Positions 1-54,214 of a DNA stretch of 54,214 nt are shown here, in pieces. Position numbers and translations under genes: made by a program. The notes below the pieces were generated by a model. The model was not told the DNA's origin. It searched no databases and saw nothing but the letters and a program-made list of their open reading frames with translations. Source of the DNA: Lactobacillus sp. 0.1XD8-4 (GTDB taxonomy: Bacteria; Bacillota; Bacilli; Lactobacillales; Lactobacillaceae); the NCBI RefSeq assembly GCF_009663775.1, contig NZ_RDBR01000006.1, forward strand, positions 1 to 54,214, in the 5' to 3' direction. How positions within the stretch are numbered: the stretch's first letter is position 1; every line of letters starts with the position of its first letter.

Positions 1-285
1 GCTTCTAAGCACGGGGTTGCGGGGTTAACCAAATCATTTGCGAGCGAGCTGGGGGCATACGGAGTACAAGTTAATGCGATTGCTCCTGGTTACATTAAGA
101 CTGCTAATACGGCCCCGATTCGGGCTGACAAAGCGCGGAACCAGGAGATCCTTGACCGGATTCCGGCTGGTCACTGGGCTGAGCCTCATGAATTAATGGG
201 CGTGGCTGTCTTCTTAGCAAGTGACGCTGCTAATTACGTAAACGGAACGATTATGCCAGTTGATGGCGGATATTTAGTTCGTTAA
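1..285 (+). CDS. kduD: 2-dehydro-3-deoxy-D-gluconate 5-dehydrogenase (SDR family), C-terminal part
   Basis: The window opens inside this gene; 94 codons remain before the TAA. The first residues, A-S-K, are the end of the YxxxK catalytic motif of short-chain dehydrogenases, so the catalytic Tyr lies just outside the window. The SDR carboxy-terminal landmarks are present: N-A-I-A-P-G-Y after the active site, then V-F-L-A-S-D and the closing V-N-G-T-I/V-D-G-G block. The segment NTAPIRADKARNQEI is characteristic of KduD, which interconverts 2,5-diketo-3-deoxygluconate and 2-keto-3-deoxygluconate in hexuronate catabolism. The subfamily call rests on that segment. Upstream partners are not visible. 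Confidence 0.8.
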   Translation, partial: ASKHGVAGLTKSFASELGAYGVQVNAIAPGYIKTANTAPIRADKARNQEILDRIPAGHWAEPHELMGVAVFLASDAANYVNGTIMPVDGGYLVR

Positions 286-286
286 T

Positions 287-322
287 AAAAAAGCTCAGCA
301 AGGAGATCTTGTTTGAGCTTTC
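287..322 (+). terminator. Weak hairpin after kduD
   Basis: AAAGCTCA and TTGAGCTTT arms enclose a 15-nt loop directly after the kduD stop. The following tract is only modestly U-rich, so it may be a leaky terminator that partly separates kduD from the EIIC gene. Confidence 0.45.
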
Positions 323-367
323 CATTTCAGTTATTTTGTGAAGTTTTGAATTAATGGAGGGGTAAAA

Positions 368-1717
368 ATGGGAGTAATTAATTATATTATGTCCCTTGGG
401 GCAAGTGTTATGATGCCAATAATTTTTCTAATTTTTGGTATCTGCTTAGGAATGGGTGTTGGTAAGTCATTAAAAGCCGGCTTATCTGTTGGGGTTGGTT
501 TTGTCGGATTAAATGTTATAACTCAATTATTATCTGATAATATCGGACCTGCTGTTAACGCTATGGTTAAAATCTATAATCTTAACTTACACTCTTTAGA
601 TATTGGATGGCCTGCTGCATCAGCAGTAGCTTTCGGAACGCAAGTTGGGGCTATTATTATTCCATTAGGACTACTAATTAATGTAATTATGCTCTTAACA
701 CAAACTACTAAAACGCTAGACGTTGATCTATGGAACTATTGGCACTTTGCATTTATTGGATCGATTGTTTCAATAGCAACTCATAGCTTTATTTTAGGAC
801 TCATTGCATCTATTGTTACTATTGCTATCACGCTTGTTGGTGCAGATCGATCACAACACCGTTTACAAAGGTTTTATGGTAAAGATCTTGACGGAATTTC
901 AATTCCTCAAGCATTCTGTGTAAGTTTTATTCCATTTGCAATTATAGTTAATTGGATTTGTGAACGAATTCCTGGACTAAATAAAGTTGATTTTGATGCT
1001 GAAAAAATGTCTAAACGATTTGGAATTCTTGGTGATCCGATGTTTCTCGGAGTAATCGTAGGAATTATCATCGGTTTATTAGCTCATTATTCCATAGCAA
1101 AAGTTTTGCAACTTGGTATTATTTTAAGTGCTGTTATGGTCTTAATTCCACGAATTACCAAGCTTTTCATTGAGGGGCTTGCTCCAATTTCACAACGAGC
1201 ACAAGATATTATTTCCAAACATTTCAAAGGAAAATCATTTAATATCGGTATGACCCCTGCCCTTGTTATCGGACATCCTACAACCCTATTTTGTTCCTTG
1301 CTTTTAATTCCTATTATTTTATTCTTAGCTGTCATCATTCCAGGAAATCAATTTTTACCTTTAGCTAGTTTATCAGGATTGATTTATATTTTCCCACTTG
1401 TTTTGCCATACACTAAAGGTAACGTATTACGAACATTTTTAACTGGATTAATTAGTATGGTTTTTGGTGTTCTTTCAGCAACCATGCTTGCTGGCATCTT
1501 TACCACTGCTGTAAAGATCGTTCATCAATCTTTTATTCCCGCTGGTACAAGCTCAGTGGCAAGCATTGATTTTGCTGCTAGTCCATTAGCATGGGTAGTT
1601 TATGAGCTAACAGCAAATACAACTGTAATCGGTGTTGCTGTAATCATCATCATTACGTTTGGTTTAATGTTATGGAATCGTAAACATATTATACGTGAAT
1701 CTAGACAAGATAAGTAA
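368..1717 (+). CDS. gatC: PTS galactitol-type transporter subunit IIC
   Basis: A 449-residue, highly hydrophobic protein with about ten to twelve membrane segments. It has the EIIC-Gat features: a short N-terminal segment leading straight into membrane helices, the V-D-L-W-N-Y-W-H region near residue 120, and a conserved G-M-T-P-A-L-V-I-G-H motif near residue 295. EIIC-Gat forms the sugar-translocating channel of galactitol-type PTS systems and needs EIIA and EIIB partners, which are not in this window. The start has a strong GGAGGGG ribosome binding site. The gene is visibly more AT-rich than its neighbours, which hints at separate acquisition. It sits beside kduD, so the real substrate may be a hexuronate-linked polyol or acid rather than galactitol; that is inference. 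Confidence 0.85.
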   Translation: MGVINYIMSLGASVMMPIIFLIFGICLGMGVGKSLKAGLSVGVGFVGLNVITQLLSDNIGPAVNAMVKIYNLNLHSLDIGWPAASAVAFGTQVGAIIIPLGLLINVIMLLTQTTKTLDVDLWNYWHFAFIGSIVSIATHSFILGLIASIVTIAITLVGADRSQHRLQRFYGKDLDGISIPQAFCVSFIPFAIIVNWICERIPGLNKVDFDAEKMSKRFGILGDPMFLGVIVGIIIGLLAHYSIAKVLQLGIILSAVMVLIPRITKLFIEGLAPISQRAQDIISKHFKGKSFNIGMTPALVIGHPTTLFCSLLLIPIILFLAVIIPGNQFLPLASLSGLIYIFPLVLPYTKGNVLRTFLTGLISMVFGVLSATMLAGIFTTAVKIVHQSFIPAGTSSVASIDFAASPLAWVVYELTANTTVIGVAVIIIITFGLMLWNRKHIIRESRQDK

Positions 1718-1734
1718 TTTTAAACTTGTATTAA

Positions 1735-1785
1735 AAATAAGAAGTTATGTTCATGCATTTCGTCACGAACATAACTTCTTTATTA
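1735..1785. terminator. Bidirectional terminator between gatC and the DUF4097 gene
   Basis: Perfect 14-bp arms (AAGAAGTTATGTTC and its complement, 1739-1752 and 1767-1780) are flanked by A-rich and T-rich tracts on both sides. It can end both converging transcripts. Confidence 0.85.
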
Positions 1786-2535
1786 ATTCACTTCATTGTC
1801 TCCTGATTGGTTTATTAAGCGTAAGACATTATTAGCCGTATCGTTTTCAGCTAGTGTACTTGTACCCTTATCCTCACCATTAAGCTCATTATCACCATCG
1901 TCTGTTTTAAGGTAGTAACCGTCAACTGTTGTATTAGTAACTGTATTATCACCGCTATCATTCTTTACGGTATAGTGACCATGAACCGTTAGCTGTTGCC
2001 CATTAAAATTCCCTGATTGAATATTGGTTTGACCATTGTTTAACGTTACCTGTTGGTAGTCGACATTTCCTGAGTCAACCTCAACATTAGCATTCTCAAG
2101 GTTAATACCTTTAACTGTTAAATTACCACTATCTAACTGAATTCGTCCTGCTAAAGCCTGATCATGAGGAATCGTAATTACAATTAAGTCTTGGTCACGG
2201 TAACTGTTAAGGCTGAAACCATATGAAGCACCACCAGATTGACGAATTGAAACGACACGATTATGGACAGTCGCCGCTGGCACATGGCCACCCATGCCAT
2301 AGTATGCAACTTGGTACTTCTTTCCTGCACGAATAACCACATTCGCGGTCGAAGCAGAAATATCGACCCGTTCAAATTCCTTATTAGCACTCAAATGATG
2401 AACACGGTTATGAACGATTTGTGGCCGGTTACCATCAAAATAGACCGTTTTATTTCCGCCATTAAAGAGCCCAATTCCGAGGGCAATTAAGCCAATTACT
2501 AAAACTACCCAGCCAATCTTAAATACCTTCTTCAT
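1783..2535 (-). CDS. DUF4097-family putative adhesin / envelope protein
   Basis: A 250-residue protein with one N-terminal membrane anchor (about residues 5-25, V-G-L-I-A-L-G-I-G-L-F). An extracellular domain follows, rich in short repeated beta-strand units with N-V-E-V-D-S-G-N, N-I-Q-S-G-N and V-K-N-D-S-G-D patterns (residues 130-200). This is the DUF4097 beta-helix-like architecture found in LiaG/LiaX-type envelope proteins. Its start overlaps the end of the upstream DUF1700 gene by 4 nt (ATGA), so translation is likely coupled. With PadR and DUF1700 it forms a three-gene unit seen in many Firmicutes and linked to cell-envelope stress. The molecular function is unknown. Confidence 0.8.
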   Translation of the reverse strand: MKKVFKIGWVVLVIGLIALGIGLFNGGNKTVYFDGNRPQIVHNRVHHLSANKEFERVDISASTANVVIRAGKKYQVAYYGMGGHVPAATVHNRVVSIRQSGGASYGFSLNSYRDQDLIVITIPHDQALAGRIQLDSGNLTVKGINLENANVEVDSGNVDYQQVTLNNGQTNIQSGNFNGQQLTVHGHYTVKNDSGDNTVTNTTVDGYYLKTDDGDNELNGEDKGTSTLAENDTANNVLRLINQSGDNEVN

Positions 2536-3143
2536 TTAACTTCCCTCCTTGCTTGAGTCTTGTTATATAAGAATTTTGCAAAGTTGGCGATTCCTTGTGC
2601 GATTAAGCGGATCAACCAGTATGATAATGGCACACAGACAAGGAATAGCCCAATAAACGTTAAACCTAAACCGACATAAAATAAACCACTAAAAGGTTCA
2701 ACCGTCATTAATGCAATTCCAGCATATAACGCAACAACCGCCACGACTGCAATACTCATAATCATCGCAATAATTCCGATGATTAGTCCTAAGGCCGCAA
2801 CACCAACACCAATTAATACGACTAATGCGGCAATCGCGAGGCCGAAAGTGATTGGTGAAGTAACAATTGCGGCCAAGACCCACCAAAAGACCCGCCAGCT
2901 TGATTTAGCAGAGGCCGGTCCCTGCTTTGCTGATTCATCATTCATCTTGATAGAATAATCAGCTAAGATTTTATGACCTAATTGTCGTGGCGTTCCTAAT
3001 TTTTCCTCAATTGCTGACCGGGTATCAAGTCCTGCATCTGTAATATACTCATCATAAAATTCTAGAGCATCATCACGCTCTTCAGCTTTTAGCGGGCTTA
3101 AATATGCTGCTAAGTCATTAATATACTTTTGGGCCTCAGTCAT
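2532..3143 (-). CDS. DUF1700 (HAAS domain) membrane protein
   Basis: About 203 residues from the chosen ATG (M-T-E-A-Q-K). The N-terminal 75 residues carry the HAAS signature: Y-I-N-D-L-A-A-Y-L, then A-L-E-F-Y-D-E-Y-I, and a L-G-T-P-R-Q-L-G motif. Four hydrophobic segments follow. An earlier in-frame start at 3170 exists, but the start at 3143 has the better GGGGAAGATAAGG ribosome binding site and overlaps the padR stop by only 8 nt. HAAS domains commonly pair with PadR regulators, as here. The protein probably works with the DUF4097 product in sensing or modifying the membrane; that is inferred from operon structure. Confidence 0.85.
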   Translation of the reverse strand: MTEAQKYINDLAAYLSPLKAEERDDALEFYDEYITDAGLDTRSAIEEKLGTPRQLGHKILADYSIKMNDESAKQGPASAKSSWRVFWWVLAAIVTSPITFGLAIAALVVLIGVGVAALGLIIGIIAMIMSIAVVAVVALYAGIALMTVEPFSGLFYVGLGLTFIGLFLVCVPLSYWLIRLIAQGIANFAKFLYNKTQARREVK

Positions 3144-3468
3144 CCTTATCTTCCCCCTCACGTGTTGCATAAAAGATTCCGTCTAAGCTTTCTTTGTAGT
3201 CATGCCATAGTTTGCGAATTCGCCTTAAATATTTCCGACCCTCGACGGTTATTTGGTAATAACGCCGATTACGACCCTGGTAGGGTTGATCATAAGTCGT
3301 CAAGTACTCGTCCTTTTTTAACCGCCGTAAGACCGGATACATCGTTGATTCTGAGATCGTAATCGCTGATTGCATCCGCTGGGTCAAGGCATAGCCATAG
3401 TAATCATCATGTTCGAGAATTGCTAAGACCATCCCATCAAGCAAATCCGCTGTTATCTGAATCTTCAT
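3136..3468 (-). CDS. PadR family transcriptional regulator
   Basis: A 110-residue winged-helix protein of usual PadR length. It opens with the PadR pattern G-M-V-L-A-I-L-E-H-D-D-Y-Y-G-Y and continues with S-E-S-T-M-Y-P-V-L-R-R-L, the recognition-helix region, and the beta-wing R-R-Y-Y-Q-I-T. It is the first gene of the PadR-DUF1700-DUF4097 unit. A palindrome in its own promoter (3495-3511) suggests autorepression. The inducing signal is unknown; in related systems it is envelope or antimicrobial stress. Confidence 0.9.
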   Translation of the reverse strand: MKIQITADLLDGMVLAILEHDDYYGYALTQRMQSAITISESTMYPVLRRLKKDEYLTTYDQPYQGRNRRYYQITVEGRKYLRRIRKLWHDYKESLDGIFYATREGEDKDD

Positions 3469-3492
3469 GCGCCCTCTCCTTTTCTTTTTACT

Positions 3493-3521
3493 ATATTATA
3501 TGTCATATAATATCATTACAA
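3493..3521 (-). promoter_or_regulatory. padR operon promoter with palindromic operator
   Basis: The -35 is TTGTAA (3516-3521), the spacer is 17 nt and the -10 is TAATAT (3493-3498). The spacer and -10 are covered by the perfect palindrome ATTATATG-a-CATATAAT (3495-3511). A dimer bound there would block RNA polymerase, fitting PadR autorepression. Confidence 0.7.
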
Positions 3522-3670
3522 GATATAGTATACAATACCAAATAAAAACATATTTTAAAAAATTTATAAACAAGGCTGTCAAGCTTGAATAGTCATATTT
3601 TATTAAAGACTTTTTGGTAAACTTGCAATATAAAGTTGTCTCCACCCTAAACAGAAAAAGGAGGAAAAAC

Positions 3671-4042
3671 ATGCTAAAAGAATTTAAAGAGTTTATCGCA
3701 CGGGGGAATGTTATTGATATGGCAGTCGGGATTATTGTCGGGGCTGCTTTTACATCAATCGTCAAGTCATTAGTTAATAACCTTATTAATCCTCTTATTG
3801 GGATTTTCGTCGGCCGGATCGACCTTTCAAATCTAGTCTGGACAGTTGGCGATGCCCAATTTAAGTATGGAAGCTTCTTAAACGCGGTAATTAATTTCCT
3901 AATTATCTCTTTTGTTGTCTTTTTAATGGTAAAAACCATTAACCGTTTTCGCAAAAAAGAAGATAAGAAAGAAGAAGCCAAGCCAAGTGCAGAAGTACAA
4001 TATCTTAAAGAAATCGTAGAATTATTAAAAGATAAAAAATAA
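3671..4042 (+). CDS. mscL: Large-conductance mechanosensitive channel MscL
   Basis: A 123-residue protein matching MscL throughout: an amphipathic N-terminus (L-K-E-F-K-E-F), TM1 with [16 protein letters not shown], the periplasmic loop, TM2 ([12 protein letters not shown]), and a charged cytoplasmic helix at the C-terminus. It forms a homopentameric emergency valve that opens on hypo-osmotic shock. The start at 3671 is chosen because AAGGAGG lies 8 nt upstream and the protein then begins as in the family; an upstream in-frame ATG at 3614 has no good site. It is monocistronic with its own terminator. Confidence 0.95.
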
Positions 4043-4097
4043 AGAAATAGCTACTTTATCGCTAATAATGATAGGTAAAGAGCTATTTCTTTATTTA
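4041..4097 (+). terminator. mscL terminator
   Basis: AAAGAAATAGCT (4041-4052) pairs perfectly with AGCTATTTCTTT (4081-4092) and is followed by a T-rich tail. The 5' arm begins at the last base of the mscL stop codon. Confidence 0.85.
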
Positions 4098-4188
4098 TAT
4101 AATTTATTTAAATTTTTATATCATATTATTGGCATTAATTTTATATCCTTGGTACTATCATGGTAGGGCAACAAAAGAGGTGATGATA

Positions 4189-4416
4189 ATGTTTAAGAAG
4201 AAAGTTAGTCCTACAAATAACAACGAAAAGGACATTAGCGCATATCAAAAAGGGTACAATCGGGCCGTTAAAGATTATAAGGCACTAGAGCCATTTCGTA
4301 AGTATCCGCAACGGATTATTAATGTTACTAATAGGTTTATTAGAGGTAAGATGCATGCGCTTCAAGACTATGTAAATGGTTATGAAGACGCGAAGCAACA
4401 ACTTTCTAAGAAATAA
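4189..4416 (+). CDS. Uncharacterised small basic protein
   Basis: A 75-residue soluble protein, charged and Lys/Tyr-rich, with no signal peptide or membrane segment. The start at 4189 has GAGG 8 nt upstream; ATG 4183 is an alternative two codons earlier. Recurrent A-Y-Q-K-G-Y-N-R-A and D-Y-V-N-G-Y-E-D-A segments suggest two related helical units around a central basic stretch. No family is recognised. It stands alone between mscL and an unknown membrane gene. Confidence 0.6.
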   Translation: MFKKKVSPTNNNEKDISAYQKGYNRAVKDYKALEPFRKYPQRIINVTNRFIRGKMHALQDYVNGYEDAKQQLSKK

Positions 4417-4602
4417 ATGTTATTAACTGGTCTTCTCCTCTCTTAATTATTGTTTTGCAAGTTCGATTAACTTCACCTGCAAACCGCATTTTATTAGCGC
4501 AAGCATATCGGATAGGTATTATTTTTCCTCATTCGAACGGTTACAGTCACTGATTACTTAATCAAACATCGTAAGTAATTTTTACAGTTAATGTAATTGA
4601 GG

Positions 4603-4650
4603 TTGATGGATGGTGGGCTGTCCATCAATTCCATGCGGACCCTAAGGAGG
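4603..4650 (+). promoter_or_regulatory. Structured leader ahead of the 95-aa membrane protein gene
   Basis: The 242-nt gap from 4417 to 4658 holds no gene. Near its end TTGATGGA (4603-4610) pairs perfectly with TCCATCAA (4621-4628). The strong AAGGAGG ribosome binding site follows at 4644-4650. The hairpin's 3' arm also contains GTCC, which could pair instead with GGAC just ahead of the RBS, so a switch is possible. No known riboswitch class is recognised. Confidence 0.4.
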
Positions 4651-4658
4651 GATGTCTT

Positions 4659-4946
4659 ATGTTGTTCAATGTTATTTTTTGGATCTTAGCTATTTGGTTT
4701 GTTATTAACGTTATTTGGATGTGGTTCCAACTTAACAATCAAATACTACAAAAGACTTTCGCTTGGATCAACGTTTGTGCAATTGTTATTGGTTTTTGGG
4801 TTTACTATGGTGTATCACACGATGCAAGCGCAATCAATGGTTGGTTTATCGCTATGGATTGGGTAAACATCGCAATTGCAGCTATCCAATTCTACTTTGG
4901 CTATCGGACTAGTGAAGATAGCACAACACACCACTCCGCTAACTAA
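4659..4946 (+). CDS. Uncharacterised small integral membrane protein
   Basis: 95 residues with three predicted membrane segments (about residues 3-23, 34-52 and 63-82) and an aromatic-rich composition including many Trp residues (F-W-I-L-A-I-W-F, W-M-W-F). The C-terminus is short, hydrophilic and His/Ser-rich. The start is supported by AAGGAGG with 8-nt spacing. It is monocistronic and converges on the DUF5692-like gene. The Trp-rich style resembles that neighbour, but no family is recognised and no function is proposed. Confidence 0.7.
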   Translation: MLFNVIFWILAIWFVINVIWMWFQLNNQILQKTFAWINVCAIVIGFWVYYGVSHDASAINGWFIAMDWVNIAIAAIQFYFGYRTSEDSTTHHSAN

Positions 4947-5213
4947 TTTAATAATTAACAAGCAGATTTTTGAAGAAACTGGTACTAAATGGTACCGCGA
5001 ATTAAAGCAATGATAACGTGGCGAGGAGAAAACCTAATTCATCGAATTTTCGTTTCCCCACCTCTATAAAGATCATTGGGTTCAGAGTATTTTTAATATT
5101 CTGGACCTTTTGCATTTTAAACAAGCTAAGATTGGTTAAGGTTAAGGACCGTTTGTGACTTAAACCTTATAGTTATCTGCCACGTTATCTTGCCATCGTT
5201 CGGTAAAATAAAT
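4947..5213. other. Intergenic region with a T-box-like motif
   Basis: The 327-nt gap between convergent genes holds no convincing ORF. The plus strand carries TGGTACCGCG (4990s), the invariant T-box antiterminator core. A loosely paired GTGG.CGAGGAGAAAA / TTTTCGTTTCCCCACCTC segment follows within 100 nt. No specifier stem region or downstream target gene is present, so it is at most a relic. The distal end holds the terminator of the minus-strand gene. Confidence 0.3.
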
Positions 5214-5258
5214 AGTAGAGGCTGAGCGAAACAAAAGTTTTTCTTAGCCTCTACTTCT
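5211..5258 (-). terminator. Terminator of the DUF5692-like gene
   Basis: AGTAGAGGCT (5214-5223) pairs with AGCCTCTACT (5246-5255). On the minus strand the hairpin is followed by a T-rich tract. Its loop and arm sequence recur almost unchanged at 28000-28047. Confidence 0.85.
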
Positions 5259-5273
5259 TGATGATTAAATTGT

Positions 5274-6317
5274 TTACCTCTGCGCTCGCGCCATTGCTTC
5301 TTCGTAATCCTTTGTACCAACAAATACTTCATGGGTGTAAGGATTAATATCCATTGCTTTAGCCCGTTTCCAAATGATTGCGAAAACCACAACATTAATT
5401 GCTAATGATAATACGGCGATAATTCCCATCATATGTGGATCAGCTGCTCCGGGATGAACAGCTGGATTCATCGCCCCATTCTTATATAACACTGGTAACA
5501 CTGAAAACTTACTGCTATCCTGGAATTCTGGAATTACTTGTGCAAACATGCACCAAATTGCCAAAGTATTAGCCCGGTTCTGAATCCAGCCACCCATGTT
5601 CCAAAAGGCAGCCGCAAATGTTGGGGCTAGCAATAGTGCTACCCCACAATACCATGAATGCGTAGGTAAGTTATTGTAAGTATATTCAAAGTTTCAAACA
5701 TCATAGGCAAGGATGAAAAGCCAAGTCATGTCAGGCCATAACATATCATCCTCATTTTTGGAAGAATAAATTCCCCACCAGCCAGTCATACAAAATACAT
5801 TGATAATGCCGGCGATTCCGTTAAGGACATTCCACCAACCACCGTAAAGCCAGACACCTTCAGAGGAAAGCCACCATTGGCTTCCGGTTATTTGCAATGC
5901 ATTCATTCCACGAATGGCCGATTCAAAATCGCTCCCCACAGCAATAAAAATGTTAATTGCCACAATTACAAACGGAAAGCACTTAAACCAATACGCCTTA
6001 CCCAGGTGCCCCCAGTGGTATTTTAAGATCATAAAACCAATACAACCAAAGGTAGCTGCATATAGTTTTGCATAGTGGAACCAACTATTCATATGGACAT
6101 ATGTTTGATTATGAAGGGCCCACGATTGGCCTTTGGCTGCACAGATATAAATAATTGCAAAATAAATCGTTAAAACAACTGGCAAGACCACAAAGAATAA
6201 AAGCCCGCCCAACTTGCTTCGTCGAGCAATTTCGTTGGCAATAATCAAACAAACAAATACCAATATCCAACCTAATAGTTGCCATCCTGATTGACTACCA
6301 TAAACTTGGAATAACAT
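5274..6317 (-). pseudogene. DUF5692-like membrane protein gene interrupted by an in-frame TGA
   Basis: Reading from the ATG at 6317 (RBS GGGAGGAG) gives 207 residues with about six membrane segments, ending at a TGA at 5694-5696. The same frame stays open for another 139 codons to a normal stop at 5274, through further membrane segments and a hydrophilic C-terminal tail. Joined, this makes a single protein of about 347 residues. The context around the stop reads A-Y-D-V-stop-N-F-E-Y-T-Y-N, so a Trp (TGG) is the likely ancestral codon. The protein is very Trp-rich. Family assignment to DUF5692 is from general resemblance. A cre site lies upstream at 6343-6357. The gene could be a recent nonsense mutant, a readthrough gene or a sequencing error. 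Confidence 0.7.
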
Positions 6318-6342
6318 AATATCTCCTCCCTTAAGATATTTA

Positions 6343-6357
6343 AGAAACCGCTTACAA
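6343..6357 (-). promoter_or_regulatory. cre site (CcpA operator) upstream of the DUF5692-like gene
   Basis: TTGTAAGCGGTTTCT on the minus strand matches the CcpA-binding consensus WTGNAARCGNWWWCW. It lies 26 nt before the start codon, so the transcript would be carbon-catabolite repressed. Confidence 0.6.
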
Positions 6358-6462
6358 TAGTTTCTACATTAATTGTACTAAGTATCATTAAGGGATTAAA
6401 GACTTATTAACGGCTATTTGTCTCGTTCATCGATAATTAATTAACAAAAGTATAAATTTAAA

Positions 6463-6507
6463 ACAACAAAGCAGAGCAGGCTATTACAGTCTACTCTGCT
6501 TTGTTTA
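6463..6507 (-). terminator. rplJL terminator
   Basis: CAAAGCAGAGCAGG (6467-6480) pairs with CTACTCTGCTTTG (6491-6503) with one mismatch. It lies 16 nt past the rplL stop and a T-rich tail follows on the minus strand. Confidence 0.8.
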
Positions 6508-6522
6508 TTTATTAGGATTTGA

Positions 6523-6888
6523 CTACTTAAGGGTAACAGTAGCACCAGCGGCTTCAAGCTTTTCCTTGATGTCGTTAGCTTCGTCTTCCTTAACGTCTTC
6601 CTTAACAGCTGATGGAGCACCATCAACAAGGTCCTTAGCGTCCTTAAGACCAAGACCAGTAATGTCCTTAACAGCCTTAATAACCTTAACCTTAGCTGAA
6701 CCTGGTTCAGTTAATTCAACAGTGAAGCTGTCCTTAGCAGCAGCGTCGCCACCAGCAGCACCTGCAACTGCAACTGGAGCAGCAGCAGAAACGTCGAATT
6801 CTTCTTCGATTGCCTTAACTAAGTCGTTAAGGTCAGAGATTGATGCTTCCTTTAATGAAGCAATGATAGCATCCTTATCAAAAGCCAT
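6523..6888 (-). CDS. rplL: 50S ribosomal protein L7/L12
   Basis: 121 residues. The N-terminal dimerisation helices (residues 1-35) are followed by the Ala/Gly-rich hinge ([11 protein letters not shown]) and the conserved C-terminal domain with [19 protein letters not shown]. It forms the ribosomal stalk that recruits translation factors. The start M-A-F-D-K-D at 6888 follows GGAGGAAATAAAC; an upstream in-frame codon at 6903 would overlap the RBS and is rejected. It is co-transcribed with rplJ, 62 nt upstream. Confidence 0.97.
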
Positions 6889-6950
6889 GTTTATTTCCTC
6901 CAATATTTAGGTAATTAATTTTGATTTTATATTGTATCGATATACGGCAA

Positions 6951-7451
6951 TTATGCGGCTTCGTCTTCCTTGTCGGCAATAGCCTTGACTGCACGGGCAA
7001 TCTTCCGCATAGGATCTTGCAATGCAGATGCAAGCATTGACAACAGTTCTTCGCGACCTGGCATGTTTGCGTATTCGTTGATTTCGTCAAGAGTCTTAAC
7101 ACTCTTTTCGATGAAACCACCCTTGATTTCAAGAGCGTCGTGGTCATCGGCAAACTTCTTTAAGATCTTAGCTGGAGCAATTGGATCCTCGTCTGAGAAG
7201 GCAACTGCAGTAGGTCCAACAAAAGTATCACGAAGATCTTCGTAGTCAGTACCTTCAACGGCACGATCAAGAATCTTGTTCTTGATAACTGACATCTTAA
7301 CACCGGCGTCACGAAGTTGCTTACGTAAATCAGTAACTTCCGCAACAGTTAAACCACGGTAGTCAACAACGATAGCAGTTTGGGCTGCGTTAAGCATATC
7401 AATTGTTTGCTTAACGATCTCAGCCTTTTTAGCAATAGCTGCTTCACTCAT
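6951..7451 (-). CDS. rplJ: 50S ribosomal protein L10
   Basis: 166 residues with the L10 N-terminal domain ([17 protein letters not shown] near residue 25). The C-terminal helix binds L7/L12 dimers. L10 anchors the stalk to 23S rRNA and is the autogenous repressor of its own operon. The ATG at 7451 is preceded by AGGAGGTGAAAATTC. A structured L10 leader lies directly upstream. Confidence 0.97.
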
Positions 7452-7489
7452 GAATTTTCACCTCCTGCAATGTATTTTTGATCGGATTT

Positions 7490-7605
7490 ATAAAAAAATC
7501 CCTATGACCGCAGACATAGAGAAGGAACTTTCATTTCTTCCTCGGCAGGCAAGATAATTAAGGCATTCGCCACCTGAGTCTTAGGCAGAGTCATATTTAA
7601 TCAAC
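7490..7605 (-). ncRNA. L10 leader (autoregulatory mRNA element of rplJL)
   Basis: Between the promoter and rplJ lies the typical L10-leader layout: paired CTGCCTAAGACTCAGG and GCCTGCCGAGG segments, then a strong hairpin CCCTATGTCTGCGGTCATAGGG with an adjoining T7 tract (7493-7522). In Firmicutes L10(L12)4 binds such leaders and promotes termination at the attached terminator. Assignment is by position and pattern; covariance was not tested. Confidence 0.8.
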
Positions 7606-7611
7606 TTTTAC

Positions 7612-7641
7612 AGTTTAACATACCAATAAAAGTTCTGTAAA
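7612..7641 (-). promoter_or_regulatory. rplJL promoter
   Basis: TTTACA (7636-7641), 18-nt spacer, TAAACT (7612-7617), reading on the minus strand. This places the transcript start just upstream of the L10 leader. Confidence 0.55.
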
Positions 7642-7655
7642 GGGATTTTTCTAAT

Positions 7656-8768
7656 TTATTTTGATTCAGCCCATGCAGCGATTGCCTCAAGGATACGTTG
7701 ACTGGCATGACCATCCCCATATGGGTTATTGGCCGCACTCATCTGTTCATATTCCGCCTTGTCAGTCAAAAGCGCTGTTAATTCAGCAATCACTTGGGCG
7801 TAATTAGTACCAATTAGTTTTAAGGTTCCAGCCGCAACTCCTTCTGGTCGTTCGGTCGTATCACGTAACACAAGTACTGGCTTATGAAGGGCTGGAGCTT
7901 CTTCTTGTACGCCACCCGAATCACTCATTACCAGCATTGCCTTACTCATAATATTATGAAAATCAACCACATCTAAGGGAGCAATCAAATGGAAGTGCTC
8001 ATCATTTCCTAAAATTTTATTAGCAACCGTTTGAACTTTAGGATTTAAATGCACTGGGTAAATCACATCAATATCATCGTATTGGTCAACGACCTTCCGG
8101 ATTGCTTTAAATGTCTCTTCCATTGGCCGGCCCCAGTTTTCTCGCCGATGCATGGTCAAGAGGATTATCCGGTGATGTTGATCAATCTCTGCTAACACCT
8201 GGTGATGATAGTCTTGATTAATCGTATACCGCAAAGCATCAATGGCCGTATTACCAGTAACGGTAACTCCACGATGATGGTTTCCCTTTTGAAGGTTTGC
8301 CGCGCTCGTTGTGGTCGGAGCAAAATATAAGTCAGCTAAATCATCAATCATCTGCCGATTCATCTCTTCTGGATACGGTGAATACTTATCCCATGTTCGT
8401 AGACCAGCTTCAACATGACCAATTGCGATCCGATTGTAAAAGGCCGTTAATGCCGCTGCATAAGCAGAACTTGTATCCCCATGAACAAGCATAAGATCTG
8501 GCTGTTCTCGCTGAATAATTGGCTCTAAACGGCTCATCGTTTCAATTGTAATCCCTGTTAGCGTTTGCTTCGGCTTCATAATTTTCAAATCATAATTAGG
8601 GACAATCGAAAATACATCTAATACCTGTTGAAGCATTTCAGCATGCTGTCCAGTCGAAACAACCACCGAAGTAAAGCGATCATCTTTTTCTAAGGATTTC
8701 ACAACCGGCCCCATTTTTATTCCTTCTGGTCGTGTCCCAAAGACTGACATTACTTTTATCTTTTTCAT
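7656..8768 (-). CDS. wecB: UDP-N-acetylglucosamine 2-epimerase (non-hydrolysing)
   Basis: 370 residues with the WecB/MnaA landmarks: V-M-S-V-F-G-T-R-P-E-G-I-K-M at the N-terminus, V-H-G-D-T-S-S near residue 92, G-H-V-E-A-G-L-R-T with its catalytic residues, M-H-R-R-E-N-W-G, and the C-terminal S-D-S-G-G-V-Q-E-E-A-P. It converts UDP-GlcNAc to UDP-ManNAc, a precursor for wall teichoic acid linkage units or capsular polymers. The ATG at 8768 is chosen for family fit; a GTG four codons earlier overlaps the RBS GAGGGAAAG. It lies 38 nt after the GT2 synthase gene in the same direction, so UDP-ManNAc may feed that enzyme. Confidence 0.9.
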   Translation of the reverse strand: MKKIKVMSVFGTRPEGIKMGPVVKSLEKDDRFTSVVVSTGQHAEMLQQVLDVFSIVPNYDLKIMKPKQTLTGITIETMSRLEPIIQREQPDLMLVHGDTSSAYAAALTAFYNRIAIGHVEAGLRTWDKYSPYPEEMNRQMIDDLADLYFAPTTTSAANLQKGNHHRGVTVTGNTAIDALRYTINQDYHHQVLAEIDQHHRIILLTMHRRENWGRPMEETFKAIRKVVDQYDDIDVIYPVHLNPKVQTVANKILGNDEHFHLIAPLDVVDFHNIMSKAMLVMSDSGGVQEEAPALHKPVLVLRDTTERPEGVAAGTLKLIGTNYAQVIAELTALLTDKAEYEQMSAANNPYGDGHASQRILEAIAAWAESK

Positions 8769-8806
8769 TCTTTCCCTCACCCATCTAATTTGCTAGTTTT
8801 AGCGAA

Positions 8807-10108
8807 TTATGATTCTTTCTTGCCGTGTTCTGTTTTAATCCACGAATTTTCATGCAATCCCCACCGCCAAAAAGCCATAATAATACTAAAAAAGAGGATC
8901 ACGTACATATATGAAATTCCTAATGGCAAAATGATCAACTGCCGATAACTCAAGCGTGGTTCATGGTAATGGTAAAGGTCATAATAATAAAATATCCCAA
9001 AAACCACGCCCCAAAAAAGTGAAAAGCCGGCTAGTCCCGCTAGGACGACTAATAAAGTTAATGGGGGCAAGTTAGCATAGAGGGAATGCCAATGGGTTGC
9101 TGCAATAGTCGTCAGCACAATAATTGCCAGATCCGCCAGAAAATTTAACCATGGCTGGATCAAGAAATAGTAGATGCCTAATTTTTGGGTGCGGCTTAAA
9201 ATCTTGCTTTTAATAATTCTTGGTAAATATTGTAAGCAATTTAAGTCTCCTTGTACCCACCGACTACGCTGCCGGATAAACTTTTTAGGCGAAGTCAGGG
9301 CCTCTTGATAAACATATGTATCAGTCATATAATTCACCGATAATTGCCTTAGCATCATCTTAATTGTCAATTCATAATCATCCAAGAGCGCATTCCCCCA
9401 CGGATGCTGACCAATTTTAGCTAAAATTGGTGCTAACCGAAAAAATTGACCATTACCACTCAATCCCACTGTTCTAGTATACATTCGCATAATCTGCGCC
9501 ATGTGGTTAATGCTAAAAAATTCGATATCCTGTAAAATCTGTAATTCATTCTTAAAATGAGGATACATCTTCACCCGCATCTGAGTAATATTAGTCTGCG
9601 GCGAAGAAAAATAAGCATTCAACCGTTCTAACGCGTTATCAGCAAGACGGGCATCAGCGTCAATCACACCGACAATCGTTTTATCAAATGCGATCTTCTG
9701 CCTAATAATAATCTGACAGATGTAATCAAGGGCAAAATTCAAAACATCCCCTTTGCCGGTATGGGCATTAGGCACATAGCGGCGCAAGAGGTGTAACCGT
9801 GGACTATTCAACTGGCTGATTTGTGCGACCGAATCATCACTACTGGCATCATCAACAACTATAACTTCAAATTGGTCGAAATTTAATAGGTTTGTTAGTG
9901 TTTGCTTGATAACTCCAGCTTCATTAAAGCAAGGTACGATTACAAAATATCGTAAATCCTTATCAATCTCAGCTGGTTGCTGATTTCCAGCAAAACGGCA
10001 AAAATCACGGGGATATGAAATCGCCCGAAACAGGAGACTGATCAACGAATAGAATAGGAAAATAAAAAGCGCAATCCCCCAAATAAAAGTAAAGATCACC
10101 GCTAACAT
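8807..10108 (-). CDS. Membrane glycosyltransferase, GT2 family (polysaccharide synthase-like)
   Basis: 433 residues. One N-terminal membrane segment (1-28) precedes a GT2 catalytic domain with V-I-V-P-C-F-N-E-A (residues 53-61), V-V-D-D-A-S-S-D-D, the D-A-D divalent-metal motif (I-D-A-D-A), a D-D-Y-E acceptor motif and Q-R-S-R-W-V-Q-G-D (QxxRW). Three to four C-terminal membrane segments follow. This is the layout of processive synthases such as PgaC/IcaA and hyaluronan synthase. Its start lies 6 nt after a 44-codon membrane microprotein, and wecB is directly downstream. The polymer made is unknown; a ManNAc- or GlcNAc-containing polymer is a reasonable guess. Confidence 0.85.
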   Translation of the reverse strand: MLAVIFTFIWGIALFIFLFYSLISLLFRAISYPRDFCRFAGNQQPAEIDKDLRYFVIVPCFNEAGVIKQTLTNLLNFDQFEVIVVDDASSDDSVAQISQLNSPRLHLLRRYVPNAHTGKGDVLNFALDYICQIIIRQKIAFDKTIVGVIDADARLADNALERLNAYFSSPQTNITQMRVKMYPHFKNELQILQDIEFFSINHMAQIMRMYTRTVGLSGNGQFFRLAPILAKIGQHPWGNALLDDYELTIKMMLRQLSVNYMTDTYVYQEALTSPKKFIRQRSRWVQGDLNCLQYLPRIIKSKILSRTQKLGIYYFLIQPWLNFLADLAIIVLTTIAATHWHSLYANLPPLTLLVVLAGLAGFSLFWGVVFGIFYYYDLYHYHEPRLSYRQLIILPLGISYMYVILFFSIIMAFWRWGLHENSWIKTEHGKKES

Positions 10109-10114
10109 TAGTAA

Positions 10115-10249
10115 TTACCCCTTTTTGATATTCTGGTGATAGAACAGCCAAAAGAGCAAACTACCAACAAAAGAGAGCCCAAACATAACCATTAAAGTAA
10201 TAATAACCGAGGCAGCCACCCCTGCACTCGTAAAATCAATCAACGACAT
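10115..10249 (-). CDS. 44-residue single-pass membrane microprotein upstream of the GT2 synthase
   Basis: An ATG at 10249 opens a 44-codon ORF ending 6 nt before the synthase start. AAAGGAG lies upstream at good spacing. The product has a short polar N-terminus (M-S-L-I-D-F-T-S), one long hydrophobic helix (about residues 10-37) and a basic tail ending N-I-K-K-G. Tight spacing, a good RBS and codon use like its neighbours support it as real. Small membrane partners accompany several processive polysaccharide synthases (for example IcaD/PgaD), though those are longer; a helper role is inferred from position only. Confidence 0.7.
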   Translation of the reverse strand: MSLIDFTSAGVAASVIITLMVMFGLSFVGSLLFWLFYHQNIKKG

Positions 10250-10283
10250 TATCAAAAACTCCTTTTCCCTTATTTTTGATAAT
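10248..10283 (-). promoter_or_regulatory. Perfect 11-bp stem displaying the microprotein RBS in its loop
   Basis: ATTATCAAAAA and TTTTTGATAAT (10248-10258 and 10273-10283) form a perfect 11-bp stem around a 14-nt loop that contains AAGGAG. The 3' arm runs into the ATG start codon. The structure presents the Shine-Dalgarno but partly buries the start codon, suggesting translational control of the operon. Confidence 0.55.
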
Positions 10284-10320
10284 GCTTAGCACTAATCATA
10301 ATAATTAGCATGAAACCCGA

Positions 10321-10349
10321 ATATTTAAAACTTTCAGCAATTAATACAA
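10321..10349 (-). promoter_or_regulatory. Probable promoter of the microprotein-GT2-wecB operon
   Basis: TTGTAT (10344-10349), 17-nt spacer, AAATAT (10321-10326) on the minus strand. It leaves a 5' leader of about 65 nt that includes a GCTAAT/ATTAGTGC hairpin and the RBS-displaying stem. Confidence 0.4.
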
Positions 10350-10395
10350 TTATAATCAAAAATTGTTTGAAGTACAGGGGTGATTTTAAAGGAGC

Positions 10396-10434
10396 AAAAT
10401 AAAAACCAAGTATGGTTTTAGATAGCCATACTTA
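10396..10434 (-). terminator. Alcohol dehydrogenase terminator
   Basis: AAGTATGG (10408-10415) pairs with CCATACTT (10426-10433). On the minus strand the hairpin runs into GGTTTTTATTTT. Confidence 0.85.
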
Positions 10435-10449
10435 GTCTCTTAAAACACT

Positions 10450-11541
10450 TTATTCAAAAGTAATTACAGGTTTTATAACCTTACCAGCCGTAAAGTCTTC
10501 AAAAGCTTTATCAATTTCATTAAACGAATAGAACTTCATCAACTTATCAATTGGAAACTTTCCTTTCTTAAAATATTTAACTAACTTAGGGATAAACAAT
10601 TGAGGAATAGCATCTCCTTCAATTAACCCAATAATCTGTTTAGATTCACCCATAATGTCCATACCAGTTAAATCTAATTTTCCTGCAATGCCAATTAAGT
10701 ATAATTTTCCATCAGTATCAAGAGCATGCAAAAGATCAGTAATTAGCGGACTATATCCGATTGAATCCACAGCATAGTTTAATCCTTCGGGAACAATACT
10801 TCTAATTGCCCCTTCAACATCATCAACATTAGCAGTATTAATTACATCAGTTGCTCCTAGCTCTTTTGCCATTGCCAGCTTATCGTCATGACGATCAATC
10901 ACAATCAAATGATCTGGGTTATATAAGTTTGCTGCCATTACTGCTGCTAAGCCAACACCACCAGCTCCCGTAATAACAATATTACTAGCAAACTCTGGCT
11001 TAACTTCATTAAGAATTGTTCCAGCACCAGTTTGAAATCCACATCCTATAGAACCAAGATATTTCAAGTCAATTTCTGGATCAACTTTAACTACATTATG
11101 TTCATCGGCAATAATATAGGTAGCTAATGATGATTGACCGAAGAAGGTACTAATGTCCTTTCCGTCAACTGTATGAAGGCGATAACTGCCATCATAATTT
11201 TTACCGCCAAAACATAATTCATTTAAGTGAATACATTTTGCCGGATGACCAGAAAGGCAATTTTTACAATGACCGCAATAACTGAATGATACTACCACAT
11301 GATCTCCAGGCTTTATATATTTAACCGTGCTACCGACCTTTTCTACTATGCCAGCACCTTCATGGCCTAAAGCAACAGGATATGGAGTCATCCCTAGGTC
11401 CCGCCCTGCAATGTCTGTATGACAAATACCAGTAGCAACTGTTTTTATCAAAATTTCATTAGGCTTAGGCTCATCTAAAATAACATCCTCAACTTTAATT
11501 GGTGCACCTTGTTTTTCCGCAATTGTTGCTTTAATTTTCAT
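10450..11541 (-). CDS. Zinc-dependent alcohol dehydrogenase (MDR family)
   Basis: 363 residues. The catalytic zinc site is visible as G-I-C-H-T-D-I-A-G near residue 40 and G-H-E-G-A-G near residue 60. The structural zinc lobe follows with C-G-H-C-K-N-C and a further Cys (residues 93-107). The Rossmann motif G-A-G-G-V-G-L-A-A lies near residue 193. It should oxidise primary or aromatic alcohols, or reduce the matching aldehydes, with NAD(P)H; benzyl/aryl-alcohol type enzymes share the C-F-G-G-K-N-Y-D-G segment. It is monocistronic with its own terminator. Substrate is not determinable from sequence. Confidence 0.85.
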   Translation of the reverse strand: MKIKATIAEKQGAPIKVEDVILDEPKPNEILIKTVATGICHTDIAGRDLGMTPYPVALGHEGAGIVEKVGSTVKYIKPGDHVVVSFSYCGHCKNCLSGHPAKCIHLNELCFGGKNYDGSYRLHTVDGKDISTFFGQSSLATYIIADEHNVVKVDPEIDLKYLGSIGCGFQTGAGTILNEVKPEFASNIVITGAGGVGLAAVMAANLYNPDHLIVIDRHDDKLAMAKELGATDVINTANVDDVEGAIRSIVPEGLNYAVDSIGYSPLITDLLHALDTDGKLYLIGIAGKLDLTGMDIMGESKQIIGLIEGDAIPQLFIPKLVKYFKKGKFPIDKLMKFYSFNEIDKAFEDFTAGKVIKPVITFE

Positions 11542-11619
11542 TTAATATTCCTCTTTTCAACCATAGTGACATAAACACTAACTTAAAATTAGTATAACAT
11601 ACACCAATAAAAATGGAGC

Positions 11620-11716
11620 TGTGACATAAGTCTCCTATATAGTTGAAAATGCTACAGCGCAGTACACAAAGGGACTCTAGCGTTCGGAAAATCCGAACAC
11701 TAGAGTCCTCTTTGTG
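11620..11716 (+). repeat. Dispersed palindromic repeat, copy 1
   Basis: A roughly 97-nt element ending in a long inverted repeat: ACAAAGGGACTCTAGCGTTC pairs with a near-complement ending in TCTTTGT. The same element lies in reverse orientation at 28708-28795, including a shared 40-nt shoulder (TGTGACATA, CTATA, GTTGAAAA or GCTGAAAA, AGCGCA). A second hairpin, GCTTGCGGG...CTAGCAAGC, directly follows copy 1. It lies after the aminotransferase gene and may also terminate it. Confidence 0.75.
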
Positions 11717-11794
11717 CTTGCGGGGGTTCGAAAACGAACTAGCAAGCTAGTTCTGTCTCACTCCCACTAGGATTTTATTAATGGCTGATTTATC

Positions 11795-12991
11795 CTATTT
11801 ATTATTAACAGCGGCGGTTAAAGCTTCACCGAGACGCTTTAATCCGGCTTCAATCTGGTCTTCTTGCATATTTGAATAGTTTAAGCGGAATGCGCCTGGC
11901 TGTGGTTCGCCAGCAAAGAATGGATCACCAGGAACAAAGGCAACGTTATGTTTAAGACAATCCTTAAACAATTCTACCGTATCATCAACCCCCGGTACCT
12001 CAACCCATAAGAACATGCCACCTTCAGGATCGGTATACTTAACGCCCGCTGGGAAGTACTTCTTAATTCCTTCGAGCATTAAGTTCTTACGTTTACCATA
12101 GAGGTCACTAATCTCTTTAACATGGGCGTCAACGTCATTGTCCGCAAAGAATTGGGCAACCGCAAATTGGGCTAAGTTATCAGTATGCAAGTCTGCGGAT
12201 TGCTTAAGGACAGTTAACTTATTAACCACATCCTTGTCGGCCACTAGCCACCCTAACCGAAATCCTGGAGCTAAAGTCTTAGAGAAAGTACTCATGTAAA
12301 AGACATGACCAGACTTATCAAATGACTTAACTGCTGGCACATGTTCACCCGCAAAACGAATCTCACCATATGGATTATCTTCTAATACATAGACATCGTA
12401 TTTTTCAGCTAATTCGGCGAGCTTTTTGCGGCGCTCGGCGGTCATCGTACGGCCAGTTGGATTTTGGAAATTAGGAACAGTATATACTAATTTAGTATCT
12501 GGATTAGCCTTTAGTGCTTCTTCTAAGGCATCCATCTTCATTCCCTCTTCATCCATCTCCACACCAACAAAGTTAGCACCATAAGAACGGAATACATCTA
12601 AGGCACAAAGGTATGTTGGCTGTTCAACTAAAACAGTGTCGCCAGGATCGACAAAGGCCTTTCCGACTAAGTCTAAGGCTTGTTCCGATCCTGTAGTTAC
12701 TAAGACGTTATCTAATTCTGAATCGACATCTTCTTTTTCTTTAACATGTTGTTGAATGACCTCACGCAATGCTGTCACCCCTTTTGCGGCACCGTATTGC
12801 ATTGCTTCTTGTCCATGCTCATCAAAGACTTTGTCGACTGCAGCTTTCATTTCTTTAACAGGAAACAATTCGGGTGCCGGCAATCCACCAGCAAACGAAA
12901 TAATTTTAGGATCCGCCGCTGCTTGTAAAATTGCACCAACCGCATCCGTACCATCTGCTGGAACACGCTTTGAATATTTAAATTGTGTCAT
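11795..12991 (-). CDS. PLP-dependent aminotransferase, class I/II (2-aminoadipate/aromatic type)
   Basis: 398 residues. Fold-type I aminotransferase motifs are clear: I-S-F-A-G-G-L-P-A-P-E-L-F-P at the N-terminus, L-V-T-T-G-S-E-Q-A-L-D-L, P-N-F-Q-N-P-T-G-R-T near residue 175, the PLP-binding Lys in S-T-F-S-K-T-L-A-P-G-F-R-L-G-W, and a C-terminal F-R-L-N-Y-S. These match the MocR-type catalytic domain or LysN/AraT enzymes without a DNA-binding domain. It probably acts on aromatic, branched or aminoadipate-like amino acids, a step in flavour and phenyllactate formation in lactobacilli. The ATG at 12991 has AAGGAG 8 nt upstream; the GTG at 13000 overlaps that site. Confidence 0.85.
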   Translation of the reverse strand: MTQFKYSKRVPADGTDAVGAILQAAADPKIISFAGGLPAPELFPVKEMKAAVDKVFDEHGQEAMQYGAAKGVTALREVIQQHVKEKEDVDSELDNVLVTTGSEQALDLVGKAFVDPGDTVLVEQPTYLCALDVFRSYGANFVGVEMDEEGMKMDALEEALKANPDTKLVYTVPNFQNPTGRTMTAERRKKLAELAEKYDVYVLEDNPYGEIRFAGEHVPAVKSFDKSGHVFYMSTFSKTLAPGFRLGWLVADKDVVNKLTVLKQSADLHTDNLAQFAVAQFFADNDVDAHVKEISDLYGKRKNLMLEGIKKYFPAGVKYTDPEGGMFLWVEVPGVDDTVELFKDCLKHNVAFVPGDPFFAGEPQPGAFRLNYSNMQEDQIEAGLKRLGEALTAAVNNK

Positions 12992-13151
12992 TGTCGTCAC
13001 TCCTTAGTTATTTAACTTTTAATGATAAATTCTCATTATTTTTTAATATTTTTATCATTGGTTAATAATATAGCACAACAATGGATACTTGTGAAGTGGC
13101 TAATTAAAAATTTAGCAAAATCCCGCCTACCAGCTTGCAACTACTCATTCA

Positions 13152-15272
13152 TCAAAAGGCACCCCCACCTGAGTCACCACCAGCTCCACCTGACGAGCCC
13201 CAATTTCCGAATGAACTATCAGTAGAGCTTCCGGTATCAGAAGAAGTAGTTAGGTTTTCGCTATTAAGAATTATGCCATTAGCAAAATTCTGGATTAGCC
13301 AGTCATTTGCAGAAAAGCCTTGCAATTGTTGGTCAAGATTCTCTTTTACTAGTTTTGCTCCGAACTGCTTATTTAAGCCGTTGATAAACTCGCTTGTCTC
13401 ACCGACTGCTGTTGCATAGACATAATATTCTCCCCACAAAATTTGGGCGGGGAGTTGTTTTTTATCAAAACGACCAATATCATGAATCATTTGCTTGAAC
13501 TGCAAGATATCGACTAAGTCTTGATATTCTTTTTTACTATAAGAAGTATAGCGATAATCGATTAACATGTTCAGGGCTTGCAATCCTAACCCACATAGGA
13601 ATGTTCCGACAATCAAAGGTTGGGAAATCGTTTTAAAACTAAGTCCTAATATTTTAATTTCAGGCGCCATGTATGATAGGACAAAAATAAGCAGACAAGC
13701 GATTATTCCTAACCCATAAATATATAAGCAGTGGCTGATCTTAAAATTATATTTGCCAAAAATCCGCTGTTCTATTTTCTCAAACGGCCGCCAAACACTT
13801 AATCCCAAGCCAATTAATAGTATTACACCTACTCGGGTAATCGTCCGAATTAAGAGGGCGATGCTAAAGCCATTGGTAACTAGCCGAGCACATAAAAAGG
13901 CAACTACAACTGCCGCTAACAAATAAATACAGGAAAATTTGTCAAAAGCTGTTTTGGCTGAATTTGGCCTTTCACCAAAAGTCTGCCACTTTTCCTTCGT
14001 ATTGAGCCACCGATGATAAAGAATATTCCCATCATCATTTTTCAATTTTGCTAATGATACTTGATTGTTTTTATCACCGTAATCATGCGTTAGAAAGTAG
14101 ATAAATGGCGAGTCATCAGCAGTTCCTTTTACCCATTTAATTATTTTATCCCTTTTTATTTGCTTAACTTCAATATTTCCTGCTAATTGAAGCGCTGCTA
14201 AATCAGTTGCCAACGGAATCATACCGGTTTCTTCTTTTATATTAGCTTGATAAATTGAAGCAACCTGCATCGGTGGTAATGATGGAAGTTCAAACCGGTG
14301 AAGATGTTCGCTAGTATGATCGCGTTTAAGCAGATTTCGACGATCACAAACTAACCAATAAAGGCCATAAATACCAAACGGGATTATTAATCCAAGCGCG
14401 ATAATCAAATAGTTTATTGGGCGGCGCATAATTAAGAATTGGGCAATAAGGTCTATCCTGCGTTCCTGCCGTTGAACTATTGCAACCCGATTACTAGCAT
14501 GTAGCGGGGCTTTAGCAATCGCATTCTTAGGAAAGAGCAGGTGAATTTCAAGATATTGGTCAACATTCTTCGCTGTCAGTTTAACAGTGGCAGTATGTTT
14601 TTGCCATACCTTATGTTCATATTTTGTACCATGAACCCATAAAGATTGCCGTCCCTTAGCGGTTGGCATCTCAATTGTAATATTGACTTTTTGCAAGTTA
14701 CGTTGCCAGCTCTGTCCAATGATTTTCCAATTAATCTCCCCAGTATCAAGGTAGCGTTTAGCAACCGCGCTCAGTCGGTAATGGTATGTGATAACCTGTT
14801 TCTTTGCATCAGTCGGCACAGAAGTGACTATCCGATAATCGCCCTTGGCTTTCTCACCATCAGCATCCGTATTGGGTTGATAAAAGTAATCGTCAAAATC
14901 TAAATGATCATCCATTGACAATATTTGATCATCCGGTCCAAGATTAGTTGCTCGACTAAAATATTCTTTTTGATCTTGGAGTAGCTCCTGGATTGGCAGG
15001 TCTTCGTTAGCTATTTGAATCTGACTAATTTTCCCTAATCCTTTTGTATCCTGGACAATAAAAACACCATGATATTTCCCATTAAATTGATAGTGGACTT
15101 GTTGCGTTACGTCAGCACTACCATCACGATTAACTTTGACATAAATATCATTCTGCTTAATTTGATAATCCCGCTTCTCGCTAGCAGCTGCCCTATTTAG
15201 GAAACTAAGTCCGAATAAAGCTGTCAATACTATTACTAGAATTATTGAGGTTTTGTTTTTCGTTAGTTTCAT
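13152..15272 (-). CDS. DUF2207 domain membrane protein
   Basis: 706 residues. An N-terminal signal or anchor (residues 8-30) precedes a beta-rich DUF2207 extracellular domain (about 35-270; D-I-Y-V-K-V-N-R-D-G-S-A-D-V-T, then Y-H-G-V-F). A membrane segment lies near 285-308. A cytoplasmic region with a winged-helix-like P-L-A-T-D-L-A-A-L-Q-L-A segment comes next, then a membrane cluster (about 440-570) and a C-terminal domain ending in a Ser/Gly-rich tail (G-S-S-G-G-A-G-G-D-S-G-G-G-A-F). The Gly-rich tail is typical of the family. Function is unknown. It is monocistronic between the aminotransferase and rplA. Confidence 0.85.
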   Translation of the reverse strand: MKLTKNKTSIILVIVLTALFGLSFLNRAAASEKRDYQIKQNDIYVKVNRDGSADVTQQVHYQFNGKYHGVFIVQDTKGLGKISQIQIANEDLPIQELLQDQKEYFSRATNLGPDDQILSMDDHLDFDDYFYQPNTDADGEKAKGDYRIVTSVPTDAKKQVITYHYRLSAVAKRYLDTGEINWKIIGQSWQRNLQKVNITIEMPTAKGRQSLWVHGTKYEHKVWQKHTATVKLTAKNVDQYLEIHLLFPKNAIAKAPLHASNRVAIVQRQERRIDLIAQFLIMRRPINYLIIALGLIIPFGIYGLYWLVCDRRNLLKRDHTSEHLHRFELPSLPPMQVASIYQANIKEETGMIPLATDLAALQLAGNIEVKQIKRDKIIKWVKGTADDSPFIYFLTHDYGDKNNQVSLAKLKNDDGNILYHRWLNTKEKWQTFGERPNSAKTAFDKFSCIYLLAAVVVAFLCARLVTNGFSIALLIRTITRVGVILLIGLGLSVWRPFEKIEQRIFGKYNFKISHCLYIYGLGIIACLLIFVLSYMAPEIKILGLSFKTISQPLIVGTFLCGLGLQALNMLIDYRYTSYSKKEYQDLVDILQFKQMIHDIGRFDKKQLPAQILWGEYYVYATAVGETSEFINGLNKQFGAKLVKENLDQQLQGFSANDWLIQNFANGIILNSENLTTSSDTGSSTDSSFGNWGSSGGAGGDSGGGAF

Positions 15273-15300
15273 TACTCTCTCCCGATAAAAAATTTAAAAA

Positions 15301-15341
15301 GAAAAAGACCTCGGGCAAGAATTCCCCCGAAGTCTTTTTTC
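15301..15341 (-). terminator. rplKA terminator
   Basis: AAAGACTTCGGG and CCCGAGGTCTTT arms enclose a 10-nt loop 20 nt past the rplA stop, followed by T-rich sequence on the minus strand. Confidence 0.85.
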
Positions 15342-15359
15342 ATATCATTTTAACTAAAA

Positions 15360-16052
15360 TTAAAATGTAGTTAAATCAAGCGTAACACTTGGTCCAAATG
15401 TTGAAGAAATGGAAGCGTGCTTGATGTATGTTCCACGTACTGAAGCTGGACGAGCCTTAGCTACAATGTCTTCTAAAGTAGCCAAGTTTTCAACTAACTT
15501 GTCAGTATCAAATGAAACCTTACCGAATGGTACAGCAACGTTACCATCACGGTCAGTCCGGTAAGTTACTTGACCAGCCTTGGCATCAGAAACAGCCTTA
15601 GCAACATCCATTGTAACTGTACCAGTCTTTGGGTTTGGCATTAAGCCCTTAGGTCCAAGAACCCGACCTAAACGACCAACCTTAGGCATCATGTTTGGTG
15701 TTGCGATTGCAACATCAAAGTCAAGCCAACCGTCTTGAATCTTGTCTACTAAGTCATCAGAACCAACAAAGTCAGCACCAGCGTCTTGAGCAGCCTTGGC
15801 GTTTTCACCTTCAGCAAATACAATAACAGTTTGGTCCTTACCAGTACCGTTTGGTAAAACAACGGCACCACGTAATTGTTGGTCAGCTTGCTTAGTGTCA
15901 ACATTTAAGTTAAATGCAACTTCAACAGTTGAGTCAAAGTTAGCAAAGTCAATATCTTTTACTAATTGAACCGCGTCTTTAACAGCGTATTCTTTCTTGC
16001 TGTCAACTTTCTTGAGCGCGTCTTGGTACTTCTTACCACGTTTTTTAGCCAT
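15360..16052 (-). CDS. rplA: 50S ribosomal protein L1
   Basis: 230 residues, the normal L1 length, with [12 protein letters not shown], the interdomain [21 protein letters not shown] and the C-terminal [10 protein letters not shown]1 forms the stalk near the ribosomal E site and represses its own operon. The start M-A-K-K-R-G-K-K-Y follows AAGGAGGAAAACACAAG; the longer frame upstream covers the regulatory leader and is rejected. Confidence 0.97.
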
Positions 16053-16075
16053 CTTGTGTTTTCCTCCTTGCAAAT

Positions 16076-16140
16076 GTGGTCTAGCGGAGTTAATACCTCC
16101 CACGGGGATGCAGCACTTTCATGATGCATCCGGACTGCTA
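16076..16140 (-). promoter_or_regulatory. Structured rplK-rplA intergenic leader, candidate L1 binding site
   Basis: The minus strand reads GTGGGAGGTATTAACTCCG then GACCAC, forming an outer GTGG/CCAC stem. It is preceded by an ATGCATC...GATGCAT-like hairpin with an ATGAAAG loop. A related GTGGGAGAGG...GACCACA element sits before rplK. Autogenous control by L1 is known for this operon in bacteria; this site is inferred. Confidence 0.5.
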
Positions 16141-16144
16141 GTAA

Positions 16145-16570
16145 TTAGTCTTCAACAGTGAAGCCCATGCTACGAGCAGTACCTTCAATCATGCGCATAG
16201 CTGCTTCTACATCAGCTGCGTTTAGATCTTGCATCTTAGTTTCAGCGATTTCCTTAACTTGATCCTTGGTTACAGAAGCAACCTTGTTTGTGTTAGGTTC
16301 ACCGGAACCATGTTCAACACCAGCGGCCTTCTTTAGTAAGACAGCAGCAGGTGGCGTCTTAGTAATGAAGTCGAATGAACGGTCCTCATATACGGTAATA
16401 ACAACTGGAATCAACATACCTTTTTGGTCTGCTGTCCGAGCGTTAAATTCCTTAGTGAAGCCCATAATGTTAATACCTGCTTGTCCAAGTGCAGGACCTA
16501 CTGGTGGAGCTGGTGTAGCCGCACCGGCAGGGATTTGCAACTTGACAACGTTAGCTACTTTCTTTGCCAC
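16145..16570 (-). CDS. rplK: 50S ribosomal protein L11
   Basis: 141 residues. It contains the Pro-rich N-terminal motif [18 protein letters not shown], the linker [12 protein letters not shown] and the RNA-binding C-terminal domain ending [10 protein letters not shown]. It binds the GTPase-associated region of 23S rRNA. The ATG at 16570 follows AAGGAGGTTTTGTCTC. It heads the rplK-rplA operon, separated from nusG by its own promoter. Confidence 0.97.
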
Positions 16571-16594
16571 GAGACAAAACCTCCTTAGTCCGTG

Positions 16595-16635
16595 TTGTGG
16601 TCATGATGAGGCAGTAATTTTTACCTCTCCCACAG
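16595..16635 (-). promoter_or_regulatory. rplK leader hairpin
   Basis: The minus strand reads TGTGGGAGAGG, a short linker, CCTCATCATGACCACA, forming nested TGTGG/CCACA and AGG/CCT stems just before the rplK RBS. Its GTGGGAG and GACCAC ends match the element before rplA. Confidence 0.45.
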
Positions 16636-16657
16636 TATGTTAATAGCATACTATAGG

Positions 16658-16686
16658 AACATACCACATTTTTCGATCTTTTTCAA
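16658..16686 (-). promoter_or_regulatory. rplKA promoter
   Basis: TTGAAA (16681-16686), 17-nt spacer, TATGTT (16658-16663) on the minus strand, within the 134-nt nusG-rplK gap. Confidence 0.65.
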
Positions 16687-16704
16687 CAACTTATATAATT
16701 TAAA

Positions 16705-17247
16705 TTAAAATGTATCAATTTGGTCAAAGCCAAGTTCAGCCGCTGTCTCGCGCCCAAACATTTCAACGGTCGCTTTGATCTTTTGCTTTTCATGGTCAAC
16801 TTCTGTGACTTTTGCGGTCATGTTTGCAAAGGAACCGGCAATAACTTTAACGGTATCGCCTTCCTTAACGTCAATGTCGCTAACCGTCTTTTCCGTGTCC
16901 ATCCGGTTCATAATCCGGTCAACTTCTTCGGGAAGTAATGGGGTCGGCTTTGATCCACCACCGTGAGATCCTAAGAAACCAGTTACGCCGGGGGTGTTCC
17001 GGGCAATATACCAAGCTTGGTCAGTCATTACCATTTCAACTAAAACATATCCTGGGAAGGTCTTTTCGATTGTTTCTTTTGCTTGACCATCCTTTACTTG
17101 GCGAACTTCTTCTTCAGGAACAACTACGCGGAAAATGTAGTCTTGCATTCCCATTGATTGTGCCCGTGATTCCAAATTACTTTTTACCCGGTTTTCGTAA
17201 CCTGAGTAGGTATGAAGCACATACCAACGTTTTTCATGTGATTCCAC
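16705..17247 (-). CDS. nusG: Transcription termination/antitermination protein NusG
   Basis: 180 residues. The NGN domain has W-Y-V-L-H-T-Y-S-G-Y-E-N-R-V-K near the N-terminus and F-P-G-Y-V-L-V-E-M; the KOW domain follows (G-D-T-V-K-V-I-A-G-S-F-A-N-M). It binds RNA polymerase clamp helices and tunes pausing and termination. Translation starts at GTG 17247 after AAGGAGGATTCATC. A promoter and an intrinsic terminator lie between secE and nusG, so expression appears attenuated. Confidence 0.95.
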   Translation of the reverse strand: MESHEKRWYVLHTYSGYENRVKSNLESRAQSMGMQDYIFRVVVPEEEVRQVKDGQAKETIEKTFPGYVLVEMVMTDQAWYIARNTPGVTGFLGSHGGGSKPTPLLPEEVDRIMNRMDTEKTVSDIDVKEGDTVKVIAGSFANMTAKVTEVDHEKQKIKATVEMFGRETAAELGFDQIDTF

Positions 17248-17284
17248 GATGAATCCTCCTTAAAATTAAATTGATTATGTTAGC

Positions 17285-17315
17285 AAAATAAAAAACCTCG
17301 TATAGCTACGAAGTT
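17285..17315 (-). terminator. Intrinsic terminator/attenuator ahead of nusG
   Basis: AACCTCGTA and TACGAAGTT arms (17294-17314, one mismatch) are followed on the minus strand by TTTTTTATTTT. It lies between secE and nusG, downstream of a candidate promoter, leaving no room for another promoter before nusG. Confidence 0.75.
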
Positions 17316-17326
17316 CCTTAAGATTT

Positions 17327-17355
17327 AGTATAGCAAACTAATTTCTATTTGACTA
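17327..17355 (-). promoter_or_regulatory. Candidate nusG promoter
   Basis: TAGTCA (17350-17355), 17-nt spacer, TATACT (17327-17332). The -10 is good and the -35 matches four of six. A transcript from here would run directly into the terminator at 17285-17315. Confidence 0.4.
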
Positions 17356-17361
17356 CTAATG

Positions 17362-17538
17362 TTAAACAAAGAGTTTCATCATTAACTGAATTAACCAATC
17401 AAACAGAGCAAAGAATAGTACGAAAAACAGCGTCAATGATACAACAATGGTCGTGTCACGACGGTTTTCTTTGGCTGTTGGCCATACAACTAGCTTCATT
17501 TCGTGGTTAACACTCTTAATAAATCGAATCAAGTGCAT
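17362..17538 (-). CDS. secE: Preprotein translocase subunit SecE
   Basis: 58 residues, the short single-helix Gram-positive form. The amphipathic helix F-I-K-S-V-N-H-E-M-K-L-V-V-W-P-T (with the conserved W-P-T) leads into one membrane helix (residues 32-52). It clamps SecY. The start M-H-L-I-R-F at 17538 follows TGGAGGATATT. rpmG is 11 nt upstream. Confidence 0.95.
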   Translation of the reverse strand: MHLIRFIKSVNHEMKLVVWPTAKENRRDTTIVVSLTLFFVLFFALFDWLIQLMMKLFV

Positions 17539-17549
17539 AATATCCTCCA

Positions 17550-17699
17550 CTATCTGCTCTCGCGGTGGATCGTATATTCACCACAATGTTTGCAGAACTT
17601 GCGTAATTCTAATCGTTCTTGTCGTTGAGGGTTGGCGGTAATCGTATAATTGCGCGCACCGCACTTTGTACATTCCAATGCTACTTTTTTCTGGGACAT
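17550..17699 (-). CDS. rpmG: 50S ribosomal protein L33
   Basis: 49 residues, beginning [10 protein letters not shown]. Two C-x-x-C pairs (C-T-K-C and C-K-H-C) show the zinc-binding form of L33, with the family core N-Y-T-I-T-A-N and [22 protein letters not shown] precedes the ATG at 17699. Its place ahead of secE is the usual one in Firmicutes. Confidence 0.95.
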
Positions 17700-17723
17700 A
17701 CTTGTCACCTCCACACAGTACCT

Positions 17724-17753
17724 AGATTAGCACGAATCACAGTTTAAAAGCAA
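17724..17753 (-). promoter_or_regulatory. rpmG-secE promoter
   Basis: TTGCTT (17748-17753), 18-nt spacer ending in an extended TGC, TAATCT (17724-17729). It overlaps the 3' end of the upstream 88-codon ORF. Confidence 0.55.
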
Positions 17754-18003
17754 CTAGCTGCCCTGATTTATTAAAACAGCCAGCCTTATTATTGATCTCG
17801 CGCAAAAAATCAGTAATTTGTTCATGGTCGATTCTTGTTATCATTGACGACCGAACCGAGACGGGATAAAAAATACCGCACCCGCTGGAATGGCTAGCAA
17901 CTGGCGGATCATCGATAACATCCCCGCAGTCATAGTTTTTGATGACTTTCCTTGGAATTTTGGCGGTAAAACAAAAGTCCTTACCAGAAACCAATAATAC
18001 CAT
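17737..18003 (-). CDS. Possible 88-residue uncharacterised protein
   Basis: An ORF fills most of the 333-nt gap between rlmB and rpmG. The product has five Cys residues and a plausible C-terminal helix (H-E-Q-I-T-D-F-L-R-E-I-N-N-K). Codon use looks coding, but no Shine-Dalgarno precedes the ATG. The frame stays open upstream toward the rlmB stop (V-E-K-L-T-L-H-E before the Met), so it may be the remnant of a longer gene. In other lactobacilli this slot often holds a NYN nuclease or alternative sigma factor gene; no resemblance to either is visible. Confidence 0.4.
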   Translation of the reverse strand: MVLLVSGKDFCFTAKIPRKVIKNYDCGDVIDDPPVASHSSGCGIFYPVSVRSSMITRIDHEQITDFLREINNKAGCFNKSGQLVAFKL

Positions 18004-18032
18004 TTCATGAAGCGTTAACTTTTCAACATCTT

Positions 18033-18785
18033 TTACTTTTCTAATGGATGACGAGAATTAAATCCTTGGTAAATCAACAGACTAGCTGCAACACTCGCGT
18101 TTAAGCTTTGCACATGGCCAATCATCGGAATCGTCAACATCTCATCACATGTCTTCTTTAATAGTGATGAAATTCCCTTTCCTTCATTACCAATCACTAG
18201 CGCTACTGCACCATGAGCATCCCAAGTGCGGTAGTCTTTTCCTTTCATATCAGTACCAAACAGCCATACGCCCCGTTCTTGAAGCTCTTTAGCTGTCTGT
18301 ACTAAATTGGTAACCCGCGCTACAGGTACGTGTTCAATCGCACCAGTTGACGTTTTAGCCACGACTGAAGTTAACCCGACTGCCCGGCGCCGTGGAATGA
18401 TAATTCCATGAACGCCAGCCGCATCAGCAGTCCGCATAATTGAACCAAGGTTATGCGGATCTTCTAATTCATCTAAAATCAAGAAAAACGGATCTTCATT
18501 GTGCTTAGCTGCATTTTCAAACAAGTCATCAATAGTCGCATACTGATATGCTGCAACTGCTAATGCAACCCCTTGGTGATTCTGGTGGTCAGTCATTAGG
18601 TCAAGCTTATTTTTAGGAACGTTTGAGACAACTAAGCGCCGTTCTTTGGCTAACTTGATAATTTGTGAAATAGCATCAGCTTTTAAACCGGACTGAATAA
18701 AAACCTTATTAATCTCTTGGTCTGACTTTAGCGCCATTACTGCTGGATGACGGCCAATAATAAAATCTGTCTTTTCATTTTTCAT
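18033..18785 (-). CDS. rlmB: 23S rRNA (guanosine-2'-O-)-methyltransferase RlmB
   Basis: 250 residues, SpoU/TrmH class. The N-terminal substrate-binding domain ([12 protein letters not shown]) is followed by the knotted catalytic domain with motif 1 [16 protein letters not shown], motif 2 [11 protein letters not shown] and motif 3 [16 protein letters not shown]. It methylates a P-site-region guanosine in 23S rRNA using SAM. Its start overlaps the mrnC end by 11 nt, so the two are co-translated. Confidence 0.93.
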
Positions 18786-19188
18786 GTGCTGTTCGCCCCG
18801 CTTCTACTTGTTCAATACACCATTGCGCTAACTCGGCTAACCGGTCCTGTTTACCAGCTAATTGAAGATAGCCCATTACTGCTTCAAAGCCTGTTGAAAT
18901 CCGATAAGTCATAACTGATGTGTTCTTTGCATGGGTGTGACTATTGGCATTCCGTCCCCGCTTAAAGTATGACCATTCTTCTTCTGTTAACAGGTCTTCT
19001 GCTTTCATTAGGTCAATGAGGGCCGCTTGGGCTTTAGCTGAAACATAGTGGGTGGCAATGTGCTGTAATTTGGTCGGCTTACTAATCCCCTTTGTCAAAA
19101 GATGTTGCCGAATATATACCTCATAAGCCGCATCCCCTAAATAAGCAAGAGCAATCCCATTAAGTTGACGATAATCTGACTGTACCAT
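18775..19188 (-). CDS. mrnC: Mini-ribonuclease 3
   Basis: 137 residues: an RNase III catalytic domain without a dsRNA-binding domain. It begins [18 protein letters not shown] with the catalytic acidic cluster, and has [10 protein letters not shown] near residue 84. It processes 23S rRNA ends. It lies between cysS (11 nt) and rlmB, the standard Firmicutes order. Confidence 0.95.
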
Positions 19189-19199
19189 AAAAATCCTTT

Positions 19200-20612
19200 C
19201 TATTCTTTCTTATAGCGCGTTCCTTGTGGCGTATCTTCTAGAATAATTCCCTGTTTTTTGAGGTCATCTCTAATTTGATCACTGCGGGCAAAATCCTTAT
19301 TTTTACGCGCTTCATTACGCTCAGCAATCAATTGTTTAATTTGTTCATCATTGATTTGATTATCACTGGCAACCAGCTTGACCCCAAAGATACTCATCAG
19401 TTCGGTTATTTCCTGTTTAAGCGTTTGTAGGGCAGTTAAACTGACTTGGCTTTGTTGCGCATAGATATTAGCATACTTAACCAACTCATAAACAGTCGCA
19501 ATCCCGTTTTGAACATTAATATCATCATCCATCGCTTGGATAAACTGATCGCGGAATGCGGCGACTCTTGCTTGAACTTCTTGATCATCTTTTTTCTCCG
19601 CATCTTGTTCCCGATAAGTTAAGTTATCAAAAGCGGTCTGGATATGGTCTAAATTATTCTGTGCATCAGTTAAGTTTGCCTGACTATATTGAATTGGACG
19701 GCGATATTGCGTGGTGGCCATAAAGAAGCGCAAAACTTGCGGATCGACTTCTTTAATAATATCGTGGACCGTGATGAAATTGTGGAGGGACTTACTCATT
19801 TTTTCGTTGTCCTTACCAATCGTCACAAAACCATTATGCATCCAGTAGCGGACAAATTTCTTCCCCGTTTCTGCTTCACTCTGGGCAATTTCATTTTCAT
19901 GATGCGGAAATTCCAAGTCTTGGCCCCCAGCATGAATATCGATCGTCTCACCCAGATACTTAGTCGCCATCACTGAACATTCAATATGCCAACCTGGTCG
20001 TCCTTGTCCCCACGGGGAATGCCAGCTGATTTCACCAGGCTTGGCCGCTTTCCAAAGGGCAAAGTCCATCGGGTCTTCTTTTTTATTTACTTCATCTGCG
20101 CTGACATGCTCACTAGCACCAACTTCAAGATCATCAATTGATTGCCCAGAAAGCTGCCCGTAATCTTGAAATTTACGAGCCCGGTAATAGACATCACCAT
20201 CTTTAGCGTAAGCATAGCCTTTTTCGATCAACCCCTGCACAAATTTAATAATGTCAGTAATGTTTTCAGTGGCACGGGGATGGAGAGTCGCCGGTTCAAT
20301 ATTGATTGCTGTTGTATCTGCCATAAAAGCATTAATATATTTTTCAGCGAGCTGCGGAACAGTAATCCCTTGCTCGGCAGCAGCTTTAATCATCTTGTCA
20401 TCGACGTCGGTAAAGTTCGAGACATAATTAACCTGATACCCTTTAAATTCAAGGTATCGCCGAACAGTATCAAAGGCAATCGCACTCCGCGCATTACCAA
20501 TATGAATATAATTATAAACTGTCGGTCCACAGACATACATGTTAACAACGCCTGGATGTAGTGGCTTAAATTCTTCTTTTTTTCTTGTTAACGTATTGTA
20601 AATTGTTAGCAT
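19200..20612 (-). CDS. cysS: Cysteinyl-tRNA synthetase
   Basis: 470 residues. Class I signatures are present: H-I-G-N-A-R-S (HIGH) at residues 38-44 after P-T-V-Y-N-Y-I, and K-M-S-K-S-L-H-N-F (KMSKS). The zinc ligand Cys in Y-V-C-G-P-T and the C-S-V-M-A region are intact. It charges tRNA-Cys. The start M-L-T-I-Y-N at 20612 follows AAGGAGCGGATAGAC; an earlier in-frame codon at 20636 is rejected. No T-box leader is visible upstream. Confidence 0.96.
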
Positions 20613-20914
20613 GTCTATCCGCTCCTTAAAATTCACTTATTAATTGAACTAAAAAATAAATTAAATTGCACAGTTAATCTTACCACATTCCGTATTCGAA
20701 TAGCATTTACGATGATATTTATTTACCTTCAAGAATTCTTTTACACTTTAGTCATACTTTCTTCACATTCTACTGCTAATATAGTCAGTGTAGTAAAGAT
20801 GAACTTTGCTACATCAATGAAACCTATTATTTTTCAATTACTCCTCCCAATAGTAACCGAAAAAAATATTTTCTTTTTACGAAATCTCCCCCAAGATTAT
20901 CGTAATACTCCCTG
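20613..20914. other. Intergenic region upstream of cysS
   Basis: This AT-rich stretch should hold the cysS promoter; an extended TGGTAAGAT -10 with no clear -35 lies near 20680. No T-box, riboswitch or convincing ORF was seen. A plus-strand ORF (20712-20915) has no RBS. The plus-strand terminator at its far end hints at an untranslated plus-strand transcript. Confidence 0.3.
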
Positions 20915-20949
20915 AGAAGCAGCTTTTTCCCGAGCTGCTTCTTTTTTAT
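20915..20949 (+). terminator. Plus-strand terminator without an obvious gene
   Basis: AGAAGCAGCT and AGCTGCTTCT are perfect 10-bp arms with an 8-nt loop, followed by T6 on the plus strand only. No plus-strand gene precedes it within the gap. Confidence 0.7.
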
Positions 20950-21020
20950 TTAAAAACAGACCGCAAGCAAGTGGACTTTGAAGGAACGGCTTCAATCCAG
21001 CTGTTTGCGGTTTATTTTTT
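20950..21020. terminator. Terminator after the secreted Ala/Ser-rich protein gene
   Basis: ACCGCAAGCAAGTGG (20960-20974) pairs with CCAGCTGTTTGCGGT (20997-21011) with a few mismatches. T-rich tracts flank both ends, so it can work in either direction. Confidence 0.65.
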
Positions 21021-21042
21021 ATTCTTGATAATCTTCTAGCAA

Positions 21043-22062
21043 TTAGGCAAAGGCGAAACTACTAATATTGGTATTTGCTCGTAAATACCCAACCATTGTT
21101 TGCCGTTGAATAGCAAGGCGTTGTTGCCAATTAGCTAAGAATCGTTGTTGAGAAATAATAAAGTTAATCTTCCACTGAGCTTTATGCTGTGCTTCCATTT
21201 GCTTTTGCTTCAAAGCAAGTGCATGTTGCTGGTTAGCAAGCCGAATCTGCCGAGCAGTCATGCATTGGTAACGTTGATAAGCCAGCGGGTGGCGAGTGAT
21301 TAAGTTAACCGTATCTTTGATAAAGGTAATTCCTTGCCCAATTTTAGCAGTTAGTGTTGGGGCTGTTAAGATATTAACAAAATCTGTCGCAATTTTAAGT
21401 CCCGCTTGCGCATTTGCTTCCCGTTGTGCTTGCGAATATGGTTGAACATCATAATTGGTCATTGGTACCGCAGCAACTTCTGGATTTTCAATAGCGGTTG
21501 AGGCTTGCGCTTGGCTGCTTTGACTAGCCGCCGAACTAGCAGTCTGAGCAGTTGATGCGCTATTAGCCACATCACTTGCACTAGCTGGAGTTGATGATGG
21601 CGTTACTTCCTTCAACGTTGCATTAACGGCTGCTTCATAATTGTCAGCCGCAGTAGCAGCTTGTTGTTCTCCACTCTTAGTGCTTGTACTTTGACTAGTT
21701 GCAGCAACTGTGTCACTAGTATTGCTTACTGCCGAAGCAGCAGCAACAGCTGAATTAACAGATGATGCACTATTTTGCATCGTGCTTGTAGCGGCGGAGT
21801 TTACATCAGTAGCTGATGTAGCAGCCGCTGTTTTAAGAACTTGAGCGCTATTATTTATCGTTTGATTGGCAGCTGTTGCAGAAACGTGTTCTGCATCATC
21901 AACAGGCTGGGTTGTCGTATCAGCATGAGCAGTTGTTGCTCCGGCAAAAGCAAAGCCTAATAAGATGGACGAAACGCCAACAGTAAGTTTTTTAACTGCC
22001 TTACGTTGGTCATTAGCGACAGCAGCAGTAATTTGGCTGCTTTGATTATTTGAAGATAACAA
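21043..22062 (-). CDS. Secreted Ala/Ser/Thr-rich protein of unknown function
   Basis: 339 residues. A long signal region (K-K-L-T-V-G-V-S-S-I-L-L-G-F-A-F-A-G, cleavage expected after A-H-A near residue 47) resembles YSIRK-type signals of Gram-positive surface proteins. Residues 50-195 are low-complexity Ala/Ser/Thr/Val with many Gln and Asn. The C-terminal third is basic and helix-forming (Q-A-L-A-L-K-Q-K-Q, repeated R-x-x-x-Q). There is no LPXTG, LysM or SLAP domain. The basic C-terminus could bind the wall or nucleic acid. A consensus promoter and GGAGGAG RBS indicate substantial expression. Confidence 0.8.
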   Translation of the reverse strand: MLSSNNQSSQITAAVANDQRKAVKKLTVGVSSILLGFAFAGATTAHADTTTQPVDDAEHVSATAANQTINNSAQVLKTAAATSATDVNSAATSTMQNSASSVNSAVAAASAVSNTSDTVAATSQSTSTKSGEQQAATAADNYEAAVNATLKEVTPSSTPASASDVANSASTAQTASSAASQSSQAQASTAIENPEVAAVPMTNYDVQPYSQAQREANAQAGLKIATDFVNILTAPTLTAKIGQGITFIKDTVNLITRHPLAYQRYQCMTARQIRLANQQHALALKQKQMEAQHKAQWKINFIISQQRFLANWQQRLAIQRQTMVGYLRANTNISSFAFA

Positions 22063-22133
22063 TTTTACTCCTCCTAAATTAACTCAAAAATCAGTTTATT
22101 AAAGCCTTTGTACAAATCCCTTTAACACTCAAA

Positions 22134-22162
22134 ATCATACAATTAGCATTTTCGCTTTTCAA
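22134..22162 (-). promoter_or_regulatory. Promoter of the secreted protein gene
   Basis: TTGAAA (22157-22162), 17-nt spacer, TATGAT (22134-22139) on the minus strand, leaving a 5' leader of about 65 nt. The rest of the 309-nt gap is AT-rich with no gene. Confidence 0.7.
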
Positions 22163-22301
22163 TATATAAATTTAAAAGTATTTTAAAAACCGCTATATAT
22201 CAATGCTTTATTAATAATATTTCATTTAAAACAAATGATTTATTTTTCATACGTTCAGTCAGTGCATAGCGATTGATTAACATAATTCAAAAAATCGTTA
22301 A

Positions 22302-22350
22302 TAAAAAAGAAGGCGTAAAGACAAAGTCATAAATAACTTCATCTTTACGT
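22302..22350 (-). terminator. dut-radA-yacL terminator
   Basis: CGTAAAGA (22314-22321) pairs with TCTTTACG (22342-22349); on the minus strand CCTTCTTTTTTATT follows. Confidence 0.8.
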
Positions 22351-22371
22351 CCCCGCAGGCTAACTATCCTA

Positions 22372-23502
22372 CTATTTGTTATTATCATCTTTATGGTCAG
22401 TGTGCTCATCAATTCCCCGCTGTGAATGGAGTGGCCGCGCAAAGATCATGCGCCCAGCATCTGTTTGCAAGGCGCTTGTAACCTCAACTTCAACCTGCTT
22501 ATCCATAAAGTAGCGACCGTCTTCTACAACAACCATTGTTCCATCATCAAGGTAAGCAACCCCTTGCTGACGTTCAGTCCCTTTTTTAACAACGACAACC
22601 GTCATTGTTTCACCCGGAATTACCCGCGGGCGAAGGGATTTTGCTAGGTTATTGATATTTAATACCTGAACATTTTGAAATTGAATAACCTTGTTCAAAT
22701 TATAGTCATTTGTAACAATTACCCCATCAACCTTCTTAGCAAGCGCAATCAGCTTACTGTCAACTTCTGGAATATCTTCAAAATCACCATCATACATCTC
22801 AATTGGAACAATATTTTCGTTTCGCAGTTTATTTAAGATATCTAGTCCCCGTCGTCCGCGCACCCGCTTAATACTTTCGCCTGAATCCGCAATATACTGT
22901 AATTCATATAGCACAAAGTTAGGTACTAATAGCGTTCCTTCAAGAAAACCCGTTTTAACTAAATCATAAATCCGACCATCAATTAAGATATTCGTATCTA
23001 AAATTTTATAGTGGTGATAATTAGCGTCTTGACGTTTAATTACACTGTTTCCATCATTTTTATTATTGCTTTTAACATGTGAAAATGCCTTCCGCCAATC
23101 ATCTAACCGAGTTGTTCCAATGCGAAAACCAAAATAACTAAAAATAATCATCAATAGTATTGGCAAAATATTGTTAATTACCGGAATATTAGTCCGCCAT
23201 AACGGAATTGAGATAAGAACTGCTAATACTAAACCGATAATTGTTAATAACGTTCCGAAAAAGAGATAGACCGGACTACGCTTGGTCAATTCTTTTTCAA
23301 CTCGCTGAATCATCTTTTCTGTTACACCAACTAATGGGAGCGAAATAAGCCAAAATATAATTGCACCAATAATAATATCTAAGAAAACCAATAATGCCGG
23401 ATTAAGTTTGATATTTATAACATCCCACAATAATGGTAGGTAGTAAAATCCCACTGCCGCGCCGACAAGAATATAGATGATAATAATCATTCTACGCCGC
23501 AT
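22372..23502 (-). CDS. yacL: PIN/TRAM domain membrane protein (YacL family)
   Basis: About 376 residues. Four N-terminal membrane helices (residues 5-115) precede a PIN nuclease domain with acidic residues in K-I-L-D-T-N-I-L-I-D-G-R and V-D-S-K-L-I-A-L-A and V-T-N-D-Y-N-L-N. A C-terminal TRAM domain (G-E-T-M-T-V-V-V-V-K-K-G) should bind RNA. The family follows radA in Firmicutes; its substrate is unknown. The ATG at 23511 abuts the RBS, so 23502 is preferred. It lies 23 nt after radA. Confidence 0.88.
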   Translation of the reverse strand: MRRRMIIIIYILVGAAVGFYYLPLLWDVINIKLNPALLVFLDIIIGAIIFWLISLPLVGVTEKMIQRVEKELTKRSPVYLFFGTLLTIIGLVLAVLISIPLWRTNIPVINNILPILLMIIFSYFGFRIGTTRLDDWRKAFSHVKSNNKNDGNSVIKRQDANYHHYKILDTNILIDGRIYDLVKTGFLEGTLLVPNFVLYELQYIADSGESIKRVRGRRGLDILNKLRNENIVPIEMYDGDFEDIPEVDSKLIALAKKVDGVIVTNDYNLNKVIQFQNVQVLNINNLAKSLRPRVIPGETMTVVVVKKGTERQQGVAYLDDGTMVVVEDGRYFMDKQVEVEVTSALQTDAGRMIFARPLHSQRGIDEHTDHKDDNNK

Positions 23503-23525
23503 TTGCTTCATCCTTTCTATTTAAT

Positions 23526-24899
23526 TTAGCCCAGTGCTAGATACAAAGCCTCCTTGAGCGTTGAAACACCCACAACCTGAATTCCCGTTGATGGCGTCCA
23601 ACCCTTAAGATTATTTTTGGGAATAAAAATACGTTTAAAGCCTAATTTCTCTGCTTCCGCAACTCGTTGTTCAATCCGGTTAACCCGCCGAATCTCACCA
23701 GTCAGCCCCACTTCACCTACAAAGGCATCTGTTGGTTGCGTTCCCTTATCACGATAGCTGGAAGCAATGCTTACCGCGATAGCAAGATCAATTGCTGGTT
23801 CATCTAATTTTACTCCGCCCGCTGCTTTTAAATAGGCGTCTTGGTTTTGGAGCATCAAATTTGCCCGTTTCTCTAACACTGCCATTATTAATGATACTCG
23901 ATTTCGGCTCAAACCGGTAGCAGTACGCTGTGCATTCCCATAAACAGTTGGCGTCACTAACGCTTGAATTTCAACCAAAATCGGCCGTGTTCCTTCAAGC
24001 GAGACGACCACTGAAGACCCCGTTGCGTCTTGCAATCGTTCTTCCAAAAAAATTTCTGATGGGTTTTTAACTTCTGTGAGACCATTGGTATGCATCTCAA
24101 AAATTCCTAACTCATTTGTTGAACCAAAACGATTCTTAACTGATCGCAAAATCCGATAAGTGTGGTGAAGGTCTCCTTCAAAATAAAGGACCGTATCCAC
24201 CATATGTTCAAGGATCTTCGGACCAGCCAGTGCCCCGCCTTTAGTCACATGACCAACAACAAAGATTGTAATGTTATTGCTTTTAGCAATTTGCATTAGT
24301 TGGGCAGTAACTTCGCGAATTTGGGAAACACTCCCAATTGCTGAACTGACATCCGTTGCTTGCATTGTCTGAACAGAATCAATCACAACATACTCTGGCT
24401 TCAGTTCCCTAATCGTGTCACGGATACTATCCATGTTGGTTTCAGGATAAACATAGAAGTCATCCCCTGCTACCTTTAACCGTTCTGCTCGCATTTTAAT
24501 TTGCGAGCCGCTTTCTTCTCCGGAAACATAAAGAACCCGATGATGTTCATCACTCAGTTGACCCGAAACTTGAAGAAGCAACGTTGACTTACCAATTCCT
24601 GGATCTCCACCAATTAATATCAGTGATCCCGGGACGATTCCGCCACCAAGAACCCGGTTTAATTCATTTAATTTAGTCTTTACCCGTGGTGTCTGTTTGC
24701 TATCAATCTCATTAATCTTTTGCGGTTTAGCAACCAGCCCCGTTAAGGTTGTTGTTGCTTTCTTTGCCGGCGCACTATTGGTTTCCACTTGTTCTTCAAC
24801 TAGTGTATTCCATTCGCCACAGTTTGGGCACCGGCCTAAGTACCGTGGCGAGTTATATCCACAGTTTTGGCAAACATATTGCGTCCGTACTTTCGCCAT
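23526..24899 (-). CDS. radA: DNA repair protein RadA
   Basis: 457 residues. An N-terminal C4 zinc finger (C-Q-N-C-G and C-P-N-C-G-E-W) is followed by a RecA-like ATPase with Walker [11 protein letters not shown]. The RadA-specific K-N-R-F-G motif lies mid-protein, and a Lon-protease-like C-terminal domain closes the chain. It drives branch migration of recombination intermediates. It is co-transcribed with dut (23 nt upstream) and yacL. Confidence 0.96.
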
Positions 24900-24922
24900 C
24901 TTTTCAATTCCTTTCTATAAAA

Positions 24923-25459
24923 TTATTCTTTTGTTGAGCCAAAGCCCCCGCTCCGTTTTACTGTCGGTTGTTGTTCGTCATCAGCAATCAAGTACGGCAT
25001 AAAAATTCCCTGACCGATGCGTTCACCCTTTTTAATATGGTAATCACGAAGACCATAGTTAATTAATTGGAAGAAAATCTCCCCTTCATTACTATCATTA
25101 TCATAGTAGTCCGCATCGACAATGCCAATCCCATTAGGCAAAATTAGGCGGCGTTTAAACGGACCGCTTGACCGGTTAGCAAGGAGCAAAAATTCATCTG
25201 CTTGCATATATGCCTTAATCCCAGTCGGAACCAGGTAGGGTTTTAAACAGTCATCAGCTGCCTTAAATTCTTCATCAGTCAGCTTCTTTTGTTGATGAAG
25301 CTGCCATAATGCCTTTAAAAAATTACCTTTCCAAATTGATGGAAGGACAAAATCTTCCGATGCTTCAAAATCATAACCAGCCGCACTTGTTGTTTGTCGT
25401 TGTGGTAAATGTAAATTTTGGTCTATTTTGCTTGAAACAATTTTAAATCCGCGCTTCAT
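24923..25459 (-). CDS. dut: dUTP diphosphatase, long form
   Basis: About 178 residues. The trimeric dUTPase motifs are in order: A-A-G-Y-D-F-E-A, N-R-S-S-G, G-I-G-I-V-D-A-D-Y-Y, G-E-R-I-G-Q-G-I-F and R-S-G-G-F-G-S-T near the end. It removes dUTP and supplies dUMP. An insertion of about 35 residues between motifs 1 and 2 (W-K-G-N-F-L-K-A-L-W) makes it longer than the usual 145-150 residues. ATG 25462 or 25459 are both served by GAGGTG; the latter has 8-nt spacing. Confidence 0.92.
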   Translation of the reverse strand: MKRGFKIVSSKIDQNLHLPQRQTTSAAGYDFEASEDFVLPSIWKGNFLKALWQLHQQKKLTDEEFKAADDCLKPYLVPTGIKAYMQADEFLLLANRSSGPFKRRLILPNGIGIVDADYYDNDSNEGEIFFQLINYGLRDYHIKKGERIGQGIFMPYLIADDEQQPTVKRSGGFGSTKE

Positions 25460-25598
25460 CATGTTCACCTCATAGTGTTTTATTCTTAATAATTCCAGTA
25501 TACTATTATATGCTAGATAATAAGTGATTGGTATTGCTTTAACTACTTGACTTTTAAAAGTAGTTTATCGAAAATTATTTATGAATGGATGTGTTTAC

Positions 25599-25895
25599 AT
25601 GCAATATCGAGTTGATGGTCAACGCATCGTTGCGTTTGATGACCAGGAGCCATTTGTTGGTGAGATTAGTTTTCCCAAAGTTCCTGACACAGATGACCGG
25701 GTGGTAGTCGAACGGGTCTTTGTTCAGCCTGCCTACCGCGGTCAAGGAATCGCTGCTGAATTAGTCCGTCGTTTTGTAGAGTACGCGACTGAACAGCACT
25801 ATACGGTAAAATTGATGTGCCCTTATGCAGTAGCACAGTTTAAGCTACATCCAGAATACCAACAGTTGCTTCTAGCCACGGATCGTTTTAATTAG
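25599..25895 (+). CDS. Small GNAT family N-acetyltransferase
   Basis: 98 residues, a minimal YjdJ-like GNAT domain. The acetyl-CoA loop [10 protein letters not shown] follows the beta-strand [11 protein letters not shown], and L-M-C-P-Y-A is the C-terminal strand with the characteristic Cys-Pro. ATG 25599 follows GGATG at fair spacing; ATG 25581 is a weaker option. It lies 14 nt before rpiA and is likely co-transcribed. The substrate is unknown. Confidence 0.85.
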
Positions 25896-25909
25896 GAGGA
25901 ATTACAAAT

Positions 25910-26593
25910 ATGGATCAAAATGCACTAAAAGAACAAACTGGAAAAGAATCAGTAAAGTACATTAAATCAGGTATGATTGTCGGACTTGGTACTGGGTCAA
26001 CTGTTAAATACATGGTTGATGAACTCGGTAAACAAGTTCAAGAAGGTAAAATTAAGGACATTATCGGTGTTACTACTTCTAGTCGAACGGCTAAGCAAGC
26101 CACTGATCTTGGAATTACCATCAAAGATATCGATGATGTTGACCACATTGATTTGACAATTGACGGGGCCGATGAAATCAGTGACGATTTCCAAGGAATC
26201 AAAGGTGGCGGTGGCGCCCTCCTCTGGGAAAAGATCGTTGCAAATGCTTCTAATAAAGTAATGTGGATCGTCGATGAAAGCAAGCTCGTTCACAAACTTG
26301 GCGCCTTTCCGCTACCAGTTGAAGTAATTCCATTTGGAGCCCAACACGTCTTTAACCGGCTCGAAAAGAAGGGTTACAAACCAACTTGGCGGATGGACGG
26401 TGATCAAAAGTACCGGACTGATGAAAATAACTATATTATTGACCTCCACCTTGGGGAAATTGATGATCCAAAGGCTTTAGCAGACGAATTGATTCACATG
26501 GTAGGGGTGGTTGAGACCGGTCTCTTCTTAAACCGGGTTAATGATGTCATCGTTGGCACGCAAAATGGTCCTAAAGTATTGCACGCTCGTTAA
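25910..26593 (+). CDS. rpiA: Ribose-5-phosphate isomerase A
   Basis: 227 residues. [10 protein letters not shown] forms the phosphate loop, D-L-T-I-D-G-A-D-E and [11 protein letters not shown] carry the catalytic Asp, Glu and Lys, and V-E-T-G-L-F closes the fold. It interconverts ribose 5-phosphate and ribulose 5-phosphate, supplying the phosphoketolase pathway that dominates in heterofermentative lactobacilli. The start has AGGAGG at good spacing. Confidence 0.96.
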
Positions 26594-26636
26594 TCGCTAA
26601 TCAACTTACTAACTAAATACAAAGGAGATTTTTTAA

Positions 26637-27977
26637 ATGAGCTTTTCGATTAATAAAGAAGATATTGCTAATTTCCACCAAGACTACCGTAACCACCCTA
26701 ACAGCAGCGTTTTAGAAAACACAGTTACTAAAAACGGGGTTCGCAACGCTAGTTTTAACTGGCATTCAATTGCTGATAATTCCCCTCATTTCTCAATTGA
26801 TTTAAAAACCGGCGATGTTTCAGACCAAAAACAATCAGGTCGTTGCTGGATGTTTGCCGCCCTCAACACAATGCGTCATGATATGCAGCAAAAGTTTAAT
26901 TTGCCAGATAACTTTGAACTGTCGCAAGCCTACCAATTTTTCTGGGATAAGTTTGAAAAATCTAATTACTTCTACCAAAATGTTATCAAAACTGCTAAAA
27001 AGCCAACCGACAGCCGCAAAGTTTCTTGGTTGATGAATGAACCTCAAAATGATGGCGGTCAATGGGATATGCTTTGTGCTCTTATCAGTAAGTATGGGGT
27101 AATGCCAAAGTCAGCTATGCCAGAATCATTTAATTCATCAAACTCCCGTGGAATTGATGGCGTCTTAAATAATAAGCTCCGTCATGATGCTGTTATCTTA
27201 CGAAAGATGATTAATGAAGATCATGCCAATCAAGAAGCAATTGATGACCAACGCCGAAAGATGCTAAATGAAAATTATCGGATTTTAGCATATACATTTG
27301 GTGAACCTGTTGATCATTTTGACTTTGAATACCGAACTAAAAAAGATAACAAGTTCCACCGCGATACAAACCTAACGCCACAAAAGTTTTTTGAAAAGTA
27401 TGTGGGTTGGAACCTCGATGACTATATTTCAATCATTCAGGCTCCCACTGCTGATAAGAAGTACCACCAAACATACACAATTGATATGTTAGGCAATGTT
27501 GTTGGCGGTCGGGAAATTAAGCACTTAAACCTCCCAATGGATGAATTCAAGCAATTAGCAATTGAACAATTGAAGAACGGTGAAAGTGTTTGGTTCGGTT
27601 CTGATGTTATCAAATATTCTGAAACTAAGCTTGGTATCATGGCACTAAATACTTATGATTACGATAAGCTTTTTGATGTTGACCTCGAAATGACTAAGGC
27701 AGAGGCCCTTGACTATGGTGAAAGCATGATGGATCACGCTATGGTGATTACTGGGGTTGACCTTGTAGACGGCAAGCCAACCAAATGGAAAGTCGAAAAC
27801 TCTTGGGGGAACAAAGTCGGTCATAAAGGCTACTTTGTAATGAGCGATGCTTGGATGGATAAGTATTGTTACCAAGCCGTTATTAATAAAAAGTATCTTA
27901 GCGATGACTTAAAGCGTGATTACGCAAAGAGTCCAGTAGTTCTTAAGCCATGGGATCCAATGGGAACATTAGCATAA
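26637..27977 (+). CDS. pepC: Aminopeptidase C (C1B, bleomycin hydrolase family)
   Basis: 446 residues, the full PepC length. The catalytic Cys is at residue 70 in Q-S-G-R-C-W-M-F, the catalytic His lies in M-D-H-A-M-V-I-T-G and the Asn in V-E-N-S-W-G. It is a cytoplasmic thiol aminopeptidase, normally hexameric, that trims casein-type peptides imported by transporters such as DtpT. The extreme C-terminus (W-D-P-M-G-T-L-A) matches the self-limiting tail of the family. AAAGGAG precedes the ATG. A strong terminator follows. Confidence 0.95.
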   Translation: MSFSINKEDIANFHQDYRNHPNSSVLENTVTKNGVRNASFNWHSIADNSPHFSIDLKTGDVSDQKQSGRCWMFAALNTMRHDMQQKFNLPDNFELSQAYQFFWDKFEKSNYFYQNVIKTAKKPTDSRKVSWLMNEPQNDGGQWDMLCALISKYGVMPKSAMPESFNSSNSRGIDGVLNNKLRHDAVILRKMINEDHANQEAIDDQRRKMLNENYRILAYTFGEPVDHFDFEYRTKKDNKFHRDTNLTPQKFFEKYVGWNLDDYISIIQAPTADKKYHQTYTIDMLGNVVGGREIKHLNLPMDEFKQLAIEQLKNGESVWFGSDVIKYSETKLGIMALNTYDYDKLFDVDLEMTKAEALDYGESMMDHAMVITGVDLVDGKPTKWKVENSWGNKVGHKGYFVMSDAWMDKYCYQAVINKKYLSDDLKRDYAKSPVVLKPWDPMGTLA

Positions 27978-27999
27978 TCTAATCTTTAACGAACAGATG

Positions 28000-28047
28000 C
28001 AGAGGCTGGGGAAAAACTTTTGTTTTCTCTCAGCCTCTACTATTTTA
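28000..28047 (+). terminator. pepC terminator
   Basis: GCAGAGGCTG and CAGCCTCTAC arms are followed by TATTTTAG. The loop AAAAACTTTTGTTT is shared with the terminator at 5211-5258. Confidence 0.85.
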
Positions 28048-28142
28048 GCTTGATACTATTTGCCGCTTACTATACAGCTTTATTCTTTGCAAAATCAAAA
28101 ACACTTTACTAACGCCTAAGAAATTGAAAGGAAGTTTGGGGA

Positions 28143-28688
28143 ATGGGGATCGCTATTCTTTTACTTTTGTTACTTTATAAATTTATTCACGGGACATTTG
28201 AGTACGAAAAAGTTACTCGGTTTGAAATGGTTCTTATTCCAGCTTATTCATTAGTAATGATGGTCATCACCTTAAAGGAAGACAGCTCACTCGGCAAAAT
28301 TATAGCATCAATAATGTTATTAATTCTCGGAATCCTAATTGGTCTCTTTCAACTTAGTGGCGTTCGAATCAAAACAACTGGAAAGGTCGATCAATTCCAA
28401 CGACCGGTTGTGCTTGTTAAACGAAACTGGTCTTACCTCATCGGCTGGATAATCGTCTTTATCCTCATTATTATTTTTAGCGCTCACTATAACCCAACCC
28501 TTAACCACAATGATATTATCGATGAACTATTTACTGAAATAATCCGTGACTTATTTGCAATTGCTTACCTGAATATCAAAAATGAATGGTTCGTGTGGGT
28601 GCTAAATGTAGCAACCAGCTTTACATATGATATTTTCTTGGCAATCCATTACCCGCTTATCCGTCAAGCCATTCGCCGTCATCATTAA
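28143..28688 (+). CDS. Integral membrane protein, possibly CcdC/DUF1453-like
   Basis: 181 residues with about five membrane segments (1-14, 27-43, 50-70, 97-117 and 140-165). The region G-V-R-I-K-T-T-G-K-V and W-S-Y-L-I-G-W-I resembles CcdC-type proteins, but no thiol motif is present and the assignment is weak. GAAAGGAAGTTTGGGG precedes the ATG. It is monocistronic and converges with the cyu operon across a repeat element. Confidence 0.6.
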   Translation: MGIAILLLLLLYKFIHGTFEYEKVTRFEMVLIPAYSLVMMVITLKEDSSLGKIIASIMLLILGILIGLFQLSGVRIKTTGKVDQFQRPVVLVKRNWSYLIGWIIVFILIIIFSAHYNPTLNHNDIIDELFTEIIRDLFAIAYLNIKNEWFVWVLNVATSFTYDIFLAIHYPLIRQAIRRHH

Positions 28689-28707
28689 CAATTAAATTAC
28701 TATCGAC

Positions 28708-28795
28708 ACAAAGAGGACTCTAGCGTTTAGTTTTTCCGAACACTAGAGTCCCTTTGTTGCGCTATAGAATTTTCAGCTATAGGGGATATGTCACA
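28708..28795 (-). repeat. Dispersed palindromic repeat, copy 2
   Basis: Reverse-orientation copy of the element at 11620-11716. The long inverted repeat is AAGAGGACTCTAGCG with ACTAGAGTCCCTTTG, and a TATAG/CTATA shoulder is followed by TGTCACA. The loop differs between copies while pairing is kept, which suggests selection on structure. It lies between convergent genes and may terminate both. Confidence 0.75.
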
Positions 28796-28856
28796 ATCCC
28801 TTTCAATTTACGCTTTGGTTCAATCAAGCGAGCAAGACGTTAGTGACATCTTTTAT

Positions 28857-29648
28857 TTATTTGGTAATATCAGCTCCAAAGTACTTTTCAGATAATTTTT
28901 TGACAGTTCCATCTTGTTGTAATTCTTGCATGGCCTTGTTATATGAAGATTGGATAGCGGTATCTTTCTTATTAAAAAGGGCCGAAATTTTTGCAGGCTT
29001 TTGTTCACTTGAAACATCAATCATTTTAAGCCCTTTCGTACTATTTTGCTTACTGTAAGCGTACCAAGCTTCTCGCGAGTTAACTGTTCCAGCAGCCCGA
29101 CCTTGTTTAATCATGTCAAGAGAACTAGCAAAGTCACCATTAGGGGTCAAATTCCCCTTGTATTTTTTAACAACGTTCGCATTATTAGTCCCAGTTCCCG
29201 CCACAATTTTTTTACCTTTGATATCATTCAAGCTTTTAATCTTACTATTAGTAGGAACAATTAGCGCAAACCGCGATTTAATATATGGTGTTGAGAAATT
29301 ATATTGCTTAGCCCGTTCTGGCGTCTGGGTGATATTATTCATCACGACATCATATTTACCCGAACCTAGTCCGGCAATTAAGGAATCCCATTTTGTTGGC
29401 ACAAACTTAGCCTTTAAGCCCATCTTCTCGGCAACTGCTTTTCCTAAGTCAACTTCAAATCCAGTTAGCTTATTATTTTTCCGATATGAATATGGGGAGT
29501 AGGTTCCCTCAAGCCCAATTGTTAATTCACCCTTATTTTTTAATTCACTATTTACGGCCGACGACGCAGCGTGGATACTGCTAATCCCTGCCGAAGTCCC
29601 AACAATTAGTGTAGCTATCATTAATAATGTCTTTTTCAAAAATTTCAT
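28857..29648 (-). CDS. cyuC: Cystine-binding protein of ABC transporter (BspA/CyuC-like)
   Basis: 263 residues. A signal peptide (about residues 1-27, ending I-H-A) lacks a lipobox Cys, as in BspA of L. reuteri BR11, which is held on the surface by charge. The mature part is a family-3 solute-binding protein: G-L-E-G-T-Y-S-P-Y-S-Y, G-F-E-V-D-L-G-K-A-V-A, W-D-S-L-I-A-G-L, V-M-N-N-I-T-Q-T-P-E-R. Last gene of the cgl-cyuBAC operon. Cystine specificity is inferred from the operon and the BspA resemblance. Confidence 0.85.
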   Translation of the reverse strand: MKFLKKTLLMIATLIVGTSAGISSIHAASSAVNSELKNKGELTIGLEGTYSPYSYRKNNKLTGFEVDLGKAVAEKMGLKAKFVPTKWDSLIAGLGSGKYDVVMNNITQTPERAKQYNFSTPYIKSRFALIVPTNSKIKSLNDIKGKKIVAGTGTNNANVVKKYKGNLTPNGDFASSLDMIKQGRAAGTVNSREAWYAYSKQNSTKGLKMIDVSSEQKPAKISALFNKKDTAIQSSYNKAMQELQQDGTVKKLSEKYFGADITK

Positions 29649-29662
29649 CGTTTCTATCTCCC

Positions 29663-30412
29663 TTATTTTAAGTTTTCCATTGTCATTGATGCAATAAAGT
29701 TTTTAATTCGCTGATTGGGGTTATTTGGTGCAAAAAAACTAGTTGGCGAGCCATCATATAAAATTTCACCATCTTCAACAAAGATTATCTTATCGGCAAC
29801 ACGCTTAGCAAACACCATATTATGAGTGACAATCACCATTGACTGCCGCTCATCGGCTAGTTGTAAAAGAACCTTTAGAACACTTAACTCTAACTCTGGA
29901 TCAAGCGCTGACGTTGGTTCATCAAGTAAAATGTACTTTGGACGCATCGCCAATGCCCGGGCAATTGCTACCCGTTGCGCTTGCCCACCAGATAATTCAT
30001 GAGGATAAGCCTCCCCATACTCTGTCAGACCTACTTTGGCAAGCAGTTCTCGAGCAACTTTAATTGCTTCTTGCTTTGGCTGTTTTAAAACCTGGGTTGG
30101 CCCTTCAATGATATTTCCCAAAACTGTCTTGTTTGGAAAAAGATTGTAATCCTGAAAGACCATCCCTGTTTCTTGCCGAATTGCTAACTTATCCTTGCTA
30201 CTCACTTTATGACTAAAATCAAGGTGGTGATTACCAAAATCATATTGTCCGCTTTCTGGCATCACTAATAAATTTAGCGAACGGAGAATTGTTGACTTTC
30301 CTGATCCAGACGGGCCTACCATTACCGTTGTTTTTCCTGCGGGGAAATCTAATGTGGTATTTTTTAAGACATGCTTATTGCCAAAACTTTTATTAATATT
30401 TGTTAATTTCAT
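29663..30412 (-). CDS. cyuA: Cystine ABC transporter ATP-binding protein
   Basis: 249 residues. Walker A G-P-S-G-S-G-K-S-T (about residue 34), Q-loop, signature L-S-G-G-Q-A-Q-R and Walker B Y-I-L-L-D-E-P-T-S-A-L-D are intact. It is a polar-amino-acid uptake ATPase (GlnQ/TcyN type). The ATG at 30412 follows AGGTGAGAAAA; the GTG at 30421 lies inside that site. It sits 12 nt after the permease gene. Confidence 0.9.
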   Translation of the reverse strand: MKLTNINKSFGNKHVLKNTTLDFPAGKTTVMVGPSGSGKSTILRSLNLLVMPESGQYDFGNHHLDFSHKVSSKDKLAIRQETGMVFQDYNLFPNKTVLGNIIEGPTQVLKQPKQEAIKVARELLAKVGLTEYGEAYPHELSGGQAQRVAIARALAMRPKYILLDEPTSALDPELELSVLKVLLQLADERQSMVIVTHNMVFAKRVADKIIFVEDGEILYDGSPTSFFAPNNPNQRIKNFIASMTMENLK

Positions 30413-30424
30413 TTTTCTCACCTG

Positions 30425-31120
30425 CTACTTTGTGCTTACACGTTGGTTTACTATCCGTTCCAAATAGGTTTGCAGATAGGAGAGGACAGTTGTAAAGACA
30501 GCGTAGACCATTGCCACTAAGGTATACATTAATAATGGCTGGTAATTCTCGGCGGCAATCTGTTGGCTTACCGCAAACATTTCCATAATCGTAATCGATG
30601 CCGCCAATGATGTATCCTTTACTAAGCTAATAAAACTATTTGATAATGGCGGCAATGCAACCCGCAATGCTTGAGGCAGGATAATCCGCCATAAGATTTG
30701 CAAGCGCGTCATCCCGATTGCTGCTCCTGCTTCCCACTGCCCAGCTGGAACCGAGCTTATTGCTGCCCGAATCGTCTCCGAAGCATAGGCGCCAGTATTT
30801 AGCGAAAAAGTAATGATGCCGGCCGTAAATGGTTCTAGCTTGATCCCATGTGGCAAAATTCCCTTGATCCGTAAATACGGTAAGCCAAAGAAAACAATGA
30901 ATAATTGTACCAATAATGGTGTGGACCGAAAAAGCCAGATATAAAAGCTAGCAATCCATTTAAGAATCATAAAGGCGCCACGCTGCCGAGATAGCCGAAT
31001 TAAAGCAGTTACTAAAGCAATGATAAGGCCAAAGAAAAATGAAATTATGGCTAACGGAATCGTATACTTAAATCCCGCTGCTAATAGTTGTGGTAATGAT
31101 GTCTTGATTATTTCCCACAT
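30425..31120 (-). CDS. cyuB: Cystine ABC transporter permease
   Basis: 231 residues with about five membrane helices and the EAA loop E-A-G-A-A-I-G-M-T-R-L-Q-I-L-W near residue 145. It belongs to the HisM/TcyL permease family. No second permease gene is present, so it should function as a homodimer. AAGGGAAAGCTTAAATT precedes the ATG. It lies 26 nt after cgl. Confidence 0.9.
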   Translation of the reverse strand: MWEIIKTSLPQLLAAGFKYTIPLAIISFFFGLIIALVTALIRLSRQRGAFMILKWIASFYIWLFRSTPLLVQLFIVFFGLPYLRIKGILPHGIKLEPFTAGIITFSLNTGAYASETIRAAISSVPAGQWEAGAAIGMTRLQILWRIILPQALRVALPPLSNSFISLVKDTSLAASITIMEMFAVSQQIAAENYQPLLMYTLVAMVYAVFTTVLSYLQTYLERIVNQRVSTK

Positions 31121-31146
31121 AATTTAAGCTTTCCCTTCTTTTATAA

Positions 31147-32289
31147 TTAATCTAGTTTATTAAGTGCTTGTTGGAGATCAGCAATAATGTCTTCAGGATC
31201 TTCAATTCCCACCGAAAGACGAATTAATTCATCCTTAATGCCGTTTGCTAATCTTATTTCCCGAGGAATAGAACCATGCGTCATCACTGCCGGAACCTCA
31301 ATTAAGCTTTCAATGCCACCAAGACTCTCCGCTAAATCAATCAACTGGAGGCTTTCAACAAATTTTTTAGCATCAAGACCTGCTTGCAATTCAAAACTAA
31401 TCATTGCACCAAAGTTACGCATCTGTTTAGTAGCTACTTCATGGCCTGAAAAGTCCTTTAGTCCTGGATAATAAATTTTACCGATATGTGGATCCTTTTG
31501 TAAAAACTCAATTACCGCATCGGCATTTTCCTGATGAACCCGCATCCGTGCTCCTAAAGTTTTCATTCCTCGTTGTAATAACCAGCTATCATCAGGTCCA
31601 AGCGTGCTACCGATTGAATTTTGAAGAAAGGCTAATTGCTCGGCAACCTGCTCATCATTCGTCACCGCTAATCCGGCAACGACATCGCTGTGACCGCCAA
31701 GGTATTTAGTGGCAGAATGGACAACAATGTCAGCACCAAGCGTTAGCGGCTGCTGATTGTAAGGAGTAGCAAATGTATTATCGACAATTGTCTTTATGCC
31801 ATGATTTTTAGCAATGGTAGCCACCGCTTGAATATCAGCAATCTGAAGTAATGGATTGGTCGGAGTTTCAAAGTAAACCGCAACTGTATTATCTTGAATA
31901 GCATCCGCAACTGCCGCTAAATCGCGCATGTCAACAACTGTAAATTCAAGGCCAAATCGCTTTAAGACCTTATTAATTAACCGAAAAGTTCCACCGTACA
32001 CATCGCTGCCAACTACAAAGTGGTCACCCTGCGAGAAAAGTGAGAAAACAGCATGAATTGCTGCGGACCCCGATGCAAATGCAAAGCCGGCAGTCCCTTG
32101 TTCCAATTCGGCAATTAACTTTTCTAACGAGGCCCGTGTTGGATTACCAGTTCGTGAATATTCCCACTTTGGTTCTCCGCCAAGAACGTGTTGATGAAAT
32201 GTCGATGAGCGATAGATAGGGGTCGATACTGCCCCGGTTACTGGATCTTCACTATTACCGCCATGAATTAATTGAGTGTTGAACTTCAT
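31147..32289 (-). CDS. cgl: Cystathionine gamma-lyase / gamma-synthase family enzyme
   Basis: 380 residues of the Cys/Met-metabolism PLP family. The substrate and phosphate loop Y-S-R-T-G-N-P-T-R lies near residue 46, D-N-T-F-A-T-P-Y mid-chain, the PLP Lys in S-A-T-K-Y-L-G-G-H-S-D, and S-L-G-G-I-E-S-L near the C-terminus. In L. reuteri BR11 a similar enzyme with lyase activity is linked to cystine uptake genes; synthase activity cannot be excluded. ATG 32289 (M-K-F-N-T-Q-L-I-H-G) follows AAAGGAGATAATTATT. It is the first structural gene after the cysteine leader and terminator. Confidence 0.9.
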   Translation of the reverse strand: MKFNTQLIHGGNSEDPVTGAVSTPIYRSSTFHQHVLGGEPKWEYSRTGNPTRASLEKLIAELEQGTAGFAFASGSAAIHAVFSLFSQGDHFVVGSDVYGGTFRLINKVLKRFGLEFTVVDMRDLAAVADAIQDNTVAVYFETPTNPLLQIADIQAVATIAKNHGIKTIVDNTFATPYNQQPLTLGADIVVHSATKYLGGHSDVVAGLAVTNDEQVAEQLAFLQNSIGSTLGPDDSWLLQRGMKTLGARMRVHQENADAVIEFLQKDPHIGKIYYPGLKDFSGHEVATKQMRNFGAMISFELQAGLDAKKFVESLQLIDLAESLGGIESLIEVPAVMTHGSIPREIRLANGIKDELIRLSVGIEDPEDIIADLQQALNKLD

Positions 32290-32324
32290 AATAATTATCT
32301 CCTTTAATAATTCCAAAATTGAAT

Positions 32325-32371
32325 ACAAAAAAGGCGCAAACCCAAGAATTAATTACTTGAATCTGCGCCTT
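32325..32371 (-). terminator. Attenuator terminator between the cysteine leader ORF and cgl
   Basis: AAGGCGCA and TGCGCCTT (outer arms, 32331-32338 and 32364-32371) form a perfect stem with an inner CAAG/CTTG pairing, then T6 on the minus strand. It lies 36 nt after the leader ORF and 36 nt before the cgl start. No second promoter was seen between, so every cgl transcript must read through it. Confidence 0.85.
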
Positions 32372-32405
32372 ATGCATTATTCCCGATATGTTAGCAGTTA
32401 CTTAA

Positions 32406-32492
32406 CTAAAAGCAAACACGCCAAAACGTGGGTCGCATAAGACGCGATCCACAACAACAAACAGCTGCGTTAACAAATTGAATGTTGAACAT
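32406..32492 (-). CDS. 28-residue cysteine leader peptide (candidate attenuator uORF)
   Basis: ATG at 32492 with TAGGAGG 8 nt upstream (32501-32507) opens a 28-codon ORF ending in TAG at 32406. The middle reads A-A-V-C-C-C-G, with three consecutive TGT codons (32451-32459), and a fourth Cys is second to last. The RNA folds into GTGG-a-TCGC / GCGA-c-CCAC (32428-32452), whose 5' arm starts at the Cys codons. The freed 3' arm GCGACCCA can pair with TGGGTTTGC in the terminator's 3' arm. This fits ribosome-mediated attenuation: stalling at Cys codons when cysteine is scarce would allow read-through into cgl-cyuBAC. The mechanism is inferred; the ORF and structures are seen. Confidence 0.8.
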   Translation of the reverse strand: MFNIQFVNAAVCCCGSRLMRPTFWRVCF

Positions 32493-32522
32493 GACGTGTT
32501 CCTCCTAACTTAGTATGTCAAA

Positions 32523-32551
32523 ATAATAACTTATCAAAAATAAGTTGTCAA
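32523..32551 (-). promoter_or_regulatory. cgl-cyu operon promoter with a dyad in the spacer
   Basis: Consensus TTGACA (32546-32551), 17-nt spacer, TATTAT (32523-32528). AACTTAT and ATAAGTT (32528-32546) form a 7-bp dyad filling the spacer, a likely repressor operator. Transcription would begin about 25 nt before the leader ORF. Confidence 0.8.
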
Positions 32552-32566
32552 TATATTTATGGAATT

Positions 32567-33433
32567 TTATTTAAATTGATCATCCAAAAACTTCTGAACG
32601 GTATTATAAATCGTGGGGCTCCAGAAATCACGCTCATGATTAGCACCTTTTACTCGATAGGCTTCTACTTTATTGCCATTATCTTTTAAGCGCATATACA
32701 TTCTTTCCATTTGCTCATAAGGAACTACCTTATCTGCATCTCCATGGAATAACAAAAACGGCGGATAATTCTGCCCGTCTTTTACCTGATATAGCGGACT
32801 CATTTGCCTTTCAATTTCTGTCCACTTAGAAGCGTCTGATCCAAGCAGGCAATATTGTAATAATTTATTTCCCGGGACATTAGCGTCATATTCAAAAGTA
32901 TTAGCAACATCCATTGGGGCAAAACAGCTCACAACTGCATCCACCGCATCTGATTGATCTTGGTAAAGGTCAACTTTATACCGCGGATCGTTGCCGGTTA
33001 GACCGACCAGCATGGCGGCATTAGCTCCTGATGAAGTACCCCAGATTGCTACTTGATGCGGATTAATCGCATACTTCTTAGCATTCGCTCGGAGAAAACG
33101 AATTGCAGTTTTAACATCCTGTAAGAATGCAGGGAACGGATGCCCATCAATTGAACTTCGGTGTTGAACTGTCGCCACAATATAACCCGCATGAACAAAT
33201 TGAACTAATTGAGGAATTTCTTCCCCCAATGTCGGCGTTCGCCAAGAACTTCCTTGAACAAAAACAATTAGGGGGCGGGGTGTGGTTTGATATTGCTGGG
33301 GAAAACGCTGGGTCCAAGGAGCAAGAATTGACATATGTAACGCTTCGCCATCCATCGCAGCGTATGTGACATTTTCAATTAACCGTACCTGTTCGTCAAG
33401 TGTTGGATTATTTGCTAGTTCGTGTATTGTCAT
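32567..33433 (-). CDS. Alpha/beta hydrolase (esterase/lipase family)
   Basis: 288 residues. The oxyanion region V-F-V-Q-G-S-S-W, the nucleophile elbow W-G-T-S-S-G-A-N-A-A (Ser near residue 140), catalytic Asp in H-G-D-A-D-K-V-V-P and His in G-A-N-H-E-R-D-F match the BD-FAE/acetyl-esterase group. A cytosolic carboxylesterase on short acyl or feruloyl-type esters is likely. ATG 33433 overlaps the gpmA end by 26 nt; ATG 33445 is an alternative start. Confidence 0.85.
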   Translation of the reverse strand: MTIHELANNPTLDEQVRLIENVTYAAMDGEALHMSILAPWTQRFPQQYQTTPRPLIVFVQGSSWRTPTLGEEIPQLVQFVHAGYIVATVQHRSSIDGHPFPAFLQDVKTAIRFLRANAKKYAINPHQVAIWGTSSGANAAMLVGLTGNDPRYKVDLYQDQSDAVDAVVSCFAPMDVANTFEYDANVPGNKLLQYCLLGSDASKWTEIERQMSPLYQVKDGQNYPPFLLFHGDADKVVPYEQMERMYMRLKDNGNKVEAYRVKGANHERDFWSPTIYNTVQKFLDDQFK

Positions 33434-34118
33434 CAGTTTCACCATCCATTGTTATAAAAGTCTTCTTGATGACATTAAGGTGGTCATCAAAACGGTATAA
33501 AATCGGTTTTCCATTTGGAACTTCTACTTTGTCAATCTGGTCATCCGGAATCCCATCTAAGTATTTGATCAATGCCCGCAAGGAACTACCATGTGCTACG
33601 ATCAATTGATTATGACCATCAAGTAAGCGAGGCGCAATGTGATCTTCCCAGTACGGAAGAAGACGGTGCAGGGTCATCTCAAGGCTTTCACTAAGCGGAA
33701 TTTTTACCCCTAACCGGTCATAACGCCGCTCGTGCTGACGAGTTTTCAATTGTGGTGGCAGGTCTTTAAATCCACGGCGCCATTTATGGAGCTGTTCTGC
33801 ACCAATTTCTTGTTTTACCTCGTCTTTATTTCGACCACTCAACGCACCGTAATGGCGTTCATTTAACCGCCAAGTCTTATGAACCGGAATGTATAGCTGG
33901 TTAATTGCGGCTAAAATAATATCAGTAGTCACGATAGCCCGTTGCATATATGAAGTATAGGCATCACTAAACTGAATTCCTAGCTTTTGCAGTTCTTTAC
34001 CGACCATCTCGCCTTGTTCAATTCCCTTAGGGGTCAATGGAACATCCGTCCAACCGGTAAAAATGTTATCGCGGTTTGCTTGGCTCTGTCCATGACGAAC
34101 AATTACTAATTCTGCCAT
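33408..34118 (-). CDS. gpmA: 2,3-bisphosphoglycerate-dependent phosphoglycerate mutase
   Basis: 236 residues. The catalytic phospho-His is in L-V-I-V-R-H-G-Q-S, followed by N-I-F-T-G-W-T-D-V-P-L-T. The acid E-R-H-Y-G-A-L-S-G and the second His in V-A-H-G-S-S-L-R-A are intact. It interconverts 3- and 2-phosphoglycerate. The chain fits the dPGM family with a degenerate C-terminal tail. ATG 34118 follows AAGGGGAGTG. It is likely co-transcribed with the hydrolase. Confidence 0.9.
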   Translation of the reverse strand: MAELVIVRHGQSQANRDNIFTGWTDVPLTPKGIEQGEMVGKELQKLGIQFSDAYTSYMQRAIVTTDIILAAINQLYIPVHKTWRLNERHYGALSGRNKDEVKQEIGAEQLHKWRRGFKDLPPQLKTRQHERRYDRLGVKIPLSESLEMTLHRLLPYWEDHIAPRLLDGHNQLIVAHGSSLRALIKYLDGIPDDQIDKVEVPNGKPILYRFDDHLNVIKKTFITMDGETDDNTRTSK

Positions 34119-34212
34119 TTTTTCACTCCCCTTTGCCACTATTTATAATAGCGCATTTTAGTCGTTCTTAACAATCAAACTAGTTAAAACTCATAATCAT
34201 TTTAATAGGATT

Positions 34213-34240
34213 TTCGTAAAACCTATTTCTGCCGTATAAT
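34213..34240 (+). promoter_or_regulatory. Promoter of the large membrane protein gene
   Basis: TTCGTA (34213-34218), 16-nt spacer, TATAAT (34235-34240). A GAGGAAAGG lies at 34259-34267 but is too far from the ATG at 34303 to serve it. Confidence 0.5.
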
Positions 34241-34302
34241 TATTACGATAAGTATTTGAGGAAAGGAATTAGCAGGCTAAACCAGGCTTAGCTATTAATT
34301 TT

Positions 34303-36072
34303 ATGAAATCTAAAATCACAAATTTGATTAACTGGGGACTTCCTTATTGTGCCATCATCGCAATGGCATACCTAATTATGTTTCCCCAGATCGTCTCGCA
34401 CGGTGTTATCTTAGGAACTGACTCAATTTTTCATTTCAATCGGTTTTACGATGCCGCAAAACAAATTCAGCAATTTAATTTTAGTTATTTTCAGAGTAAT
34501 TACTCCTTTCAACAAAGCGGCCGAATTATCAATGCTGTCTATGGGCCATTATTCGCCTATTTAAACGGTATTATCTTAGGAGTCGTTGGCACCTGGTATA
34601 AATACCAAATTGTTACTACTTTTATTGTCTATTTTCTTGGCGGAGTTGGAATGTATCGTCTGGGAATCAGTGTTCATAGTAAGCGAATCTATGCGCTTAT
34701 GTGTGCACTGATTTATATGAATATTGGTTGGCTGCCACGATGGGAATTAGCACAAAATATGAATGCTTGGGGGACTGCACTGGCGCCATTCATGGTTATT
34801 TGCAGTGTCCGCATGATTCAAAATCGGCAGCGGCCCATTAACTGGTTGCAATTGATGGTATTGATGACCGTTGTTATTCAAATTCATATGTTAAGCTCGT
34901 TATTTTTTGTAGTTACGTTGATCCCCTTTTTTATCATTGGGATCGTCCGTACTCCAAACCGGCGTCAAATGTGTTTTGAAACGATAAAGGCCATTAGTGG
35001 CACAATTATTTTAACCGCTAACGTCTGGGGAGCCTTACTCATGCTTAAGTTAGCCAATAACATTGCTAATCCTGCTGATTTTAACCTGCTAGACAATGCC
35101 CTCCAGCCGGCGATGTTTAACAGTACCCGCGATTACTTAATTTATGCCATGTGGATTTTATTTATTTTGCAATTAATATATGTCCTATGCACATTGAAAA
35201 AGTCGCTGACTAATACTGTTTTGACTATTCTGGGGACGATTGTACTGTTCCTTAGTTCTATCTTCACTCCCTGGGAAGCAATTCAAAGGCTTTTTCCTAT
35301 GCTTGGTCATACCTTACAATTTCCTAACAGGCTTACAATCATTGCCTATCCGTTATTGTTAGCAGGAGTTGCAATCAGTATGACCGTCATTACCCAACAG
35401 ACAGACCCGCTTGGGCTCCGAAGTCAACTAGGAAAGGGAATTTTAATACTACTACTCTTTCTAGTCTTTTCCCCCACGACAATCGATGTTTACGCCCGGG
35501 CTGCTCGCTATGATTCTGAAGTCGTGCTTAATAGTTTTAGTGCAATTACCCGTGTTAGTAGCGATAAAGCTGCTATCCGCCATTCTGTCCATGACCTATA
35601 TCCTGGGCAGTTATTAACAATGGTTGAAAAACGTAGTCCTGACTATTTACCAATACCCAAAAAATACATAAACCAAAACTATGTCCGCTCATATGCTTAT
35701 GAACGACAAGTTATCAACGAGTCTCGCAAATATAAGCATACTGTCTTAAGGCATGGCGGACTCCAGTTAACATGGATGGCCAAAACATCCAAAAAAGTGC
35801 GCTTACCGATTATTACTTATAAAGAATCGATCTTAACAGTTAATGGTCAACGCCTAAAACATTACCAACGGTCATCAGTTGGTGCGCCTTATATTCATCA
35901 ACAAAAAGGTAAAAATACCGTTACCCTTTACTTTAAGCAAGCTGCTTGGTTTACAATTTTACTTTTTATCTCCCTGACTGGCTTATTTATCCTATCATTG
36001 TATGGCATTTATTACTTTATTACCCATGTTAAAAAGTATTTTAGCCTCGTCAGCACAGGAAAAATTTACTAA
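34303..36072 (+). CDS. Large polytopic membrane protein (GT-C/YfhO-like)
   Basis: 589 residues with about eleven to twelve membrane helices. The N-terminal loop after TM1 has G-T-D-S-I-F-H-F-N-R, an acidic pair typical of GT-C glycosyltransferase active-site loops. A soluble extracellular domain (about 405-540) precedes a last helix (545-570) and a basic tail. This resembles YfhO-type or PTPS-related membrane proteins thought to add sugars to wall polymers. No good Shine-Dalgarno precedes the ATG, so expression may be low or the start may differ. It is monocistronic. Confidence 0.7.
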   Translation: MKSKITNLINWGLPYCAIIAMAYLIMFPQIVSHGVILGTDSIFHFNRFYDAAKQIQQFNFSYFQSNYSFQQSGRIINAVYGPLFAYLNGIILGVVGTWYKYQIVTTFIVYFLGGVGMYRLGISVHSKRIYALMCALIYMNIGWLPRWELAQNMNAWGTALAPFMVICSVRMIQNRQRPINWLQLMVLMTVVIQIHMLSSLFFVVTLIPFFIIGIVRTPNRRQMCFETIKAISGTIILTANVWGALLMLKLANNIANPADFNLLDNALQPAMFNSTRDYLIYAMWILFILQLIYVLCTLKKSLTNTVLTILGTIVLFLSSIFTPWEAIQRLFPMLGHTLQFPNRLTIIAYPLLLAGVAISMTVITQQTDPLGLRSQLGKGILILLLFLVFSPTTIDVYARAARYDSEVVLNSFSAITRVSSDKAAIRHSVHDLYPGQLLTMVEKRSPDYLPIPKKYINQNYVRSYAYERQVINESRKYKHTVLRHGGLQLTWMAKTSKKVRLPIITYKESILTVNGQRLKHYQRSSVGAPYIHQQKGKNTVTLYFKQAAWFTILLFISLTGLFILSLYGIYYFITHVKKYFSLVSTGKIY

Positions 36073-36076
36073 CAAC

Positions 36077-36125
36077 GCAAACAGGCTTCTAACAAGAAAA
36101 TTAATTACTTGCTAGGAGCCTGCTT
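36077..36125. terminator. Bidirectional terminator between the membrane protein and lacM
   Basis: CAGGCTTCTA and TAGGAGCCTG outer arms with CAAG/CTTG inner pairing. The tails on both sides are only moderately T-rich. Confidence 0.7.
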
Positions 36126-36129
36126 TATA

Positions 36130-37089
36130 TTATTTAGCATTCAAAATAAACGAAAATTCGACATCCCGTTCAGCTGGAATATGGTACTGCGGTTCAACAT
36201 CTGCACCCCAGCTATCAATTCCTCCAACGCCACGGACAGCACCAGCGATAACTAAAACAGTTCGCCGTGCTAATGGTAATTCTTCAATGTGGGTAGCATT
36301 TTCCAATTCCTCGGCGGTATATGGTAAGCAGCTAAAGGCAAATGGCTGCTCAGCTTGGCTGATTTTTAAGCTAAACGGTTCTATATCATGGTCAGCATTG
36401 TTAAGAGTCGTCTTCCGCGTAATCCGCAATGCCCGGGTATTCATATGCATCCCGTTTTCTTGCGGAACTAAGTACTTCGTAACCGGTAACCCATCAACAT
36501 GGAAAGTTCCTTCACTCGCACCAGCCATGCGATCCGGGTAAGTTTCTCCCGCAAGCCCATCATAGTCAAAACCTTCAGCAGTTGTCGGCATAATAAACCG
36601 CATTCCCACAACAGGAAGTTCAGGCAGGCCTTGATGACCGTAATAATGCATTGTTATTTTAACCTGTCCATCTGGTGTTACAGTATACTCAACAGTAACA
36701 TTAGTTGCAGGCACGGTTAACGTTTCATAAGTAAACTTAATTGTAACGCTTTGGGCCGTCATTGAATCACTAAATTCATTAGTTATTGGTGCAATCGGCA
36801 ATTCCGTAAATTTTTGCCCATCAACTGTTAGCTGAATTTGGCTACATTTGTGGAAAACATCCGCACCTAGCCATTGAGCCGCGCGAATGTTGAAGCCGTT
36901 CCCGCGGTCATTGTCAGTAGTGGCCCGCCAAAAAGTTGGCATTGGTTCGCGATAGAGCCATTCTTTGCCATTTATTTTCATTGACTCAAGGCCACCACGT
37001 TCATAGCTAAAAATATAGTGAAAATCATCGCCGCTTAAGCCCAGTGTTCCATCGCCATAAATAACATTTAATTTATTTGTGTAAGCCAT
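36130..37089 (-). CDS. lacM: Beta-galactosidase small subunit
   Basis: 319 residues, corresponding to domain 5 of single-chain GH2 beta-galactosidases (Bgal_small_N): [15 protein letters not shown] near the start and [13 protein letters not shown]. It completes the active site of LacL in the heterodimer typical of lactobacilli. Its start overlaps the lacL end by 17 nt, coupling subunit synthesis. Confidence 0.96.
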
Positions 37090-38959
37090 AATAGTACCTT
37101 ACCTCCTGCATTGCCGGCTTGGGTGTCCGGTCCGCAAACATTAAGCCATCGCCTGAAAACTCATAATCTGAATGACGGTCATCAAAGTCGCCACCATACC
37201 GCATTACTTCTTGACCACTAACTGGATCTTTAACAAGTAATGCCTGATCGATAAAGTCCCAAATAAATCCACCGAAATATTGGGGGTATTTATCAAGAAG
37301 GGCGATATATGATCCCATTCCTCCATCAGAGTTCCCCATATCATGCATATATTCACATTCCATAAATGGTTTGTCTGGATTATTCTTTAAGTATTCTTCA
37401 ACTTCCTTTGGCGGCAGATACATCCAGCTTTCCACATCCGAAATTTGGTCACGATACTCCGGCGTATGGCAAACACCTTCATAGTGAACAAGCCGACTAT
37501 CATCATGTTCCTTGTAAAACTCATTCATTTTTACAAGATTATCGCCGGCATATGATTCATTACCGAGGGACCAGAATAAAATCGATGGGTGATTTTTAAA
37601 CGTCTCATAGTTTGTTCGTGCCCGATCAACTACCACTTCACGCCATTGCGGAACTGAACCGGGAACATTGTACGATGGCTCAATCGCTCCCATCTTTTGC
37701 CAGGTAGCATGGGACTCAAGGTTATTCTCGGCCATCATATAGATGCCATTATCATCACACATATAATACCAAGGAATCTGGTCGGGATAGTGACACGTCC
37801 GAACAGCATTAATGTTATTTTCCTTGAAGGTAGCAATGTCGCTGGTCATGTCTTCCATGGTAATTGCGCGGCCACGCTTAGCATCCCATTCATGACGGTT
37901 GACACCATTGATAATTAACCGCTCACCATTTAAGAGAACGACATGGTCTTTGTTAATCTCAATTCGCCGAAAACCAAACCGATAAGGAACTAATTCGCTT
38001 AAGTCACCATTCTTATCACGAACTTCAACTAATAATTGGTAAAGGTAAGGATGATGGTTATCCCACAAATTAACATTTTCCAAGTACTGGTCACGAACCT
38101 CAACCGTGGCGCTAACAGGATGGGTTTCATTAACAAGGGTATTACCATCGACATCAATTACCCGCACGTTAACTGTCCCTTCTTTTTCCCCTTGAAGCTG
38201 CAGGTCAACATTAAAAATACCATCTTGATAATTGTCGGTAACAGTCGGCTTAATATTCATATCTTCAACATGAATACTAGGTTGGGCGAGTAAATTAACG
38301 CTCCGAAAAATACCAGAAAAACGGAACATATCCTGATCTTCAATCCACGAAGCAGTACTATGCTTAAAGACTTCAACTGCCATCACATTATCCTCGTCTT
38401 GAATGTATGGGGTGAGGTCAAATTCAGACGGGGTAAAACTATCTTCCGCATAACCAATAAAGTGCCCGTTTAGCCACAAGTACATTGCCCGTTCGACCCC
38501 TTCAAACCGAACCCGAATTTGCTTACCCCGCAAAGACGACGCAAGATCAAAGTGCTTAATATAGGAGCCAACCGTATTATCCGCTCCATTGCTGAACGAT
38601 CCTTCTTGACCATCATCAGGGCTAAGCGCGTAGGCTGGCCGCCGATAAATCTTCCCTTCCCATGGAATTAGGGTGTTAATATAGTTATTTTGCGCGTAAT
38701 CATTTAACTCAATTTCACTTGGCACTTCAATTGTGTCAAAACTACTGCTATCATAATCGGTCGCATAAAAGCCAGCTACCCGTTCTTGCGGATTTTTTGC
38801 AAAATGAAACTGCCACTTACCATCAAGGCTTTGGACAAACCGGCTATTACGGTGCTGCCACTCATCGTAATCACCATAGTAATAGTGGTCGCTGTGCGCT
38901 GGCAGTTGATTAACACGGAAAGTTTCCGGGTCATCAAGCCATTTGATATCTGCATCCAT
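37073..38959 (-). CDS. lacL: Beta-galactosidase large subunit
   Basis: 628 residues, GH2. The sugar-binding, jelly-roll and TIM-barrel domains are in order. The acid/base Glu is in [10 protein letters not shown] and the nucleophile in [13 protein letters not shown]. With LacM it hydrolyses lactose and can form galacto-oligosaccharides. AGGAGGGATTTACTA precedes the ATG. A cre site lies between the -35 and -10 of its promoter. Confidence 0.97.
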
Positions 38960-38996
38960 TAGTAAATCCCTCCTCGTTACTACTTACAACAACTAA

Positions 38997-39026
38997 AGTA
39001 TAGCGCTTTCATAAATGTAATAGCAA
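38997..39026 (-). promoter_or_regulatory. lacLM promoter with embedded cre site
   Basis: TTGCTA (39021-39026), 18-nt spacer, TATACT (38997-39002). The cre-like ATGAAAGCGCTATAC (38998-39012) covers the spacer and -10, so CcpA binding would block polymerase. No lactose-specific regulator gene is adjacent. Confidence 0.75.
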
Positions 39027-39076
39027 GAGCGATAGATAAAGTTTTACTAAATTTTAGTAACGAATTTTAAAAACAA

Positions 39077-39109
39077 AAAAAGCTTGAGTCGTTAAACTCA
39101 AGCTTTTTA
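39077..39109. terminator. Terminator after tRNA-Leu
   Basis: AGCTTGAG and CTCAAGCT arms with an 8-nt loop, flanked by A7 and T5. It ends the tRNA transcript on the minus strand and could stop plus-strand read-through. Confidence 0.85.
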
Positions 39110-39113
39110 ATAG

Positions 39114-39199
39114 TGCGGCCGAGAGGACTTGAACCTCCACGGTCATAATCGACCATAAGATCCTTAATCTTACGCGTCTGCCAGTTCCGCCACGGCCGC
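39114..39199 (-). tRNA. tRNA-Leu (anticodon AAG)
   Basis: 86 nt with the long variable arm of class II tRNAs (TGGTCGATTATGACC). The acceptor stem GCGGCCG/CGGCCGC is perfect, with a GGTTCAAGTCC T-arm. The anticodon stem TAAGA/TCTTA encloses TTAAGGA, giving AAG at positions 34-36, so A34 is probably read as inosine. CCA is not encoded. Confidence 0.93.
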
Positions 39200-39256
39200 A
39201 TATCAACCAACGAATATTATTATAGCAAGATACCTATTCGTTGGCAACTACTTTTT

Positions 39257-39709
39257 TTAATTTTTTAAAATAAAATGATGACCGCAACGACGGCAAACAT
39301 ATCGGTTAGTATTAAAACGCCGTTGTCGTGCTATTTTGACACCACAGCCAGTACACTGATAACGCCACTTTCTTTTTGCATTAACACGCCTTTTACTTGT
39401 TGCTGACGCATATCTTGAACCGCCAACCTGCGCCAGTAACTGCTTGAAATCCTTGCTCCGGTGATGATAATCCCTCCCTAGTAAGTGGAGATGGTAATGG
39501 CATAACTCATGAAGGACCACGCTCCGTAAGTTTACTAAGTCAAATTCGGTATACATCAACGGGTTAATATCAATATGGTGGTCATTTAGATGGTAACGGC
39601 CACCCGTTGTTGTTAAGCGCCGATTAAAAAATACCCTGTGCGTAAAAGGACGCCCAAAGTATTCTTGTGACCACTGCTCGGTTAATTGTTGCAACCTTTC
39701 GTTATTCAT
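39257..39709 (-). CDS. SprT-like zinc metalloprotein
   Basis: 150 residues. The zinc-binding H-E-L-C-H-Y-H motif lies in V-V-L-H-E-L-C-H-Y-H-L-H near residue 65. The C-terminal zinc ribbon has C-T-G-C and C-R-R-C-G. It is the Firmicutes SprT-like family (YdcK), which often follows tex as here. Its ATG overlaps the tex stop by 8 nt. Proteolytic activity has not been shown for the bacterial members. Confidence 0.9.
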   Translation of the reverse strand: MNNERLQQLTEQWSQEYFGRPFTHRVFFNRRLTTTGGRYHLNDHHIDINPLMYTEFDLVNLRSVVLHELCHYHLHLLGRDYHHRSKDFKQLLAQVGGSRYASATSKRRVNAKRKWRYQCTGCGVKIARQRRFNTNRYVCRRCGHHFILKN

Positions 39710-41879
39710 TTGTCACCGCTGCCGGCTCAATCATCGTTAACTGAATTCGTTGACGTTGCAAATCAACATCGTCAATCCACACATCAACAATATCACCAAC
39801 CGCAACAATCGCACGGGGATCACGAATAAATTGCTTACTCATTTTTGAAACATGAACCAAGCCATCATGTTTAACACCGATATCAACAAATGCGCCAAAA
39901 TCAACAACATTTCGAACCGTTCCTTGTAATTTCATCCCCGGCTTAAGATCTTCAATTGTCATCACATCATGGCGAAGCAATGGTGCGGGCATTGAATCTC
40001 GCAGATCGCGTCCTGGCTTTTGCAGGGAAGCAATAATATCCTTAACTGTTTCCGCCCCAACCTGGTCGTTAGTAAACTGGCTAATGTCAATTTCTTTTAA
40101 CTTCTTTTCAGCTGCTGGTGTTCCCAAATCAGCAAGGTTAATTCCCGCAGATTCGATAATTTGACGGGCAACTTCATAACTCTCGGGATGGACATCGGTA
40201 TTATCAAGCGGATTTTCGCCACCAATAATCCGTAGAAAACCAACCGATTGCTGGTATGCCTTAGGTCCTAAGCGCGGAACCTTTTTCAGCTGGGTCCGAT
40301 TAGTGTAGCGGCCATTTTCATCCCGGTAAGTCACAATGTTCTTAGCAATCGTCTTATTAAGCCCTGAGATTCGGGTCAATAACTGGTAGCTTGCCGTATT
40401 TAAGTTAACACCGACCCGGTTAACCGCGCGTTCGACAATTGTCTCTAGTTCACCGCTAAGCTCCTTCTTCGGCAAATCATGTTGGTATTGTCCGACACCA
40501 ACAGCTTGCGGGGCAATCTTCACTAATTCTGCTAGCGGGTCCTGCAAACGGCGACCAATACTAATCGCACTCCGTTGTTCAACATGCAAGTCTGGAAACT
40601 CATCACGGGCTTCCTTGCTGGCAGAATAAACCGAGGCCCCTGCTTCATTCACGATTACATAATAGATTGGCCGTTTAACCTTTTTTAGCGCCTCCGCAAC
40701 GAATTGTTCCGATTCACGACTAGCTGTTCCGTTGCCAATTGCAATCATCTCAACATTGTACTTCTCAAGCAGTTCAATAAATTCGCTTTCTGCCGTTGCT
40801 CGTTGTTTTTCCGGTGCTGGTTTATGGGGATAAATAACAGCTTTGGTTAAGAATTTACCATTTTCATCAAGCACCGCTAGCTTACACCCTGTCCGATAGG
40901 CCGGGTCAAAACCCAAGACGACTTTTCCTTTAATCGGAGCCTGCATCAAAAGGTGGTAAAGGTTTTCACCAAATACTTTAATTGCTTGCTCGTCAGCACT
41001 TTCCGTTAATTGCCGACGAAGTTCCCGTTCGATTGCTGGACCTAAGAAACGTTTATATGCATCCTTATATGCCTCTTCAATAAAGGCTGTCGCTTCATTT
41101 TGCTTGCTTGTCTTAATCAATCGAAAATGAAGGTAATTCATTACCGGCGCATCATCGACTGTTATCTTTACGTTAATTACGCTTTCCTTTTCACCCCGGT
41201 TAAAGGCTAAGATCTGGTACGAATTTAGTTTTTGAAGCGGGCTGGTAAACTCATAATATTGCTTATAAGTACCTAATTCATCTTTTTCTTCACCATCTCG
41301 TTTAAGTGCCGTTGCCAACTGACCATGTTGGGCAGTATAGTTACGAAGCCAGCTACGGACAGTTGCCATTTCGCTAATTGCCTCGGCAAGAATCTCGTGG
41401 GCCCCCGTCAATGCACTATCGACATCTGGAACATCATCATTGATAAATTCCTGAGCCTTTTCAGTTAAATTATCATCTGGATATGATAACAACCAGTTTG
41501 CCAAGGGGGCAAGGCCATGTTCTCTTGCCTGTTGTGCCTTTGTCTGCCGTTTTTGTTTGTATGGGAGGTAAAGGTCCTCGACCGCTTGTAGCTCTGTTGC
41601 CGCGTTAATCTGTTTTTCCAGAGCTGGTGTCAGTTTGCCCAGCTCTTTTATTTTATTAATAACTGTTGCTTGTCGTTCACGAAGCGTGGTCACCCGATGA
41701 TATTCATCACGAATTGACTGTAATTGAACTTCATCAAGCGTTCCTGTCATTTCTTTCCGATAACGGGCAATAAACGGAATCGTATTCCCCTCATCCATCA
41801 AACCGAGGGCCGCTTTAATTTGCTGCGAGCGAATATCAGGTAATTGTTTGCTAACAAGTTGAAGTGTTTCCTCTTCCAT
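39702..41879 (-). CDS. tex: RNA-binding transcriptional accessory protein Tex
   Basis: 725 residues. The Tex N-terminal helical domain, YqgF-like domain (G-F-D-P-A-Y-R-T-G-C-K near residue 325), helix-hairpin-helix repeats (N-T-A-S-Y-Q-L-L-T-R-I-S-G-L-N) and a C-terminal S1 domain (K-L-Q-G-T-V-R-N-V-V-D-F-G-A-F-V-D-I-G) are all present. ATG 41879 (M-E-E-E-T-L-Q-L) follows TTGGAGGAAAAA; the longer upstream frame covers the nadE terminator and is rejected. Confidence 0.95.
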   Translation of the reverse strand: MEEETLQLVSKQLPDIRSQQIKAALGLMDEGNTIPFIARYRKEMTGTLDEVQLQSIRDEYHRVTTLRERQATVINKIKELGKLTPALEKQINAATELQAVEDLYLPYKQKRQTKAQQAREHGLAPLANWLLSYPDDNLTEKAQEFINDDVPDVDSALTGAHEILAEAISEMATVRSWLRNYTAQHGQLATALKRDGEEKDELGTYKQYYEFTSPLQKLNSYQILAFNRGEKESVINVKITVDDAPVMNYLHFRLIKTSKQNEATAFIEEAYKDAYKRFLGPAIERELRRQLTESADEQAIKVFGENLYHLLMQAPIKGKVVLGFDPAYRTGCKLAVLDENGKFLTKAVIYPHKPAPEKQRATAESEFIELLEKYNVEMIAIGNGTASRESEQFVAEALKKVKRPIYYVIVNEAGASVYSASKEARDEFPDLHVEQRSAISIGRRLQDPLAELVKIAPQAVGVGQYQHDLPKKELSGELETIVERAVNRVGVNLNTASYQLLTRISGLNKTIAKNIVTYRDENGRYTNRTQLKKVPRLGPKAYQQSVGFLRIIGGENPLDNTDVHPESYEVARQIIESAGINLADLGTPAAEKKLKEIDISQFTNDQVGAETVKDIIASLQKPGRDLRDSMPAPLLRHDVMTIEDLKPGMKLQGTVRNVVDFGAFVDIGVKHDGLVHVSKMSKQFIRDPRAIVAVGDIVDVWIDDVDLQRQRIQLTMIEPAAVTNE

Positions 41880-41904
41880 TTTTTCCTCCAAAATAATTGA
41901 TTTT

Positions 41905-41946
41905 AAAAATAAGGTGGAGGCTAAGAAATTATCATCCTCAGCCTCA
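41905..41946 (-). terminator. pncB-nadE terminator
   Basis: GAGGCT and AGCCTC outer arms, then TTATTTTTAAAA on the minus strand. It is a shortened member of the GAGGCT hairpin family. Confidence 0.7.
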
Positions 41947-41962
41947 CAATCATTACTAACTA

Positions 41963-42790
41963 CTACTTCCACCATGTATCGAGGGGCGCAATCGGCAAGT
42001 GGCGCTTATGCTGTGTTCGGGTATACCATCCCTCAATCTTATCCGCTGCCGTTGACGAAACATCACGCCCTTCAAGATAATCGTCAATCTCTTCATAGCG
42101 CACTCCCAATGCTTCCTCATCCGGTCGCATTGGCTTATCTTCTTCGAGGTCAGCAGTAGGAGTCTTATCGTAAAGCTTAGCCGGTGCCCCAAGGAGTTTT
42201 AATAATTGTTTTCCCTGTCTCTTATCTAAACCGGCTAGTGGTGTAATATCGGCACCACCATCACCAAATTTGGTATAAAAACCGGTAACTGCTTCCGCTG
42301 CATGGTCGGTACCAACCACTGCTCCGCCAAATTGCCCCGCAATCGCATACTGGACAATCATCCGTTCACGTGCCTTAATATTTCCCTTATTAAAATCACT
42401 AATCTGTGATCCTGCAACTGTTAGGGAATCAACCATTGCATCAGTAGCAGGCTTAATATTAACCCGCATTACCCGATCAGGTTTAATGAAGTCGTTAATT
42501 GCCGCCATTGCGTCTGATTCGTCTGCCTGTTCGCCATAGGGAAGGCGGACCGCAATAAATTTATAAGCATCATCATTAGTTTCTTTACGCAGCTGTTCAA
42601 TTGTCAACTGGGCCAGCCGCCCAGCTAAGGTTGAATCTTGACCACCAGAAATCCCCAACACCAGAACCTTCATCCCTGTTTTTTGTAAAAAGTCATGCAT
42701 AAACTTAACCCGTCTTTGCACTTCTTCTTGGGGATCAATGCGGGGCTTAACTTGCAATGTCTTAATTATTTCTTCTTGATACTTTCGCAC
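41963..42790 (-). CDS. nadE: NH3-dependent NAD+ synthetase
   Basis: 275 residues. The P-loop [13 protein letters not shown] lies near residue 46, with the family blocks [22 protein letters not shown] and K-R-Q-G-K-Q-L-L. It amidates nicotinic acid adenine dinucleotide using ammonia; there is no glutaminase domain. It lies 12 nt after pncB, so the pair forms a nicotinate salvage unit. Confidence 0.96.
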
Positions 42791-42802
42791 TGGTAACTAC
42801 CT

Positions 42803-44269
42803 CTATTTGTTTAATGACTTAACATATTCATGAACTTTGTGAATTAACGCAAGCTTGTTGTCATAGCACTTTTGTGATAAGTCAACTGGATATACTTCCG
42901 GATTGAGATCCCGCTTATATTCGTCCCACAAAGCGTTTAGACTATCAAACCGATGCTGCCGGCTTTCTTCAAGGGTGGGTTCATCGTAAACAAACTCACC
43001 ATCACGCCAAATTGGCTTGAGCATTGGGCGGGCAGTAAAGTCATCAACGTCTTTTTGCTGAAGCGGGAAGTTCGGATTGAACATATTAAGTGATTTTTCT
43101 TGGCGTGGATCCTCATCAACTAAGGTAATATAATCACCTTCACTCTTAAGGTCAGCGCGGTCGTTAATCCGCCAAACCTGTTTCTTGCCAGGGGTTGACA
43201 TTTTAGCAACATTGTTTGAAATCTTGATCGTATCAACCATATCTCCGTGAGCATCCTCCATCGCTACCAGCTTATAAACTGCTCCTAACGTTGGTTGATC
43301 GTAAGCCGTGATTAACTTTGTACCGATGCCCCACGTATCAATTTTGGCCCCCTGCATTTGCAGATTTTGAATCGTCTTTTCGTCTAGACCGTTGGAGGCA
43401 ATGATTTGCGCATCTGGGAAACCTGCATCATCAAGCATCTTACGAACTTTCTTTGAAAGGTACGCCATATCACCACTATCAATCCGAACACCCACAAAAT
43501 TAATTTTATCGCCAAATTCTTTAGCAACCTTAATTGCGTTCGGAACCCCGCTCTTTAAGGTATCAAATGTATCAACAAGGAAAACGCAATTGTGGTGAGT
43601 TTCAGCATAGGCCTTAAACGCATCATAATCATTCATGTAAACCTGAACGAGCGCGTGGGCATGGGTTCCAGAAATCGGAATGCCAAACAATTTACCCGCA
43701 CGAACATTGCTTGTTGCATCAAAGCCACCGATATATGCTGCTCGAGTTCCCCACAAGGCAGCATCAAACTCTTGCGCCCGTCGTGAGCCAAACTCCATTA
43801 CTGTCTGGTTACCGACAATTGACTTAATTCTGGAGGCTTTTGTTGCTACCATAATTTGGTAATTAAGAATATTTAAGATAGCTGTTTCAATCAATTGTCC
43901 TTCAATAATCGGTGCATCGACCTGGAAGATCGGTTCATGGTTAAAGACCAAGTCTCCTTCTTCAAAACTATTGATGGAGCCCGTAAACTTAAAATCACGT
44001 AAGTATTCCAAAAAGTCTGCATCAAATTGACCCGTAGACTTAAGGTATTCAATATCACTATCAGTAAAATGCAACTGCTTTACATACCGAATGATGTGAT
44101 CTAACCCGGCAAATACAGCATACCCATTTTGAAATGGCATTTTGCGAAAGAAAGCTTCAAATACCGCACGACGGTTTCCTAATCCCTTTTTCCAATATGT
44201 CTGCATCATACTCAATTCATACGCATCAGTATGAAGGGTAAAGCTATCATCCGGATAATCAAATTTCAT
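42803..44269 (-). CDS. pncB: Nicotinate phosphoribosyltransferase
   Basis: 488 residues. D-A-Y-E-L-S-M-M-Q-T-Y at the N-terminus, E-F-G-S-R-R-A-Q-E-F, and the G-T-H-A-H-A motif with the autophosphorylated His are present, with I-R-I-D-S-G-D later. It makes nicotinate mononucleotide from nicotinate and PRPP. ATG 44269 (M-K-F-D-Y-P-D-D) follows GAGAGGAATTATACTA. Together with nadE it implies dependence on imported nicotinate. Confidence 0.95.
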   Translation of the reverse strand: MKFDYPDDSFTLHTDAYELSMMQTYWKKGLGNRRAVFEAFFRKMPFQNGYAVFAGLDHIIRYVKQLHFTDSDIEYLKSTGQFDADFLEYLRDFKFTGSINSFEEGDLVFNHEPIFQVDAPIIEGQLIETAILNILNYQIMVATKASRIKSIVGNQTVMEFGSRRAQEFDAALWGTRAAYIGGFDATSNVRAGKLFGIPISGTHAHALVQVYMNDYDAFKAYAETHHNCVFLVDTFDTLKSGVPNAIKVAKEFGDKINFVGVRIDSGDMAYLSKKVRKMLDDAGFPDAQIIASNGLDEKTIQNLQMQGAKIDTWGIGTKLITAYDQPTLGAVYKLVAMEDAHGDMVDTIKISNNVAKMSTPGKKQVWRINDRADLKSEGDYITLVDEDPRQEKSLNMFNPNFPLQQKDVDDFTARPMLKPIWRDGEFVYDEPTLEESRQHRFDSLNALWDEYKRDLNPEVYPVDLSQKCYDNKLALIHKVHEYVKSLNK

Positions 44270-44342
44270 TAGTATAATTCCTCTCAATTAAGTAATATAG
44301 TTAGTCGTATTGTAACACGGATTTATCTTAATATTTTAAAGT

Positions 44343-45044
44343 TTACTTTTCAAAAACGAATTCAAACCGTGAACCAACATATTGGGTGTGGACATATTCA
44401 AATGGCCGACCATCTTGTAGGTAAGATAACTGGGTCATCCGTAATAGGGCGTCTCCCCGCTTAATCTGTAAGTAATTGGCAATCTTTTCCGTAGCCTTAG
44501 TAGCAGAAATATGTTGTGTTGCATGACCGGGGTATAGGTTAGCCTTTTCTTCCAGCGTCCGATAAAAAGAAGTAGTTACTTCTTCTTTACTAAATTTTTG
44601 AACAAGGGTCGCGGGAACCGTAGCAATTTCATAGCAAATCGGCACCTCATTTCCATAGCGAACCCGCTCCATCCGTAAAACTTGTTCACCAGGAGCTAAT
44701 TTTAATTTTTCTACTTCCGTTTGTGATGGAATAGTTAGATGGTAAGAAATAGTTTTACTGGCAGCTTTTTTACCCGTTGCCTGCATTAGCTCCGTGAAGC
44801 TCGTTACTCCTGACATTTTTTCCTGAACCTTACGATTAGCGACAAAGGTTCCCGAGCCAACCCGGCGTTCGAGAATTCCCTCATCGACTAGGGCTTGAAT
44901 TGCTTGACGCAGAGTCATTCGACTAACACTAAATTCATTAGCTAGTTCACGTTCAGCAGGAATCTTCTCACCAACTTTCCACTTGCCATCTTCAATATTT
45001 TTTCGCAATTGATTATGAATTTGAATATAGACAGGTGAACTCAT
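44343..45044 (-). CDS. GntR/HutC family transcriptional regulator
   Basis: 233 residues. The GntR winged-helix domain (Y-I-Q-I-H-N-Q-L-R and I-P-A-E-R-E-L-A-N-E-F-S-V-S-R-M-T-L-R-Q-A) occupies residues 5-70. A UTRA ligand-binding domain follows (A-P-G-E-Q-V-L-R-M-E-R-V-R, then R-G-D-A-L-L-R-M). It resembles YvoA/NagR-type sugar-responsive repressors. Its target is not obvious: pncB lies 73 nt downstream and a racemase upstream. Confidence 0.88.
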   Translation of the reverse strand: MSSPVYIQIHNQLRKNIEDGKWKVGEKIPAERELANEFSVSRMTLRQAIQALVDEGILERRVGSGTFVANRKVQEKMSGVTSFTELMQATGKKAASKTISYHLTIPSQTEVEKLKLAPGEQVLRMERVRYGNEVPICYEIATVPATLVQKFSKEEVTTSFYRTLEEKANLYPGHATQHISATKATEKIANYLQIKRGDALLRMTQLSYLQDGRPFEYVHTQYVGSRFEFVFEK

Positions 45045-45137
45045 TTATTCTCTCCTCCTTACGCCACTGTTGATTAAACGTTGCGCACCATTATATTTTA
45101 CACCATTCTACTCATCTAGACCAATTTTTGAAAACTA

Positions 45138-45185
45138 ATAAAAAACGTGATCCACCACAAGGATTTGCAGTGCATCACGTTTTTA
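45138..45185 (-). terminator. aspT-racemase operon terminator
   Basis: AAAAACGTGAT and ATCACGTTTTT arms directly follow the racemase stop, with flanking A and T tracts. Confidence 0.85.
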
Positions 45186-45896
45186 TTAATTTTGCCGCAA
45201 TTTTAATGCCCGTTCAAGCGAGCGGTCAACAATAATTGATTGAGAATCGGCAACAGGATACTTAGTCTCTGGATCCATTTCTTCAGCAAATGATAATTCA
45301 GTACAACCAAGAATTACAACATCACATCCTTGTTCTTCAACCATCTTGCGGACAAGTTCATGATATTTTTTACCATCAGAATGTCCGGCTTCTTTAATAT
45401 CATGGTAGATCAAGTCCTCGGTCATTTCCTCAATCTCTGGCGTCGGTTTAACCTCTTCATAACCAGCACCAGTAATGTAGGGGTCATATAAATTGGCAGC
45501 CAGGGTTCCCTTTGTTGCCAAAAGGCCAACTCGTTTAGCTTCCGGCTTAATATTTTTAATCTCGTTAACTGTCTCTTGCAACATATTTAAGATTGGAATC
45601 TCTGTTGCTGCTTGAAGCTTATCAAAAGAATAGTGTGCCGTATTACAAATTAGCACAAAAAATGCAGGATTTAATAAGCTTTGTTGTTTAATATCTTCGA
45701 TTAGCGCTTCATTAGGATCAGGCTGACGATGGTCTAAAATCCACGCTGTCCGATCTGGAACAGTCGCGTGATTAACAACTAAATAGTTCAAATAATCCTG
45801 ATCACGGTGAATCGGTGTCCTCTTATCTAATAGACGTACATAACTCTCCGTTGCCAACGTACCCATTCCACCTAAAATTGTAAAAAACTGTTGCAT
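45186..45896 (-). CDS. Aspartate/glutamate racemase family protein
   Basis: 236 residues. The two catalytic Cys contexts are present: F-V-L-I-C-N-T-A-H near residue 84 and V-I-L-G-C-T-E-L-S-F near residue 197, with G-G-M-G-T-L-A at the N-terminus. This is the cofactor-independent RacX/YgeA/aspartate racemase group rather than MurI. It lies 35 nt after the frameshifted AspT gene, so it may act on the exchanged amino acid. Confidence 0.88.
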   Translation of the reverse strand: MQQFFTILGGMGTLATESYVRLLDKRTPIHRDQDYLNYLVVNHATVPDRTAWILDHRQPDPNEALIEDIKQQSLLNPAFFVLICNTAHYSFDKLQAATEIPILNMLQETVNEIKNIKPEAKRVGLLATKGTLAANLYDPYITGAGYEEVKPTPEIEEMTEDLIYHDIKEAGHSDGKKYHELVRKMVEEQGCDVVILGCTELSFAEEMDPETKYPVADSQSIIVDRSLERALKLRQN

Positions 45897-45931
45897 TTTT
45901 AATTTTGCACGCCCTTTCTTAGCGATTATTC

Positions 45932-47580
45932 TTATGATAACAGTGCCACAAAGATTGGTCCTAAAAGTGTAATTCCAATATTCCCCACTACAAAGGCCGG
46001 CGTGAAAGCCGCAGCATAATAAGCTCCCCCTTCTGGTCCCGCCTTTTGAGAAATCTCGCTCATTGCCGCCGCAATCGTCCCTGAACCAGTCAGTGCCCCG
46101 ATTAATGCTAGGAGTTCCATTTTTAGGACATAACGGCCAAATAATAAGGTTAATAAATGGGGCATGATTGAAATAAGCACCCCGATGACCAGCACCCCAA
46201 TCCCTAATGATTTGATAGCACTAGTAAAAGCTTGTGCTGACTGTAGACCAACCGTCCCAACAAAGATTGTTAAACCAAAACTTTGTAGGAACCCCGTTAC
46301 AGTCTCTGGAATTGACTTGCGGTCACGATGCCGTTCAATCCATGAACTTAAAATCAACCCCATAATCAATGCGGCCGTTCCGTTACCAAGCTGTAATGGA
46401 ATACTGTTTAATTTTATCCCGATAATCCCTAAAAGGGAAGCACAACCAATTCCCAATGAAAACAAGGAATAATTCATTGCAGAATCTGCTGCTTTCCACC
46501 GGCCGATTTTTTTAAGACTGCCTTTGTCCGTGATGTATTCCCCGTTAATGAAATTACGTCTCCTGGGCGTAGTTGGTTTATCAGTTGTTGATTTCCGCTG
46601 ATCGGGTCCTGAATATTAATAAAGACCCCGTGTTGCCGCAAAATTGCTAATTCACTTGGCTTAAATTGTTTGCCTAATACAAATTCCCGTTCACGAGGGG
46701 CATTGGTCGGCGTCAAGACTTCTGTTAGCCCTGGAATACGCATCAAACGATCAAAATGAACTGCATAACCAATCACAGTTAATAGATCGCCAGTTTGCAA
46801 ACGATACTCTAGGTGGTCGGTCATCTTCCCATCATGAAACGCTGCTAGTGCAATAATGCGGTAATTCGATCGCCGATTAAATTCTTCTAAATTTTTGCCA
46901 ACAAGCGATGAATCACTAGCAAGACGATATGTCCGGCGCCAAGTCGGGTTAGGATTTTTGGCATGAAAATGATAATGTTCAGCCATTTGCGGTCCCCGTT
47001 CTGCAATCGAGATGCCTAAAATCTTAGGAGCAATATCTCTCAAAAAGATAATTACCCCTAGCGTACCGAATACATATGTCAGGGCATATGCAACTGGCAA
47101 CTGTGCTTCGTAAGTTGCTTTAACGCTCTGACTCACCGGCAAAGAGCCAATCGTTTGTAAGGAACTAGCAACTGTGGCAGACTGTGTGAGCGCCCCAGAG
47201 ATAACCCCCGCAGCAATTCCCGGGCCAATTTTGAAAGCCGCAAACAGACTCCAACCAACAAAAAAGGCAATCAACATCCAGAAAATGCTGGCAATTAAAA
47301 TCCGCACGCCAAAGAGCTTTAGACTAACCAGCAACTGGGGGCCAATCCGGTAGCCAACTGAGAACATAAATGCTCCGAAAAAGATTGTCCCAAGCATTTC
47401 ATTCCGTGGGAACGCCCCGACTTGTCCCACAATAAGGGTAACGATTAACGTCCCAACGGTTGCTCCAATATTAAATTTTCCCGCAATCTTATAATTACCA
47501 ATCAAAAAGCCGAGTGCCAGGCAGATAAAGAGCGTGAAAACTTGATTGTTCACCATAAAGTGAACGATAGAATGTATCAT
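45932..47580 (-). pseudogene. aspT: AspT-type aspartate:alanine exchanger, split by a -1 frameshift at an A7 run
   Basis: Two frames overlap by ATGA at 46474-46477: a 368-residue part (N-terminal membrane domain plus TrkA-C domains) and a 181-residue part (C-terminal membrane domain). A run of seven A lies at 46507-46513 as TTA-AAA-AAA-TCG. Slipping back one base there yields V-L-K-K-I-G-R-W-K-A-A-D-S-A-M-N-Y, joining both parts into 549 residues, the normal AspT length. AspT proteins exchange aspartate for alanine and so generate proton-motive force. The site is a textbook A-AAA-AAA slippery heptamer, so slippage expression is possible; mutation or assembly error is the alternative. Confidence 0.8.
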
Positions 47581-47664
47581 CTTTTTTAGTCGCTTTCTTT
47601 AAAATCATGAAAATAGCATTAATCATGCCACATTATTACATTCTTGCTTCCCTAATTCAACCAC

Positions 47665-49065
47665 CTATTTTGAAATAATTGCGTGCGTCTTTTGGAGACG
47701 GTAGTTAGTAATCATTGCAAGTAAAGTAACGATTGCCAGGATACCCAGCAAAATAAAGTCAAAGCGGCCACCGGCATAAGTCCGTCCAGCTAATGAACCC
47801 GTGTTACCAGCTTGGAATAACGCAATTGCAGAAGCCAACAAACTAGTCCCTAATGACCCGGCAAACTGCTGAACCATGTTAAAAATTGAATTGACGTCTG
47901 GGGCATTTTGCGGTTGAACCAGCATCGAAGCATTGGAAATCGTGTTAGAAAAAGCAAAATTAAAACCAATCCGTAACACAATAAAGAAAATCATAATAAG
48001 TATAGGCGTAAGATGCTGCTGAAAAACACTAAAACTAACCGTCCCAATTACAAGCAAGCATCCCCCAGTAACTACTGGTACCACAAATCCCAAGCGATCA
48101 GCTAAATTCCCCGCAATTGGCGAGATAAATGCCCCAATCAGCGAGCCAGGCAATAAAACTAACCCGGCAACAATAGCTGAAGAATGTAACACATATTGAA
48201 GGTAGATTGGGATAACTAACGAAATTCCAATATTTATAAATTGTAAATTAAAATAAGTTACCGTTGATAACCGGAGCGGCACAACTTTAAAAACAAGCAA
48301 GTCAAATAACGAGGATTTACCATGATTATTAACATAAATAAAAATGCCAAAGAAAATAATTGCAATTAATAGTAATAGCCAAAATTGGCGGCTAAATCCA
48401 TGTTTTCCAACTGTTGATACCGCGCTAATCGTGCTAATCAAGGCAAGGGCAAGGGTAACTAAGCTGGCATAGCTAAATGCCTTACTATTTCCCAAAGGCT
48501 GATTACGAATAAATAATTGCCCACAAACAAGACTAATTAAGACCACTGGTAGAAGAATCCAGAAAATCATCCGCCAAGACATCATTTCCGAAACAATTCC
48601 ACCATATGTTGGTCCTAACGCCGGAGCAAATGAAATCACCATTGCTGCAAGCCCAGTCATCATCCCAATTCGTTCACGCGGAATCTCAGTAAAAATTAAA
48701 TGAAACATAATCGGCGTTGCTAACCCAGTTGCTATTGCTTGAATTAACCGTCCTGTTAATAGGAGAGGGAAATTTCCCGTCAAAGCACACATTAAGTCAC
48801 CAATGATAAAAAAAGTTACTGCAAATAAGTGTAACCATCGGGCAGCATATTGGCGCAAGAGGTAGGCGGTTGTCCCCATCGTAATCGTAACCATTAATAA
48901 GTAACCAGTCGTAATCCACTGAATGACGTCTAACGATACGCCAAATTGTGCTGATAACTCAGGATAAGTTACGTTCATTGATGTTTCGTTAAGCACGCCA
49001 ATAAATGTTAATAAAGCTACTGAGCCGATTGCAAAATAAATTTTTGAAAAGCTTTTCTCTTCCAT
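47665..49065 (-). CDS. MFS multidrug transporter, DHA2 (14-TM) family
   Basis: 466 residues with about fourteen membrane helices. The EmrB/QacA pattern is visible: L-N-E-T-S-M-N-V-T-Y-P-E-L in TM1, W-I-T-T-G-Y-L-L near TM2, motif A/B-like G-R-L-I-Q-A-I-A-T-G and motif C G-P-T-Y-G-G near residue 155. It is likely a proton-coupled drug or acid exporter. AGGAGGACCTATTATTGCA precedes the ATG. It has its own transcription unit; substrate is unknown. Confidence 0.88.
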   Translation of the reverse strand: MEEKSFSKIYFAIGSVALLTFIGVLNETSMNVTYPELSAQFGVSLDVIQWITTGYLLMVTITMGTTAYLLRQYAARWLHLFAVTFFIIGDLMCALTGNFPLLLTGRLIQAIATGLATPIMFHLIFTEIPRERIGMMTGLAAMVISFAPALGPTYGGIVSEMMSWRMIFWILLPVVLISLVCGQLFIRNQPLGNSKAFSYASLVTLALALISTISAVSTVGKHGFSRQFWLLLLIAIIFFGIFIYVNNHGKSSLFDLLVFKVVPLRLSTVTYFNLQFINIGISLVIPIYLQYVLHSSAIVAGLVLLPGSLIGAFISPIAGNLADRLGFVVPVVTGGCLLVIGTVSFSVFQQHLTPILIMIFFIVLRIGFNFAFSNTISNASMLVQPQNAPDVNSIFNMVQQFAGSLGTSLLASAIALFQAGNTGSLAGRTYAGGRFDFILLGILAIVTLLAMITNYRLQKTHAIISK

Positions 49066-49091
49066 TGCAATAATAGGTCCTCCTTCTTAGA

Positions 49092-49131
49092 CAAAATAAA
49101 AGAGCTATAGTGATCAACTCCACCACAGCTC
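49092..49131 (-). terminator. Terminator after the 214-aa gene
   Basis: GAGCT and AGCTC outer pairs continue inward with TGGTG/CACTA, followed on the minus strand by TTTTATTTT. Confidence 0.7.
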
Positions 49132-49197
49132 CATAAAATGATTTTATTCAAATATCGGTTTAATTTTACCAAGCAGAATAAACAAAAGTCAATGTCA

Positions 49198-49842
49198 TTA
49201 TTGAAGACTCAAATTTTTTAGCCATTGCTGCGTCCCTTCATCTAAGGACTGGTCGATTTCAAACGGGAATGGCTGCAGTAAGGCACGCACCTTTTCCCAG
49301 TCAATCACTTGGTGGGGAAAGATAGATGCAACCATCATCGTAAGCATTTGCGATTTCTGTTGTTGACCTATTTGCGGCTGGTTAATCAGGGTTATCGCCA
49401 CGGCCTTCTTTGCTAATAATTGAATAACTAGTTCTGCTAGTGCAAGTTGCGAAATAGTAGCGGTAATTCGTAATTGCTGCCGAAGTGGTACCGCTGGTAA
49501 TTCTTTCTGCAAGAAATGTTGCAAGGCATCCCAATTCGCTAATACTTGTGAATAGAATTGCCAAGGAACGCGGGCATTTAACCGCGTTAACAATGGTGGG
49601 ATAATTTGTTGTAAATTACCACCAGCTACTGGCAATTGCTCACAAATCTCAATTAGCATCCGTTGAATTGTTTCTCGATGACGTGGGTCAAGCCGCTTTT
49701 TTAATGTTAGGGCATAACGAACAACCAGAAAATCCGTTAATTGATCCCTGTCAATTGTTCTTACTTCCCCATGTTTTTTCACCTTAAAATTATTTAATTG
49801 TTTTATCCGCGATGATTTAGCAAAGTGTCCCTGTTTTGGCAT
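49198..49842 (-). CDS. Uncharacterised 214-residue soluble protein
   Basis: The first 30 residues are basic (S-S-R-I-K-Q-L-N-N-F-K-V-K-K). The rest is predicted largely helical and Leu/Gln-rich (T-I-Q-R-M-L-I-E-I-C-E-Q-L, then I-T-A-T-I-S-Q-L-A-L-A-E-L). There is no signal peptide or membrane segment. The helical, basic-start pattern is loosely NusB-like, but no diagnostic motif supports that. It is monocistronic between the MFS gene and tRNA genes. Confidence 0.65.
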   Translation of the reverse strand: MPKQGHFAKSSRIKQLNNFKVKKHGEVRTIDRDQLTDFLVVRYALTLKKRLDPRHRETIQRMLIEICEQLPVAGGNLQQIIPPLLTRLNARVPWQFYSQVLANWDALQHFLQKELPAVPLRQQLRITATISQLALAELVIQLLAKKAVAITLINQPQIGQQQKSQMLTMMVASIFPHQVIDWEKVRALLQPFPFEIDQSLDEGTQQWLKNLSLQ

Positions 49843-49868
49843 TAAACCTCAGTCCTTAAAAATAAAAT

Positions 49869-49907
49869 GTAACAAAAAAACTGTGACACATACATGTCAC
49901 AGTTTTA
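49869..49907 (-). terminator. tRNA-Tyr/Gln terminator
   Basis: AACTGTGACA and TGTCACAGTT arms with a 6-nt loop, followed by T7 on the minus strand. Confidence 0.85.
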
Positions 49908-49913
49908 AGACAG

Positions 49914-49985
49914 TTGGGCTAGCTGGATTCGAACCAGCGCATGACGGTACCAAAAACCGTTGCCTTACCGCTTGGCTATAGCCCA
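49914..49985 (-). tRNA. tRNA-Gln (anticodon TTG)
   Basis: 72 nt; acceptor TGGGCTA/TAGCCCA, D-arm AGCCAAGCGGTAAGGCA, anticodon loop TTTTGGT with TTG, T-arm CTGGTTCGAATCCAG. CCA is not encoded. Confidence 0.96.
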
Positions 49986-49995
49986 ATAATAAAAG

Positions 49996-50078
49996 TGGAG
50001 GAGGGTGGATTCGAACCGCCGAACCCGAAGGAACGGTTTTACAGACCGTCGCGTTTAACCAGACTTCGCTACTCCTCC
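49996..50078 (-). tRNA. tRNA-Tyr (anticodon GTA)
   Basis: 83 nt with a long variable arm; acceptor GGAGGAG/CTCCTCC, anticodon GTA in CTGTAAA, T-arm GCGGTTCGAATCCACC. It lies 10 nt upstream of tRNA-Gln and shares its transcript. Confidence 0.96.
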
Positions 50079-50179
50079 AAGAAGTTGCTTGATTAAATAT
50101 TTCGTATCAATCAACGTTTATTATAATACCTAATTTCCATCTTCATTGCAAGTCTTTTTTTCTATTTTTTTGAAAAAAG

Positions 50180-51010
50180 TTATACTGATTTAATACACAA
50201 ACGGTTAATCCATTGATCTAATAGGGTTTTACCGTGCCACATCTGCCGTCCTTTTCGCTGCACGCCTACTGCACTATTAAGATAATCCACCCCATTAATA
50301 GTAATTAACGCTGGTGCATAATGTAAATGACCATAAAACACCTGCCGGACCATTGGAAATTTGGCTAACAAATCACCTAAGTTTTGGCTCCCCATCATTG
50401 CCATTGTCATTTCCCACATTCGTTGCCGTCGCCCTTCAACTGCGACTCCCTGAGGAAGGGTCGCCGCTGCCGGGGCAAAATGAGTCATAAATATAACCCT
50501 TTTACCACTTATCTGCGCATCAAGCAACTGTTGGCGTACTTGTTTTAAAACTAGTGCCATCCGCTCTTGGTCACTCATTGGCTGAGGAATATTCCGGTCA
50601 ATCCAGTATGCTTTTTTCCACCTTGCAACTTCATCCGGTGATGCTTCGTATTGCGAAAAAGAATAATCATACCAACCATTATTACCAATAATGCGCCAAT
50701 TTGTTTCCGGAAGGTCAATAAACTGATTATGCAAGTAACAGGAATCACGCATTCCTTCAAGCTGGTCATAAGTAATATTTTTCAACATGTCATGGTTGCC
50801 AGCTAAATAATACACTTGCGTAACAGAGAGCTGCTGTTGAAGCTGCTTGAAATATTCCTGAGTTTTAGCAAAGTCGTTAAACATATCACCTAAGAAAAAA
50901 TAGTAGTTAATTTTTTCAGTAGTTAAATAATGTGCTTGCTGGGTAATAACATCTACTACATTTGCATGATTTAAATCTAAGTGTAAATCGCTACTTATCG
51001 CAATCTTCAT
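50180..51010 (-). CDS. Calcineurin-like metallophosphoesterase
   Basis: 276 residues. The dimetal motifs are in order: S-S-D-L-H-L-D (residues 6-12), F-L-G-D-M-F-N-D, A-G-N-H-D-M-L, F-M-T-H-F-A-P and Y-G-H-L-H-Y-A-P. It is a soluble phosphoesterase; nucleotide, protein or phosphodiester substrates are all possible. It follows dtpT, from which a terminator separates it. Confidence 0.88.
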   Translation of the reverse strand: MKIAISSDLHLDLNHANVVDVITQQAHYLTTEKINYYFFLGDMFNDFAKTQEYFKQLQQQLSVTQVYYLAGNHDMLKNITYDQLEGMRDSCYLHNQFIDLPETNWRIIGNNGWYDYSFSQYEASPDEVARWKKAYWIDRNIPQPMSDQERMALVLKQVRQQLLDAQISGKRVIFMTHFAPAAATLPQGVAVEGRRQRMWEMTMAMMGSQNLGDLLAKFPMVRQVFYGHLHYAPALITINGVDYLNSAVGVQRKGRQMWHGKTLLDQWINRLCIKSV

Positions 51011-51027
51011 TTAATGCCTCATTTCAT

Positions 51028-51065
51028 CAAAAAAAGAGACTAAGTCAATCCCAGCCTCTCTTTTT
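51028..51065 (-). terminator. dtpT terminator
   Basis: AGAGGCT and AGTCTCT arms with one mismatch, followed by T7 on the minus strand. It is another GAGGCT-type hairpin. Confidence 0.75.
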
Positions 51066-51069
51066 AAAT

Positions 51070-52569
51070 TTACTCTACCCCATCCATTAAAGCATGAATC
51101 TTCTTAACAAACAAGCAAAGAATCAATCCGAAGACGATACTTACAGCCCCGATAATTAAGAAGTAAGGAACTTCGGTAGCAGAAGAGTAGTATTTAACAA
51201 CCTGTGCGTTAACCGCTTGTCCAGCAGCATCAGCCAAGAACCACATACTCATCATTTGTGATTTAAAGGCTCTTGGTGCTAATTTTGTTGTGACAGATAA
51301 ACCAATTGGTGAAATCAACATTTCAGCAATTTCAACGATAAACCATGAGCCAACTAGCCAGAATGGGCTAACCCGTCCAGCAGTAGTACCATGAATCATT
51401 GCTGGTAATGCCATCCATACGTACGACAGTCCAGCAATTACTAACCCAGCAGCAAATTTACCAGGTGCACTTGGCTGCTTCTTCCAGTGATCCCAAAGCG
51501 TTACGAAGAATGGCGTTAAGATCATAATAAATAACGGATTAAGTGTCTGGAAGTTAGCGGCTGCAAAATGCCAGCCACCAATGTGCAATACTGTTCGTTG
51601 TTCAGCGAACAAGGCTAACACAACAGAACCAGACTCTTCAATTGCCCAGAAAATTGCCGCCGCGATGAATAGCGGAATATATGCAACAACGCGGGACTTT
51701 TCTTCTTTTGTAACCTTCTTGGAATTTAGCATCATTACAAAGTAGTAAATTGGTAGTGCAATCGCAACGATTGTAATTAATGTAATGATGTTGGTAATGT
51801 TTAATTGCCCCATTGCAGCTAATAAGCTGAGGATGACAACTAATGCAACTACCCCTACGGTTGTCCAAATAATAACTGGACGAAGACTTTCTTTGTCGAT
51901 TGGGTCATCCGCATATAAACTATCTTTGGAAAGGTACTTCCGTCCATCAACAACATATTGAACTAAACCGAAGAACATTCCGATAGCGGCTAGTGAGAAC
52001 CCTGCGTGGAAGTTCATCTCACCATGGAAGAGGTTCAACCCAAAGCCGTTAGCAGCCCACGGAACAGCCCATGGTGCAACCGCGGCCCCTAAGTTAATAC
52101 CAAAGACAAACATACTAAAACCGGAGTCTCGCCGACGATCTTCTGGACTATATAATCCCCCGACCATTTCAGAAACGTTTGGCTTCAATAAACCAGTACC
52201 AATAACAATTAAAGCAATTGATACATAAAGGGCGGACACACCGAATGGTAATGATAATGCAATATGTCCAAACATAATTAGGACACCACCGATAAAGACC
52301 GTTCGCCGCGATCCCCAAACACGGTCTGATAACCATCCACCGACAACACTAGCCAAATAAACTAATGAACCATAGATAGACATAATTGATGCTGCGGTAG
52401 CTTGGTCCATTCCCAAACCACCCTTGGTAACAGCATAATACATATAGAATAAAAGGATAGCCCGCATTCCGTAGTAACTAAACCGTTCCCACATTTCAGT
52501 GAAGAACAGGGTGGACAGTCCACGGGGTTGCCCAAAGAAGGAGGTATCCAAATCTTTCTGTTTACTCAT
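51070..52569 (-). CDS. dtpT: Proton-dependent di/tripeptide transporter (POT family)
   Basis: 499 residues with about fourteen membrane helices. The POT signatures are intact: F-F-T-E-M-W-E-R-F-S-Y-Y-G-M-R-A (the ExxERFxYY motif), G-G-W-L-S-D-R-V-W-G-S-R-R, and F-S-M-F-V-F-G-I-N-L-G-A. It imports di- and tripeptides for peptidases such as PepC. ATG 52569 (M-S-K-Q-K-D-L-D) follows TTGGAGGAATTGT; an earlier frame start at 52599 is rejected. Confidence 0.95.
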   Translation of the reverse strand: MSKQKDLDTSFFGQPRGLSTLFFTEMWERFSYYGMRAILLFYMYYAVTKGGLGMDQATAASIMSIYGSLVYLASVVGGWLSDRVWGSRRTVFIGGVLIMFGHIALSLPFGVSALYVSIALIVIGTGLLKPNVSEMVGGLYSPEDRRRDSGFSMFVFGINLGAAVAPWAVPWAANGFGLNLFHGEMNFHAGFSLAAIGMFFGLVQYVVDGRKYLSKDSLYADDPIDKESLRPVIIWTTVGVVALVVILSLLAAMGQLNITNIITLITIVAIALPIYYFVMMLNSKKVTKEEKSRVVAYIPLFIAAAIFWAIEESGSVVLALFAEQRTVLHIGGWHFAAANFQTLNPLFIMILTPFFVTLWDHWKKQPSAPGKFAAGLVIAGLSYVWMALPAMIHGTTAGRVSPFWLVGSWFIVEIAEMLISPIGLSVTTKLAPRAFKSQMMSMWFLADAAGQAVNAQVVKYYSSATEVPYFLIIGAVSIVFGLILCLFVKKIHALMDGVE

Positions 52570-52670
52570 ACAATTCCTCCAAATAATTTCACTTTTCAAT
52601 TAACAATCCGTTAATTGGATACTCATTCCAAACATTAAAAAACTTTAACAATAAAATTCAGAATAGTACC

Positions 52671-52699
52671 ATTATAAACGTGTTTCAAAAAACCGTCAA
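52671..52699 (-). promoter_or_regulatory. dtpT promoter
   Basis: TTGACG (52694-52699), 17-nt spacer, consensus TATAAT (52671-52676). The 95-nt leader contains an AATTAAC/GTTAATT inverted repeat at 52599-52617. Confidence 0.8.
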
Positions 52700-52781
52700 T
52701 TGAAAAATAAGTTTTTGATGAGAAGTAAAGCGGATGTACGAGCTATTATCCTTTATTTAATTAACTTTGACCTATTAGAAA

Positions 52782-53476
52782 TTAATTTGAAGAAGTATCA
52801 TTATCAATTACAGGACGAGGGTATACTTTCCCATTTCGAACGATTGCATATTCAGTTCCATTATCATCGACAAAAGCCCATCCCTCATCAGGCTCAGATA
52901 AGTCGGTCGTAGCCTTTAATGAGTCGATCTTCTTACTATCCTTATGATGATCCTTTGCCCACTTCTTAAGGGCTGCTCGTGCATGTGACGATGATTCTTT
53001 TGATTCTGCATTTTTTGATGAATTACTGTTCTTAGAATGCTGTTCATTTAAGAATTCATCAATATTAAAATCTCCATGGACACGGCGGAATGACTGATTA
53101 GGCCATTCATCATTGCCAACTAAACTTAAATTATCCTCATTTAATCGGGCATCGATTGGCGTATCATAATTACTATCATTTAAGTTAATGATGTAATTAT
53201 TTTTCTCCTTTTCCATGTCAATTGATCGTGAATATCTGCTTTGGTTGGATTTGCCATCACATAAGTTCCCGTTCCATCTGAATTTAACGTTATAGCTGCG
53301 CCATCAGCATCATCACGGTAGGAACCTACAATTTGTGCCTCCTCTTTCTTTACTGACGATGCTTGCGAACTACTACTTTTACTACTACTTGTATTAGAAT
53401 TATTGCTACATCCACTGGAACATATACCTATAGCGAGAATGCTCGTTGCTAATAAAATTGCCTTACTAAATTGCAT
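52782..53476 (-). pseudogene. Lipoprotein gene with a single-base frameshift
   Basis: The frame from ATG 53476 (RBS GGAGGCTTAGCG) has a signal peptide, a Ser-rich linker after a Cys at residue 23 (I-C-S-S-G-C) and a beta-rich domain (I-V-G-S-Y-R-D-D-A-D-G). It ends early after L-T-W-K-R-R-K. An overlapping frame continues the domain as N-N-Y-I-I-N-L-N-D-S down to 52782. Adding one A within the A4/A5 runs (53200-53212) joins both into about 231 residues. The downstream half holds a Ser/Lys-rich linker and a compact C-terminal part (G-W-A-F-V-D-D-N-G-T). No family is recognised. The cause may be mutation, slippage or sequencing error. Confidence 0.65.
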
Positions 53477-53686
53477 CGCTAAGCCTCCATTCTCCTAAGC
53501 CATATACTAACTAACTACAGTTTCAGTATATTATTATTTTATAATTTCTACAATTTTTTTGATAAAATTATCGTTTGCTTTAGGCTAATAACAGAGTAAT
53601 TACACTATAGACTAATCAAATATAACTTAGGATCTTAAAACTCTTATAGTAATAATTAAGCGGATCACTTATTGATTTAAGCAAAC

Positions 53687-53718
53687 AAAAAAAGACTGGC
53701 GAAATACCAGTCTTTTTT
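53687..53718. terminator. Terminator after tRNA-Asn (first copy)
   Basis: AAAAAGACTGG and CCAGTCTTTTT arms with a 7-nt loop and flanking A and T tracts; it works for the tRNA on the minus strand. Confidence 0.85.
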
Positions 53719-53725
53719 CCTAGAA

Positions 53726-53798
53726 CTCCGGCAGTCAGACTCGAACTGACGACAACCTGATTAACAGTCAGGTGCTCTACCAACTGAGCTATGCCGGA
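53726..53798 (-). tRNA. tRNA-Asn (anticodon GTT)
   Basis: 73 nt; acceptor TCCGGCA/TGCCGGA, D-arm AGCTCAGTTGGTAGAGC, anticodon GTT in CTGTTAA, T-arm GTCAGTTCGAGTCTGAC. It is identical to the copy at 54141-54213. Confidence 0.96.
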
Positions 53799-53940
53799 AT
53801 AACTTATCAACATATGATATTATAGCATGCCAACATGTTATTGCAAATACCTATTTTATATTTTTTGCATTTATTATTCGTATTATCCACTCAACCAATA
53901 TAATTCATGTACTTTATAAGAGCATTGGAATTAATTAAAT

Positions 53941-53990
53941 AAAAACAAGTCTCGGTATATCTTTATAAAAAGCCGATACGCCAAGACTTG
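53941..53990 (-). terminator. tRNA-Thr terminator
   Basis: CAAGTCT and AGACTTG outer arms with inner GG/CC pairs, followed by TTTTTATTT on the minus strand. Confidence 0.75.
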
Positions 53991-54013
53991 CTAAATTCTA
54001 TAAGATTTAATAA

Positions 54014-54086
54014 TGCCAACTAGAGGAATCGAACCTCCGACCTTCTCTTTACGAGGGAGATGCTCTACCGACTGAGCTAAGTTGGC
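54014..54086 (-). tRNA. tRNA-Thr (anticodon CGT)
   Basis: 73 nt; acceptor GCCAACT/AGTTGGC, D-arm AGCTCAGTCGGTAGAGC, anticodon CGT in loop CTCGTAA, T-arm GGAGGTTCGATTCCTC. The anticodon stem closes with one C-A mismatch next to the loop. CCA is not encoded. Confidence 0.94.
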
Positions 54087-54087
54087 A

Positions 54088-54136
54088 TAAAATAAAAGAT
54101 GTTAACTAACCGAAAGGAAGGTAGTCAACATCTTTA
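54088..54136 (-). terminator. Terminator after tRNA-Asn (second copy)
   Basis: AAAGATGTT (54095-54103) pairs with AACATCTTT (54127-54135); on the minus strand TATTTTA follows. Confidence 0.75.
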
Positions 54137-54140
54137 GCAA

Positions 54141-54213
54141 CTCCGGCAGTCAGACTCGAACTGACGACAACCTGATTAACAGTCAGGTGCTCTACCAACT
54201 GAGCTATGCCGGA
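54141..54213 (-). tRNA. tRNA-Asn (anticodon GTT), second copy
   Basis: Same 73-nt sequence as 53726-53798, one base from the window end. It has its own terminator, so it is a separate unit from tRNA-Thr. Confidence 0.96.
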
Positions 54214-54214
54214 A

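Follow-up and report, generated by a model that had tools for sequence, protein, structure and literature searches.

A conserved cysteine-codon leader before cysteine genes of Lactobacillales, predicted to act as a ribosome-mediated transcription attenuator

In the window (the whole stretch of DNA analysed here, 54,214 nt from Lactobacillus sp. 0.1XD8-4), cgl and the adjoining cystine-type transporter genes are preceded by a leader that we regard, from comparison of related sequences, as a trp-type ribosome-mediated transcription attenuator reading the charging of tRNA-Cys (probability about 0.93). This comparative evidence, namely conservation and covariation, supports the original prediction that cgl and cystine uptake are under ribosome-mediated attenuation through a Cys-codon leader peptide. 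An ORF led by a Shine–Dalgarno site and containing a run of Cys codons lies before cysteine genes, an intrinsic terminator separates ORF and gene, and mutually exclusive antiterminator and protector pairings covary, with weak pairing in 8/76 of the cores described below. The trp, his and leu attenuators of enterobacteria consist of a short translated ORF with a run of regulatory codons, alternative 1:2, 2:3 and 3:4 pairings and an intrinsic terminator. The leader resembles them in its short ORF with a codon run for the regulatory amino acid, its alternative pairings and its intrinsic terminator. Unlike them, it would sense cysteine, occurs in Lactobacillales and precedes uptake and transsulfuration genes besides those for synthesis; moreover, its region 2 lies within the ORF, 14 nt from the base at which the run of Cys codons begins. 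The elements of the leader and the genes that follow it are:

32523..32551, minus strand: sigma-70-type promoter, TTGACA-17-TATTAT, matching 11/12 consensus positions (-35 TTGACA at 32551-32546, 17 bp spacing, -10 TATTAT at 32528-32523)
32501..32507, minus strand: Shine–Dalgarno site TAGGAGG of the leader ORF
32406..32492, minus strand: leader ORF MFNIQFVNAAVCCCGSRLMRPTFWRVCF, 28 codons, with homologous ORFs in relatives
32451..32459, minus strand: TGT TGT TGT, codons 12-14, proposed stall site
32428..32452, minus strand: protector hairpin 1:2, region 1 beginning within the third Cys codon
32435..32445, minus strand: region 2, GCGTCTTATGC, predicted antiterminator strand just 3' of the Cys codons
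32365..32375, minus strand: region 3, GCATAAGGCGC, overlapping the 5' arm of the terminator
32327..32371, minus strand: intrinsic terminator 3:4 with T6, supported by covariation and folding energy
31147..32289, minus strand: cgl, PLP-dependent enzyme of the cystathionine gamma-lyase/synthase type (best NCBIfam models cystathionine gamma-synthase and gamma-lyase, below cut-offs)
30425..31120, minus strand: ABC permease of cystine type, called cyuB in the original prediction (best NCBIfam model cystine ABC permease, below cut-off)
29663..30421, minus strand: ABC ATPase of cystine type (best NCBIfam model TcyN, below cut-off)
28857..29648, minus strand: substrate-binding protein of cystine type (best NCBIfam model cystine ABC substrate-binding protein, below cut-off)

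The promoter, the TAGGAGG site and the 28-codon ORF with its three TGT codons and a fourth Cys (TGC, codon 27) were all found at the positions predicted from the letters. When start codons of 12-45-codon ORFs with a Shine–Dalgarno-like site were collected from both strands of the window, CCC occurred in 1/154 and CC in 2/154, the leader ORF being the sole CCC case. Scanned in full for promoters, the region yielded 3 sites versus 4.0 expected by chance, that is, no excess; a -35/-10 pair could be placed, within loose limits, upstream of 132/138 leaders. The hairpin at 32452-32428 starts at the Cys codons, as had been claimed, and folds with -11.5 kcal/mol (z -3.67, 1/200 shuffles as good). A terminator with T6 likewise lies before cgl, with a folding energy of -22.8 kcal/mol (z -6.43, 0/200 shuffles as good), but its stem is a 16-bp helix, of which the 8 bp originally described are only the GC-rich outer part. 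The start of the leader peptide, MFNIQ (32478-32492), is like that of Cgl, MKFNTQ (32275-32289), a likeness that is probably due to chance because the N-terminus of the leader is variable in relatives. Elsewhere, the window carries a ribosomal protein L10 leader (RF00557; minus strand, 7484-7603) and six tRNA genes within 39114-54213.

Three mutually exclusive pairings can be drawn for the leader, a protector (1:2), an antiterminator (2:3) and the terminator (3:4), and all three covary. Region 2 (32445-32435), which starts 14 nt 3' of the point where the first Cys codon begins, is complementary to region 3 (32375-32365) over 11 bp, including one G-U pair. Covariation was followed in two MAFFT alignments made without structure, A1 with 27 and A2 with 52 sequences, whose rows had been preselected for the leader and for which the structure was taken from the window. 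In A1, pairings 1:2 and 3:4 together were paired in 95.2% of cells, with 16/25 pairs changed on both sides (slid versions, 49.9% at most), and pairing 2:3 in 93.2% of cells, with 9/12 pairs changed on both sides (slid versions, 55.6% at most); the covariation score of 2:3 was reached by 0/500 shuffles. The corresponding values in A2 were 89.7% for 1:2 plus 3:4 and 87.4% for 2:3, whose covariation score was again reached by 0/500 shuffles and two weaker measures of which were reached by 6/500 and 15/500. Individual leaders illustrate how the letters change and pairing is kept, as with GCATTCTATGCGTA and TACGCGTAGGGTGC in L020, GCGTCAATTACGC and GTGTAATTGGCGC in L106 and, with one mismatch, GCGTCTTTCGCGAT and ATCGAGAAAGGCGC in L025. 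The conservation, with covariation, of Cys codons, hairpin and terminator across relatives, for which an alignment check had been proposed, is thus seen both in A1 and A2 and in the 35/35 hairpin places described below.

An alignment-free duplex test was run on 76 distinct region-2 cores drawn from 138 leaders. The mean energy of a core with its own region 3 was -19.66 kcal/mol versus -13.07 with foreign partners, a value as low being reached in 0/20,000 permutations. For 49/76 cores the own duplex ranked within the best tenth against foreign partners, and in 22/47 it beat every clearly different partner. The own duplex was weak (above -13 kcal/mol) in 8/76 cores, those of L109, L230, L265, L268, L281 (the terminator of which was misplaced by the script), L291, L258 and L260.

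The original prediction had named a different antiterminator, in which the 3' arm of the hairpin (GCGACCCA) pairs with the 3' arm of the terminator (TGGGTTTGC). The window does allow this pairing, but its conservation among relatives is poor: in A2 it was paired in 66.8% of cells and complete or one pair short in 10/52 rows, compared with 86.8% and 31/52 for 2:3 in the same count, and it was rejected. Judged from these alignments, the antiterminator is predicted to be region 2 paired with the 5' side of the terminator (region 3), not with its 3' arm.

For the operon in the window we infer stalling, an order of folding and a response to cysteine along the following lines. When cysteine is ample, the ribosome would move past the three Cys codons and hairpin 1:2 would form behind it, sequestering region 2; with region 2 held, terminator 3:4 would fold and transcription would end upstream of cgl. 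When Cys-tRNA is scarce, a ribosome stalled at the Cys codons would cover region 1, and the freed region 2 would pair with region 3 before the 3' arm of the terminator exists, so that RNA polymerase would continue into cgl and the cystine transporter genes. If the leader is not translated, 1:2 would form and termination would be the default. A ribosome reaches about 12-13 nt beyond the start of the codon in its A site. With the first Cys codon in that site, its leading edge should fall just before region 2, so that the start of region 2 would lie roughly at the edge of the stalled ribosome.

Minimum-energy folding was carried out for 78 distinct leaders from which the ribosome-covered stretch was removed and in which the terminator 3' arm was not yet made. 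With the ribosome at the first Cys codon, 2:3 formed in 78/78 leaders, at the second in 77/78 and at the third in 70/78. The full-length leader folded into the terminator in 73/78 cases when no ribosome was present. With neither ribosome nor 3' arm, 2:3 formed in 46/78, and the default state is therefore unproven by minimum-energy folding alone. For the full-length leader of the window, the terminator is the favoured equilibrium fold even when a ribosome is stalled, on which account equilibrium folding was rejected as proof of the switch. Because the terminator wins at equilibrium and 46/78 leaders fold 2:3 without a ribosome, we infer that the switch would have to be kinetic, acting during transcription, as in trp.

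Selection on the Cys codons was assessed at places located by the hairpin rather than by the ORF. A search of 59 listed loci with the hairpin sequence (at most 6/23 mismatches) gave 39 distinct places, 4 of which (L018, L019, L021 and L022) were that hairpin read from the other strand and were dropped from the count. Two or three Cys codons precede the hairpin in all 35/35 sense-strand places (CCC in 32, CC followed by S, Y or R in 3), with exchange between TGT and TGC at the conserved codons. The pN/pS ratio was 0.25 at the Cys codons, a value raised by the four opposite-strand places, which were kept in these figures, and 0.82 before them, 0.96 in the hairpin and 1.21 after it; L010, with a stop after CCC, was omitted. 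A first version of the codon test, which gave pN/pS 0.05 at the Cys codons, was discarded as circular, its rows having been picked by Cys content. The 138 leaders were also gathered by Cys content, so that their codon counts (third codon non-Cys in 27/138, second in 8/138) provide no independent test. Since pN/pS is low at the Cys codons only, cysteine is, as far as these ratios tell, the amino acid that is kept, and the remaining peptide appears to follow the RNA or to drift. Codon-level selection of this sort speaks, indirectly only, for a leader that is translated and on which ribosomes would stall. In L010:182-226 (also L096), from Limosilactobacillus coleohominis An574, the run of three Cys codons is followed at once by TGA in place of GGA; in this natural variant, the stop should hold the ribosome near region 1.

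The drift of the remaining peptide argues against an arrest peptide, in which the nascent chain and not tRNA charging would stall the ribosome in response to cysteine, an oxidant or some other small molecule. The residues CCCGSRLMRPTFW are near-constant in many Limosilactobacillus leaders, as such a peptide would have it, but the constant SRLMR lies on the RNA pairing and co-varies with region 3 (SHLMR, ARQLR, PRLSR), there is little amino-acid constraint outside the Cys codons, as the ratios above indicate, and the N-terminus differs widely between genera. We therefore consider an arrest peptide very unlikely.

Control at the promoter by a DNA-binding regulator, with the terminator merely setting a basal level, is a still slighter prospect. 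A perfect dyad, AACTTA-N7-TAAGTT, does fill the promoter spacer of the window (32546-32528), and L090 and L091, from the same genus, have matched changes in its two halves (AGCTTA-N7-TAAGCT). However, the dyad is missing from most leaders outside the genus, where the attenuator is kept: all 6/6 palindromic positions were found in 8/110 distinct promoters and 5/6 in 4/110; these counts are too low, the script having misplaced some promoters. The source genome (G000) has only one other such site, at G000:C50:15068-15086. The dyad may be an operator that adds a second layer of control rather than replacing the attenuator.

A riboswitch or T-box with direct binding of cysteine, SAM or tRNA and an incidental ORF is scarcely credible: a T-box does precede a cysteine-responsive ABC transporter operon in L. 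paracasei (PMC6004538), and the source genome has 28 T-box matches, but 0/28 lie on C90 or C75, the two leader-bearing contigs, and amino-acid-level selection on the Cys codons would be left unexplained. An Rfam scan of the leader found no family at cut-off, the best being STnc40 with 22.4 bits against a cut-off of 45; T-box (RF00230), riboswitches and other Rfam cis-regulatory RNAs were ruled out at the leader, none attaining its gathering score.

The Cys-codon attenuator proposed here is not confined to the window. We collected 138 distinct leaders, nearly all before cysK, cgl, a transporter gene or metA, from Lactobacillaceae and one other family of Lactobacillales; the set skipped L272 (by the Shine–Dalgarno filter, the leader being seen otherwise), L284 (no leader) and, by the filter, L256 and L213. 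Among the first 94, which were retained only with one of those four genes downstream, the next gene was cysK in 46, cgl in 35, a permease gene in 11 and metA in 2. Three settings of the leader occur: cgl as the next gene, cysK as the next gene (with cgl often following it), or the transporter genes directly downstream. A DNA search with the leader gave matches in 27/50 genomes of the genus (E <= 1e-3), of which the weakest are trivial. Contig C75 of the source genome carries another copy, which precedes cysK (gene L110:3872-4783). In leaders of this second kind (L108/L111, L117-L119), a hairpin insert interrupts the terminator in three genomes, and one genome has, just 3' of the T-run of the attenuator, a motif that resembles the 5' end of a group-II intron.

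Thirty named Lactobacillaceae loci were gathered by Cgl homology, independently of the leader, from Limosilactobacillus, Paucilactobacillus, Companilactobacillus, Loigolactobacillus, Ligilactobacillus and Oenococcus. Leader and terminator are present in 28/30. The R2 model, one of three covariance models (R1, R2 and R3) derived from leaders, matches 27/30 at E <= 1e-7, most of these loci having been used in building it; in L014, which R2 misses, the Cys ORF and the terminator are nevertheless present. L013 and L015, from two Limosilactobacillus genomes, have lost the leader ORF and the terminator together and retain only a promoter before cgl. Retention of the terminator after loss of the ORF, the observation that would have spoken against the original prediction, was not seen either here, where 28/30 loci have both, or at the hairpin places, where 35/35 have Cys codons.

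R1 matched 103/397 genomes of the family at E <= 1e-3. Inspection covered 30 + 60 of its matches, the rest being weak or already in the set. The 30 loci delivered by the R1 search all carry a CC leader, and 60 further matches comprised 43 with a leader and 17 without. Of the latter, 15 have no Cys ORF and two (L229 and L232) have a Cys ORF that we attribute to chance and lack a cysteine gene, all 17 with E 2.4e-5 or worse. L213 and L218, which the filter had rejected, were counted as leaders, the ORF MLLSNKTTLSMVSCCCGSRLERF... being plain in their letters; in L201 the contig ends before any gene is reached. On account of the false matches, we relied on R2 plus inspection. R2 matched 105/397 family genomes at E <= 1e-4 in 15/40 genera, one of which (g25) rests solely on the false match L229, leaving 14 genera with an inspected leader. 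In 38 further regions (37 R2 matches in the family and 1 from the order search), a Cys leader was present in all but L284, those of L292 and L293 starting with GTG. In L293 (G397:C11), a gene for an OppA-like lipoprotein, named from its letters, lies about 300 nt after the GTG-started CCCC leader; in this setting, peptide uptake may have been added to the regulon.

Searching the order, we obtained R2 matches in 22/395 genomes, 9 of them in a second family (f3), where 9/9 have a CC, CCC or CCCC ORF and the next gene is cysK-like in 8/8 inspected. In the regions examined, f3 leaders of the L258 and L260 type have no good 2:3 pairing (-7.1 and -8.5 kcal/mol). A plasmid search using the leader of this family returned no match. 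Outside Lactobacillales, in a search of 398 and 41 class genomes with few candidates scored per genome, R3 matched only the source genome; as a control it recovered 10/10 known carriers. Absence of the leader from outside Lactobacillales is weakly indicated.

Published expression data are available for a leader of the same kind. Plasmid pFAM18149.25 (NZ_CP017266.1) of Lacticaseibacillus paracasei FAM18149 has the leader MMSQSMFNAINCCCRTTRFWRCSAC and the terminator AAGGGCGCGAAA-N16-TTTCGCGCCCTT before cysK-ctl-cysE, the terminator being the exact motif named in PMC6004538. According to that study, RNA-seq showed the operon (cysK2-ctl1-cysE2) to be up about 8-fold (log2 ~3) without cysteine, in a comparison of cysteine-free with methionine-free medium; reads pile up in the 5'-UTR, no T-box is present, and an antisense RNA also accompanies the operon. 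A Rho-independent terminator was named there and premature termination proposed, but its authors could not identify the regulator (PMC6004538). These data agree with the attenuator reading. In the same source, Liu 2012 is cited for a palindrome, AAAGGGCGCGAA-N(11-18)-TTCGCGCCTTTT, before cystathionine genes of lactobacilli; it corresponds to the terminator of Lacticaseibacillus-type leaders and, as far as that citation goes, was described as a motif, with neither leader ORF nor antiterminator named.

Related systems are known from other bacteria, and the following comparisons hold for the accessible portions of the reports cited. The uORFC-8-2 motif of Rhodobacterales, for which ribosome-mediated attenuation was proposed (PMC8632094), shares with the present leader tandem Cys codons in a uORF, a stem at the Cys codons and an intrinsic terminator. 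By its description it is set apart, occurring only before cysS, unlike the leader of Lactobacillales, which precedes cysK, cgl, cystine-type ABC genes and metA. Polycysteine uORFs, or cys leader peptides, of Mycobacterium and other Actinobacteria (PMC1262725) likewise place Cys-codon runs before cysteine genes; in Mycobacterium they are leaderless ORFs with no conserved terminator hairpin in that portion of the report, in contrast to the Shine–Dalgarno-led ORF, intrinsic terminator and covarying antiterminator found here, and the cys leader of M. smegmatis is said to act by translation attenuation (Canestrari 2020, as cited in PMC13236596). A predicted attenuator with His leader peptides before hisS*/hisZ of Bacillus was presented as something new for Firmicutes, in which T-boxes are the usual device (PMC2965389); it is alike in being an amino-acid leader peptide attenuator in Firmicutes and differs in amino acid, genes and order. 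In our literature search, which covered mostly open papers and few subscription ones, no description of a Cys leader in Lactobacillales was recognised. We regard the Cys leader as a new family of a known kind.

Whether it is also the main cysteine switch of much of Lactobacillales is more doubtful. Such a role, which we put forward tentatively and hold to be rather less likely than its opposite, would make of the leader an attenuation regulon in the place that T-boxes or protein regulators take in other Firmicutes, with at most 2 copies per genome examined, governing cysK, cgl, cystine and perhaps peptide uptake, and metA. If this were true, a readout of Cys-tRNA charging would also report oxidative loss of cysteine, and oxidant attack in the gut or in fermented food would be coupled directly to cystine import. 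HOCl increases cysK in L. reuteri, in which H2O2 and HOCl also have different effects on cgl and cyuABC (PMC6722424).

The letters of regions 2 and 3 vary by species and their pairing is kept; the leader family is therefore a good natural test set for attenuation. For cysK2-ctl1-cysE2 of L. paracasei, the cysteine control of which was measured and the sensor not found (PMC6004538), the attenuator would provide a concrete mechanism, and it would account in the same way for the cystine uptake genes of Limosilactobacillus, which have a link to oxidative defence. Cysteine control bears on sulfur flavour in cheese and on the redox tolerance of gut lactobacilli.
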